Part shown: positions 1 to 44,682 of the stretch, piece after piece
Layout: every line of letters begins with the position of its first letter
Position numbering within the stretch: the first letter of the stretch is position 1
From: Kangiellaceae bacterium
GTDB taxonomy: Bacteria > Pseudomonadota > Gammaproteobacteria > Enterobacterales > Kangiellaceae
NCBI GenBank assembly: GCA_026196875.1
Contig: JAPHTP010000073.1
Location: 1 to 44,682, forward strand
DNA: 44,682 nucleotides
Reading direction: 5' to 3'
Position numbers and translations under genes: made by a program
The notes under the pieces: generated by a model
The model's input: only the letters and a program-made list of their open reading frames with translations
Told to the model about the DNA's origin: nothing
The model's database searches: none

Positions 1-213
1 ATTATTTGCACTAAGAAGTCTGGTTACTTCAGACTCTAGATCCTCAGCGTTCTGATTGAACTCCTCAAGCGTTCCTTTGTACACACTACTAGACTCAACA
101 CTGCCTTTAAAACCCATCAAGTAAAGGCCGCCTGAAACGGCAATCATAATCAGAATTGGCGCCATAAAAGAAGCCAAGTAGAGGTGGATATTAATTAATA
201 ATTTGCGAGACAC
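1..213 (-). CDS. PepSY-associated membrane protein, N-terminal part (cut by window edge)
   Basis: The visible 71 codons start at a GTG preceded by a GGGG-type ribosome site. They encode a short basic N-terminus (SRKLLINIHLYLASF) followed by a hydrophobic helix ending in GGLYLMGFKG, then a charged segment. This 'RKLxxxxHxYxAxFxxPxLxxxxxSGxL' arrangement is typical of the first transmembrane segment of PepSY-associated membrane proteins, which are often iron-regulated and found beside siderophore or heme receptors. The gene follows the CobN-like gene on the same strand, 163 bases away and beyond a likely terminator, so it may have its own promoter. The rest of the protein lies outside the window, so the family call rests on one helix. 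Confidence 0.55.
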   Translation of the reverse strand, partial: MSRKLLINIHLYLASFMAPILIMIAVSGGLYLMGFKGSVESSSVYKGTLEEFNQNAEDLESEVTRLLSANN

Positions 214-268
214 TTTTATTCCCCATCTAGTTAGCTTGATGATTTACTACATTGTTGAATCATCTTAA

Positions 269-285
269 TACTCTTCTGAAGAGTA
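269..285. repeat. 17-bp palindrome, possible operator
   Basis: An 8-bp perfect inverted repeat (TACTCTTC / GAAGAGTA) around one central base lies about 55 bases upstream of the GTG of the left-edge membrane protein. Its position between the terminator of the heme operon and this start makes an operator plausible. It does not resemble a Fur box. Function is unproven. Confidence 0.35.
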
Positions 286-323
286 GTATAATCATTTCAT
301 AACAACAGCCTAGCTAAATTATC

Positions 324-355
324 AAAAAATGACCGACGTCAAAAAACGGCGGTCA
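324..355 (-). terminator. Rho-independent terminator of the heme operon
   Basis: A 10-bp stem with one mismatch (TGACCGACGT at 330-339 with ACGGCGGTCA at 346-355) and a 6-base loop. It is followed, on the minus strand, by a run of T residues (324-329). It lies 22 bases after the stop of the CobN-like gene and should end that transcript. Confidence 0.75.
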
Positions 356-376
356 ATCTTTGTAAAGGAGTCTTTT

Positions 377-3300
377 CTAGACAGGTGCAAATCGATAGCT
401 TCTTCGCGCTTGAATCATTCCTCCTATAACCAACAATAACAAGCAAATAATTAGTGATGACACTAAAGCTGTATTCCAATCATTTTGTTTAGCTTTTTGC
501 TCAATTTTTTCCAACGCTTGTCCTTCAATTTTTTGCGAGCTTTGCTGGTTGAGCTGCTCTTGAATTGAAGCAGAAGCTGGCTGCTCAGGGAAGGCTGCAT
601 TTAATCCGAAACCTTGTGCAGATGTTTTAACAAATTCTTTGAGCTTTTCATTTTCAACAAACCAATCAAATTTGTTAACTATCTCTAAATAGCGTTCGAC
701 CAATTGCTTTTGTGTTTCTTCGGAAGCTTGCCAGTAGTCTTTTCTAACCGCTTCTAACATGCGCTCAATTAATTGCGCTTGCGCTCCAGGATTTACCTCT
801 TCAAACCATTGGTTAAGCTTCAAGTCCATTTTGTCCTGTACATAAATTTCATGAAATTCTTGCCATTGGTCATCTCTTACAACGTTCGGGTCAACCACCT
901 GCCACCCCCAGAAGTTAGCAACATTTCCAGCCATTGTAACGGCGCCACTATAGCCCTCTTTTTGCATTTCCTGTATCCAGCGCTTATGGAAATTACGCGA
1001 CCGAAGTTCCTTTGCTAATAGGCTTGCCGCCATTTCCATTTTCGCTCGTTTAGGGTTTCTGAGATTGCTGATCATCATCTCAGGACTTTTGCCGTCAATA
1101 TTACGTACGGCAAGCGCGAGAGAACCAAAGTACTCAAAGGGATCATCCGAAGTTATCATACCGTAGAGGTTTGAAGAGCGAGCAAATACCGCCACATCTG
1201 TACCCGATAGTTGTTTGCGGTAAAGGTTATTGATTTGTTGACCCCAACGCTCAGTATCAGCGCCAAAATAATATCCCATGGTGGCCAGGTAGCTATCCGC
1301 AATTTTTGCGTCCGTCTCCCAAGTATCACTTTGCATTATCGGCTCGTCTACACCGGAGCCATAATCACCGAACGTGTTTGAGAAAATTCGAACACTCGAC
1401 AGGTATTCTGCCTCATCTGCATCAATACCTTCAGCTACAAGTTGTTGCTTTACCTTTTGACTATTTTTCCAAATCGAGTTGCCTTCTTCTTTTAACTCAG
1501 TCAACCTCTTAATCGCCTTTGCCAGCATTTCCATAACATTTGGAAATGCATCGCGATAAAGCCCTGTAGCCGATAGGACAACATCCACTCTAGGTCGTTT
1601 AAGTTCAGAAGCGGGAATAATTTCAGTATCGATGACTCGGCCGTCAGAACTCCAAACCGGACGAATTCCCATAGCATAAAGTGCCTGGCTTTCTAAAACA
1701 CCATAGTGACGCATTGCTTCTACTGACCATAGTGAGAAAGCGAGTTTATCGGGATATTGCCCATGCTTTTTGTAGTAATTATTAATAATATCTTCAGCAA
1801 GTTCTTTGCCTTGCTCCCAAGATGCTTTCGTTGGTAAGCGTGCAGGGTCAAACCCTATCAAGTTAAATCCCGTGGGCAAAGACTCAGGATTTCGAACCGG
1901 ATCACCACCATTTTTGGGCGGGATAAACTTTCCGCTTAAACCGGCAACCAAATTATCAAGCTCTTTAATAGCAACAATGTCTTTGTAGAATTTGCTTGCT
2001 TGTTCAATATACGGCTTTATATCGTCGCTCAATTCACTTGGATCACCCTTGCTCACGACGAAATCCCGTATAGATTTATACCCGGCGGTTGCCTCTAGAT
2101 CTTCAGCAATAAAGTGCATTAAACCATCGGAGATTTTTTCTCCCTCACGATCGTGACTATGTTCGATGCGTTTATTTTCTCTATCGTGATGTTCTTCCTC
2201 ATGGTGATGACCATCATGCTGGTCGTGACCGTAATGCCCTTCTTCAAAATCTGCAGCAACTTTTAAGAAGTCATTCCCCAACATCTGTCCGAGAGTTGAA
2301 ATGATTAGTCGTTGTTCAGCCAGCTCCCCAAAACTATGCAAACCTAGCGGTTGATTTTGCGCAGCTAATTCCTCCAGGTAACTATGCAGATCTGAGAGAA
2401 ATTGATCGAAACTTTTGTCAATCGTTTGCTGGTCATAATTCAGGTCTTTACAAAGATTTTCTTTGTGGCACATTTCGATGATTTGTTGCTTAGTTTTTTC
2501 TTTCACCCCTCCGGTATCCACATGGCGGTATTGATCAACTAGCGTATGCATATCTGCTGTCACACCTTGCAACCCCGCAGCAGCAAAAGGAGGCGTCATG
2601 TGGCTGACAATCACCGCATTACCACGACGCTTCGCCTGCATTGCTTCACCTACATCATCGACAATATAAGGATAAACCACCGGTACGCTTCCAGTCGTTA
2701 AGTTAGCGCCATCATAACGCGACAAGCCGCGATCTTTTCCCGGTAAGTATTCGTGAGTACCATGTGTACCCAGATGAACAAATGCATCACTGTTCCAATA
2801 TTCGCGCGCAAAAAAGTAAGCCGCCATATAGTAGTGATTCATTGGTACTTTTGTGTCGTGGTAAAGACCCATTTCTTTGTCTTTACTATCCCCTCTGGGA
2901 GGTTGACGCAGTACCAACATATTACCGTTGCGAATTCTAGGAATAACGAAGTACTTTTGACTATCTCGTTCAACAACCATAAAGTTATTTTCTGGTTGTC
3001 CCCACTTCTCATTAATTGGTTTGACTACATTCTCAGGTAATGTGGCCAGCCATTTCTTGTAGTCAGAAACAGGTAATAATTCAGCAAGATCGTCATCGAG
3101 TAGCTCGTCCAATTCAAAGTCTCTATAGAAAGGATCGAGAATGCGATTGACTCGTGCAATAAAATACTCGGCCTCTACCCCTTGAATACTATAGCCTTCT
3201 TTTTCCAATCGATGAGAAATGGCGTGAAGACTTTCAGGGACATTCATGAATGATGCTCCCATGTCTCGATCACCCCAGAACATAACAGTCAACTTTTTAT

Positions 3301-4483
3301 CTTTGTTAGGGTTTGTTGCGAGCTTCGCCTGATTAATAGCCTTGTCCAGAAAAAACTCTAACTGATAATCTATCACTTCAGATCGCTCAGTTTGATGATT
3401 TCTTGCAGCTATAATTTGTGGGTCAATGACACCCGCTGATTCCGGTAATACCAGCAGGAAAGAAGTCATACCGATGGGAATGCCATGAGAATCATCCTCC
3501 CATTGTTTTTGATCGCCGTCAAAATAAGTGAGTGCTTGAATTATCGGAACACCTAACTGCTCAAATTCACTTTTGCGTTTATTGGCCCAGTGAATAGTTC
3601 TAAAATTAACGATAACATCAACTATGGTTTCTCCATTTTTTGAAATCATGTGCTGGTAAGGTGAAGACATTGGACTGACTTCAAAAAAGAAAGGAATAAC
3701 TGTGGCTCCTTTGGCTTCAAGCGCATTTATCGCTGCATCGACCACATAGGTTTGTGACGATTCGACCAACGCCCTTTGCATCATTACCCCGACTTTATAA
3801 GAGTTTTGCCGAAGATTGCCTCCCTTTCTTTCACGAGAATCATTCCATTTTTCATAATCTTCTAAATTTTCAAAAATGAGATTTTCATATTTTGGATGAT
3901 AAATGCCTACTTCCGGATAAATTACCGGCTCTTTGACCGGCGTCGAGTTAGATGTAAACACTCTATTCTTTAGGTACGTAGCCATTCGAGCGAAGTTCTT
4001 AGCGCCGCCATTATCGTAGTAATGAAACAACTGCTTCGCATGTTTGGCTCCAATATTCTTCGTCAGAGATTCACTGTCATACCACTTAAGTGCCACAAAC
4101 TTTTTGTTAGACTGAGCGATAACTGGCGCAAACTTATCAAATTGCTTTTTAGTCTCTCTTTTTGATGCTCCATCAAAAAGAATCAGATCATACTGACCGA
4201 AAAGTTTTGCTGATGCGTCTAGGTCATCTAGCTTTGAAACTGGTTTGGAATCAACTTTGATCCCTTGCTTAATCGACTCGTCTTTCAGACTCTCTGACTT
4301 AGCTTTATAGGTATGACTGGTTCTAACGACTAACACCTTGTGATCAATAGCGCTCTCAGAACTGTTCGTTTTGCCTTCCTGCTCAGCAGAAGCATTCACC
4401 AAACCTGATAGTGAGAAAACTAACATGCTCAACAAAGTAGCGTAAAACTTAATTCGCTCTTTTATTTTTTCATTGAAATTCAT
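377..4483 (-). CDS. hmuS: CobN/HmuS-like chelatase, exported and membrane-anchored
   Basis: A 1368-residue CobN / magnesium-chelatase H-subunit family protein; the family motif GTHGTHEYLPGK lies near residues 572-585. Unlike cytoplasmic cobaltochelatase CobN, it begins with a signal peptide (residues 1 to about 33, ending ASAEQ) and ends with one transmembrane helix (about 1337-1358) and a short basic tail, so the bulk should face the periplasm. A His/Asp/Glu-rich insert (about 747-776) could bind metal. Among known homologues, HmuS of Bacteroidetes hmu operons acts on heme by removing iron. The neighbours here (HmuR-like receptor, ExbB-like protein, DUF2149) match that operon type. No CobS or CobT AAA+ partner is present. 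The start has an AGGA ribosome site. Cobalt insertion for B12 synthesis is the alternative but is unlikely for an exported protein. Confidence 0.85.
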   Translation of the reverse strand: MNFNEKIKERIKFYATLLSMLVFSLSGLVNASAEQEGKTNSSESAIDHKVLVVRTSHTYKAKSESLKDESIKQGIKVDSKPVSKLDDLDASAKLFGQYDLILFDGASKRETKKQFDKFAPVIAQSNKKFVALKWYDSESLTKNIGAKHAKQLFHYYDNGGAKNFARMATYLKNRVFTSNSTPVKEPVIYPEVGIYHPKYENLIFENLEDYEKWNDSRERKGGNLRQNSYKVGVMMQRALVESSQTYVVDAAINALEAKGATVIPFFFEVSPMSSPYQHMISKNGETIVDVIVNFRTIHWANKRKSEFEQLGVPIIQALTYFDGDQKQWEDDSHGIPIGMTSFLLVLPESAGVIDPQIIAARNHQTERSEVIDYQLEFFLDKAINQAKLATNPNKDKKLTVMFWGDRDMGASFMNVPESLHAISHRLEKEGYSIQGVEAEYFIARVNRILDPFYRDFELDELLDDDLAELLPVSDYKKWLATLPENVVKPINEKWGQPENNFMVVERDSQKYFVIPRIRNGNMLVLRQPPRGDSKDKEMGLYHDTKVPMNHYYMAAYFFAREYWNSDAFVHLGTHGTHEYLPGKDRGLSRYDGANLTTGSVPVVYPYIVDDVGEAMQAKRRGNAVIVSHMTPPFAAAGLQGVTADMHTLVDQYRHVDTGGVKEKTKQQIIEMCHKENLCKDLNYDQQTIDKSFDQFLSDLHSYLEELAAQNQPLGLHSFGELAEQRLIISTLGQMLGNDFLKVAADFEEGHYGHDQHDGHHHEEEHHDRENKRIEHSHDREGEKISDGLMHFIAEDLEATAGYKSIRDFVVSKGDPSELSDDIKPYIEQASKFYKDIVAIKELDNLVAGLSGKFIPPKNGGDPVRNPESLPTGFNLIGFDPARLPTKASWEQGKELAEDIINNYYKKHGQYPDKLAFSLWSVEAMRHYGVLESQALYAMGIRPVWSSDGRVIDTEIIPASELKRPRVDVVLSATGLYRDAFPNVMEMLAKAIKRLTELKEEGNSIWKNSQKVKQQLVAEGIDADEAEYLSSVRIFSNTFGDYGSGVDEPIMQSDTWETDAKIADSYLATMGYYFGADTERWGQQINNLYRKQLSGTDVAVFARSSNLYGMITSDDPFEYFGSLALAVRNIDGKSPEMMISNLRNPKRAKMEMAASLLAKELRSRNFHKRWIQEMQKEGYSGAVTMAGNVANFWGWQVVDPNVVRDDQWQEFHEIYVQDKMDLKLNQWFEEVNPGAQAQLIERMLEAVRKDYWQASEETQKQLVERYLEIVNKFDWFVENEKLKEFVKTSAQGFGLNAAFPEQPASASIQEQLNQQSSQKIEGQALEKIEQKAKQNDWNTALVSSLIICLLLLVIGGMIQARRSYRFAPV

Positions 4484-4510
4484 ATTCGAAATTCCTAAAT
4501 ATTGTTCTTT

Positions 4511-4870
4511 TTAATTGCCCGAAACATTTGTTTCATCAATTCCACGGTCATCATCCGAACCTTCACTTTCAGGTACGTAGACAATTGAACCGTCCTCCAT
4601 TCGATAAGCAATGCCTGCTTTTACACCATCGCCACTTCCTATTTTTCCAGAGCTCTTGTAGGTTTCGATCTTTTCACCACTTTTGATTATCATTTCCATA
4701 TTGGGTTTGCCGGCATTTTTAATGACGGTCACGTCTTGCTCTAAAAATGGATTAAGCGGATTTTGGGCAATTGCAATTAACAACGCCGCGACGAGCACAA
4801 GAAATACATCAACGAGATTGACAACAGACAGTGCAGGATTAATCGACTCGTCTTCATCAAGCAGCCTCAC
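4511..4870 (-). CDS. hmuV: DUF2149 (HmuV-like) protein with ExbD-like membrane helix
   Basis: About 119 residues. I start it at GTG 4870 because a near-perfect ribosome site (AAGGAGG, 4877-4883) sits six bases before it; the longer TTG reading at 4876 has no room for one. Residues 12-35 form one transmembrane helix with the sequence NLVDVFLVLVAALL, and the C-terminal part (about 36-119) is soluble, probably periplasmic. The helix resembles that of ExbD/TolR, including the single Asp (D21) that carries protons in those motors. The gene overlaps the end of the ExbB-like gene by 14 bases, so translation is likely coupled. DUF2149 proteins sit in hmu operons next to ExbB-like and CobN-like genes. 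ExbD-like function is inference from topology and this motif. Confidence 0.75.
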   Translation of the reverse strand: MRLLDEDESINPALSVVNLVDVFLVLVAALLIAIAQNPLNPFLEQDVTVIKNAGKPNMEMIIKSGEKIETYKSSGKIGSGDGVKAGIAYRMEDGSIVYVPESEGSDDDRGIDETNVSGN

Positions 4871-5438
4871 TGACAACCTCCTTGGCTTTCTTTTGTTTTT
4901 CTTCGAATAAGTAGGGTGTAACGGCTACCAAATCTTTAGCTAGCCATTTCTTTTTGTCGTTTGCGATCCAAAATGTAATTGAGGCTATTACAAGACCGAA
5001 GATAACAGCCGAAAACGCAACCACTAAGTTCTCAGAAATACCTTGAACATTTCCATTTGCTAAACTCTTCAGTGCCGGTCCCATTGGAATCATAGTTGCA
5101 ATTAATCCAAGCATCGGCGCTAGTCGGCTAACTGCTCGTACACCTTGCATTATTTCTAGTGCCGCAACATCAAGTTGATCCTTGCTAACTTTGGGATGGC
5201 TATGGGCAATTTCCAACAAAGGGTAGCCTTTAAGATTAAGGTTATTGGCTTGACCTAACTCACAATTCATAGCCTTAAAATAATTTGCACGGTTTTGCCT
5301 GCGCTGCCATATTTGAAAAAAGTACTCGCCTGAGGCGATTAGACTGTATGCAAAAAGAATAGCCAATAGAATCAAAACTGGCGCCATAAAAAAATCTGAC
5401 AATTCATACATCAGATTTTCGAGAGCATATATATTCAT
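4857..5438 (-). CDS. hmuU: MotA/TolQ/ExbB-family proton channel protein (HmuU-like)
   Basis: 193 residues with the MotA/TolQ/ExbB layout: one helix near residues 15-38, a cytoplasmic loop, then two helices (about 105-128 and 137-160). The conserved stretch VRAVSRLAPMLGLIATMIPMG corresponds to the ExbB/TolQ 'LGLLGTVxGM' region. It is an inner-membrane protein expected to form a proton channel with the downstream DUF2149 protein, which its gene overlaps. The start is ATG with GGAG upstream. It differs from standard ExbB in being tied to a CobN-like gene and having no tonB gene nearby, so it may serve the chelatase rather than (or as well as) the receptor. Confidence 0.8.
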   Translation of the reverse strand: MNIYALENLMYELSDFFMAPVLILLAILFAYSLIASGEYFFQIWQRRQNRANYFKAMNCELGQANNLNLKGYPLLEIAHSHPKVSKDQLDVAALEIMQGVRAVSRLAPMLGLIATMIPMGPALKSLANGNVQGISENLVVAFSAVIFGLVIASITFWIANDKKKWLAKDLVAVTPYLFEEKQKKAKEVVSEAA

Positions 5439-5541
5439 TTTTTCTCCGCAAGTAGGTTTATTTTTTTATTAATATAAATATGAGAATTGAAGGAAACAGG
5501 TAGATTTTACTCGGCGAATCACAGACACCTTAATTGAAAAC

Positions 5542-5563
5542 TAACCTGGGGTTTGACAGGTTA
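5542..5563 (-). terminator. Weak hairpin after the TonB receptor gene
   Basis: A 7-bp stem (TAACCTG / CAGGTTA, 8-base loop) lies in the 199-base gap between the receptor and the ExbB-like gene. Read on the minus strand it is followed by only four T residues, so it may reduce rather than stop read-through, giving more receptor than inner-membrane protein. No strong second promoter was recognised in the gap. Confidence 0.3.
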
Positions 5564-5637
5564 AAATCTGCTTAACTTTCTCTACCTTATCCTTCAATGA
5601 TCTTTAGCAACTAATTAAAACCGAAAAATTCTTTTAA

Positions 5638-7827
5638 CTAGAATTTCCAGCTCAACGATGCGCGTATTTCGGTTCCAGGCTCCAACAAGTTAGGAAGGGA
5701 AGCCGAGTCTGCGCTTAATCCAGCAATATTACTCCAGCGCGCATATTCCTCATCGAACAAATTGAAAACACCGAGCCTAACTCTCAAACTATTTGAAAAG
5801 TCGTAGTAACCGGTAACGTCAAATAGGTTGTATGCGTCAGCGGTTACATCACCTTCCTCTTCAACATCATCTTTTTCGGCAACAAATGTTGCAATCATCT
5901 CTAGCCCCCAACTGTCAGCCGTGTAGCTGGCACCTACAACTGCTGATAAAGGGTCTATCTCATTTAAGTCAGTATTAGTTGTTTCGTCTTTACCTTTTGA
6001 ATAAGCAATCGAGCTGCGAATTTTCCAGCTATCGTTAAGTGTCCATATACCGGTAAATTCTGCTCCATAGATATTAACTTCACCTACGTTCGAGTCCTGA
6101 AACAAATTGACTCCGTTTTGTACGCCGATAAAATTAGATGAAATAAAGTCTTCAAAATCGTTATTGTAGAAAGCTAAAGCAATGAAGTTTTTGCCGATAC
6201 GAGATTTGTAACCGATTTCATAACCCTTACTGGTTTCTGGTTTTAAATCTGGATTAGGGACGGTACCGTATCCATAGGCTAGATTGACGTAGGCCTGATT
6301 CGCCTCATCGTAGCTCGGTGCACGAAACCCTTCTGCGTATTGGAAGAAAAGTGAACTTGTTTCTCCCAAGTCATAAATTAAACCAAGGTTCTTAGAAACT
6401 TCACTTTCATCAGTAGATTCGATTTGAAAACCCAGGTCGGCTAGATTCTGCAATACTGTATCTTTGGCATCCATTTCAAACTTGTCGAAACGCATACCTG
6501 GAATCAATGTAAATCCGCTCTCCCCCAGTACGATTTCATCCTGGAAAAATATGCCGATACGCGTTGTTTCTGTATCAGGGAAAGTTTTATTAGGAAATTC
6601 TTCCGCAGGAGCCATAGGATATGCTCTTACATTACAGCTTATTGCTTGAGTAGCAGTGTCCGTTTCACAACGATTTCTTGGCCGCTCTGTTTCGACTACA
6701 TCATAAGTTACACCATAGACCATGGAATGTTGTGTACTACCTGACTCGATAGTTTTGTAGATAGTCGTCGCAAATCCCGTTACTTCTTGATTGAATTCAA
6801 AATCAGAAACCCTTAATGTTGCAGTATTGTTACCGAAAGGAGCGTAATCAAAAGAGTAACTGGTGTTTCTCATTTGACTGGTATGTTGTAATGCATCACC
6901 TGTTTGTGCGTAAAACTTGGATTCGATGCGATCAGCAAATGCGGTATCACCGTCCCAATCGTGAGAAATACTAAATCTTGTTCTATCACCATCATCCAAT
7001 CCTAAATATGGTAATTCAGGGGCTGAAGGATCGGTCAGGTTATAGTCGATTTCTTGCTTGAAATTATCAACCACAAAACTCCATTTATTCGCATCGTTAA
7101 CCTGATAAACAAGTTTAAATAATGCACCAGTAGAATTTCCGTCTTGTGGGCTTAAGCTTCCTTCACCGTTAACTTCTTGCTCTGCGAAATCTCTGCGGTT
7201 TACCTGCATCATATACTGAAGTTTGTTGTTGGTTCCTGCTAATGTGAACCCGAATTTTTTCAGTTCATTCGCATCTGCTGTAGATACGTTTAGGCGAGTA
7301 TAAACTTCACCATCATTTTCTATGTAATCAATGGGATCCTTTGACTTCATGAGTACAACGCCACCAAGGGCGTCTGAACCATACAAAGCAGATGCCGGGC
7401 CACGAATGATCTCAAACGATTTAATATCTTCTAGTTCATAATTTTCATTACCGTAAGACGCTGAACCCGCGGGGTAAATATCGCTACTTTTAACACCATC
7501 CAGCAACATCAGAACTCGCTTCCCGCTCATACCACGAATAGTGAAACCCTGGTTTCCACCTCTAGCTACACGGCGCATAGATAAGCCCGGTTGATAGCGA
7601 ATAACATCATCAAAATCTTCAGCAAGTTGCTTTTCGAGCTCTTCACTTTCTATCTTGGTAACCGTACCCGCGATATCCTCAGCTTCTCGAGGGAGTCTCG
7701 TCGCCGTAATTATCATTGTGGTTTCGTTTGCTTCATCAGTAGCAGTGGTATTTGCAAGTGCATTGGAAGTACCTAAGGCCGTGGATACTAAACCGCTAAT
7801 TAATAGCGGTTTAAACTTGTTATTCAT
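5638..7827 (-). CDS. hmuR: TonB-dependent heme receptor, HmuR-like
   Basis: 729-residue outer-membrane receptor. It has a signal peptide (cleavage near residue 25), a TonB box (about 38-45, TMIITATR), a plug domain containing IRGMSGKRVLMLLDGV and IIRGPASALYGSDALGG, a beta-barrel and a C-terminal Phe. The barrel carries FRAP (501-504) and NPDL (525-528), the motif pair that marks heme/hemoglobin receptors; NPDL is also the form in Porphyromonas HmuR. The His usually found between the two motifs is absent. The gene is first in a minus-strand operon with channel and chelatase genes, behind a Fur-like box, so iron limitation probably induces it. Ribosome site GGAG precedes the ATG. A porphyrin or cobalamin ligand cannot be excluded. 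Confidence 0.88.
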   Translation of the reverse strand: MNNKFKPLLISGLVSTALGTSNALANTTATDEANETTMIITATRLPREAEDIAGTVTKIESEELEKQLAEDFDDVIRYQPGLSMRRVARGGNQGFTIRGMSGKRVLMLLDGVKSSDIYPAGSASYGNENYELEDIKSFEIIRGPASALYGSDALGGVVLMKSKDPIDYIENDGEVYTRLNVSTADANELKKFGFTLAGTNNKLQYMMQVNRRDFAEQEVNGEGSLSPQDGNSTGALFKLVYQVNDANKWSFVVDNFKQEIDYNLTDPSAPELPYLGLDDGDRTRFSISHDWDGDTAFADRIESKFYAQTGDALQHTSQMRNTSYSFDYAPFGNNTATLRVSDFEFNQEVTGFATTIYKTIESGSTQHSMVYGVTYDVVETERPRNRCETDTATQAISCNVRAYPMAPAEEFPNKTFPDTETTRIGIFFQDEIVLGESGFTLIPGMRFDKFEMDAKDTVLQNLADLGFQIESTDESEVSKNLGLIYDLGETSSLFFQYAEGFRAPSYDEANQAYVNLAYGYGTVPNPDLKPETSKGYEIGYKSRIGKNFIALAFYNNDFEDFISSNFIGVQNGVNLFQDSNVGEVNIYGAEFTGIWTLNDSWKIRSSIAYSKGKDETTNTDLNEIDPLSAVVGASYTADSWGLEMIATFVAEKDDVEEEGDVTADAYNLFDVTGYYDFSNSLRVRLGVFNLFDEEYARWSNIAGLSADSASLPNLLEPGTEIRASLSWKF

Positions 7828-7882
7828 TTTCTACTCCAACCAAATCGATTAATATTTAAACAGCTCAATTGATATTTCACGC

Positions 7883-7903
7883 AAATACTAATCATTCTCA
7901 TTT
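7883..7903. promoter_or_regulatory. Fur-like box in the divergent promoter region
   Basis: Read on the minus strand, the sequence AAATGAGAATGATTAGTATT closely resembles the Fur consensus (GATAATGATAATCATTATC), with GATAATGCAAATGAGAA just upstream suggesting a second overlapping site (to about 7911). It lies 56 bases upstream of the receptor ATG and about 190 bases upstream of the CcmI-C-like gene, so it could control one or both directions. The match was made by eye. Confidence 0.6.
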
Positions 7904-8093
7904 GCATTATCAACTAATTTTGAGATTTTTTATTCTAAGTAATACTTAATTTCCCCGCAAAGTAGAGCTAGTCTTTTGATTTAATTGATATTTTAAAAAG
8001 TGAGTCAATCAATTGATCTAACTCAGCATCGGGATTTTCTAGTTGAATTAAAATGCCACCTATCGAATTCAATCGATAAAAAGTGAGGAAGTA

Positions 8094-8537
8094 ATGAAAA
8101 GGGTTTTGATCGTTCTCAGTTTAGCCGCAGCGCTAGGCTTTCCCTTTCTAGCTTATACGCTAGGCAGTGAAAGCAAACTAATCACTGTGTCGGTAAATAT
8201 CGAGAAATCACTGGTGCCAGAAAATGCGGATGATTGGCCTTTGTATATCTATGCCGCTCGGCCAAATACAAGACTGCCTCTCTCCTCTTTTAAAGGAAAG
8301 TTTTCGGACTTACCTATAACAGTTAACTTAGATGAAACAATGTACCTGCTGCCTGAGCTTACGCTAAAGGATGCTGATGAAGTTATTGTTGTCGCTAAAC
8401 TCAGTAAGAATTTGGATCCTCATAAAAAGAGTGATCAAGACCTAATAGGATTCAGCCCGGTTGTCTCATTTAAGAAAGGATTGAAACAAAAACTTTCGCT
8501 AACTATCAATCAAAACGACAAAAGCGCGAACAAATAA
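8094..8537 (+). CDS. Free-standing CcmI C-terminal-like periplasmic protein
   Basis: 147 residues: signal peptide (1 to about 25), then one domain with the pattern ITVSVNIEKSLVP...LYIYAARP...LPITVNLDETMYLLP...DEVIVVAKLSK...DLIGFSPVV. This is the pattern of the C-terminal periplasmic domain of CcmI/CycH, which binds apocytochrome c and works in c-type cytochrome maturation. The usual N-terminal membrane and TPR parts of CcmI are missing, and no ccm genes are nearby. It is divergent from the heme receptor gene and 14 bases upstream of a CopD-like gene, suggesting a role in periplasmic heme or metal handling. GAGG precedes the ATG. The fold call is fairly secure; the role is inferred. Confidence 0.65.
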   Translation: MKRVLIVLSLAAALGFPFLAYTLGSESKLITVSVNIEKSLVPENADDWPLYIYAARPNTRLPLSSFKGKFSDLPITVNLDETMYLLPELTLKDADEVIVVAKLSKNLDPHKKSDQDLIGFSPVVSFKKGLKQKLSLTINQNDKSANK

Positions 8538-8551
8538 AGAATTAATACAAA

Positions 8552-8995
8552 GTGTATTTTTTCGTCTTAACTCTTCACATCTTGGCTGCCACCATTTGGA
8601 CCGGCGGTCACATAGTCCTCTCAACCGTGATTCTTCCCAAGATATTAGAAAATGAAGATATCGACGGCCTCCTTTCCTTCGAGTCTAGCTACGAAAAAAT
8701 CGGCCTGCCGGCAATGCTCATACAAGTAGTAACCGGAATTTGGCTTACATTTAACCTGCTCCCCGAGATCTCAATGTGGTTTGACTTCAATAACAATCAA
8801 GCGCAAATGATATTGATAAAATTAGCTCTGTTATTAACGACTCTTGGGTTTGCGTTGGATGCTAGATTACGCTTAATACCAAACCTGTCTAAATCAAAGC
8901 TCAATTCTCTGAAATGGCACATCATCCCAGTGACAGTTATTTCCGTTTTATTTGTATTTGCTGGTGTATCTTTAAGAACTGGCTACTCATTCTGA
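8552..8995 (+). CDS. CopD-like four-helix membrane protein
   Basis: 147 residues with four predicted transmembrane helices (about 1-25, 50-70, 85-105, 122-143). The first helix carries LTLHILAATIWTGGHIVLS, the His-x10-His pattern typical of CopD-domain and related putative heme- or copper-binding membrane proteins. The start is GTG with a weak ribosome site, 14 bases after the CcmI-C-like gene, so the two are probably co-transcribed. Its place beside the heme operon suggests heme or copper binding in the inner membrane. HemJ-like proteins share part of this pattern, so exact function is open. Confidence 0.6.
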   Translation: MYFFVLTLHILAATIWTGGHIVLSTVILPKILENEDIDGLLSFESSYEKIGLPAMLIQVVTGIWLTFNLLPEISMWFDFNNNQAQMILIKLALLLTTLGFALDARLRLIPNLSKSKLNSLKWHIIPVTVISVLFVFAGVSLRTGYSF

Positions 8996-9069
8996 TCTGA
9001 ATTAAACGATTTCAAGAGCTATACTTGTTTCTATAGCCTAATGAGATCTTGAACTACCTTCTCCCTTTC

Positions 9070-9666
9070 ATGCTAATACGCTCAGCCATTAAATCTGACT
9101 GTCATGACCTTGCCGAGTTAATTAACTTAGCTGGCGATGGAATTCCCGAGTATATCTGGAGTCAATTAGCTGACTCGGGACAGCTTCCAATACATATTGG
9201 TGCCATGCGGGCTATGCAAGAAACGAGTGGCTTCAGTTATACCAATGCAAAAATCATAGAAATTGACGGCAAGGTAGCCGGCGGAATAATAAGTTACCAA
9301 CTAGCTAATCCTTACTCGCTTGAAGATCTTAATGATTACCCTAAATTTATTCGCCCACTAATTGAACTTGAGGCTGAGGTGGCAGGTAGTTGGTATATCA
9401 ACGCCATAGCAACTTTCAAAGAATATCAAAGCCGAGGCCTTGCCACGGAAATGATTAAAGAAACGAAAAAACTAGCGCGTAAGAATAGCTGCGAAGAATT
9501 AAGCTTGATTGTCTCCTCAGAAAATACTCGTGCGATAAATTTATATCAAAAAGTTGGCTTCAATCCAATCAATAAAAAACGAATTATCACTCCCCCCCAC
9601 AAGTTACTGCAGGGCGAATGGATATTAATGCGATTGGAGTTAACCCAAGCGGACTTACCTAAATGA
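9070..9666 (+). CDS. GNAT-family N-acetyltransferase
   Basis: 198 residues from ATG 9070; an upstream in-frame TTG (9049) would add seven residues, and neither has a convincing ribosome site. The protein starts MLIRSAIKSDCHDLAELI, a normal GNAT N-terminus. It contains WYINAIATFKEYQSRGLATEMI, which is the acetyl-CoA-binding Q/R-x-x-G-x-G/A motif (here QSRGLA), and ends with the NTRAINLYQKVGFNPI segment seen at the GNAT C-terminus. It therefore transfers an acetyl group from acetyl-CoA, but the substrate cannot be read from sequence. Confidence 0.8.
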   Translation: MLIRSAIKSDCHDLAELINLAGDGIPEYIWSQLADSGQLPIHIGAMRAMQETSGFSYTNAKIIEIDGKVAGGIISYQLANPYSLEDLNDYPKFIRPLIELEAEVAGSWYINAIATFKEYQSRGLATEMIKETKKLARKNSCEELSLIVSSENTRAINLYQKVGFNPINKKRIITPPHKLLQGEWILMRLELTQADLPK

Positions 9667-9684
9667 CTCGCTCACCATAACGAT

Positions 9685-10179
9685 TTAGTGATCGTGAGAG
9701 TGCTCAGCTTGCTCTTTTGCGCCAATTATGAATTTAGGGAATCGATGCTGCGCATGCGCTTGATGGCAGCTTGAACAAGATTCAACTAACTTCGAATAAT
9801 AAAAACTAACCAGCTCTTGCTTATTGTTTTTGGCAACATGCTCTAGCATCCCTGCATAATAATGAAATTGCTTATCTTTCTCCAAAAAAGTACCTGGTAG
9901 CTTTTCATGTAGCTCATGCTTTTGCTGCTTGGTTAACTTCTGTTTTAAAATAAAACTATTTTTGATATTTCCCGCGATAGAGGCTACCAATTCTGTATCG
10001 CCATGCGCATTTGCAGACACTATATCTTTCATTCCTGACTCAATCGCTCGCATTTCTTGTTGAAGTAGAACTCTCAATTCATTTGAGAGTTTTTCAACAC
10101 TTTTGTATTCCTCAGCATGTAGAACTGGTAATGAGAAAAGAAAAATTGTTGGTATAAGTATTTTTTTAAAGTTCTTCAT
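9685..10179 (-). CDS. Periplasmic c-type cytochrome with C-terminal CXXCH
   Basis: 164 residues with a signal peptide (cleavage after about residue 22, LHAEE). A single haem-attachment motif CSSCH lies at 135-139 near the C-terminus, followed by HAQHRFPKF. A mostly helical protein with the haem site in the last helix resembles cytochrome c' / class II-type cytochromes. It ends in a His-rich tail (HSHDH) that might bind metal. It needs the Ccm maturation system, not in this window. The electron partner is unknown. Confidence 0.75.
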   Translation of the reverse strand: MKNFKKILIPTIFLFSLPVLHAEEYKSVEKLSNELRVLLQQEMRAIESGMKDIVSANAHGDTELVASIAGNIKNSFILKQKLTKQQKHELHEKLPGTFLEKDKQFHYYAGMLEHVAKNNKQELVSFYYSKLVESCSSCHQAHAQHRFPKFIIGAKEQAEHSHDH

Positions 10180-10269
10180 GGGAATATCGTCACTTATTTT
10201 AATAAATTTAATTATCGAGTATTTTTGGAAAGCGGCTTCAATTTGGTTTTTATTAAACTTTGTTAATCT

Positions 10270-10659
10270 CTAATTTTGGGTAGACTTAATATCTCGTTGT
10301 AGATCGATGTAAGCAATAATATACCCGTATTCTTTGTTGGTGAGGTTGCCCAAATCAAATTCTTGCCCAGCTAGTTCAAAATTCCAATCTCTTTCTCCTG
10401 GTGCTTTTGGAATAGTTAAATCTAGAGACAGTAGTCTTTTCTCGACTACGGTATATCCTTGCGCTACTGCTTTCTTTGCGCAATAAGCCAACTTATATTC
10501 AACAGCATACTTGTCTACACTTGGCATCCAAGAATACTCAGTTTCACAAGCCGTTTTTAACTCACCACCAGAGGTCAAATACTCTAGCTTACCTGTTGTA
10601 CATCCAGCACTGGAGACAAGCAAAATGGAAATCAGAATTATTCTTAATTGAAGATTCAT
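10270..10659 (-). CDS. Small lipoprotein of unknown function
   Basis: 129 residues with a lipoprotein signal peptide and lipobox VSSAGC, giving a lipid-modified Cys at residue 19. The mature part has three further Cys residues in the first half, which could form disulfides after export, and contains no domain I recognise. It sits 90 bases upstream of the cytochrome gene on the same strand, but no clear operon link is visible. Confidence 0.65.
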   Translation of the reverse strand: MNLQLRIILISILLVSSAGCTTGKLEYLTSGGELKTACETEYSWMPSVDKYAVEYKLAYCAKKAVAQGYTVVEKRLLSLDLTIPKAPGERDWNFELAGQEFDLGNLTNKEYGYIIAYIDLQRDIKSTQN

Positions 10660-10756
10660 ATTCAGAGTTTTACTAAATAATTAGGCACTACATCATAGAA
10701 GATTGAAGATAAGTTTCAAGCGCTCTTTCACAATTATAATTAATTGAATGCGTTAA

Positions 10757-11239
10757 TTAGACTTTCCTACCTGCTTTAGGTGTTTTTACTTGATCGAGTT
10801 CAACAAGATCCCACGACATATCTCTATTTCTATAGATTCTTTTTTTTAAGTCAGGATAGTCACCAACATCGTGCTCTAGTCTTTGTCCAACAACTATGCA
10901 CTTTAAAATTGAGCTGCCATTGTTCACCAGTGAATGAGCCTCTCCTCCAGCTCTATACCCAATAAAATCGCCTTCAGCAACCTGATATTTTTGTTTACCT
11001 ATTCTTGCTTCAGCGGTACCTTCTAAAATGAAGACACATTCATCTTCATGATAGTGTTTGTGGAATTCTGTTGATTCACATCCTGGTTCAACTTCAATAA
11101 TGTGAAAGCCAAACCCAGTTAGTCCCGTTAGATCGCCAAGCGACTTATTTTTCCTCTTAGCATTTTGATTAAGAAAGTGTGTTTTCGAAATCCCCTCTAA
11201 GCTATCTATCTCATCTTTTGAAAGGATATATTTCTCCAT
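10757..11239 (-). CDS. Cupin-domain protein
   Basis: 160 residues with one cupin barrel. The first motif is HKHYHEDECVFILEG (residues about 61-75), supplying His, His and Glu metal ligands; the second is GDFIGYRAGGEAHSLVN (about 90-106), supplying the last His. It resembles small stand-alone cupins that act on sugars or small metabolites, but the substrate is not evident. An AAGGA ribosome site precedes the ATG. It lies downstream of the HD-GYP gene on the same strand, 81 bases away. Confidence 0.75.
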   Translation of the reverse strand: MEKYILSKDEIDSLEGISKTHFLNQNAKRKNKSLGDLTGLTGFGFHIIEVEPGCESTEFHKHYHEDECVFILEGTAEARIGKQKYQVAEGDFIGYRAGGEAHSLVNNGSSILKCIVVGQRLEHDVGDYPDLKKRIYRNRDMSWDLVELDQVKTPKAGRKV

Positions 11240-11320
11240 TTTTAATTCCTTAAGGAGGCGATGATCGCTATTGAATTAAATTTAAACCGAGTTCGATTTG
11301 TTTGAGAACCAGCCACTAAA

Positions 11321-12643
11321 TCATAAAAAATCTTGAAACGGGGAACTCTTAGCATTTTTGTTCCAGATGGAAACCCCCACGGCATCTTTGTCGAGATACT
11401 TCTTCACAAAGATCCCTCGATCTCCATCCACAAGAACTTCCCGGATCCTATATTGATCGGCATTTTGATGATCGATTTCGATGGCCAAATCAACAATCCG
11501 TTGAGTCCCGGCGTTACCCAACTTATCTGTCACATATAACAGCTTTGGCTGTTCCGGCTTTCCTGAATCACAGCCTAGTACAATGGCAATTTCTCCAGAG
11601 TACATTTCAACCAAACTGCCTATTGGGGTTGGCGTCAACCACTTAACGAATTGTTCAACCAAAAACTCATCAAACTTCATACCTGCATTTTTAATAAGCA
11701 CACCGACCGCGTGGCTAGTAGTTCTCGCCTTGCTATAAGAGCGATCACTGGTAATTGCATCATATGCATCGATGATTGACACAATTTTTGCCGAACGAGA
11801 AACACGGTCTTTATGGATATGTCGAGGATAACCTTTACCATCCACCCTTTCATGATGGGATAAAGCGACTTCTTTAACAACTTCGCTTAAATTATCAACT
11901 TTAGATAAAATTCGAAAACTCTCTTCGGGATGATTTTTAAGTAGTAATGCTTCTTGTCGATTTATTTTGGTCGGCTTATTGAGTACTATACTTGGCATAC
12001 GTGCCTTACCGATATCATATAATAACGCGGCTAATCCCAAAGTCCGTATTTGCTCCTGGCTCATACCTAAAAACAAACCAAATCCAATACACAGGATGCT
12101 CACCCTCAACTGATGCTCAGTCGTGTAATTTTCGGCATCTTTAAGATTTTTCAGAAGTAGTAAAGCTTCGGGATTATTCTGCATGCTCACTAACATATCA
12201 TTGACCGTTAGCTGGAGCTCATGAACATCAACTTTTTTGTTTTGCAGGGCTTGCTTATGGATCGTTTGCAGTTCTTTTTGAGTTCTCTTAAATGCCGCGA
12301 GTGCTGACGGGAGCGCGTTTGACAAAGTCCTCGGTCTAGCTTCTCTTTTTACTGTTCTTCTGTTTCGCCTAACACTTCTCAGATCTTCGTCATCGGATTC
12401 GGTGGTAATAAGCTTAGACTCATTTAACTCGTTTGATTTCAGCTCAACAAATACGCTTCGGCACTCCCTTTTTAACTGATCTATCTGTTCTTCAGACTCT
12501 ATAGGAAATCCTTGAAACAAAAACGATGAGCTTTCCCACGGCTTGTCCAGTTGAGCAACGTACATACCAATTTTAAGGTCTTGAACTCTGACCTCGACAC
12601 GCTTAATTGAAGAGTATTCGTTCTTCATAGAATCAAATACCAT
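11321..12643 (-). CDS. DUF3391/HD-GYP protein, HD His replaced by Tyr
   Basis: 440 residues. The N-terminal DUF3391 domain (about 10-75, VRVQDLKIGMYVAQLDKPW) precedes an HD-GYP domain (about 165-360) of the type that hydrolyses cyclic di-GMP. The GYP signature is intact (HHERVDGKGYP, from residue 263), but the HD motif reads LLYDIGK, with Tyr209 in place of the metal-binding His and Asp210 kept. A paralogue at 29.7-31.0 kb has Phe at the same place. Both may have altered metal use or be sensors or adaptors rather than normal phosphodiesterases. A start at ATG 12628 (MKNEYSSIKRV) aligns better with the paralogue. Confidence 0.85.
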   Translation of the reverse strand: MVFDSMKNEYSSIKRVEVRVQDLKIGMYVAQLDKPWESSSFLFQGFPIESEEQIDQLKRECRSVFVELKSNELNESKLITTESDDEDLRSVRRNRRTVKREARPRTLSNALPSALAAFKRTQKELQTIHKQALQNKKVDVHELQLTVNDMLVSMQNNPEALLLLKNLKDAENYTTEHQLRVSILCIGFGLFLGMSQEQIRTLGLAALLYDIGKARMPSIVLNKPTKINRQEALLLKNHPEESFRILSKVDNLSEVVKEVALSHHERVDGKGYPRHIHKDRVSRSAKIVSIIDAYDAITSDRSYSKARTTSHAVGVLIKNAGMKFDEFLVEQFVKWLTPTPIGSLVEMYSGEIAIVLGCDSGKPEQPKLLYVTDKLGNAGTQRIVDLAIEIDHQNADQYRIREVLVDGDRGIFVKKYLDKDAVGVSIWNKNAKSSPFQDFL

Positions 12644-12844
12644 TTGATTTTGAGATAAGGATTAATAGAATGGTACACAATATAACTCAACTTGCAATAT
12701 TTCTAATATAAAGACTTTGTTAAGAATTGTGTTTATTAAAAGCAATTTCAGTGACTCCTTTCACAATTGCGGTAGAATGGTATCTAAAGGTTGTTTTATA
12801 ACTACTATTTTAGTCTATTTCTAGACCGCCTCTGGTTTGTTTTT

Positions 12845-14362
12845 TTAGTTAGCCTCCAAATATTCATTTAAACGCTGCAGATTTTGCGCACAACGCTCAG
12901 AATCACTTGCTTGCTCCAGACATTCAGCATAGATCTGTTTCGCTCTCTGCCAGTCTTGCTGGTCTATATATTTATTTGCCCAGTTACTATAGGCCCCTTG
13001 TAAATTGGAGCGAAAAATATTCGCAGCTTGAGATTCGCCTCCCATTTTGAGGTATTTTTGGTAAATTCTGACTACATTTTCCCAATCTTCATTTTCCCAA
13101 GTGTGCTTTGCCCATTCTGAGTAAGCAACGGTAATCCCTGCGGCACATTGTTCAAGCTGCATACAGTTTGATTGCGCCCGCAGCAATATATCAGCCGCTT
13201 CTTCAAAATGTCCCTTTTGCCGATAACTCTTCGCTACGAGGTTCAAAGCAACAATCAGATTATTGCGTATCCTCTGCCAGTCTTTCCAATTTTTATCGAG
13301 CTGAGAAAGTTGCTTATTAATCATTTCAATGCCTTGTTTATAATAACCATTTTTAACTAAAACATAGGCGTGCTGCGAGTTAATCCACCCTAGTAAATTG
13401 AACAACCTTTCGTCACCGCCCTGATAAGAAGCAAGCGCATTCAAATAGGGGGCAATTTTTCGATAAAATGTCAGCGAATCCTGGAATGAGAAATTTCCTT
13501 CCACAAAGGTATTATTGTAAAAACTAAGCCTTTGTAAGTGGGCTTCGAGATCCGATGAATCGAGATGAGACATAATTTCAGCCATCCGATAACGATCATT
13601 AAAAGCCATATTTTCTTCGAAGGTATGCTGATTTCGCATATTCAACACACCCAGCCGAAAAGGGCTAACGATTTCACGATCAAGATAGTCTTGATAGTTT
13701 GATGGCGTTAAGCCTCGCTCTTCAAACCAACTACTATCTTCTCTTTGATAAAACTCTTCATCATGCTCGACATCGAACCCGTTGGTCGACGTCGTTTCAA
13801 TATTGATCGACTTACCATTTTTGATATTTAGTTGCACGAAAATATGTGAAGGTAACACAACCCCTTTAACATCTAAATCAAGATTCCTGGCAAGCACGAT
13901 ATATAAAAGTGAAGAGCTGACACAATTAAATTTTTCAGTATCGAAAACGGCACTTAACTTACTTTGGTCGAAATCATAACCTTCATCTGTGTTTTTACCA
14001 GAGCTTCCACCAAGAAAGAAATATTCATGCATCGCATCGTGCAGTTTTTGAGCTCGTTTTTGTTCATCAGTTTGATTAAGAGAATCGGCATATTGCTTGA
14101 GAAACCTATTGATATCCTTTTTTATGCTCTGATACTGCCACCTAAATCGGACATCACCTGATGCTATTAGATATAGAGCCAGCAATGAATCCGCTTCATC
14201 CTCTTGTAAAACCCCTACGTTCAACAATGTTTCTTTTTCGAACGGAGTTAACTCATTCGCAAATGGTAGTGATTCTGATTGCGCCGTCGCTCTTATTTGA
14301 CCCGACAGGCACAAAAGAATACAAAGCAGCAACTTGGCTAAATGGCTTACAGTAAACTTCAT
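12845..14362 (-). CDS. Exported transglutaminase-like protein with TPR repeats
   Basis: 505 residues with a signal peptide (to about residue 27). The middle part contains FNCVSSSLLYIVLARNLDLD (Cys147) and VVLPSHIFVQL (His173) followed by INIETTS, the Cys/His/acidic arrangement of transglutaminase-like / SirB1-type domains. The C-terminal half (about 300-500) is helical with several TPR-like units such as GHFEEAADILLRAQ and QDWQRAKQIYAECLEQ, suggesting protein binding. It is the first gene downstream of the LytS/LytTR pair, same strand, 84 bases away, and might share their transcript. Whether it is an active peptidase or transferase is unknown. Confidence 0.6.
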   Translation of the reverse strand: MKFTVSHLAKLLLCILLCLSGQIRATAQSESLPFANELTPFEKETLLNVGVLQEDEADSLLALYLIASGDVRFRWQYQSIKKDINRFLKQYADSLNQTDEQKRAQKLHDAMHEYFFLGGSSGKNTDEGYDFDQSKLSAVFDTEKFNCVSSSLLYIVLARNLDLDVKGVVLPSHIFVQLNIKNGKSINIETTSTNGFDVEHDEEFYQREDSSWFEERGLTPSNYQDYLDREIVSPFRLGVLNMRNQHTFEENMAFNDRYRMAEIMSHLDSSDLEAHLQRLSFYNNTFVEGNFSFQDSLTFYRKIAPYLNALASYQGGDERLFNLLGWINSQHAYVLVKNGYYKQGIEMINKQLSQLDKNWKDWQRIRNNLIVALNLVAKSYRQKGHFEEAADILLRAQSNCMQLEQCAAGITVAYSEWAKHTWENEDWENVVRIYQKYLKMGGESQAANIFRSNLQGAYSNWANKYIDQQDWQRAKQIYAECLEQASDSERCAQNLQRLNEYLEAN

Positions 14363-14446
14363 AGCGTATCTCTGAAAACTAGTTATTTACTTATAAATCA
14401 ATTTAAGCGCAAACACAAAGCTTTACGACAAATGTCCTTGACAAAA

Positions 14447-15157
14447 CTAACCTTCAAGTTTGTTCTTAATCGATGTAAATCGGCTTCGGCTAAGCGGAAT
14501 AGAATCCAAACTGAGCTCTGTCTTTAGCTCTAGTTGATAGCTTCCTCCAGCCTCAATTCTGAGAGCTTTAACCATATTCATGTTAACCAGATAAGAACGG
14601 TGAACCCTTTCAAAATTCAGCGGTAGTAATTTCGCAATTTTCTCAATAGGTTTGTCGTGTAAATGGGATTTCTTATCTGCTAAAATGAGATGAGTGTAAT
14701 GACCGTCAGCTTTAACATAAACAATATCCTTTACCTCAACAAGAGCTATTCCCGCCGTCTTCCTCACAGCCAAATGCCTTGCACCATAGTCAGAACGAGC
14801 TTTAGCGTCTAAAACTTTGGTCACAGCCTGGTTAATTCTTTCTTGGTTAAATGGTTTTGCAACAAAATCAACTACACCATATTCAAATGCTTTAATCGCT
14901 TGTTCTGCATAGGCAGATACAATAATTGTATGAAAACTAGCCGCAGTAACAGACTTGAGTAAATCGAAACCGCTGGTGCCATGTAAATTCAAATCGAGAA
15001 ATAACAGGTCAATCGTGTTTTCCGCGAGATATTCTTGAGCATCATCAAAACTATCGAAATGGTTAATTTTTGCTGGTTTTAACTCAGCAATATTATTTAT
15101 TTGCCGCTTCAATCTTTGAGCAATAACCGGCTCGTCTTCGACGATAACAATATTCAT
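14447..15157 (-). CDS. LytTR-family response regulator
   Basis: 236 residues: receiver domain (1-120) with acidic pocket VEDE (6-9), phospho-acceptor Asp55 in LFLDLNL, and the conserved Lys in VDFVAKPF. A LytTR DNA-binding domain follows (about 135-235), with VYVKADGHYTHLILADKKSHLHDKPI and FERVHRSYLVNMNMV. Its ATG overlaps the end of the kinase gene by four bases, with an AAGGA ribosome site, so it is the cognate regulator. LytTR proteins bind pairs of short direct repeats about 21 bp apart; the target here is unknown. Confidence 0.92.
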   Translation of the reverse strand: MNIVIVEDEPVIAQRLKRQINNIAELKPAKINHFDSFDDAQEYLAENTIDLLFLDLNLHGTSGFDLLKSVTAASFHTIIVSAYAEQAIKAFEYGVVDFVAKPFNQERINQAVTKVLDAKARSDYGARHLAVRKTAGIALVEVKDIVYVKADGHYTHLILADKKSHLHDKPIEKIAKLLPLNFERVHRSYLVNMNMVKALRIEAGGSYQLELKTELSLDSIPLSRSRFTSIKNKLEG

Positions 15158-16950
15158 GTTTTCCTTACAAACGAATTGTTGTTTGCATTCTTATCTGTTA
15201 AGTCTATAGCTTTCGAATCAATCTCTGTCGAATTCTCTACTCCAGAGGGTTCAATTCTGGGAATAACCACTTTTGAATACCAGCAATCTTTTTCTTCGCG
15301 AGATTCAAAGCTCCATTGCGAGCCAAAACATTCTCCAAGCCTTGCATAGATATAATCTTCACCAGTGCCAGTTCCCTGATGGCTTCGCACTCTATGAGGC
15401 GTAATGAAGGTAATTTCCACCGTTTTATCTTTATGCACAACGCCAAGCCTAAATACGTCCTTATCTTCGATCTTATTGTGTGAGAATGCATTTTCTATCA
15501 TGGTATGTAAAATTGCAGGAGGCAACATAACACCATACACTTCTCCTGCGGTTCGAAGCTCAAAGTTCTTTTGGTATCGATACCCCATGATCTTTAAATG
15601 CCGATTGCAAAGCGCTATCTCTTCTTCGATTGAGACCAATCGCTTTTTTGACATCTTGTTCAAAATTCGAAATTCTTCTGATAATGCTTCGATAAACTGA
15701 ATCGCCAATTTTGGATTAACTTCTACCCACTCCACTATGAGCGTTAGGCTATTCATCAAGAAATGCGGCTGTAAATTTCGCCTTAGTAACTCAGCTTCCA
15801 ATTTCAAAGAATTAAGTGCCTTTTCTCTATCGTCAGAAAATTTCATCACCAGGCTGTATAGGTTTGCGATTGCGATGATCGAAAATAGAGCAGCAAACCA
15901 CTTATCGATAAAATCATATGGCAAAACAAACAATAAAGCAAAACCAACTGCTAGGAATAATGTATTGACTATTGCAGTTCTTAACTTCCTTCTTAGTGCC
16001 TGAAAATTGATTAAAATACCTAACGTGATAGAGGCTAAAAATATAGCCCAGCTACGAAAATCATAACTTGGTAGAAATACGATAGCGATGGCGGCTAAAA
16101 CTAGATAAGCGGCAAGCCAATAGGCCATTCGAGCTTGTCGATAAAGTGAAACGTAATATGAAAGCAAACATGCACCGGTTAAGGTTACCACACCAATTAT
16201 CACTTTCAATCTAACAGTGTGCACATCCCAGGGATAAGCCCAGTAATACTTTAGTTCTTCTAATCCGATTAAAACCGAAGCAAAAAAGCACATCATACTG
16301 AACAAAAGAAAGGTACGATCTTTTTGGTAATACCAAAAAACTAACTGGAAGAAAATAAACAGTAAAAGTAACGCACCAGCAAACATGAGGGGCGCGATTC
16401 GGCTTTGCTGCTCTCTGTTTCCAAGCTCAACCCAATCGACTAGCATCATACCGTAAAAGATAACCATTAAGTCTTCAGTATGATGATGAGTTGAAACGCG
16501 TAAGCTAATCAAATGCTCGCCGGGGGAAAGCTGCCGAGGTGAAACAAACATACTTTTTGACATAGGCCCGACAGTCTCTTTAGCGACACTAGATGCAACT
16601 ATGCCCGTTCTTGCCAAATACTTTCCATCCCAATAGACTTCATAGGTTCCCAACATGGCAGTCCATAATACCGTTGATGCCGGTCTGGGCTCATCTTTCA
16701 GAGTCAGTTTAATTCGCAAGCAATATTGAGAATTCTCGGATAGTTCAGATAATCCCATGATTTGCCATTGGCTATCATCTAGCTCTGGGTCATGACATTC
16801 TTCCACCAGCTCGTTTGAGAATTTAGCTTTCTCATTAATTTGCAGAGCATACATACTGTTGTTTTCAGCATCTAATGAAATTGGCGACCAGTATGTAACC
16901 AGGCCCAAAGCCAGAGCGACGAAGATTCTAAATGGGTAAAAGTATTTCAT
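15154..16950 (-). CDS. LytS-type sensor histidine kinase with 7TM sensor
   Basis: 598 residues. An N-terminal periplasmic jelly-roll-like region (about 30-180) is followed by seven transmembrane helices (about 190-370), the 7TMR-DISM layout. A His_kinase domain of the LytS/YehU class then carries NLQPHFLMNSL with phospho-acceptor His396. The ATP-binding part has ILHTMIENAFSHN (N-box) and a glycine loop GTGTG. The gene overlaps its response regulator by four bases. The ligand may be a carbohydrate-like or other small molecule sensed outside the cell, as suggested for DISM sensors, but nothing here shows it. Confidence 0.88.
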   Translation of the reverse strand: MKYFYPFRIFVALALGLVTYWSPISLDAENNSMYALQINEKAKFSNELVEECHDPELDDSQWQIMGLSELSENSQYCLRIKLTLKDEPRPASTVLWTAMLGTYEVYWDGKYLARTGIVASSVAKETVGPMSKSMFVSPRQLSPGEHLISLRVSTHHHTEDLMVIFYGMMLVDWVELGNREQQSRIAPLMFAGALLLLFIFFQLVFWYYQKDRTFLLFSMMCFFASVLIGLEELKYYWAYPWDVHTVRLKVIIGVVTLTGACLLSYYVSLYRQARMAYWLAAYLVLAAIAIVFLPSYDFRSWAIFLASITLGILINFQALRRKLRTAIVNTLFLAVGFALLFVLPYDFIDKWFAALFSIIAIANLYSLVMKFSDDREKALNSLKLEAELLRRNLQPHFLMNSLTLIVEWVEVNPKLAIQFIEALSEEFRILNKMSKKRLVSIEEEIALCNRHLKIMGYRYQKNFELRTAGEVYGVMLPPAILHTMIENAFSHNKIEDKDVFRLGVVHKDKTVEITFITPHRVRSHQGTGTGEDYIYARLGECFGSQWSFESREEKDCWYSKVVIPRIEPSGVENSTEIDSKAIDLTDKNANNNSFVRKT

Positions 16951-17096
16951 AAGCTTATTGTAGCGGTATCTGTAAATTTTAAAATGCCATTCGTGCGTCT
17001 CTAGTGCATTTCATGATAAATCCACCAATTATCTGGGTTTCTAGCGGTATCTTGTCGGTTACTGGTCAAACACTTAATACACTAGAGAGGTTTAAT

Positions 17097-18563
17097 GTGA
17101 ACAAAACACTCCCCTTTATACTTGGCTCATTAGCTTTTATCGCGATATCCTGTTTGGCTAGCTTGCCAGTTTTCGCTTCCTCCCCATCGCCAAAACAAAG
17201 CAAGCTAGAAGAGTACACTTTTGTTGGTCCCGATAAAATCGAAGTCAAAGTTAAAATCGGCAAGTTCACAGTGCCGGAAAATCGAAAAGTTAAGAACTCA
17301 CGAAAAGTCGAACTCAAGTATCTAGTTTTTCCGACAACCAGCAAGTCTCCTAAGTCACCTATAGTTTATTTAGCCGGTGGTCCAGGCGGCTCTGCGACCG
17401 GCACAGCTAAAGGCAGAAGATTTCCTTTGTTTATGAAGCTACGTGAGGTTTCGGATGTAATTCTGTTTGACCAAAGAGGTACAGGCCTATCTAACAGCTT
17501 GGTTCAGTGCAAACTTGAGATCCCCGACATAAAACTCCCCTCGTCAAAGCAAACATATATTAATTCTACAATTAAAAACGTCAAAAAGTGCGTGAAGTTT
17601 TGGCAATCAAAAAATATCGATTTAGGCGGCTATAACACATTAGAGAGCGCACAAGATTTAGTTGAGTTAACTCATGCGCTCGGTACAGAAAAAATTAATC
17701 TATGGGGAATCAGCTACGGAACCCATCTAGCTTTTGCTACAGCAAAGTATCATCCGGAAATTGTCGACCAAATGGTATTGGCTTCTTCCGAAGGATTAGA
17801 TCAGACGGTGAAACTACCATCTCGTGTTCAAGGACTAATCAACAAAGTCGACACGATATTAAAGAGTGACAAGATGACTCAAAAAAAATATCCGAATTTA
17901 ATTCGAACTATCGAGACAGTACTTGATCGCTTGGACAAAAAACCTGAAATAGTACAAACACAGAACTTCCGTACAAAAGAGTTGATCACTGTCGGCCTCG
18001 GAAAAATGGATATCCAATTTCTAATGAGCTACGTGTTTTTACGAGATCCCGAACAGCTCAAAAAAATGCCTCGAATATTTAAGGACATGGAACAAGGTAA
18101 GTTCGAGGAAGCGGCAGCTTATGTGGCTTATATCAAGTCTTTCTCAACTAGCATGAATCCAATGTCAATTGCGATGGATACGGCCTCAGGAATATCACCA
18201 ACTCGCTGGAAGAAAGTAAAGCAACAAGCTAATACGGCTTTGGTAGGAAGAACAACTAATCTTCCTGTTCCGGATATAAATGCCTATGTACCAATAGAAG
18301 ATTTGGGTGATGATTTCCGGCAACAACTAAAGTCTGATATTTCAACTTTGTTTTTGGCTGGGACATTAGATGGACGAACTATCTATGAAAGCCAATTAGA
18401 ATTAGCTGAGAACTTCTCCAATGCAAATGTGATTACAGTTGACGGTGCCGGACACAATCTGTTTATGTCACACCCAGATATCACCCATCGTATTGTTGAT
18501 TTCTTTTCTGGAAAGAAAGTGAAGAGCCAGACCATTACACTGGAGCAACTAGTTTTTGAATAG
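17097..18563 (+). CDS. Exported alpha/beta hydrolase, proline-iminopeptidase-like
   Basis: 488 residues from GTG 17097, chosen because AGAGAGG sits six bases upstream and a proper signal peptide begins there; an in-frame ATG at 17004 would add 31 unlikely residues. The mature protein is an S33-type alpha/beta hydrolase with a C-terminal TAP-like domain: oxyanion motif AGGPGGS, DQRGTGLS, nucleophile Ser206 in GISYG, Asp425 in GTLDGRT and His453 in GAGHNLF. Such enzymes release N-terminal residues from peptides or cleave esters in the periplasm. It appears monocistronic and divergent from the LytS kinase gene. Confidence 0.85.
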   Translation: MNKTLPFILGSLAFIAISCLASLPVFASSPSPKQSKLEEYTFVGPDKIEVKVKIGKFTVPENRKVKNSRKVELKYLVFPTTSKSPKSPIVYLAGGPGGSATGTAKGRRFPLFMKLREVSDVILFDQRGTGLSNSLVQCKLEIPDIKLPSSKQTYINSTIKNVKKCVKFWQSKNIDLGGYNTLESAQDLVELTHALGTEKINLWGISYGTHLAFATAKYHPEIVDQMVLASSEGLDQTVKLPSRVQGLINKVDTILKSDKMTQKKYPNLIRTIETVLDRLDKKPEIVQTQNFRTKELITVGLGKMDIQFLMSYVFLRDPEQLKKMPRIFKDMEQGKFEEAAAYVAYIKSFSTSMNPMSIAMDTASGISPTRWKKVKQQANTALVGRTTNLPVPDINAYVPIEDLGDDFRQQLKSDISTLFLAGTLDGRTIYESQLELAENFSNANVITVDGAGHNLFMSHPDITHRIVDFFSGKKVKSQTITLEQLVFE

Positions 18564-18607
18564 GAAACGATTTAAATTTTCAATAAAATATTTATGGCCC
18601 TATCCTT

Positions 18608-18631
18608 CTGCCCTCCTCTTAGAGAGGGCAG
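18608..18631 (+). terminator. GC-rich hairpin after the alpha/beta hydrolase
   Basis: An 8-bp perfect stem (CTGCCCTC / GAGGGCAG, 8-base loop) lies 45 bases after the hydrolase stop. The following T tract is weak and interrupted, so termination would be imperfect. It lies between convergent genes. Confidence 0.45.
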
Positions 18632-18642
18632 AGCTCAACTTC

Positions 18643-18676
18643 TATTTTGGTATGCGCTCTTATTTTGGTATACGCT
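18643..18676. repeat. Short tandem direct repeat
   Basis: Two copies of TATTTTGGTATRCGCT, 18 bases apart and differing at one base, sit between the hairpin and the SnoaL-like gene. No function is evident; probably a local duplication. Confidence 0.5.
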
Positions 18677-18709
18677 TTCGAAGTTGCCCCTTTTGCAACC
18701 TAAACCAAA

Positions 18710-19093
18710 TCAGTACATGGGGTTTCCATTTTTTGTTTCATTCGGAATGTCTTGAATTGCATCCCAATGCTCAACAATTTTTCCCTTGTCATCGAAGCGA
18801 AAGAAATCCATAGTGACATATTCCTCATTACCAGGCCAAATCTGATGAGTGTGTAGCGCTACCAAGTCCCCTTCGGCCACCACACGCACAAACTCGATAC
18901 TTTTTTCCGGATAGTCTTGAGCCATTTCTTCAAAATACTCTATAAAAGCCTGTTTGCCATTCCCCACTAGCGGATTATGTTGAATATATTCGTCGCCCAC
19001 ATATTTTTCGACCGCGGTTTTTGGTTCACCTAAGTATGCCATGCGATAAAAATTGATAGCATTTGTCTTATTCTCTTCTATGTTTTGAGCCAT
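18710..19093 (-). CDS. SnoaL/NTF2-like protein
   Basis: 127 residues of the SnoaL-like NTF2 fold: helix NAINFYRMAYLGEPKTAVEKYV, then YIQHNPLVGNGKQAFIEYFEEM, and beta strands ending IVEHWDAIQDIP. The YIQHNP and VEHWD motifs mark a small soluble family found widely in bacteria, often annotated as ester cyclase or nuclear transport factor 2-like. AGGAGG precedes the ATG. A related gene with two copies of this domain is at 19.9-20.6 kb, suggesting local duplication. Substrate unknown. Confidence 0.8.
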   Translation of the reverse strand: MAQNIEENKTNAINFYRMAYLGEPKTAVEKYVGDEYIQHNPLVGNGKQAFIEYFEEMAQDYPEKSIEFVRVVAEGDLVALHTHQIWPGNEEYVTMDFFRFDDKGKIVEHWDAIQDIPNETKNGNPMY

Positions 19094-19235
19094 TTTCTCC
19101 CTCCTAAAATAAAGACTAGGATTATAATAACGACGCCTTGCCTAATTATGCGAAATGGTGATGCGGCAAAGCAGAATGAGCAAAATGCTTCAAACTTACT
19201 TTGTCTCAACAAATCATTTTTTTACTTGAACTTAC

Positions 19236-19574
19236 TCAAACTTTCTTAACAAACTTTGCGGTCACCATCATTTCACCCGCTCCAGTCACTTTGCAATCAA
19301 GCTGGTGATCTTTTCCTTCAACTATTCGCTTTATTACTGCCTTGGTACCGATTTTAAGCACTTGAGAACTGCTTTTTACTTTTAAATCTTTAGCTAGCGT
19401 GACCTTATCACCTACTTCTAATAAAGTTCCATTAGCATCTTTAACGGATAAAGAGCCACCATCGGCATAAGCTTCCGATGGGTTCCATTCATGTGCACAC
19501 TCGGGACAAACCAGGTGATTTTGATCCTGGTAAACAAATTCTGAGCTGCATTCTGGGCAATTAGGATGGGACAC
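19236..19574 (-). CDS. yjdM: YjdM (PhnA-like) zinc-ribbon protein
   Basis: 112 residues. An N-terminal zinc ribbon has two CPEC knuckles (residues 6-9 and 23-26), followed by a PhnA-like domain with VKDANGTLLEVGDKVTLAKDLKVKSSSQVLKIGTK. This is the conserved YjdM/PhnA family; the old link to phosphonate use is not well supported and its cellular role is unclear. The start is GTG with AAGGAA ten bases upstream. It sits among unrelated small stress-type genes. Confidence 0.88.
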   Translation of the reverse strand: MSHPNCPECSSEFVYQDQNHLVCPECAHEWNPSEAYADGGSLSVKDANGTLLEVGDKVTLAKDLKVKSSSQVLKIGTKAVIKRIVEGKDHQLDCKVTGAGEMMVTAKFVKKV

Positions 19575-19635
19575 AGGCTATTATTTCCTTAGTTCAGTTT
19601 TGTAAGCATGGCCACTCTGCCATTTAGCATATTAG

Positions 19636-19827
19636 CTATTTAACTTTAGTGATACCAATTATTAAGCATACTACACCACCTACCATACCAGCCCACGCTT
19701 CAATAGGAGTGTCTCCACCTAATGCTCTACCAACTTGTGAACCGGCGGAATCATAGATATCGTATCCCCAAATTCCGAGCGCCACACCAATAATAATAAG
19801 TACAATACCAATAACTTTTTTATTCAT
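19636..19827 (-). CDS. DUF3185 small membrane protein
   Basis: 63 residues with two transmembrane helices (about 4-22 and 44-61) joined by GYDIYDSAGSQVGRALGGDTPIEAW. This pattern fits the DUF3185 family of small inner-membrane proteins, whose function is unknown. AAGG lies at normal spacing before the ATG. Confidence 0.75.
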   Translation of the reverse strand: MNKKVIGIVLIIIGVALGIWGYDIYDSAGSQVGRALGGDTPIEAWAGMVGGVVCLIIGITKVK

Positions 19828-19922
19828 AACTTAACCTTGTAATATTTTTTATAGAGCCCATGAACAACCTTACACATATTAGATACATAACTGCAAACTA
19901 AATTATCTTTAGCAACTAAAAA

Positions 19923-20633
19923 TCAAAACTTTCCATTGTCGTTCTTCCATTCACTTTCAGGCGGAACTTTTTCAGTTGTGTCCCAATGCTCTACGATTTT
20001 TCCATTAGCAATTCTAAATAAGTCATAAAATGATGTATGCAAATCACCTCTAAATCCTTCATTGACAGTCAGTGCAAAGTTTCCTTCGCATAACACACGG
20101 TGATTCTTTTTATAATCAAAAGACTTAGCCTTTTCTAAAATATCCATCAATGGGCTATGTTCTCGAAACTCCTCAGCATTTACAAAACAATTTGCTTTCT
20201 CAAACAGTTTTTTAATAAAAATTTCTTCAATAAACTGTTCTGCTAACACTCGGTTTTCTTCTGTACGCTCCAAGTCCCTTATTTTAGTTTCACCAGCGAC
20301 CATACCTTCAAACTGCGGCTGAATATTATCCCAGTGTTCAACCACTTGTTCACCTTCATACCTAAACACTTCGAAACCAATTCTTATTGAAGAAAAATCA
20401 TATATTGTATGGCCGAAAACATAATCTCCGTCTTCAAACAAACGCACAATTTCTACTTTAGGATTAGTTTTCGCAAGTCGAGAAAATAGTTTAGCCAGCC
20501 CCTCTCCGCCTTCTTGAGTTTGAGGGTTATGTTGTATGTACTTGTCTTCATTGACTACTGTTACCGACTCAGGATCGCCGGTCTCTATCCCTTTTAATAA
20601 GTCATATACTCGTTTTTTTCTTAAAGAGTTCAT
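19923..20633 (-). CDS. Two-domain SnoaL/NTF2-like protein
   Basis: 236 residues made of two NTF2-like units. The first (about 1-115) has KYIQHNPQTQEGGEGLAKLF and VVEHWDNIQ; the second (about 125-236) has EEFREHSPLMDILEKAKSF and IVEHWDTTEKVP. Each aligns with the single-domain neighbour at 18.7-19.1 kb, so the gene likely arose by internal duplication and fusion. In the second unit the QHNP motif has changed to EHSP. NTF2-like folds often dimerise, and a fused pair could form an internal pseudo-dimer. No catalytic role can be assigned. Confidence 0.75.
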   Translation of the reverse strand: MNSLRKKRVYDLLKGIETGDPESVTVVNEDKYIQHNPQTQEGGEGLAKLFSRLAKTNPKVEIVRLFEDGDYVFGHTIYDFSSIRIGFEVFRYEGEQVVEHWDNIQPQFEGMVAGETKIRDLERTEENRVLAEQFIEEIFIKKLFEKANCFVNAEEFREHSPLMDILEKAKSFDYKKNHRVLCEGNFALTVNEGFRGDLHTSFYDLFRIANGKIVEHWDTTEKVPPESEWKNDNGKF

Positions 20634-20710
20634 GTCTCCTCAAGCCTCCATTTAACTAGAAGTTCGTTTACCCAAAGTTAGTTAGTCTTTTAAATAAAAA
20701 CAAGCGGAAG

Positions 20711-21283
20711 CTATGCCCTATTACTACTCTGCCCGGTCTTAATTGCTGAACCAATCAAGTGAGCTATTCGTAAAGCCTCGGGCACATGACCTGTGTCAGT
20801 TACCTTCTGTAAGATCTTATACGCTGTTTCAGCTTCACATCCAGAGACCTGAAAGCAAAATGGAGATTGTTCAATTATTTTGCCAGCTAGTTCTAATCGA
20901 TTGATTTTTTCCTGCTTATTATTCAAGTTCTGTAAAGCGGAGTAAATAGACTCCATATCTGGCTGCCTGCGCATTACGGTAATACAAGGAAGCTCAAGGG
21001 TTTCGGAGAGTAGTCTTAGATCGACCACATTAAACCCGCCAAATGCTATCCCATCAAGAAGAACCGCATGAAGCTGCTGGAAGAACTTGCTTTCAGTGAT
21101 TAACTCAATAAGCACTTGGGTTGAATCATCGCCATCTCTGGTGATTTCCCCCCACAACATTCCTTCAAATCGAGTATTTGAGCATATGATACCGGAGAGA
21201 TTGACTTTGTCGTCTGAATATTTTTTGAATGGAGCATCATCGAAGCCAATGACGCGGAGCTTTTTGTTAAAATTTAACGGCAA
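20711..21283 (-). CDS. DUF99 family protein, endonuclease V-related
   Basis: 190 residues starting at TTG, supported by AAGGAT six bases upstream. RVIGFDDAPFK at the N-terminus, then LHAVLLDGIAFGGFNVVDLRLLSETLELPCITVMRRQPD, match the DUF99 / UPF0215 family, best known in archaea and related to endonuclease V. Acidic residues in GFDDAPF and LLDGIAFGG occupy the places of the metal-binding acids. Members have been described as deaminated-base endonucleases, so a DNA-repair role is possible. It is less usual in gammaproteobacteria. Confidence 0.75.
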   Translation of the reverse strand: MPLNFNKKLRVIGFDDAPFKKYSDDKVNLSGIICSNTRFEGMLWGEITRDGDDSTQVLIELITESKFFQQLHAVLLDGIAFGGFNVVDLRLLSETLELPCITVMRRQPDMESIYSALQNLNNKQEKINRLELAGKIIEQSPFCFQVSGCEAETAYKILQKVTDTGHVPEALRIAHLIGSAIKTGQSSNRA

Positions 21284-21319
21284 TTATCATCCTTAATATG
21301 GCGACTTTATCTATAAATA

Positions 21320-21967
21320 TTATTCTTTTTGACAAGCGGTTTTTAAGACCATAAAGCCAATCTGATTAAGGGGTTTGGCAATACCGCTCACACAGAGTTC
21401 AAAGCTTTCGCCATTTTGAACACTGACATTCTTATCTTCCAATAGATGCCAGCTAGATTTTCCTTCTAATTCGAGCTCCACCATACGACTAGCGAAAACT
21501 TCATGCGATTCTAAGAAGTGTTTTAAATCCAAGGACACGAACTTTTCATTACCGGTAAAAATTGCAGTCAAAGTCTTAGCTTTTAGCTCATATTCATGCA
21601 TATAGAATGCAAAACTCTGCTCGCCAATTTTAGTAATCGTCTGAGGAGAATCAACAAGCTTGGAAACACTATAAGCAATCCCCCTAACTGGTTTTGAGTC
21701 ATAATCTTCCAATCCATCCGAATTAACTTTGCTCAGTTGAACAGCTAGAGAAGTCTCGCGTCCGACAATTTGAATTGGATTCGATGGTTGTTCTTCAACT
21801 ATTTGCGCCTCAACGCCTTGCTCAGTCTCAACAACTCGCTGATTTTGGTCACTAGGAGCAGCCTTTTTTGAAAGCTTAGATGTATTCTCATTCCCAAGGT
21901 GAGCAACGCAGCCGGATAAGCTTACAACCAGGGTACTAATCATCAATTTGGAAGCAACAAGTTTCAT
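21320..21967 (-). CDS. Lipoprotein of unknown function
   Basis: 215 residues with lipobox VSLSGC, giving a lipidated Cys at residue 20. A low-complexity charged linker (about 25-70) is followed by a probable globular region (70-215) with two Cys near the C-terminus (about 192 and 212). I recognise no family. It ends 36 bases before the DUF99 start on the same strand. Confidence 0.65.
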   Translation of the reverse strand: MKLVASKLMISTLVVSLSGCVAHLGNENTSKLSKKAAPSDQNQRVVETEQGVEAQIVEEQPSNPIQIVGRETSLAVQLSKVNSDGLEDYDSKPVRGIAYSVSKLVDSPQTITKIGEQSFAFYMHEYELKAKTLTAIFTGNEKFVSLDLKHFLESHEVFASRMVELELEGKSSWHLLEDKNVSVQNGESFELCVSGIAKPLNQIGFMVLKTACQKE

Positions 21968-22142
21968 ATTCGTATCTCTTTAAACACACTTCTATTTTTA
22001 TACGACGCAACATTGTATTCAGATCGGCTTTCTGTGTCATCGTAAATGTAAAAACTACCGCAAATCATTTGGTTAAAAGTTGTTTCTGTAGGTCAAACTT
22101 CCTTTTATAACAACTACTTATCCATTCCTCATTTGCTGGCGG

Positions 22143-22454
22143 CTATACACTACCTTCTTTTTCTTGAACCAACACTCTGGCTTCTCCTACAGGATGTGCA
22201 ACATGCTCTGTTCCAACAGAAGCGTAGAAGATGTCGCCAACTTTCAGCTTCACAACCTTGAATTCACCATTTTCTTTGTAATGCATTTCCACACATCCAT
22301 CTAGAACAACAAAAACTTCCTCACCGTCATTTACATGCCATTTGTAAGGCTCCCTGGTCCAATGTAATCGTGTGGTAACACCGTTCATGTTGGCAATATC
22401 TAACGCCCCCCAAGAATGTTCTGCAGTAAATTCTTTTGCTCTAATTACTTTCAT
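22143..22454 (-). CDS. Small cupin protein
   Basis: 103 residues from ATG 22454 (MKVIRAKEFTAEHSWGALDIANM); an in-frame TTG at 22472 would add six residues. It is one cupin barrel with TREPYKWHVNDGEEVFVVLDGCVEMHY and VGDIFYASVGTEHVAHPVGEARVLV. Metal ligands would be His, Glu and the late His, with the usual first motif reduced (KWHVNDGEE). It lies 34 bases downstream of the thioesterase gene and may be co-transcribed with it. Confidence 0.75.
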   Translation of the reverse strand: MKVIRAKEFTAEHSWGALDIANMNGVTTRLHWTREPYKWHVNDGEEVFVVLDGCVEMHYKENGEFKVVKLKVGDIFYASVGTEHVAHPVGEARVLVQEKEGSV

Positions 22455-22488
22455 TTTATCACTTATTTTCAATAAGTTAGGGCTAACT

Positions 22489-22944
22489 CTATGCGCCGGA
22501 TTTTTCTAACTTTTCGATGGCTTGGACTATGGACTCGGGAATTAAACAAGTTTTCCCTTTGTTATAGTCCATATAGACAATTTCACCCATTCCCTTAGCA
22601 GCAGTACCTTGTTGTTTGTGGCTAAAAATCTCGTACTGCATAGTGAAACGCTTTTCTTTAATCGCCGAAACCTTAGTGCCGATGGTAACCGTGTCTGGAT
22701 AGGTCAGAGGTAATTGGTATCTGCACGCGGTCTCTCCTAAGATCGGCCCTATCTTCTCCTTTGCCATCAATTGATTTATACCAACTAAATCAAAGTATTC
22801 TATCCTCACATTCTCAAAATAACGAAAGTAAACTGTGTTGTTAATATGCTGAAACGCGTCCATATCTCCCCAAATAACAGGAATTTCTATGGTGTGAGAA
22901 AACTGTTGTTTAAACGCATCTAGCTTACTTAACTCTATTGACAT
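22489..22944 (-). CDS. 4HBT-type acyl-CoA thioesterase
   Basis: 151 residues of hot-dog fold: IPVIWGDMDAFQHINNTVYFRYFENVRIEYF carries the 4-hydroxybenzoyl-CoA thioesterase motif, with catalytic Asp in WGDMDAFQHINN. The enzyme cleaves acyl-CoA thioesters; chain length is not predictable. The gene lies between the cupin and the HxlR regulator, all on the minus strand, and could be under HxlR control. Confidence 0.85.
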   Translation of the reverse strand: MSIELSKLDAFKQQFSHTIEIPVIWGDMDAFQHINNTVYFRYFENVRIEYFDLVGINQLMAKEKIGPILGETACRYQLPLTYPDTVTIGTKVSAIKEKRFTMQYEIFSHKQQGTAAKGMGEIVYMDYNKGKTCLIPESIVQAIEKLEKSGA

Positions 22945-23009
22945 GGTACAACTAGCCCCTATTTGAATATGGTAAGTTTACTGAAATTATTAATTCTTCT
23001 TGCGAGATC

Positions 23010-23411
23010 TTATTTATGCGCCAACTGATATTCTCCACCCCATTCACACAACATGTCTAAAGCAGGATTTAATTTGTCGGCTAATTCAGTTGGCGTGTAC
23101 TCGACCCTCGGCGGCACTTCAGGATATACCTTTCTTTCAACTAATTTGTCTTTTTCGAGTTCACGCAACTGCTGAGTGAGCATTTTTTGCGTGATTTTAG
23201 GGATCCGCTTTCTTAGCTCGCCAAATCTTAAGGTATTACCACGTAATTGATACAGGATAATGACTTTCCATTTGCCGCCAATCACATCAATTGCAGTTGT
23301 TACCGGGCACTCATTCAAGTCTTTGCTATCAGTGCAAATACTTATCGGTTCAACAGAATTACTATTTTCGTCAATTTTTTTTTCTGCCCTCTCGGCCTTT
23401 AAATTAGGCAT
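23010..23411 (-). CDS. HxlR-family transcriptional regulator
   Basis: 133 residues with the HxlR winged helix: CPVTTAIDVIGGKWKVIILYQL, then LRFGELRKRIPKITQKMLTQQLRELEKDKLVERKVYPEVPPRVEYTPT. Cys residues at about 26 and 35 (CTDSKDLNEC) precede the domain; the second matches the conserved Cys used for redox or electrophile sensing in HxlR members such as YodB and HypR. It is divergent from a glutathione transferase gene with 199 bases between them, so it probably represses that gene and itself, and may respond to electrophiles. Confidence 0.88.
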   Translation of the reverse strand: MPNLKAERAEKKIDENSNSVEPISICTDSKDLNECPVTTAIDVIGGKWKVIILYQLRGNTLRFGELRKRIPKITQKMLTQQLRELEKDKLVERKVYPEVPPRVEYTPTELADKLNPALDMLCEWGGEYQLAHK

Positions 23412-23424
23412 AACACACCTTTTG

Positions 23425-23467
23425 GTAACTAAGTTTCTATTTAGTATGTACTTGTTTTTTATATACT
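23425..23467. promoter_or_regulatory. Candidate HxlR operator region
   Basis: Two imperfect dyads lie just upstream of the HxlR ATG: ACTAA / TTAGT around an 8-base centre, then AGTAT / ATACT about 15 bases apart. HxlR-type regulators bind such AT-rich dyads near their own start. This is position-based inference and weak. Confidence 0.25.
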
Positions 23468-23610
23468 GCGGACTTATATTTACCCACAGTTACTTTTATA
23501 TACCAAGCAACATTTAGATACTATATGCCTGTTTGATACTAATAGCAACTTCAGACTGACACTCAGATGAGTTGTGTCAATTTAGGAATATAAATAATAC
23601 GGACAAGATT

Positions 23611-24276
23611 ATGAACCAGACAAATCAACAGCCTATTGAATTAATCAGTTTTAACTTATGTCCTTTTGTTCAACGTTCAGTAATAACACTGTTGAAAAAA
23701 GGTGTAGACTTTAAAATCACTTATATTGACCTAGCCAATAAACCGGACTGGTTCCTTAAAATTTCGCCTTTAGGTAAAGTGCCAGTACTTAGATATGGTG
23801 ATGAAGTCCTTTTTGAATCAGCGGTAATAAACGAGTTTCTTGACGAAATTACACCCGATCCGTTACTCCCCTCTTTACCTTTGGAAAAAGCTAAGCAAAG
23901 AGCTTGGGTCGAATTTTCGAGTGGCGCACTGGTTGATCAATACTTGATGTCAGCAGCCAAGACTGAAGACGACTTTAAAAAACACAGCGAAGCGCTTAAT
24001 TCCAAACTTACGAGACTCAATGAACTAATTGAGTCTGACTTCTTTGCCGGAAAAGAATTTACCTTAATTGACTCGGCAATCGCCCCATTGTTCACTCGAT
24101 TCCAGGTAATGGCTGAAAAGTTAGACCATGACTTTGTGGAGCACTTCGATAAGTTAAAATTGTATGCTGCAAAAGTGCTTTCTTTAGATTTTGTGAAAGG
24201 TTCTGTTTTAAGTAACTTTGATGATCTCTACTTGGCCTATCTGGACAAGAATCAAAGTTATTTGCTAGCCAAATAA
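23611..24276 (+). CDS. Glutathione S-transferase family protein
   Basis: 221 residues from ATG 23611, with GGACAAG upstream; an in-frame TTG at 23572 is less likely. The N-terminal thioredoxin-fold domain has LISFNLCPFVQRSVITLLKKGVDFKITYIDLANKPDWFLKISPLGKVPVL, with a CPF motif whose Cys may act as in omega-type GSTs. It also has the cis-Pro loop KVPVL and ESAVI for glutathione binding. The C-terminal helical domain spans about 90-221. It is divergent from the HxlR gene and ends at a strong terminator, so it is probably induced by electrophiles. Confidence 0.88.
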   Translation: MNQTNQQPIELISFNLCPFVQRSVITLLKKGVDFKITYIDLANKPDWFLKISPLGKVPVLRYGDEVLFESAVINEFLDEITPDPLLPSLPLEKAKQRAWVEFSSGALVDQYLMSAAKTEDDFKKHSEALNSKLTRLNELIESDFFAGKEFTLIDSAIAPLFTRFQVMAEKLDHDFVEHFDKLKLYAAKVLSLDFVKGSVLSNFDDLYLAYLDKNQSYLLAK

Positions 24277-24316
24277 CCCTCAGATAACCTCGACCTATCC
24301 CTTACTCCTAGTATTG

Positions 24317-24346
24317 CCCGGACTAAATACGGTCCGGGATTTTCTT
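24317..24346 (+). terminator. Rho-independent terminator of the GST gene
   Basis: A 7-bp GC-rich stem (CCCGGAC / GTCCGGG) with an 8-base loop, followed by ATTTTCTT, lies 40 bases after the GST stop. Confidence 0.8.
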
Positions 24347-24380
24347 ATTCTTCTTGTCTTCAGTTTCTACTCATACCCTC

Positions 24381-24893
24381 TTACTTCAGAGTCGCAGCTA
24401 GATTATTTAGCTCTCGTACAGACTTCACAGAGTACAACCGATTTTTACGAGTTCGCTGCCTGATTTCCTGCTCGAGCTTAGAGGTCCAAAATTTTGGCGA
24501 CAACTTTAAATACCTATAACCGGCAATAGTTCCTTTTATCACGGAACTTCCTTCAGGCCAGCCTTCAGGTTTTTTATACATTCCCTGCAATAAACGCTTG
24601 GTTAACCACCAATAATGAATTCTGTATGGTAAGTCTATATAAATCACAGCATCTGCAGCTTCTATTCTTTGCCAAAATGATTCAAGAGGCCCAAACCCAT
24701 CGATAATCCACTCGCGCAAATTAATTAAGTTATTGTGAGCGGCTAGGTAATCTTCTAAGGGAACTTTTGCGCCACTTTGATCGTATTCAATTGAGTCTAA
24801 GTGAACCAAGCGAATGCTTTTGGACTCAGCAATTTTTTTACTTAATGTGGACTTACCTCCTCCGGGCTTTCCAATGATAGCAATTCTTCTCAA
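24381..24893 (-). CDS. P-loop kinase-like protein (FlaR / adenylate kinase-like)
   Basis: 170 residues starting at TTG 24893, backed by AAGGA at normal spacing. The Walker A motif is GKPGGGKST (8-16). VHLDSIEYDQSG, NLREWIIDGF and AADAVIYIDLPYRIHYWWLTKR follow the pattern of the adenylate-kinase-like family often annotated as 'DNA topology modulation protein FlaR'. It is likely a nucleoside or small-molecule kinase; that annotation name should not be taken literally. Confidence 0.8.
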   Translation of the reverse strand: MRRIAIIGKPGGGKSTLSKKIAESKSIRLVHLDSIEYDQSGAKVPLEDYLAAHNNLINLREWIIDGFGPLESFWQRIEAADAVIYIDLPYRIHYWWLTKRLLQGMYKKPEGWPEGSSVIKGTIAGYRYLKLSPKFWTSKLEQEIRQRTRKNRLYSVKSVRELNNLAATLK

Positions 24894-24917
24894 TCTAACT
24901 GTCCTTAATTTAGACTA

Positions 24918-25535
24918 CTAATCTAGATTATGTTTAACTTGCTGGTAGATTACTTCATGCCCCTTCGAGTTAGGATGAACGCCATCTGCATGAAATAACT
25001 CTTCAGACTCATACTTTTTAAACGCTGAGTTAAGATCAATCAGTGTTAATTGAAACTCATTCGTAAGATCCAAGAGTTCATCATTATACAAAGCAATATC
25101 TTCTAGGCTTCTTAGTTTTCCTGCAGCATCAACTACACCATCATGCGCCTTATTGAAGTCTGGAAGGTTGATTAAAACGACTCTTGCATTAACGTTCAAT
25201 AGAGTATTAATAGCATTTCCCAAGTTACGCCTAAAATACTCGAGTGGCACTCTATTTTTGTTTTTATGAATAACGAGATCGTTTAGGCCATAAAATAAAA
25301 CGGCTGTATTAGATTGCTTCGGATAAACCCGAGCTTTGACTTCATTGTCAACGCGACGCACAAGCCCATCAGTATTTTCACTTGGTACGCCTAAATTAAA
25401 GATAAATGTTTTTTGAAACTCTGAGTTTGCGTACTGAGTTAAATAATCTAATTTTAATCTCTCAACCCAGCCGCCAAAGCTTAAGTCTTTCTCACCATAG
25501 GTGACACTATCTCCGAAGCATAAAATTTGATGCAT
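24918..25535 (-). CDS. SGNH/GDSL hydrolase
   Basis: 205 residues from ATG 25535 (MHQILCFGDSVTYGE), where the family normally begins; an ATG at 25580 would add 15 residues spanning a large hairpin. Block I is GDSVTYG with nucleophile Ser10. Block III (GLNDLV) and block V (DGVHPNSKGHEVI) provide the Asn and the Asp/His. It is predicted to be a cytoplasmic esterase or lipase-like enzyme, as no signal peptide is visible. It lies 24 bases upstream of the P-loop gene. Confidence 0.85.
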   Translation of the reverse strand: MHQILCFGDSVTYGEKDLSFGGWVERLKLDYLTQYANSEFQKTFIFNLGVPSENTDGLVRRVDNEVKARVYPKQSNTAVLFYGLNDLVIHKNKNRVPLEYFRRNLGNAINTLLNVNARVVLINLPDFNKAHDGVVDAAGKLRSLEDIALYNDELLDLTNEFQLTLIDLNSAFKKYESEELFHADGVHPNSKGHEVIYQQVKHNLD

Positions 25536-25538
25536 CTG

Positions 25539-25569
25539 AATAATTTCATTATTAAGTAATGAAATTATT
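25539..25569. repeat. 13-bp perfect inverted repeat at the SGNH hydrolase start
   Basis: Arms AATAATTTCATTA and TAATGAAATTATT are separated by five bases. The repeat ends four bases before ATG 25535 on the coding (minus) strand. As RNA it would place a stable hairpin over the ribosome site; as DNA it could be an operator. No T run follows on either strand, so it is not a normal terminator. Confidence 0.7.
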
Positions 25570-25712
25570 TTAGAGAACATTGGTACAAATGAATAGTAGA
25601 AAAAGTTCTGAAGTAAAAATTGATATGGCGATTAAGCGCCAGCTCCCTCACGATACACAGTTTAGATTTCTCAATTTGCATAGTAAAAGAAGCTGACATT
25701 TAAATAACGACT

Positions 25713-27314
25713 CTATTGGCAAGGTCCTAAGTTGTTCCAGACTTGAGTAAAGATGTCCGGCCGAGCACCGGTGGAATACCAAGTAGATTCGTATTTATTA
25801 CCGTTATATGAGACTAGGTCTCCTGGCACATATGAAGTATATAAGCCCCACTCTGAAAGACCGTTACATCCAGTGTTGCCACCGTTGGTAACGGTGATGG
25901 TTTGGCTCTCTGAATCAGACAAACCTTCTTGATCGGTAACTGTTAGCGTAACCGTATAAGTTCCTTCTGCCGAATAAGTATGCGATGGATTAGTTGCACT
26001 TGATGTAGCACCGTCGCCGAAACTCCAAGAGCGGGTATAAATGCCGTTGTCGTCACTGGAAGTGTCACTAAAAGACACTACCAACTTATTTGCACTATGC
26101 GTGAAACTCGCGTTTGGAGGCAGATTGCCGGAGCCAGAAGAGTAGCTTCCGGTCAAAGTCGCCCCCGAATATTGGCTATAGCCGACAAGCAGCACGTAGT
26201 AAGTACCCGGCTGGATGTTATTAATATCGCAAGTTTCATTATTGCCATCAAGATAGGGTCGGCAATCGTATGATGCAGTAGTTGGTTTGGAACCAGCTTT
26301 TACATATAAATCCACATCGCCTGAACCACCTGCGGTTTTAAAAGAAAGCGAAGTGGCTCCATTTGGCACATCAAGTTTGTAAAACTTTTGACTCTGTGAA
26401 GCACCGCTAACACTCACAGCAACGCCGTTGGATAAATCGGTCACATCATCTGGAGGTGTAACACTGCCGATGTAACCTTCGATCCAGGATTTATATGCCG
26501 AAGTTCGTGTAAATGCAGATGCACCGCGACAATTTCTCCCCCAACTTACGGTACCTATGCTGTAAGCCTGACCACTTTGATAAGCGACATAAGGTCCACC
26601 ACTGTCACCATTACACGCAGAACGGCCACCAGTTCCCGCGCCGCAGACAACCTTGCCATCAATTGTACTTCCTAATTCTTGTTGACACTGCGAAGTTGAC
26701 ATCACTGGTAGCGGCGCTTCTCTAAGAACGCTGCTGGGTTGTCCTTGAAAATATGTAGTTCCCCATCCTGAAACGACAACGCTGGCTCCGACGCCGGCAA
26801 TTTGATTTTCAATTGCAGTAGTTGGTAGCGCGGCAATTTCTATATTGCTCGAAACTGGAGAAGTTAACCGAATTAGAGCAAGGTCATTACCATATTGAAC
26901 ACTGCCAGACCAACTCGGATGATTAATGATTTGGTCGACATTGTGCAAAGTACCACCGCTATTACGGTAATGAGAACCTACTCTTATTTTGGTGTTGCTG
27001 GTTGAAAGACCGCTAGTACAGTGACCTGCGGTGAGTACCCATTGTGGTGCGACCAAAGTACCACCACAGCCTTGCTGCCCACTACGCTCTAGTGCCACTT
27101 GGTAAGTACGTGACCCGACTGGCGTCTCTGTTCCATTGACAACTTGAGTATCAATATCCGGGACTTCGGCTAATGAGTCTGTGTTGTTTAATGAGCCATT
27201 CGCTAACGCAGCAGTACTGCTCAGCATTGAAAGACCCACTAAAGCAACCAATGACGGTTTTAGTTTCGAACTCGATTCGCCACAGAGTTTTAATTGTTGT
27301 TTTCTTAATCGCAT
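25713..27314 (-). CDS. Secreted chymotrypsin-like serine protease (S1-PPC-PKD-CBM)
   Basis: 533 residues. A signal peptide (to about residue 39) and short propeptide precede mature VVNGTETPVG. The S1 domain has His98 (TAGHC), Asp144 (NDLALI) and Ser238 (GDSGGP). Ser232 sits at the specificity-pocket base (trypsin has Asp), favouring chymotrypsin-like rather than Arg/Lys cleavage. A PPC domain (about 295-390, VDLYVKAGSKPT), a PKD domain (about 398-475, SWSFGDG...PSHTYSAEGTYTVTLTV) and a C-terminal CBM5/12-like chitin-binding domain (485-533, WGLYTSYVPGDLVSYNGNKYES) follow. It is probably exported by type II secretion to degrade protein on chitinous or particulate matter. AGGAGG precedes the ATG. 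Confidence 0.9.
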   Translation of the reverse strand: MRLRKQQLKLCGESSSKLKPSLVALVGLSMLSSTAALANGSLNNTDSLAEVPDIDTQVVNGTETPVGSRTYQVALERSGQQGCGGTLVAPQWVLTAGHCTSGLSTSNTKIRVGSHYRNSGGTLHNVDQIINHPSWSGSVQYGNDLALIRLTSPVSSNIEIAALPTTAIENQIAGVGASVVVSGWGTTYFQGQPSSVLREAPLPVMSTSQCQQELGSTIDGKVVCGAGTGGRSACNGDSGGPYVAYQSGQAYSIGTVSWGRNCRGASAFTRTSAYKSWIEGYIGSVTPPDDVTDLSNGVAVSVSGASQSQKFYKLDVPNGATSLSFKTAGGSGDVDLYVKAGSKPTTASYDCRPYLDGNNETCDINNIQPGTYYVLLVGYSQYSGATLTGSYSSGSGNLPPNASFTHSANKLVVSFSDTSSDDNGIYTRSWSFGDGATSSATNPSHTYSAEGTYTVTLTVTDQEGLSDSESQTITVTNGGNTGCNGLSEWGLYTSYVPGDLVSYNGNKYESTWYSTGARPDIFTQVWNNLGPCQ

Positions 27315-27658
27315 ATAAATGCCTCCTAAATTAGAATTGATTTTTGTTATTTAAAATCCCATCTAATATACAAATAGAAAAGCTTTTTTCTTTTTCAAAA
27401 AAGAGACATTTTTTTTAAGTTTTGAGACAAAATTATAATTTGTAGACAGACTTAAACAAGCCAGTAAAACGGCTTAATCAAATAAACTAATTGAAACTTC
27501 AATTATGTAAATTTTTGGCAAACGAGAGCTGGAATATTTACAAAAATATCGAGTGGAGATTATTTTAATAACCCTACCTGAAAATTTATATGTTTAGTTC
27601 TCAGGAGCAGTTTTTATTGCTGTTTATTTGAATAATGTAACTGTAGTTACGCTAGCAA
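27315..27658. other. 344-base non-coding region upstream of the protease gene
   Basis: Very AT-rich, no coding signal found. It holds the protease ribosome site (AGGAGG) and, at 27403-27448, three copies of a TGTCTM element (minus-strand reading) about 19-21 bases apart, one next to the near-palindrome ACAAAATTATAATTTGT (27427-27443). A small dyad GTAACTGTAGTTAC is at 27637-27650. Spacing of two helical turns suggests a repeated protein-binding site. Confidence 0.4.
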
Positions 27659-28450
27659 CTATATAAAAACTTCATAATCTGAATCATTATTCATATATCC
27701 AGGTAAATTGGTGCTTACTAATCCTTTTCCCTCTATCACCGATCTTAAAATAGCCTTATTGAATTGGCCAATTTTCTCATCAGCAAGGTATTGGTCAATA
27801 TCTATCCATTTGGCATCAGCGATTTCAGATTCCTGTATAACAATATCAAAGTTGAGTGGTTTAAGACGGCAAATAGCGTAAATGTTCGATGTTGTAAACT
27901 GGCCCTGGTGGTGATGCCTAAAACCGACAAAAGAAACAAATTCAGTCCTTATACCAGTTTCTTCCAACACTTCCCGCTTTACACCTTCTTCGATATGTTC
28001 ATAAGGATCTAGCATTCCACCTGGAAACTTCCAATTATGTGGATGGCTTTTTATATGTGCTTTCTCACGTATGGTTAATACTCGACTGTCATTATCTACG
28101 ACGAGCCCTCCTATTCCAATCGTGTGATTAGCGTACTCGGGAACAACGGCATTCTTTATTAATCTTTTAACCAACATAACCGAGTCCTTATCGCAATGAT
28201 GGTTAGTAAAACCCGCTTTATAAGCGATGGGCAAAAATTCGGCCTGTTGATTATTAATCCTGATCCACACAACTCTAATTTGCCTCGCTTGCCAATTAGA
28301 AATTGACTCATTAAGCATCGCAGCAAAATCGCTTTTTTTGGTAGGTAGATCTTGCGGTGAAACGTATGTTCCACCATGAGGATTGTTGGTAGAGGTTAAT
28401 ATTGGCAATTTGTTCTCCTTTAAAAAGTTACTTAAGGATTGAACATTCAA
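27659..28450 (-). CDS. NUDIX hydrolase, NUDT6-like
   Basis: 263 residues. An N-terminal pre-NUDIX domain (about 1-95, with SISNWQARQIRVVWIRINNQQAEFLPIAYKAGFTNHHC) is followed by a NUDIX domain (about 105-240). The NUDIX box GGMLDPYEHIEEGVKREVLEETGI (about 143-166) is complete, with the REVLEE metal-binding core. This two-domain layout is that of the NUDT6 / plant NUDT family, which hydrolyses nucleoside diphosphates linked to other groups. Substrate not predictable. It lies 17 bases downstream of the NnrU gene. Confidence 0.88.
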   Translation of the reverse strand: MNVQSLSNFLKENKLPILTSTNNPHGGTYVSPQDLPTKKSDFAAMLNESISNWQARQIRVVWIRINNQQAEFLPIAYKAGFTNHHCDKDSVMLVKRLIKNAVVPEYANHTIGIGGLVVDNDSRVLTIREKAHIKSHPHNWKFPGGMLDPYEHIEEGVKREVLEETGIRTEFVSFVGFRHHHQGQFTTSNIYAICRLKPLNFDIVIQESEIADAKWIDIDQYLADEKIGQFNKAILRSVIEGKGLVSTNLPGYMNNDSDYEVFI

Positions 28451-28467
28451 CGATATGTCGAAAAGTA

Positions 28468-29031
28468 CTAGTGGTTAATGGGCACACCAGCCAAGTATAT
28501 ATGATAATGGGCTATAGTAATTAATATGACCGCAGCGACCAAAATATTTCGAAATTCCATTGCTATAGATGGTGAGTCAGGCTTGCTCCATTGACCATCT
28601 CGCTTGTTGATTAACGCTATTTCTACAATACACCAGAGTAAAATAGCCCCAAACAGCACCAAAGAGCGTAAATCGCCGTTCATTAGCAAATGAGCAATAG
28701 CCCAAACTGCTACGCCGGTTAATTGGGGATGGCGAATAACGCGTTTCACTCGCCCGGTCATTTGCGCGACTACAATTAAATAAACGGAAACAACCATTAA
28801 CAGTAGCGCAAACTTATGGACTATAGGCCCTAGATGATACAGGAATACTGGCTCAGTAGATTTCCAGCCAAAGACAATGAGCACTATAGCTCCGAGCATT
28901 GCAAGAGAGAAGGCTCCCTTATAACCATTCTCACCTAGCTTCTCAACCATTATTGATTTAATGCCAGGCATTAATCCTGGAACCAGATGAGTAAAACACC
29001 ATACAAACAATCCCGCTATTAGTAGTCCCAT
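28468..29031 (-). CDS. NnrU family membrane protein
   Basis: 187 residues with five or six transmembrane helices. The signatures LFVWCFTHLVPGL, RHPQLTGVAVWAIAHLLMNGD and LWCIVEIALINKRDGQW match NnrU, a heme-type membrane family linked to denitrification in some bacteria but also present in organisms without it. No nitrite or nitric oxide reductase gene is visible here, so the role is open. The start is ATG close behind AGGA. It is followed by the NUDIX gene, probably in one transcript. Confidence 0.85.
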   Translation of the reverse strand: MGLLIAGLFVWCFTHLVPGLMPGIKSIMVEKLGENGYKGAFSLAMLGAIVLIVFGWKSTEPVFLYHLGPIVHKFALLLMVVSVYLIVVAQMTGRVKRVIRHPQLTGVAVWAIAHLLMNGDLRSLVLFGAILLWCIVEIALINKRDGQWSKPDSPSIAMEFRNILVAAVILITIAHYHIYLAGVPINH

Positions 29032-29096
29032 TCCTAGCCCCCTATAAAGTAACTCTCTATAAGTATTGAAAAGTTATAAATGATGATTCTTGATGC

Positions 29097-29594
29097 TTAT
29101 AGTTCTAACATATCATCCAACTTTTGGGAACTTTCTACCACCCTTAAAGAGATGGAAATTTGTGAATTATCTTCGTCTACAAATTGATACTGGTTACTAA
29201 TACCGGTCTTGGCGGCTAAAATATACTGACGTGAAACATGGCTTACATTCTCTTTGTCTTCATTGGAATAGTGAGAAACAAATTTGACCAAAACCTTAAG
29301 ATCTTGCTTTTTCCAGTCTCTTAGTTCAAATCTTACTGAAGAACCGGCCCAGAGCATTTTCTCAGTGGAAGATTTCTGAGTAATCTCTTTCGTTGGTAAT
29401 AAGCTTTTTAGAGGTATGGATAAAACATCGTTAATAAAGCAAGAAAATTCTCCATGTCCTTCAAAATCCCCTAGACTATTATCTCTATATTGAACAGATA
29501 TCTTCCCTTGCAAAGGATATTCGGTAAATGCCGAACAGTTAGTTTGAAAAAAAAATTGGACTAAGAAAAAAACTAGAACTTTGCGTCTCCCCAT
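29097..29594 (-). CDS. Exported protein of unknown function
   Basis: 165 residues from ATG 29594, with AGGAG upstream. A basic N-terminus and hydrophobic stretch (KVLVFFLVQFFFQTNCSAF) form a signal peptide, cleaved near residue 23. The Cys there is not in a good lipobox. The mature part looks beta-rich (SVQYRDNSLGDFEGHGEF, SSVRFELRDW). I recognise no family. It lies 78 bases downstream of the second HD-GYP gene on the same strand. Confidence 0.6.
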   Translation of the reverse strand: MGRRKVLVFFLVQFFFQTNCSAFTEYPLQGKISVQYRDNSLGDFEGHGEFSCFINDVLSIPLKSLLPTKEITQKSSTEKMLWAGSSVRFELRDWKKQDLKVLVKFVSHYSNEDKENVSHVSRQYILAAKTGISNQYQFVDEDNSQISISLRVVESSQKLDDMLEL

Positions 29595-29672
29595 CAAATC
29601 TCCTTTTTATTATATGTTCTACGATCAATTTGTCCGTTATTTAAAACGGAAGTTCAATTTAATTAGGGTTAA

Positions 29673-30983
29673 TTATAAAAACTTGTCAAATGGAGAGTTC
29701 TTATTTGCATTCTGGTTCCAGATCGAAACACCTATTGCGTCCTTGTCTAAATACCTTTTCAGGTTAACACCAAAATCACCATCAACCAATAGCTCTCTAA
29801 TTTGATATTTTTCACCTTGAGCTATTTCAGACTCCCTGGCAAGATCGATGATATGTTGAGTGCCGGTGTTTTTCATCCTATCTGTGACAATCAAAAGTTT
29901 GGGTTTGTCAGGCTGAGAAACGCTTGAGCCAATAACCAGGCCAACTTCTCCTGTTTTCATTTCTACTAAACTACCAATTGGTGTCGGACTTAACCAGGTT
30001 ATGAACTGCTCAACTAAAAACGGGTCAAACTTCTTGCCTGCATTGCTGGTTAAAATTGACATGGCCGAGGAAGCGTTTTTCGCCCGACTATAAGGCCTTT
30101 CACTGGTAATCGCGTCATAAGCATCAATTATGGAAATTATTTTAGCGTATCTTGAAACGCGATCTTTATGAATGTGACGAGGATATCCTTTGCCATCAAA
30201 TCTCTCGTGATGTGAAAGCGCAGCTTCCTTAACAACTTCACTCAAATTGTCAACTTTTTCCAAAAGACGATAGCTTTCCTCAGGATGGTGCTTTAATACA
30301 TGTGCTTCATCACGATTTATTTTACCTCTTTTGTTTATTACCAAACTAGGCATACGTGCCTTTCCAATGTCGAAAAGCAATCCAGCCAGACCAAGCGATT
30401 TTAATTGCTCTTCGCTCATTCCCAAGTGCATTCCAAATCCTAGCGCAAGGATACTCACTCTTAACTGGTGCTCAGTAGTATACTCTGCTGGATTTTTTAC
30501 ATTACGAAGAAGAAGAAGCGCTTCTGGTTTGCAGTTTAAACTAACTAACATTTGCTCAACTGTTTTTTTTAGTACTCCAACAGAGAAAGCTACATCTTGA
30601 GCAGCAAGCAAATGAATTTGTTTTAATTCTTTGCCTGTATTTTTGAAAGCCGCAAGCGCTGATGGCAGCTCATCGGATAACCCGTCGAATTTGGTATCTC
30701 TTCTTAATGATTTCGAAGCCTTTTCAATAGTTGAATCATCCCTTTCGACTTCAGTTCCTGTAGACAATCGAAAGACTTCATATTGTTGCTTGGTTTTAAA
30801 GTCAACATAGACTTTTCGACATTCGCGTTTTAGTTGATCAATCTGCTCTTGGGATTCAATCGGAAATCCCTGAAATAAGAACGAAGACTGTTCCCAGGGT
30901 TTATCGAGTTTGCCCACATACATGCCGACTTTAAGATCCTGTACGCGCACTTCTACTCGTTTGAGGTAGGAATACTCGTTCAT
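29673..30983 (-). CDS. DUF3391/HD-GYP protein, HD His replaced by Phe
   Basis: 436 residues, clearly a paralogue of the 11.3-12.6 kb protein over its whole length (MNEYSYLKRVEVRVQDLKVGMYV). DUF3391 at about 5-72, HD-GYP at about 160-355. The GYP signature HHERFDGKGYP is intact, but the HD motif reads LLFDIGK, with Phe204 where His normally binds metal and Asp205 kept. Both copies thus lack the same ligand. The start is ATG with GGAG at good spacing. It may be a c-di-GMP-responsive or degenerate phosphodiesterase. Confidence 0.87.
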   Translation of the reverse strand: MNEYSYLKRVEVRVQDLKVGMYVGKLDKPWEQSSFLFQGFPIESQEQIDQLKRECRKVYVDFKTKQQYEVFRLSTGTEVERDDSTIEKASKSLRRDTKFDGLSDELPSALAAFKNTGKELKQIHLLAAQDVAFSVGVLKKTVEQMLVSLNCKPEALLLLRNVKNPAEYTTEHQLRVSILALGFGMHLGMSEEQLKSLGLAGLLFDIGKARMPSLVINKRGKINRDEAHVLKHHPEESYRLLEKVDNLSEVVKEAALSHHERFDGKGYPRHIHKDRVSRYAKIISIIDAYDAITSERPYSRAKNASSAMSILTSNAGKKFDPFLVEQFITWLSPTPIGSLVEMKTGEVGLVIGSSVSQPDKPKLLIVTDRMKNTGTQHIIDLARESEIAQGEKYQIRELLVDGDFGVNLKRYLDKDAIGVSIWNQNANKNSPFDKFL

Positions 30984-31453
30984 TGTCGCTCCATCGATTT
31001 CTGAACTTATTGATTCAGGTGCATCTCAGATTGCACACCTTCAGATAATTCAACAGCAAAAGACGAATACGGCAATAAAGTCGCCTTACTATCTGAATAT
31101 TGTTTATTAAGGAGAAAATGTCAATAAATGAGATATTTAGTCACTTTCGTAATCTTTAAAGGACGATTAATCTCCTCCTCTACTCTAAAATTTAATCTTT
31201 TTTGGTACATTACCAAACCATGTATCCCCTTGTTTTAATTAAATTATTTTAAAATCAAGAATTTCTCCTTATATCCAAAAGTTGTTTACTAACTATTGCA
31301 ACTAAAAAGCCGATTGTGTTAAAAATACCCTAATCGAGCTCGAATGGATTGTATGGTTTAATTGTGAACTGGACACAAGTTTGCGAAATCCTAGAAAGAT
31401 GGAAATGATTCCTAATCCTCCAAGAGCAACCTAAACAGAGCAATATTCTTATA
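30984..31453. other. 470-base non-coding region between HD-GYP gene and arginine leader
   Basis: No gene found. Near the HD-GYP start there is a hairpin-like element (AGGTGC at 31017-31022 with GCACACCT at 31033-31040, one bulge) and an 8-bp inverted pair (TTCAGATA 31040-31047, TATCTGAA 31090-31097). The arginine promoter should lie in the right half; a weak candidate is TTGCAA (31296-31301) with TAAAAA (31320-31325), 18 bases apart. A TATAAT at 31450-31455 overlaps the leader ATG but has no matching -35. No clear ArgR box was seen. Confidence 0.4.
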
Positions 31454-31615
31454 ATGAACAAACAAGTTAGCGACTTAAAAGTACTAGCAGAAGAAGTACT
31501 GGCAGAGGCGGCTTCGAATGAAAGCCTGTTCCGCTCGTCTGTTCAATCAACTAACACAATTGCAGTTATCCGCCGTCGCCGCCGTACCTATTGGGCTGGG
31601 TGCGATGGTGTTTAG
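31454..31615 (+). CDS. Arginine leader peptide (53 aa, five consecutive Arg codons)
   Basis: ATG to TAG, 53 codons, not in the annotation of longer genes. Codons 40-44 are CGC CGT CGC CGC CGT, five Arg codons in a row that one tRNA-Arg(ICG) would read; they are followed by TYWAGCDGV and stop. The stop lies 24 bases before an intrinsic terminator, and the first arginine gene (argF') starts 96 bases after it. This is the layout of a ribosome-mediated attenuator: stalling at Arg codons when charged tRNA-Arg is scarce lets the operon be read. The ribosome site is weak (AGAG about 14 bases upstream), and 53 residues is long for a leader. A small peptide with its own function is the alternative. 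Confidence 0.75.
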   Translation: MNKQVSDLKVLAEEVLAEAASNESLFRSSVQSTNTIAVIRRRRRTYWAGCDGV

Positions 31616-31651
31616 TATGCGATAAAGAAACACTTTCGGAAAAACCCGGCC
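31594..31651 (+). promoter_or_regulatory. Antiterminator pairing of the arginine attenuator
   Basis: GGCUGGGU (31594-31601, leader codons 47-50) can pair with ACCCGGCC (31644-31651) over 8 bp with one G-U. The right arm is the left side of the terminator stem, so the two structures exclude each other. A ribosome stalled on the first Arg codons (31571 onward) leaves the left arm free, while one at the stop codon (31613) sits partly on it. Read by eye; not folded by program. Confidence 0.65.
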
Positions 31652-31670
31652 ATTGAGCCGGGTTTTTTTT
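31640..31670 (+). terminator. Intrinsic terminator before argF' (attenuator)
   Basis: An 11-bp stem (AAAAACCCGGC with GCCGGG and the following T residues), loop CATTGA, then eight T residues and, after CGC, seven more. It lies between the leader stop and argF', with no complete gene before it other than the leader, so it must regulate the arginine operon. Confidence 0.93.
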
Positions 31671-31711
31671 CGCTTTTTTTCAGCTTTTACTAATTAAACA
31701 GGAACACACCA

Positions 31712-32725
31712 ATGAAACACTACATAACCACAGCCGATTGGAAACAAAGCGAGCTACAGGAAATGCTCGATTTAGCGCAAGAGTTTAAGCAAGGACTTGA
31801 TGATGAATCGCTTAAAAACAAATCCGTCGCTCTACTCTTCTTTAATCCTAGCTTAAGAACCAGGACTTCTTTTGAAATCGGGACATGGCAAATGGGTGGG
31901 CATGCCATTGTCCTGGAACCGGGGAAAAATGCATGGCCTATCGAATTTGAGCTTGGCTCAGTGATGGACCAACAAGCGGAGGAACATGCAATTGAGGCCG
32001 CTAAAGTTCTTTCTAGATACTGCGATCTTATTTGTATTAGAGCATTTCCAAAGTTTGAAAATTGGAATGAAGATAGACAAGATAAAGTTATCAAGACATT
32101 TGCAAAGTACGCATCCGTTCCCGTAATCAACATGGAAACCATTACCCATCCGTGTCAGGAACTAGCCCATATGCAGGCCATCCAAGAGAAATTGGCAACC
32201 CAAGGTAAAGGGGGTACAAAAAATAAAAAATATCTTCTCACCTGGACCTACCATCCTAAACCGCTCAACACTGCAGTCGCCAATTCATCACTATTAATAT
32301 CAAGCAAATTTGGAATGGACGTAACGCTTCTTTGCCCTAATGAAAACTACCTCTTAGACGAACGCTATATGAATTTGGCCAAACAGAATGTTGAACAATA
32401 TGGCGGCAGCTTTCAAGTAACCCACAACATTGAAGAAGCATACCAGGATGCAGATGTTGTTTATGCGAAAAGTTGGGGAGCACTTCCTTTCTTTGGCTAT
32501 TGGGAGCCGGAAAAACCGATGCGAGATCAGTATAAACACTTCATCGTAAATGAAGAGAAAATGGCGCTCACTAACAATGGCATTTTCTCTCATTGCTTAC
32601 CGCTACGTCGAAATGTTAAAGCGACCGACGGTGTAATGGATGCCGACTATTGTTTTGCCATCGATGAAGCAGAGAATCGATTACATGTGCAGAAAGCAAT
32701 AATGAAAAAACTAATTAACCAGTAA
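31712..32725 (+). CDS. argF': N-acetylornithine carbamoyltransferase
   Basis: 337 residues. Carbamoyl-phosphate motif SLRTRTSFE (47-55), GKNAWPIEFELGSVMD with Trp75, the acidic EEH segment (90-92), ETITHPCQELAH, TWTYHPKPLNTAV and the C-terminal HCLPLRRNVKATD. These residues are those of Xanthomonas-type AOTCase rather than ordinary ornithine transcarbamylase, which has HCLPAYR; succinylornithine enzymes carry Pro where the Glu is here. The product is N-acetylcitrulline. It is the first gene of the six-gene operon, after the attenuator, with AGGAA before the ATG. The deacetylase two genes downstream is the expected partner. Confidence 0.95.
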   Translation: MKHYITTADWKQSELQEMLDLAQEFKQGLDDESLKNKSVALLFFNPSLRTRTSFEIGTWQMGGHAIVLEPGKNAWPIEFELGSVMDQQAEEHAIEAAKVLSRYCDLICIRAFPKFENWNEDRQDKVIKTFAKYASVPVINMETITHPCQELAHMQAIQEKLATQGKGGTKNKKYLLTWTYHPKPLNTAVANSSLLISSKFGMDVTLLCPNENYLLDERYMNLAKQNVEQYGGSFQVTHNIEEAYQDADVVYAKSWGALPFFGYWEPEKPMRDQYKHFIVNEEKMALTNNGIFSHCLPLRRNVKATDGVMDADYCFAIDEAENRLHVQKAIMKKLINQ

Positions 32726-32753
32726 GTTCTAATCATAGTTACAGGAATCACTC

Positions 32754-34034
32754 ATGAACCAGCATATTAACGCGTCGCAAGATAAAAAAGTTGTCCTCGC
32801 CTTTTCCGGCGGATTAGATACCAGCTTTTGCGTCCCTTATTTAATCGAAAAAGGATTTCAAGTATCAACCATATTTGTTGACTCAGGAGGTGTGAACGAG
32901 GAAGAAAAATTATCAATTAAAGCCCGTTCACAAGAACTTGGAGCAACCAACCATTTTGAAGTCAATATTGCTGAGCAACTTTGGGAGAAAGTTGTGACGC
33001 CATTAGTCCAAGGAGGTAAATGGTATCAAAATCAATATCCTTTGCTTTGCTCGGACAGATACCTGATCGTCGAATCTTGTCTGGAGTTATGCGATCAAAT
33101 CGGAACCAAAAATTTCGCCCATGGATGCACCGGAATGGGTAACGACCAGGTCAGATTCGACTTGGCTGTGCAAAGCTTAGGTGATTACAATATCATTTCA
33201 CCGATTAGAGAAATCCAAAAACTTACCAGTCAGGTAAGAGACTACGAGATTGAATTCTTAACCAACAAAGGTTTTAAAGTCTCAGACAAAGTTTCGGCCT
33301 ATTCAATTAATGAAAATCTACTTGGCGCCACTATATCGGGCTCTGAAATTGATCAATGGCAAGAACCCAAGGCAGCATCTTACGTATTAACAAAACCTTC
33401 AAACACAATAGCCAACGAACCAGGCAAAATAACTCTCGAGTTTGTAAAAGGAAAATTAGCTTCCCTGAATGACCAAGTCGTTGGCAAAGATATTAGCGGT
33501 GAGCAGGTCATGCAACTGCTCAACACTAAGGGAGGCAATTATTCCATAGGTAGAGGAATCTATACTGGTGACACAACAATAGGGTTAAAAGGCAGAATTG
33601 TTTTTGAATCTCCCGCTCTCGAATTATTAAACGTAGCCCATACCGCACTAGAACAAGCGGTATTAACAAAGTCACAAAACAGGTTCAAATCATCGGTTGC
33701 CGAAAAATGGACTGAGTTGGTCTATGAAGGTTTATTCTACGAACCGTTGAAATCGGATTTAGAAGCTTTCTTGCAATCATCTCAACAGAAAGTAACCGGT
33801 ACAGTTACACTTGAACTCTCCCACGGACAAGTACATGCGGTCGCAATTGATTCGGCAAACATACTTCACGACAAAGGTTCGGTCTATGCGCAATCTGCTT
33901 CATGGACTATCGAAGAAGCACAAGGATTTATCAAGTTATTCGGAAAGTCGTCGGTGCTTGCCGCTAAGCAGACCTCAAAGCTAGCGCCAGACACAGAATC
34001 ATCCTCAAACAACGAATGTTTAAAGGCGGTTTAA
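32754..34034 (+). CDS. argG: Argininosuccinate synthase
   Basis: 426 residues. ATP-binding P-loop SGGLDTS at the N-terminus, then VDSGGVNEEEKL, HGCTGMGNDQVRFD (substrate and AMP binding) and SIGRGIYTGDTTIGLKGR. It joins citrulline and aspartate with ATP to argininosuccinate. It belongs to the shorter argG type seen with acetylated-pathway operons. AGGAA precedes the ATG; the gene lies 28 bases after argF' and two bases before argE. In this pathway it needs citrulline released from acetylcitrulline by ArgE. Confidence 0.95.
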   Translation: MNQHINASQDKKVVLAFSGGLDTSFCVPYLIEKGFQVSTIFVDSGGVNEEEKLSIKARSQELGATNHFEVNIAEQLWEKVVTPLVQGGKWYQNQYPLLCSDRYLIVESCLELCDQIGTKNFAHGCTGMGNDQVRFDLAVQSLGDYNIISPIREIQKLTSQVRDYEIEFLTNKGFKVSDKVSAYSINENLLGATISGSEIDQWQEPKAASYVLTKPSNTIANEPGKITLEFVKGKLASLNDQVVGKDISGEQVMQLLNTKGGNYSIGRGIYTGDTTIGLKGRIVFESPALELLNVAHTALEQAVLTKSQNRFKSSVAEKWTELVYEGLFYEPLKSDLEAFLQSSQQKVTGTVTLELSHGQVHAVAIDSANILHDKGSVYAQSASWTIEEAQGFIKLFGKSSVLAAKQTSKLAPDTESSSNNECLKAV

Positions 34035-34036
34035 TC

Positions 34037-35149
34037 ATGGGCACATCGACTAGCTTACAGTCTACTTTAAGGCATCTGGAAGATCTGGTTTCCGCGGATA
34101 CTCAAAATCCACCGCGAACGATTACCAAAGACAGTCCTATTTTTGAATATATAAAGCTTAATCTCCCTAATTTCAGTTTTGAATTCTTTGATGCTGGAGA
34201 TGGATGTATAAGTTTATTGGCACAAAGAGGATCGCCAGCTCTACTTTTTAACTTCCACATTGATACGGTTCCTATTGCTCAAGGTTGGGAGACCGATCCA
34301 CACAAGCTGGAAATCGTTAATGGCAAAGCATATGGTCTAGGTGCATGTGATATTAAGGGTGCCGCAGCTTGTATGCTAACTGCCGCCAATAACACAAGTG
34401 GCGATCTTGCCCTATTGTTTTCATCTGACGAAGAGTATGGTAGTAGCGCTGCTATTAAGTACTTTCTTTCTCTCAACAAAGACTTTAAAAAGGTAATTGT
34501 CGCAGAACCAACGGAAGCAAAAGCCGTTACCGCTCACAGAGGAATTCAATCTGCTGTCGCAAAATTCTCAGGCATATCAGGCCATGCATCCGAAGCACGA
34601 GCATTTAGTGACAACGCTATTCATAAGGCGACCAAGTGGTCAAGCAAAACTCTCGATTGGATTTCGCAACAAGTATTTGAATTTCAGAACTTAAATGGCC
34701 TTCCATTTAACATCGGCAAAATTGAAGGTGGCATTAAAGCTAATATGATTGCCGCGGACTGTACACTTTCATTTGGATTTAGAACGCTTCCCGGTCAATG
34801 CGCATCCACACTATTATCCTCATTCTCTGAACTTCATTTAGCACAGGATGACCTTGAAATAGTTGCTGGATTTACTGGACCAAGTTTGCCCGCTCCCAAT
34901 CAAGAATTTGAACTATCAATTCAGCATGCGGAAACTCTTGCTTCTCAATTTAATTTACCCATTGGAGATGCAGTTAATTTCTGGACGGAAGCCAGCCTGT
35001 TTTCTCAGTCTGGAGCTATCGCTATCGTTTTTGGTCCGGGAAATATCGCTCAAGCACACACTGCAAACGAATGGGTTGAATTCAGCCAGTTAGAAAAGGT
35101 TTACGGGCATTATTTAAATATTATCGATGGTGGTACTTCCGATGCATAG
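34037..35149 (+). CDS. argE: Acetylornithine/acetylcitrulline deacetylase
   Basis: 370 residues from ATG 34037, two bases after the argG stop, with AGGCGG upstream; an ATG inside argG (34016) is less likely. M20 metallopeptidase: metal ligands in LLFNFHIDTVP and GACDIKGAAACM, the catalytic Glu in SSDEEYGSS, dimerisation domain about 170-280. Because argF' makes acetylcitrulline, the natural substrate is probably N-acetylcitrulline, as shown for Xanthomonas. It overlaps the next gene by eight bases. Confidence 0.92.
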   Translation: MGTSTSLQSTLRHLEDLVSADTQNPPRTITKDSPIFEYIKLNLPNFSFEFFDAGDGCISLLAQRGSPALLFNFHIDTVPIAQGWETDPHKLEIVNGKAYGLGACDIKGAAACMLTAANNTSGDLALLFSSDEEYGSSAAIKYFLSLNKDFKKVIVAEPTEAKAVTAHRGIQSAVAKFSGISGHASEARAFSDNAIHKATKWSSKTLDWISQQVFEFQNLNGLPFNIGKIEGGIKANMIAADCTLSFGFRTLPGQCASTLLSSFSELHLAQDDLEIVAGFTGPSLPAPNQEFELSIQHAETLASQFNLPIGDAVNFWTEASLFSQSGAIAIVFGPGNIAQAHTANEWVEFSQLEKVYGHYLNIIDGGTSDA

Positions 35150-36527
35150 TTATAAAATTGTAGATAACATCTACGGTGAAAAGCAAAATCACTCGAAAGC
35201 AAAAGAAACGATCATTCAATTGCTTTCAAACTTAGCTAATCCAAAAGAGATCGACCAATATCTAGAACGTTTTGTCAATGCAGGAAAGACTCACTTTGCA
35301 GTAATAAAAGTCGGTGGTGCCGTACTTGAAAACGATCTAGATAATTTATGCTCTTCATTAGCATTTTTAGAACAAATAGGGCTCTTCCCTATTGTCGTTC
35401 ACGGAGCGGGACCACAACTTAGTTTAAAACTCAGGTCTAGTGGAATTGAGCCTCAGTTTATTGACGGGCAGAGAGTCACCGATAAAAAGACACTGAAGAT
35501 AGCAAAGAAAGTGTTTGTCGAGCAAAATCTGAAGTTGGCAAATAAAATGCAATCCTTAGGAGTTAAAACAGCTTCTATCACCAGCGGCGTATTTACTGCT
35601 GAACAAGAATCTGAATCGCAACTTGGTTTAGTAGGCCAAGTTACCCAGATCGATCTCGATCCCATTACAACCGCAATCGAAAGCGGAGCGATCCCAATAC
35701 TATCATCAGTCGGTGAATCTGAAAGCGGCCAAATCCTGAATATCAATGCTGACGTTGCGACCAATCAATTGGCGATAGCACTAAAACCCTACAAGATAAT
35801 ATTCCTTACCGAAACCGGTGGAATTTTAGGAAAGGATGAAAAAATTGTCTCTTCTATAAACTTGGTCACGGACTATCATAAATTGATAGAACAACCCTGG
35901 CTCCACGGAGGAATGAAACTTAAACTCCAACAAATTGCCGAAATTCTTAGCCAGCTCCCCTCCACTGCATCCGTTTCAATCACCAAGCCTGCACACTTGG
36001 CGAAAGAGCTCTTTACCCATAAAGGCTCGGGTACGCTACTAAGAAAAGGTGAATCAATAATGGTTCATGATGATATCGAAACGATTAAGGTAAAAAAGCT
36101 CAAGTTCTTACTTGAGTCCAGTTTTGGAAAGCATCTTCAACCGGACTATTTTGAAGCAACAAAAATTCGCAAAGCATTTATTACTTACTGCTATCGTGCA
36201 GCAGCAATCATCACTGAGGAAAATGGAGTTGCTTATTTAGATAAATTTGTTGTTGCCGAGGATGCAAAAGGTGAAGGCCTAGGCAAAGCGGTTTGGGAAA
36301 AACTGGTTAATTCAACGCCTGAGTTTTTTTGGCGTTCACAACATAATAATCCAATAAACGGATTCTACTCAAGAAAAGCGGATGGATTTCAAAAGTCATC
36401 GAACTGGTGCGTATTCTGGAAAGGTCTGGAAGATTTTAACATCATTTCAAAATGTGTAGCACTAGCCAAGAGCAAACCGGCCACACTAGTCCATCAACAA
36501 CAATTAAACCCCATTACAAAGAAATAG
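35142..36527 (+). CDS. argB: Bifunctional N-acetylglutamate kinase/synthase (NAGS-K)
   Basis: 461 residues from ATG 35142; ATG 35127 would add five. An amino-acid-kinase domain (about 50-290, VIKVGGAVLE, VVHGAGPQLS, LTETGGIL) is fused to a C-terminal GNAT domain (about 310-440, with AYLDKFVVAEDAKGEGLGKAVWEKL carrying the acetyl-CoA motif GEGLGKA). This fusion, which both acetylates glutamate and phosphorylates it, is typical of Xanthomonadales and relatives. It is likely feedback-inhibited by arginine. It overlaps argE and lies two bases before argC, so translation is coupled. Confidence 0.93.
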   Translation: MHSYKIVDNIYGEKQNHSKAKETIIQLLSNLANPKEIDQYLERFVNAGKTHFAVIKVGGAVLENDLDNLCSSLAFLEQIGLFPIVVHGAGPQLSLKLRSSGIEPQFIDGQRVTDKKTLKIAKKVFVEQNLKLANKMQSLGVKTASITSGVFTAEQESESQLGLVGQVTQIDLDPITTAIESGAIPILSSVGESESGQILNINADVATNQLAIALKPYKIIFLTETGGILGKDEKIVSSINLVTDYHKLIEQPWLHGGMKLKLQQIAEILSQLPSTASVSITKPAHLAKELFTHKGSGTLLRKGESIMVHDDIETIKVKKLKFLLESSFGKHLQPDYFEATKIRKAFITYCYRAAAIITEENGVAYLDKFVVAEDAKGEGLGKAVWEKLVNSTPEFFWRSQHNNPINGFYSRKADGFQKSSNWCVFWKGLEDFNIISKCVALAKSKPATLVHQQQLNPITKK

Positions 36528-36529
36528 CT

Positions 36530-37537
36530 ATGAATCATCAGAAAAAGTACTCAGTAGGCATAGTTGGCGTAAGAGGTTACGTCGGCATGGAGTTGGTTAA
36601 AATTATTAATTTGCACCCAAACCTTGAGCTAGCCTGGCTAAGCTCTCGCCAACTTAAGAATAAATCGATAAATGAAGTTGCCGACGTGAAGCTGAATTCA
36701 GACATTAAAATCGAATCTTTAAGTCCTACTGAGATAGCCTCACGTCAAACCGACATCGTTGTATTGGCGCTTCCCAATCTAGTCGCCCAGCCTTTTGTTT
36801 CTTGTTTACTAGAAGTTAATAAGAATCAGTTGATTATTGATTTATCTGCTGATTATAGATTCGACTCTGATTGGATTTATTCGATTCCGGAGTTGCACAC
36901 TATCAAAAAAGGAAAAAAACAATTAAGCAAGCCTATCTTATTAAGCAACCCCGGCTGCTACGCAACAGCAATGCAACTTGCCATCGCGCCGGTTGCTGAC
37001 TTAGTTGTAGGAAGGCCGAACTGCTTTGGTATTTCTGGTTATAGTGGCGCAGGCACTACCCCTAGCACGACCAATAATCCAGACAACTTAAACAACAATA
37101 TTATACCTTACAAGCTGATTGAGCATACTCACGAAAAGGAAGTCAGCTTTCACCTGAGTCACCCAATCAGTTTTTCGCCACACGTTGCAAGTTTTTTTCG
37201 AGGGATCAGTATGACAGTTCAGCTAGAGTTTACTCAATCAATAACCGAACAATATTTATTTCAACGATTTAATGACTTCTATGCTTTTCATGAACTTGCT
37301 CATTGTCGCAAGGAAATCCCAAACATCCAACAAGTGGTTGGCACGCATAACTGTGTACTTGGTGGATTTTCCGTCAGTAAAGACGGAAAACGAGCAACGA
37401 TAGTTAGTTGCTTGGATAATTTATTGAAAGGGGCTGCAAGCCAAGCAATTCAAAATATAAACTTAGCTCTCGACTTGGAACCGATTGCAGGGCTAAGAGA
37501 TAACTTAAACCCATTCAAGCTCAAGATTTCAGCTTGA
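36530..37537 (+). CDS. argC: N-acetyl-gamma-glutamyl-phosphate reductase
   Basis: 335 residues from ATG 36530, two bases after the argB/A stop. NADP-binding VGIVGVRGYVGMELVK is at the N-terminus; catalytic Cys sits in LSNPGCYATAMQLA (about residue 143). GISGYSGAGTTPS and HSHPISFSPHVASFFRG-type stretches follow. It reduces acetylglutamyl phosphate to the semialdehyde. The ribosome site is weak, in line with translational coupling. Confidence 0.94.
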   Translation: MNHQKKYSVGIVGVRGYVGMELVKIINLHPNLELAWLSSRQLKNKSINEVADVKLNSDIKIESLSPTEIASRQTDIVVLALPNLVAQPFVSCLLEVNKNQLIIDLSADYRFDSDWIYSIPELHTIKKGKKQLSKPILLSNPGCYATAMQLAIAPVADLVVGRPNCFGISGYSGAGTTPSTTNNPDNLNNNIIPYKLIEHTHEKEVSFHLSHPISFSPHVASFFRGISMTVQLEFTQSITEQYLFQRFNDFYAFHELAHCRKEIPNIQQVVGTHNCVLGGFSVSKDGKRATIVSCLDNLLKGAASQAIQNINLALDLEPIAGLRDNLNPFKLKISA

Positions 37538-37569
37538 TATAGTTTTTACATGATGACTTGGAGAAAATT

Positions 37570-38865
37570 ATGAGTGCACCGATTTGGCAAAAACAAAGTG
37601 CGGCAAAAACAGATGAAGCCATCATGCAGTATATGGCAGGTGAAGATATCATTCTTGATCGCATTTTAATGCCCTACGATATCCTCGCAAGTAAAGCACA
37701 TGCGAGTGGACTTCAGAGTATCGGGGTTTTAAGCGAGGAAGAATTAATAAAGCTGAAAAGAGAATTGGATAATCTCAGTTTAGCTTTAGCGCAAGGAGAC
37801 TTTACACTCGACTCTCAATTTGAAGACTGCCATTCTGCGATTGAATTTTACTTGACGGAAAAGTTGGGAAACCTGGGCAAGAAAATTCATACTGGCCGCT
37901 CGCGCAATGATCAGGTTGCGGTAGCAACCAGGCTTTACCTAAAAGATTCCCTCTCAACCGCAAGTGAATACGTTTCAAAAACGATTATTGAATGTCTAGC
38001 AAAAGCTGAGGCAACGAAAAACATCGCAATGCCGGGTTATACACACTTACAAAGAGCAGTTCCCTCTTCTTGTGGAATGTGGTTTGCCAGTTTTGCCGAA
38101 GCAATGATCGACAACTTGGCGTCAATTAAACACTGTTCAGAATTAATTGATTCAAATCCACTTGGGACCGCGGCCGGTTACGGAGTTAATCTACCTCTTA
38201 ATAGAGAATTAACGACCAAAGAGCTTGGTTTTGGTAGAGCGCAAATCAATCCAATATATGCTCAAAATAGTCGAGGTAAATTTGAAATTGCCGTACTAAA
38301 CTCACTGGCTCAATGTATGTTAGATGTCAGAAGGTATAGTTGGGATCTCTCTTTATTTACTACTCAAGAATTTAACTTTGTCAGTCTCCCTGATGAAATG
38401 ACTACCGGTAGCTCGATAATGCCTAATAAACGTAACCCCGATCTAATTGAATTGATGCGAGCAAGTTATGCCAGTGTGCAAGCTGCCATTGTCGAAATTC
38501 AATCGCTTTTGTCATTGCCTTCTGGCTACCAGAGAGATCTACAATTTTCTAAAGGCCCAATGATAAGAGGTATTACTCAAGCTCTACAAACACTATGTTT
38601 ATTTTCGGAAGTAGTTAAAGAAACTGAGTTTATAGCTGATAACTTAAACGATGCAATTGATACTCCTATGTATGCTACTGACTTCGCTGTCGAATTAAGC
38701 AGCCAAGGAATCCCGTTTAGAGATGCTTATCAAAATGTCGTCGCTCGATATTCTGAACTTGAAAGCCGAACTCCAGCAGATAGCCTAGCTCAGCGAACAT
38801 CCTTCGGTGCTTGCGCTCAACTAGGAATTTTAGAGCTTAAAATGCGCTTTGAGTCACTAAAATAA
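37570..38865 (+). CDS. argH: Argininosuccinate lyase
   Basis: 431 residues from ATG 37570 with GGAG seven bases upstream. Fumarase/aspartase superfamily: HTGRSRNDQVAVATRLYLKD, TGYTHLQRAVP-type stretch (MPGYTHLQRAVPSS) and signature GSSIMPNKRNPD with the catalytic Ser. It splits argininosuccinate to arginine and fumarate, the last step of the pathway, and ends the operon. No terminator was seen in the 89 bases before the next gene. Confidence 0.95.
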   Translation: MSAPIWQKQSAAKTDEAIMQYMAGEDIILDRILMPYDILASKAHASGLQSIGVLSEEELIKLKRELDNLSLALAQGDFTLDSQFEDCHSAIEFYLTEKLGNLGKKIHTGRSRNDQVAVATRLYLKDSLSTASEYVSKTIIECLAKAEATKNIAMPGYTHLQRAVPSSCGMWFASFAEAMIDNLASIKHCSELIDSNPLGTAAGYGVNLPLNRELTTKELGFGRAQINPIYAQNSRGKFEIAVLNSLAQCMLDVRRYSWDLSLFTTQEFNFVSLPDEMTTGSSIMPNKRNPDLIELMRASYASVQAAIVEIQSLLSLPSGYQRDLQFSKGPMIRGITQALQTLCLFSEVVKETEFIADNLNDAIDTPMYATDFAVELSSQGIPFRDAYQNVVARYSELESRTPADSLAQRTSFGACAQLGILELKMRFESLK

Positions 38866-38954
38866 AACTAAAATTTGGCGACACACCTAAGGATGGTATA
38901 TGCTGATTCTAGAAACTTTTATTGATAATAAACTATCTAGTTAAGGAGAATAAG

Positions 38955-39383
38955 ATGAAAAAATACTTGGTTCTGGCAACCCTCGGGCTTGGAATAACTA
39001 GCCCGCTATTCGCAAATGAACTGAAGATTAAGCCTGGCTTATGGAAAAGCACTACTTTCACAACAAATCCTGTAACTCAACAAGAACAAAAAATTGAAGA
39101 TGAAGAGTGCATTACCCCGGATAAAGCGACCTTCAGCGCGGAAACGATGATGAAAGACGCGCCGGGAGAATGTAAAACTCTAAACAGTAATCTTTCTGGC
39201 GACACACTGAGCTTCTCTATTGAGTGTAGTATGCAAGGTGGGAAAACAACTGTTAACGGTGTGTTTACGGTTGCCGGAGACAAAGGCAATGGAAAAATGG
39301 ATATGCAAATGGAAGTTGCTGGTCAGAAGATGAGTATGAGTTCTCGCATGACATCTGAACGTGTAGGCGAATGCTCAAAGTAA
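38955..39383 (+). CDS. DUF3617 exported protein
   Basis: 142 residues from ATG 38955, with AAGGAG upstream; an in-frame ATG at 38922 is not used. Signal peptide cleaved near residue 20 (LFANE). ELKIKPGLWKSTTFTT, then two Cys pairs (about 50/67 and 82/140) and VNGVFTVAGDKGNGKMDM, match the DUF3617 family of periplasmic proteins of unknown function. It follows argH on the same strand but probably has its own promoter. Confidence 0.8.
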   Translation: MKKYLVLATLGLGITSPLFANELKIKPGLWKSTTFTTNPVTQQEQKIEDEECITPDKATFSAETMMKDAPGECKTLNSNLSGDTLSFSIECSMQGGKTTVNGVFTVAGDKGNGKMDMQMEVAGQKMSMSSRMTSERVGECSK

Positions 39384-39393
39384 TCATTGAGAA

Positions 39394-39428
39394 TTGAGTA
39401 GGCATTATATTTAATAGTGTCTACTCAA
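39394..39428. terminator. Long hairpin between convergent genes
   Basis: A 15-bp stem with two G-U pairs (outer arms TTGAGTAG / CTACTCAA, 5-base loop) lies 10 bases after the DUF3617 stop and overlaps the stop codon of the opposing lipoprotein gene. T runs are lacking on both sides. It may act as a shared transcript end or protect 3' ends. Confidence 0.55.
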
Positions 39429-39951
39429 TATCAACAACTGCCCCCTTTAACAAATAAAAGTATTCATCTTTCTCGCTAAACTTGAGCTCTAAATCAAGTT
39501 TAATATCATTACTTTCTATCGGTCGATTTTTCAAATAATAATATACCGTCCAGTGATACTTCTTTGGTTTTCCATATTTTAAAAATTCTCGTTGATACTT
39601 CTTAAACGCTTTTATCGATTGTTGTTCAATTTTAAATTCATATTGGTGTAGAAGCTCATCAGCTTCAAACCACTTATCTCGAGAGATTTTCTTGCTCCAC
39701 AGGGGTTCCAATGAAAAAAGGTATTCCTGAGGATTGCTCGCTGAATATTCGAACTTTAACACCAACTTGACCGTTTTGGTCTCCAATTCGGCCGGAGCTG
39801 TTAATGTGATCTTACTCCGAACTTGAGATGGATCGATTCTAATTAAATCATCCTGATCAAAGTTTGCCAGCTTTACCATTGAACTGAGTGGTACAGAACT
39901 ACAAGACGCGAGGAAGAAAACTAGTAATAAAGTTAAAATCTTTTTATTCAT
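39421..39951 (-). CDS. Lipoprotein of unknown function
   Basis: 176 residues with lipobox FLASC, Cys17 lipidated. The mature part is beta-rich with many Lys and Tyr residues (KYHWTVYYYLKNRP) and no Cys beyond residue 17. I recognise no family. It is convergent with the DUF3617 gene and its stop lies in the shared hairpin. Confidence 0.65.
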   Translation of the reverse strand: MNKKILTLLLVFFLASCSSVPLSSMVKLANFDQDDLIRIDPSQVRSKITLTAPAELETKTVKLVLKFEYSASNPQEYLFSLEPLWSKKISRDKWFEADELLHQYEFKIEQQSIKAFKKYQREFLKYGKPKKYHWTVYYYLKNRPIESNDIKLDLELKFSEKDEYFYLLKGAVVDIE

Positions 39952-40009
39952 ATTACATTTTTTTAGAGTGATCTTTATGTTTGGTTAAACTTAAAAGAAA
40001 AGCGAGCCT

Positions 40010-40051
40010 GTCATCTCGAACCCCGCGCGAAGCCGAAGGGTTCGGAATGAC
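40010..40051. repeat. REP-like palindromic repeat
   Basis: GTCATCTCGAACCC pairs with GGGTTCGGAATGAC (12 of 14 bases) around CGCGCGAAGCCGAA. This GTCAT...ATGAC shape with a GC-rich middle is like intergenic palindromic repeats scattered in many genomes, and stands out against the AT-rich surroundings. It is the only copy in the window. Confidence 0.6.
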
Positions 40052-40101
40052 TCATCTTTATTTTTAACTTTTTACTCAGACAAACTCAATTAGATTAAGT
40101 T

Positions 40102-42543
40102 TTATTTTTTTGATGTATTTTTGACGTGTTTTTCCAGCCACTCATACTGCTCCCATAATAAATGTAGTAACGACTCACGTGCGCGATAGCCATGTTGCTC
40201 ATGCGGCAGCATAACTAACCTAGCGTTTCCACCCAAGCCTTTCATGGCCGCAAACATTCTCTCAGACTGCATCGGGTATGTACCCGAGTTAGGATCTTCT
40301 TTACCATGAATCATTAGCATAGGCTCATCAATTTTTTCCGCATGGAAAAATGGCGACATATTCGAATATACAGATTGCCCTTCCCAGAAGCTTCTTTCTT
40401 CGCCCTGAAAACCAAACGGAGTGAGTGAGCGATTGTAAGCACCGCTACGCGCAATTCCAGCCTTAAATAAATCGCTATGTGCTAACAAGTTAGCCACCAT
40501 AAAAGCACCGTACGAATGGCCCGCTATTGCAATTCTTTCAGGATCAGCAATACCGCGTTCTACCAAAATATTAACCGCTGCTTCCGCACTATCCACCAAT
40601 TGTTTTCTGAAAGTATCGTTAGGAAGCTCTTCTCCGCTTCCAATAATTGGCATTTTAGGATCGTCAAATACCGCAAAGCCTTGCGCTAAATGCGGCATAG
40701 GTCCCCAATAACTAACGCGTACAAACTCGTAGGGAGAATCTGTCACCTGCCCCGCTACACTTTTATCCTTGTATTCTAAAGGGTAAGCCCACATTAAAAC
40801 CGGTAGCTTGCCTTGACTCTTATCATAACCGGCCGGTAGATAAAGCGTCCCGGTTAATTCGACTCCATCTTTTCTTTTATACTTGATCTGTTCTTTCGTA
40901 ATATCTTTAAAGGCAGGAGATGGATGAGAAAAGTTAGTAAACTGATTTAATTCTCCACTTTTGATATCTCTAACAAAAAAATTGGGTTGTTCAGTTTGGG
41001 ACTCACGTAATGTTAAAACTTTAGTTGCTCCCTCATTGATGGTAAGCAGGACCCTTTCATAGTAAGGCGCTTCAGATTGCCATAAACGAGTCTTCTTTTT
41101 TGTCTCAAAATCAAATTCATCCATAAAAGGAATATTTCCTTTCGGCGATGCCCCTCTTCCTGTCAGCAGCACTTTACCTTTACCGATAACTTTGATGACA
41201 TCTTCGCCAAACTTATTTTTGGTATAGACAAAATCTCCTGGATCTTTATAGCGGTCATTGTAAGAACGTTGTTGAAACATTACTTTTTCGCTATTTGGAT
41301 CAGATGGTGAAATTTTCCACGTTCGTAGTTGCCTATCGCTAAATCGCCAATCGGCTACAACTGCAAAGTCCTCATTACCCCATTCGATTCCAGCAAATCG
41401 TCTTTCAATTCTTTGCAATAACTTCGGCTTCGATTTAAATGGCGCGGTCCATGTGTGCACCGAATCATGAAAATCCACCTTATTTTTCATATCACCGCCG
41501 TCCAATGCCTCAGCCCAATATAAGGTAGCAGCCTGATCTGGACGCCAGTTGATGCTTCGGCGGCCTTCTATGACCGAGTCAAAACCTTTAGGGATGTTTT
41601 CTCCCGAAGGTAATTCTTCAACGGTCTTAACAAGCTTACCTTTGGTATCCCATACTTGAGTTAAAAGTGGGAAACGATACGCAGGCACAAGGTATGAAAA
41701 TGGTCTCTGATATTGTGAAACTAAAATATATTTTCCATCAGGAGAAGGATCATAGTTTCTGATCATTCCGACATCTCCAAGTTTTTTGACCCGGCCTTTT
41801 AGGCTTATTTCCGCTAACTGAGAAGTCCCCAGAAATTCAAGCATGTTTTCATCATGAGGTGATTTCAGTAAATTTGAATAAGTACGTACGGCGGCTTTCT
41901 TACCCGTTGTCTGCTGGATTACTGGCTCAATATTTTGTACCGATTGTTGTGGTTTCTCAGCAGCTGAAGCTGTAGTTAATCTGGTATAAAGCGCTTTGGA
42001 GTCATATTTCCAACGGTATTTACTGCCCCCTAAAGAAGCGTTAATCTGTTGTTTAGATACTTGCACCAATCGTTTGTTGGCAATTGAATAGCTCCACAAA
42101 GTCAATCCTTTAGGCGTTTCAAGAACAAACGCCAACTTCTTTGAATCCGGTGAAAACGAAACATTTAAGATTTTTCCTACTGGAAGCCCGTCAACTTTGC
42201 TCTCTTGGTTTGATTGCAAACTTTTAATTTGGATACCTGTGTATCCTGTTGAACGACTTGGTGCAAAAATAGCGGCATTTATTTTTAACCCGGCCAATTT
42301 TTCTTCAGGTTGAGCTAAATCAACAATGCTCTGTGCCCCCGGTCTCTCGAGCAATGCTATCCATTTTTTATCAGGCGAAATTGTAGCTCCAGGTCGGCGC
42401 GGTGCATCGACCAGATCAGCCAATAATTGTGGAGGTCGTTGGTATCCCTGTTTGTCTTGCGCGTTAGCGTTGATAGAAATGAAAAGGCTTGTGAAAACCA
42501 GGGTTGATAAACACAAGAGCCAATATCTGACTTGATGATTCAA
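40102..42543 (-). CDS. S9 family peptidase, glutamyl endopeptidase-like (S9D)
   Basis: 813 residues starting at TTG 42543, supported by AAGGAAG six bases upstream. Signal peptide to about residue 28. A beta-propeller region (about 50-560) is followed by an alpha/beta hydrolase domain with Ser677 (GHSYGAFMVANLLAH), Asp750 (HGKEDPNSGT) and His784 (HEQHGYRARE). The segments ARSGAYNRSLTPFGFQGEER and MSPFFHAEKI match the S9D group, including plant chloroplast glutamyl endopeptidase, so cleavage after Glu is likely. It works in the periplasm, probably on peptides. Confidence 0.87.
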   Translation of the reverse strand: MNHQVRYWLLCLSTLVFTSLFISINANAQDKQGYQRPPQLLADLVDAPRRPGATISPDKKWIALLERPGAQSIVDLAQPEEKLAGLKINAAIFAPSRSTGYTGIQIKSLQSNQESKVDGLPVGKILNVSFSPDSKKLAFVLETPKGLTLWSYSIANKRLVQVSKQQINASLGGSKYRWKYDSKALYTRLTTASAAEKPQQSVQNIEPVIQQTTGKKAAVRTYSNLLKSPHDENMLEFLGTSQLAEISLKGRVKKLGDVGMIRNYDPSPDGKYILVSQYQRPFSYLVPAYRFPLLTQVWDTKGKLVKTVEELPSGENIPKGFDSVIEGRRSINWRPDQAATLYWAEALDGGDMKNKVDFHDSVHTWTAPFKSKPKLLQRIERRFAGIEWGNEDFAVVADWRFSDRQLRTWKISPSDPNSEKVMFQQRSYNDRYKDPGDFVYTKNKFGEDVIKVIGKGKVLLTGRGASPKGNIPFMDEFDFETKKKTRLWQSEAPYYERVLLTINEGATKVLTLRESQTEQPNFFVRDIKSGELNQFTNFSHPSPAFKDITKEQIKYKRKDGVELTGTLYLPAGYDKSQGKLPVLMWAYPLEYKDKSVAGQVTDSPYEFVRVSYWGPMPHLAQGFAVFDDPKMPIIGSGEELPNDTFRKQLVDSAEAAVNILVERGIADPERIAIAGHSYGAFMVANLLAHSDLFKAGIARSGAYNRSLTPFGFQGEERSFWEGQSVYSNMSPFFHAEKIDEPMLMIHGKEDPNSGTYPMQSERMFAAMKGLGGNARLVMLPHEQHGYRARESLLHLLWEQYEWLEKHVKNTSKK

Positions 42544-42630
42544 ACTTTACTTCCTTATTTACTTTGTAATTAAGGACGATACATTACCAAGTCGATGACA
42601 ATTACTCAAACAGTTAGATTGGCAGATAAA

Positions 42631-43320
42631 CTATCTAGCCATCCTGATAAGGGCAATCCATCTCCAAATACTTAATATATCCGCCAAAGCGGCAGCTACA
42701 TAGGTAAGTGCGCATGCTCGTAATGTTTGTTGAATAGCGGGGATATATTTGTCGGGCACGTAATTACCTTGTCTTAATATTGGCAAAGCCTTATTAAAAC
42801 TGGCATCCCACTCTTCCGGCAAAATTGCTGCGTAAGCAAAAACTGAACACAACAATGTAATTAGCCCCACTAAAGCGGTAATTGCCATCAGGTGGGGAAT
42901 TCGAATAATCATTGCTATTAGGGGGAGAGCCATCAATACGGCAGCCCCGATTTTTTGCAAAGAATGAGCTTTAGTTAGGTATTTTCTGCGCAAAAAACTA
43001 ACTGGCTCTTGGCGGTTAAACTGAATTGCATGACCTACTTCATGAGCTGCTACAGCAACAGCGGTAAGAGATTTTCCGTTAAGATAACTTGGACTCAACC
43101 TTACAGTATTTGACTGCGGATCATAGTGATCTGCGCCTTCCTCTGCTTCCTCAAGATTAACGTTAGAAAGCTCATATTTGTCTAGCAAATGTTGAGCGAG
43201 CTCGCCACCTGTACCAGGCATTGCAGGCAAGGGTTTCGCGTGCTTTTTTAGCACATAGCGCACCCACCACTGAGGGATGAAGACGACGGCAAGAATAACT
43301 AATAAAATTAAAATATACAT
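42631..43320 (-). CDS. YugP-type zinc metallopeptidase
   Basis: 229 residues from ATG 43320; an in-frame TTG at 43365 would add 15 residues before the first helix. A membrane helix (2-20) is followed by VAVAAHEVGHAIQ with zinc motif HEVGH (93-97), then three more helices. This is the DUF/peptidase family PF04298 (YugP), an integral-membrane zinc peptidase of unknown substrate. It is divergent from the MaoC gene. Confidence 0.85.
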   Translation of the reverse strand: MYILILLVILAVVFIPQWWVRYVLKKHAKPLPAMPGTGGELAQHLLDKYELSNVNLEEAEEGADHYDPQSNTVRLSPSYLNGKSLTAVAVAAHEVGHAIQFNRQEPVSFLRRKYLTKAHSLQKIGAAVLMALPLIAMIIRIPHLMAITALVGLITLLCSVFAYAAILPEEWDASFNKALPILRQGNYVPDKYIPAIQQTLRACALTYVAAALADILSIWRWIALIRMAR

Positions 43321-43531
43321 GGACTCGGACACAAAACCATTTTTAACACCGTTTAATTGTTGCAATAAGTAACAGATAAGTCACATATCGTTAATAAAAT
43401 AGTACAAGTTTGTAAGACCAATGTATAATATGAACTTGAAAATTAAACATACATCAGAAAATGATGTTCGAGAATTAACCAGAGCGCCTTCTGTTTATTT
43501 TATAGGGAAGCTATTTACTGGAGTTTTACAC

Positions 43532-44209
43532 GTGAATGTTGTTGAGTTCATTCGAGAAAAAAAAGAGCGGTTTCAACAGAACAATGCTGAATTCAGGGCT
43601 AAAATAGAACCACAATTTAAAAATCTAACTCAATTAATCACCCAAACTATTTCAAATACGCTCAATAACCCTTGGATATCACGCTTCAATCCTTTTGAAG
43701 AAGAGCAAGAAGAGCAACCTCCCCAACCTTTAGTTTTAGTACCTGCTGCTGCAGAAATGTACAAAAAGCTAGAACAACAACTAGGCGAAGAGACTTTTGT
43801 CGGGGAGTGGTTTACCGTGGATCAAGATTGTATTAATCAATTTGCTGAGGTTACCGGTGACCAGCAATGGATCCATACGGATCCTGAACGAGCAGCCAAA
43901 GAATCGCCGTTTAAGACCACGATTGCTCATGGTTTCTTAACTTTATCTTTATTGCCCAAATTGACCGATACCGTTGACGATAGCAATAATCCTTATCCTG
44001 AAGCCAAAATGGCGGTTAACTATGGACTAAACCAAGTCCGATTCCCATACCCCGTAAAAGCAGGCTCGAGAGTGAGGGCACGCACAAAACTTGTTGAGTT
44101 ATCACCGATGCGAAAGAGTATTGAGCTTGTAAACGAAATCAGTATCGAAGTTGAAAATAGTAAACGTCTCGCGTGTGTGGCAGAAACTGTGCTAAGGCTC
44201 TACTTTTAG
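43532..44209 (+). CDS. MaoC-family enoyl-CoA hydratase with phasin-like N-terminus
   Basis: 226 residues from GTG 43532, which has GGAG eight bases upstream; an in-frame ATG at 43421 has a poor ribosome site but would add 37 residues. A charged helical N-terminal part (about 1-65) resembles phasin-like segments. The MaoC hot-dog domain follows (about 75-226) with VTGDQQWIHTDPERA (catalytic Asp and His) and TIAHGFLTLSLLP. Enzymes of this type hydrate trans-2-enoyl-CoA to (R)-3-hydroxyacyl-CoA, often for polyhydroxyalkanoate synthesis. A link to PHA is inference. Confidence 0.82.
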   Translation: MNVVEFIREKKERFQQNNAEFRAKIEPQFKNLTQLITQTISNTLNNPWISRFNPFEEEQEEQPPQPLVLVPAAAEMYKKLEQQLGEETFVGEWFTVDQDCINQFAEVTGDQQWIHTDPERAAKESPFKTTIAHGFLTLSLLPKLTDTVDDSNNPYPEAKMAVNYGLNQVRFPYPVKAGSRVRARTKLVELSPMRKSIELVNEISIEVENSKRLACVAETVLRLYF

Positions 44210-44280
44210 TCTTTCTTAAGGTGTTTGTCGACTATTTAGCTAAGTCATCAGTCAAATGCCAAAGGGTGTACATATTAAAG

Positions 44281-44682
44281 GTGTCACTATTTTCGCTTTT
44301 ACTATTTTCAATTACCCAATTTCAACCAAAATGCTCGGCGTCGGATTCATTGAACATGAAACCGCTATCCATTCCATCAAGTAAACGCTCGCTAAAAGCG
44401 ATCACTCGTGCCTACCCTTTAGTTGAGCCACTCATGGATGCGCAGGGTCTTACTCGAGGCTCACAAGTTTTTATTAGAATATTCAAACAGGAATCAGAGT
44501 TAGAAGTTTGGTTAAAAGGCGTAGACAGTAAGTTTAAACTGTTTAAAATTTATCCTATATGCACCTACTCAGGTAAATTGGGCCCTAAACAGAGGCAAGG
44601 AGATAAGCAAAGCCCAGAGGGATTTTATTACGTAAAACCGAAGCAATTAAACCCTTGGAGCCTCTTCCATTTATCATTCAAC
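44281..44682 (+). CDS. YafK-type L,D-transpeptidase, N-terminal part (cut by window edge)
   Basis: The open frame from GTG 44281 runs off the right edge (134 codons visible). A hydrophobic start (SLFSLLLFSITQFQ) may be a signal peptide, then SQVFIRIFKQESELEVWLKG, FKLFKIYPICTYSGKLGPKQRQGDKQSPEGFYYV. The last segment is the typical YafK/YkuD start (SG.LGPK...GD..SPEG.Y). Such proteins crosslink or remove lipoprotein from peptidoglycan in the periplasm. The catalytic Cys lies beyond the window. The start codon is uncertain; GTG 44266 and ATG 44355 are alternatives. Confidence 0.7.
   Translation, partial: MSLFSLLLFSITQFQPKCSASDSLNMKPLSIPSSKRSLKAITRAYPLVEPLMDAQGLTRGSQVFIRIFKQESELEVWLKGVDSKFKLFKIYPICTYSGKLGPKQRQGDKQSPEGFYYVKPKQLNPWSLFHLSFN

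What the first reader, a model, noticed from the sequence alone, without database searches (positions are those of the whole stretch)
31454..31670. Ribosome-mediated arginine attenuator in front of argF'
Directly visible: a 53-codon ORF with five consecutive CGY Arg codons near its 3' end, a strong terminator 24 bases after its stop, and an 8-bp alternative pairing (31594-31601 with 31644-31651) that would break the terminator. The classic attenuators cover his, trp, leu, ilv, thr and phe operons. In gammaproteobacteria arginine genes are usually controlled by the ArgR repressor, and I saw no ArgR box here. All five codons use one tRNA-Arg isoacceptor, so sensing would be specific to its charging. 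This could be an undescribed class of arginine control tied to the acetylated pathway.
Basis: partly seen in the sequence, partly recalled or inferred. Interest (0 to 1): 0.92.

Follow-up and report, generated by a model that had tools for sequence, protein, structure and literature searches.

The report
Arginine-sensing attenuator in ArgR-less bacteria
In these bacteria the arginine-making genes appear to be switched by a tiny arginine-rich leader peptide whose slow translation keeps RNA polymerase from stopping early; the same design stands before the same genes in most Xanthomonas-group genomes examined, where part of it has been catalogued as a small RNA.

Summary
Window 31454-31615 is a 53-codon ORF with five CGY codons (31571-31585). 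A terminator follows (31638-31669), and an 8-bp alternative pairing (31594-31601 with 31644-31651) would break it. Next comes an arginine operon, argF'-G-E'-BA-C-H.

It is not chance. The same design precedes argF' in 7 of 7 other argF' genomes of the order sample, 77 of 78 readable named loci, and 51 of 67 loci of a Xanthomonadales sample; a control script called 1 of 986 windows. Terminator and antiterminator covary, and the antiterminator is spaced from the Arg codons rather than from the stop. Folding around a ribosome favours the antiterminator most when the A-site is on the Arg run (17 of 18 loci; window 0.99 there, at most 0.07 at six other states). ArgR is absent from all 8 argF' genomes of the order sample.

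Best explanation: classical ribosome-mediated attenuation, specific for arginine. The mechanism is known; I found no description of it for arginine/argF' in the searches made. Unexpected: the Xanthomonad version is Rfam 'sRNA' Xoo5 and carries an invariant MTSRARR peptide, so nascent-chain sensing there is possible. Nothing was tested by experiment.

The parts
31296..31327 (+). candidate promoter TTGCAA-N17-TTAAAA (inferred)
   Evidence: similar box upstream of the leader in L036, L037, L038 and L004 by eye; not found in 6 of 11 examined; no mapped start site
31454..31615 (+). leader peptide ORF, 53 codons
31571..31585 (+). control codons: five CGY arginine codons
   Evidence: CGY 68 of 74 in group A runs against 55 of 196 in the argF' genes
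31594..31601 (+). segment 2 (antiterminator 5' arm)
31644..31651 (+). segment 3, shared by antiterminator (3' arm) and terminator (5' arm)
31638..31669 (+). intrinsic terminator hairpin, T-rich stretch following
31712..32725 (+). argF' N-acetylornithine carbamoyltransferase
   Evidence: NCBIfam NF003384, 562.8 bits against cut-off 288
32754..34034 (+). argG argininosuccinate synthase
   Evidence: TIGR00032, 277.7 bits against cut-off 268.2
34016..35149 (+). argE'-like deacetylase (M20)
   Evidence: NF006439, 461.2 bits against cut-off 345
35127..36527 (+). argB-argA fusion (acetylglutamate kinase + NAT domain)
   Evidence: NF003387, 614.8 bits against cut-off 426; Pfam AA_kinase and NAT
36452..37537 (+). 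argC
   Evidence: TIGR01850, 274.3 bits against cut-off 233.6
37558..38865 (+). argH
   Evidence: TIGR00838, 304.2 bits against cut-off 279.5

Best explanation
This is a classical ribosome-mediated transcription attenuator, specific for arginine, controlling the argF'-G-E'-BA-C-H operon in a genome without a detectable ArgR. With enough charged tRNA-Arg the ribosome passes the CGY run and covers segment 2 (GGCUGGGU), so segment 3 pairs with segment 4 and transcription stops before argF'. When charged tRNA-Arg is short, the ribosome stalls on the run and segment 2, just downstream of it, pairs with the emerging segment 3 before segment 4 is made; the terminator cannot form and the operon is read. 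Shown by sequence: anatomy, conservation, covariation, spacing, no ArgR match. Inferred: transcription start, translation, starvation response, kinetic competition.
For: Leader + Arg run + terminator before argF' in 7 of 7 other argF' genomes of the order sample, in 77 of 78 readable of 80 named loci, and in 51 of 67 Xanthomonadales-sample loci (51 of 62 without the ArgR-bearing family); null 1 of 986. These samples overlap: at least four genomes are in the first two. Covariation on 18 group A sequences: 3 antiterminator and 2 terminator pairs changed on both sides; pairing and covariation score above all slid controls. Spacing: GGG of segment 2 lies 18-28 nt after the first Arg codon in group A (sd 2.5; relative to the stop sd 5.7), 20-21 nt after the last Arg codon in 66 of 66 group B. 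Ribosome-block folds without segment 4: pairing 2:3 over 0.5 in 17 of 18 with the A-site on codons 0 to +3 of the run, 7-9 of 18 three to eight codons before it, 0 from +7 to +12; window 0.99 on Arg codons 0 and +2, 0.00-0.07 at six other states. CGY 68 of 74 in runs against 55 of 196 in argF'. No ArgR match in all 8 argF' genomes; ArgR in 117 of 148 of the order. A covariance model of these leaders also picked up His and Trp leader attenuators before hisG and trpE in related genomes.
Against: With the full terminator present the terminator wins in 17-18 of 18 whatever the ribosome position, so the switch depends on untested kinetics. Five of 18 group A leaders form 2:3 with no ribosome; L009 does not form it even when stalled; in L043, L103 and L010 the stop lies 24-27 nt past segment 2 and a ribosome there does not mask it. 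The hairpin of the Arg codons with the region after the run (1:2) shows no covariation beyond shuffles (77 of 500 reach its pairing). In group B the fold contrast is weak: A-site on or just past SRARR 28-36 of 66, untranslated 26 of 66, at the stop 0 of 66. CGY choice could partly reflect RNA pairing. L088 has argF' without a leader; 11 Xanthomonadales-sample loci outside the ArgR family were not called. 31 of 148 order genomes lack ArgR but only 8 have argF', so lack of ArgR does not imply this element. No expression data.
Confidence: 0.87

Rival explanations
1. Nascent-peptide sensing: the leader arrests the ribosome through its peptide (with arginine or a metabolite as cofactor) rather than by uncharged tRNA. 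More plausible for the Xanthomonad MTSRARR leaders than for the window.
For: M-T-S-R-A-R-R is present in 62 of 62 named Xanthomonadales loci and 28 of 28 sample loci of four families, with synonymous changes inside it (over 66 leaders: ACG 34/ACC 29, GCG 31/GCC 30, CGT 59/CGC 7) while flanking codons vary in residue.
Against: Group A and other families use plain Arg runs in varied contexts. High-arginine arrest at these codons would leave the antiterminator free, the wrong sign for a biosynthetic operon (inference). The invariant last codon CGA (66 of 66) suggests a codon- or RNA-level constraint too.
Confidence: 0.07
2. The leader transcript is mainly an independent small RNA or small-protein gene with its own terminator (as Xoo5 is catalogued), not a cis regulator of argF'.
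For: Xoo5 was seen by Northern blot and 5' RACE in Xanthomonas oryzae, ~130 and ~100 nt (paper passages).
Against: 10 of 10 Xoo5-model hits above cut-off in 81 genomes lie just upstream of argF' on its strand (positions compared). Antiterminator spacing and covariation fit a termination switch; GCTGGG is kept in the 4 group B loci whose stop codon moved ahead of it.
Confidence: 0.04
3. Chance ORF in front of a terminator that ends an upstream transcript.
For: The intergenic region upstream looks AT-rich by eye and short ORFs are common.
Against: Conservation, codon bias, spacing and null test; the nearest upstream gene is on the other strand.
Confidence: 0.01

Closest known systems
his and trp operon ribosome-mediated attenuators (gammaproteobacteria)
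   Same: leader ORF with a run of control codons, antiterminator just past the run, terminator before the first gene; our model R1 picked up such leaders before hisG and trpE in related genomes
   Different: arginine codons; argF' operon; found in genomes without ArgR; type B has a conserved SRARR peptide in place of a run
Rfam RF02242 Xoo5 (Xanthomonadaceae sRNA; Liang et al. 2011, PMC3039613)
   Same: type B leader is this RNA: hits above cut-off of 54-148 bits upstream of argF'; the model starts 2 nt before the leader AUG
   Different: catalogued as an sRNA; the model stops just before the terminator; the window, three Aliikangiella loci and one Kangiella locus give no Rfam hit at the gathering score
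speF leader orf34 of Salmonella (PMC6386406)
   Same: arginine codons in a leader ORF sense low arginine by ribosome pausing
   Different: controls an ornithine decarboxylase gene through Rho, masking of the ribosome-binding site and RNase G (paper passages)
ArgR regulon
   Same: same target pathway
   Different: DNA-binding repressor; no ArgR match here

Membership tests
Ribosome-mediated transcription attenuators of amino-acid operons | short leader ORF with repeated codons for the operon's product | tested here: met
   five CGY codons in the window; relatives likewise, though the script that collected them asked for an Arg cluster
Ribosome-mediated transcription attenuators of amino-acid operons | intrinsic terminator between leader ORF and first structural gene | tested here: met
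Ribosome-mediated transcription attenuators of amino-acid operons | mutually exclusive antiterminator released by a ribosome on the control codons | tested here: met
   computed only: covariation, spacing, ribosome scan; needs kinetic competition
Ribosome-mediated transcription attenuators of amino-acid operons | 1:2 hairpin over the control codons that blocks the antiterminator without translation | tested here: inconclusive
   present in the window fold; 67% of cells paired, 77 of 500 shuffles reach it
Ribosome-mediated transcription attenuators of amino-acid operons | operon makes the sensed amino acid | tested here: met
   argF'-G-E'-BA-C-H
Ribosome-mediated transcription attenuators of amino-acid operons | readthrough rises on starvation for that amino acid and depends on leader translation | not testable with these tools
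   needs experiment
Rfam RF02242 Xoo5 | covariance model score above 50 bits | tested here: not met
   window: no Rfam match. Xanthomonadales sample: 10 of 81 genomes above cut-off, 24 of 81 at E 0.01
ArgR-controlled operons | ArgR protein in the genome and ARG box | tested here: not met
   no PF01316 match in G000; no box above shuffles (recalled consensus)

The most novel reading that the evidence does not exclude
The Xanthomonad version (Xoo5) is not only codon-counting: the invariant MTSRARR nascent peptide, read from an almost leaderless mRNA, itself arrests or slows the ribosome in an arginine-dependent way, an arginine-responsive arrest peptide coupled to an intrinsic terminator that stands in for ArgR across much of the order.
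Probability: 0.2. Interest if true: 0.82.

Novelty: new variant of a known kind. Interest (0 to 1): 0.64.

Why it matters
It offers an answer to how arginine synthesis can be regulated in ArgR-less gammaproteobacteria, including the Xanthomonas/Stenotrophomonas/Lysobacter group: by RNA rather than by a repressor. It would add arginine to the amino acids with classical leader-peptide attenuators, gives a likely identity to a catalogued 'sRNA' (Xoo5) and so changes how its deletion data should be read, and the MTSRARR leader is a test case for codon sensing against nascent-chain sensing.

Tried and rejected
Tried and rejected: a search with the 53-aa leader finds only itself and weak hits at E 0.03-0.1, not followed up. 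Rfam on the window: nothing. Scan of 148 genomes with model R1 at E 0.1 gives hits in 140 genomes, and the list was cut; only the top 8 (E 2e-20 to 7.5e-13, all before argF') are taken as this element, and all 8 of those genomes also supplied sequences to the model, so their rank is by construction. Of the lower hits I read six places. carA upstream regions: no Arg leader seen in 4 readable of 5 loci; the fifth was not readable. A codon-substitution count for MTSRARR is not used, because its regular expression fixes the residues; the count of loci with and without the motif is used instead. L040 was left out of folds (it has N); L050 was left out of alignment A2 and model R1 because its Arg cluster is broken.

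Full report
WHAT IS THERE. Window 31454-31615 encodes a 53-aa ORF whose residues 40-44 are Arg, all CGC or CGT (31571-31585). 22-24 nt after its stop stands a terminator (31638-31669), then argF' at 31712. NCBIfam names the first gene N-acetylornithine carbamoyltransferase (562.8 bits, cut-off 288); argG, an argE-like deacetylase, an argB-argA fusion, argC and argH follow. Segment 2, GGCTGGGT 31594-31601, can pair with ACCCGGCC 31644-31651, which contains most of the terminator's 5' arm. So the described elements are present at the stated coordinates.

CONSERVATION NEAR THE WINDOW. In 148 genomes of the order, 8 (the window's included) have a close argF' (E below 1e-150); the next hits (E about 1e-33) are taken to be ordinary carbamoyltransferases. 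All 7 others have a short ORF with an Arg run, then a terminator, then argF'. The peptides share little else, for example ..SNIIRRRRRIFEVGI..LVLRRRHIDWIGFGGE..QLRRRSQRTSVAGN. A scan of named genomes gave 80 argF' loci, the best of more, among them Aliikangiella, Kangiella, Rhodanobacter, Dyella, Stenotrophomonas, Xanthomonas and Lysobacter. L045 has no upstream sequence and L107 only 92 nt (with a terminator). Of the other 78, 77 have leader and terminator within 600 nt; L088 has none. Two kinds exist. Group A (19 leaders including the window) has runs of three to five Arg. Group B (66 leaders: 62 named, 4 unnamed, Xanthomonadales) has ..MTSRARR....

UNBIASED SAMPLE AND NULL. In 81 genomes of the Xanthomonadales-type order, 69 have argF' at E 1e-60; 67 upstream regions were testable (one genome lacks the 5' part, one has 11 nt of upstream sequence). 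A fixed script called a leader in 51 of 67, with antiterminator in 42; in 986 control windows from flanks of the named loci it called 1, with antiterminator 0. Those windows must be largely coding, so the null is not matched for intergenic DNA. The 16 not called are 5 of 5 in the one family that has ArgR (distant argF', 39-41% identity), and 11 others: L131 and L134, where MTSRARR is present but no terminator passed, and L144, L146, L154, L168, L150, L160, L161, L169, L172.

ArgR. The Pfam ArgR model finds nothing in 12 of 12 genomes (the window's and 11 relatives), while the control set rings in E. coli. In the order, 117 of 148 genomes have ArgR; none of the 8 argF' genomes does. The converse fails: 31 genomes lack ArgR and 23 of them have no close argF'. 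In the Xanthomonadales sample 8 of 81 have ArgR, all in one family, and its 5 testable argF' loci have no called leader. Because of shared ancestry these counts are few independent events.

THE SWITCH. On the alignment of 18 group A leaders (A2) the antiterminator has 90% of cells paired and 3 pairs changed on both sides; slid controls pair 21-49%. The terminator has 94% and 2 such pairs. In group B the key pair is U-A in 42, C-G in 23 and U-G in 1. In four group B loci the stop codon moved ahead of GCTGGG, yet that RNA word stays 20 nt from the last Arg codon: there it is kept as RNA, not as peptide. The distance from Arg codons to segment 2 varies less than the distance to the stop. I folded the RNA up to the terminator's 5' arm with a footprint of -17 to +12 nt around the A-site. 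In group A, pairing 2:3 exceeds 0.5 in 17 of 18 loci when the A-site codon is 0 to +3 of the run, in 16 and 14 one and two codons before, in 7-9 three to eight codons before, in 4 at +5 and in none from +7 to +12. With no ribosome it does so in 5 of 18, at the stop in 3 of 18 (L043, L103, L010, whose stop lies 24-27 nt past segment 2); L009 fails even when stalled. For the window the value is 0.99 at codons 0 and +2 and 0.00-0.07 at the six other states tried. Against the model: once the 3' arm is present the terminator wins in 17-18 of 18 in every state, so the decision must be made during transcription; and the 1:2 hairpin is not supported by covariation. Group B shows a clear block at the stop (0 of 66) but little difference between stalled (28-36) and untranslated (26).

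CODONS. In group A runs 68 of 74 codons are CGY and 6 CGA; a wider count around the runs holds 1 CGG in 82 and no AGA or AGG. In the same genomes' argF' genes CGY is 55 of 196. Recalled, not tested: CGU, CGC and CGA are read by one tRNA-Arg (anticodon ICG).

INTERNAL CONTROL. A covariance model of 18 group A leaders (R1), run over 148 genomes, ranks the 8 argF' leaders first (E 2e-20 to 7.5e-13), which is by construction since all 8 genomes supplied sequences to it. The informative part is the next tier. Of 6 places I read, L188 and L189 are His leaders before hisG and L190 and L192 Trp leaders before trpE (genes of L189 and L190 checked with Pfam; the other two judged by likeness); L191 and L193 are terminators of other genes. 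So the arginine element is built like known attenuators of related genomes.

XOO5. The group B leader matches Rfam RF02242, 'Xanthomonadaceae sRNA Xoo5', at 101-126 bits in L032-L034, 31 bits in L035 (below cut-off), and 74-148 bits in 6 of 14 further loci; the Rhodanobacter, Dyella, two Lysobacter and four group A loci of that set did not reach the cut-off. In Liang et al. 2011 (PMC3039613; I saw the outline with abstract, section 8 part 1 and found passages) sRNA-Xoo5 lies between PXO_00354 and PXO_00353, has a 5' end mapped by RACE and a size of 124 nt, with Northern bands of ~130 and ~100 nt; seven of the eight sRNAs (all but Xoo8) were deleted without growth or virulence differences; their Table 4 names PXO_00353 N-acetylornithine carbamoyltransferase. 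The words 'leader' and 'arginine' were found 0 times in the main text. The model starts 2 nt before the leader AUG in L033 and L034, so this mRNA would be almost leaderless. Its 3' end lies just before the terminator hairpin, so the catalogued RNA is shorter than the terminated transcript I predict; processing or cloning may explain this, but it is unresolved.

PEPTIDE CONSERVATION. MTSRARR occurs in 62 of 62 named Xanthomonadales loci and 28 of 28 further sample loci of four families, with silent differences. Other families use runs such as RRRRR, PRRRR or RRLRRPG. This raises nascent-chain sensing for group B; I give it as the novel case.

LITERATURE. Ten searches of the open library showed no arginine attenuator of this kind in the listings (up to 20 papers each); subscription papers are not held. 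A 2005 survey (PMC1262725, passages) names histidine, threonine and phenylalanine under attenuators and arginine under T-boxes. A 2010 survey of premature terminators (PMC2965389) has 'arginine' and 'argF' 0 times in its main text (supplements not seen). A 2021 survey (PMC8632094, passages) reports a carA motif and a cysS attenuator and has 'argF' 0 times. The proteobacterial survey of Vitreschak 2004, seen only as a reference, was not read.

VERDICT. It is a known mechanism with a new amino acid and target, found in many argF' genomes that lack ArgR and partly catalogued under another name.

Noticed in passing
L188, L189 (1450-1800 after reverse complement): Two tandem His leader ORFs, each followed by a terminator, before hisG in two genomes of the window's family without close argF': a double his attenuator.
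   Followed up: partly
L098: Record titled Bacillus subtilis SK7B5 holds an argF' locus with a leader like those of Stenotrophomonas loci: probably contamination or a wrong label.
   Followed up: no
L042 and L047, upstream of argF': About 300 and 430 nt lie between the terminator and argF', with repeated stretches by eye, as if repeats had inserted after the attenuator.
   Followed up: no
window 377-7827 (- strand): CobN/magnesium-chelatase family protein next to a MotA/ExbB-family protein and a TonB receptor: possible metal or cobalamin-related uptake set.
   Followed up: no
window 11321-12643 and 29673-30983 (- strand): Two similar HD-domain proteins with DUF3391; the second lies upstream of the arg leader on the opposite strand.
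   Followed up: no
group A leaders: By eye no clear Shine-Dalgarno stands before many group A leader ATGs, and type B is almost leaderless: weak initiation may be part of the design.
   Followed up: no
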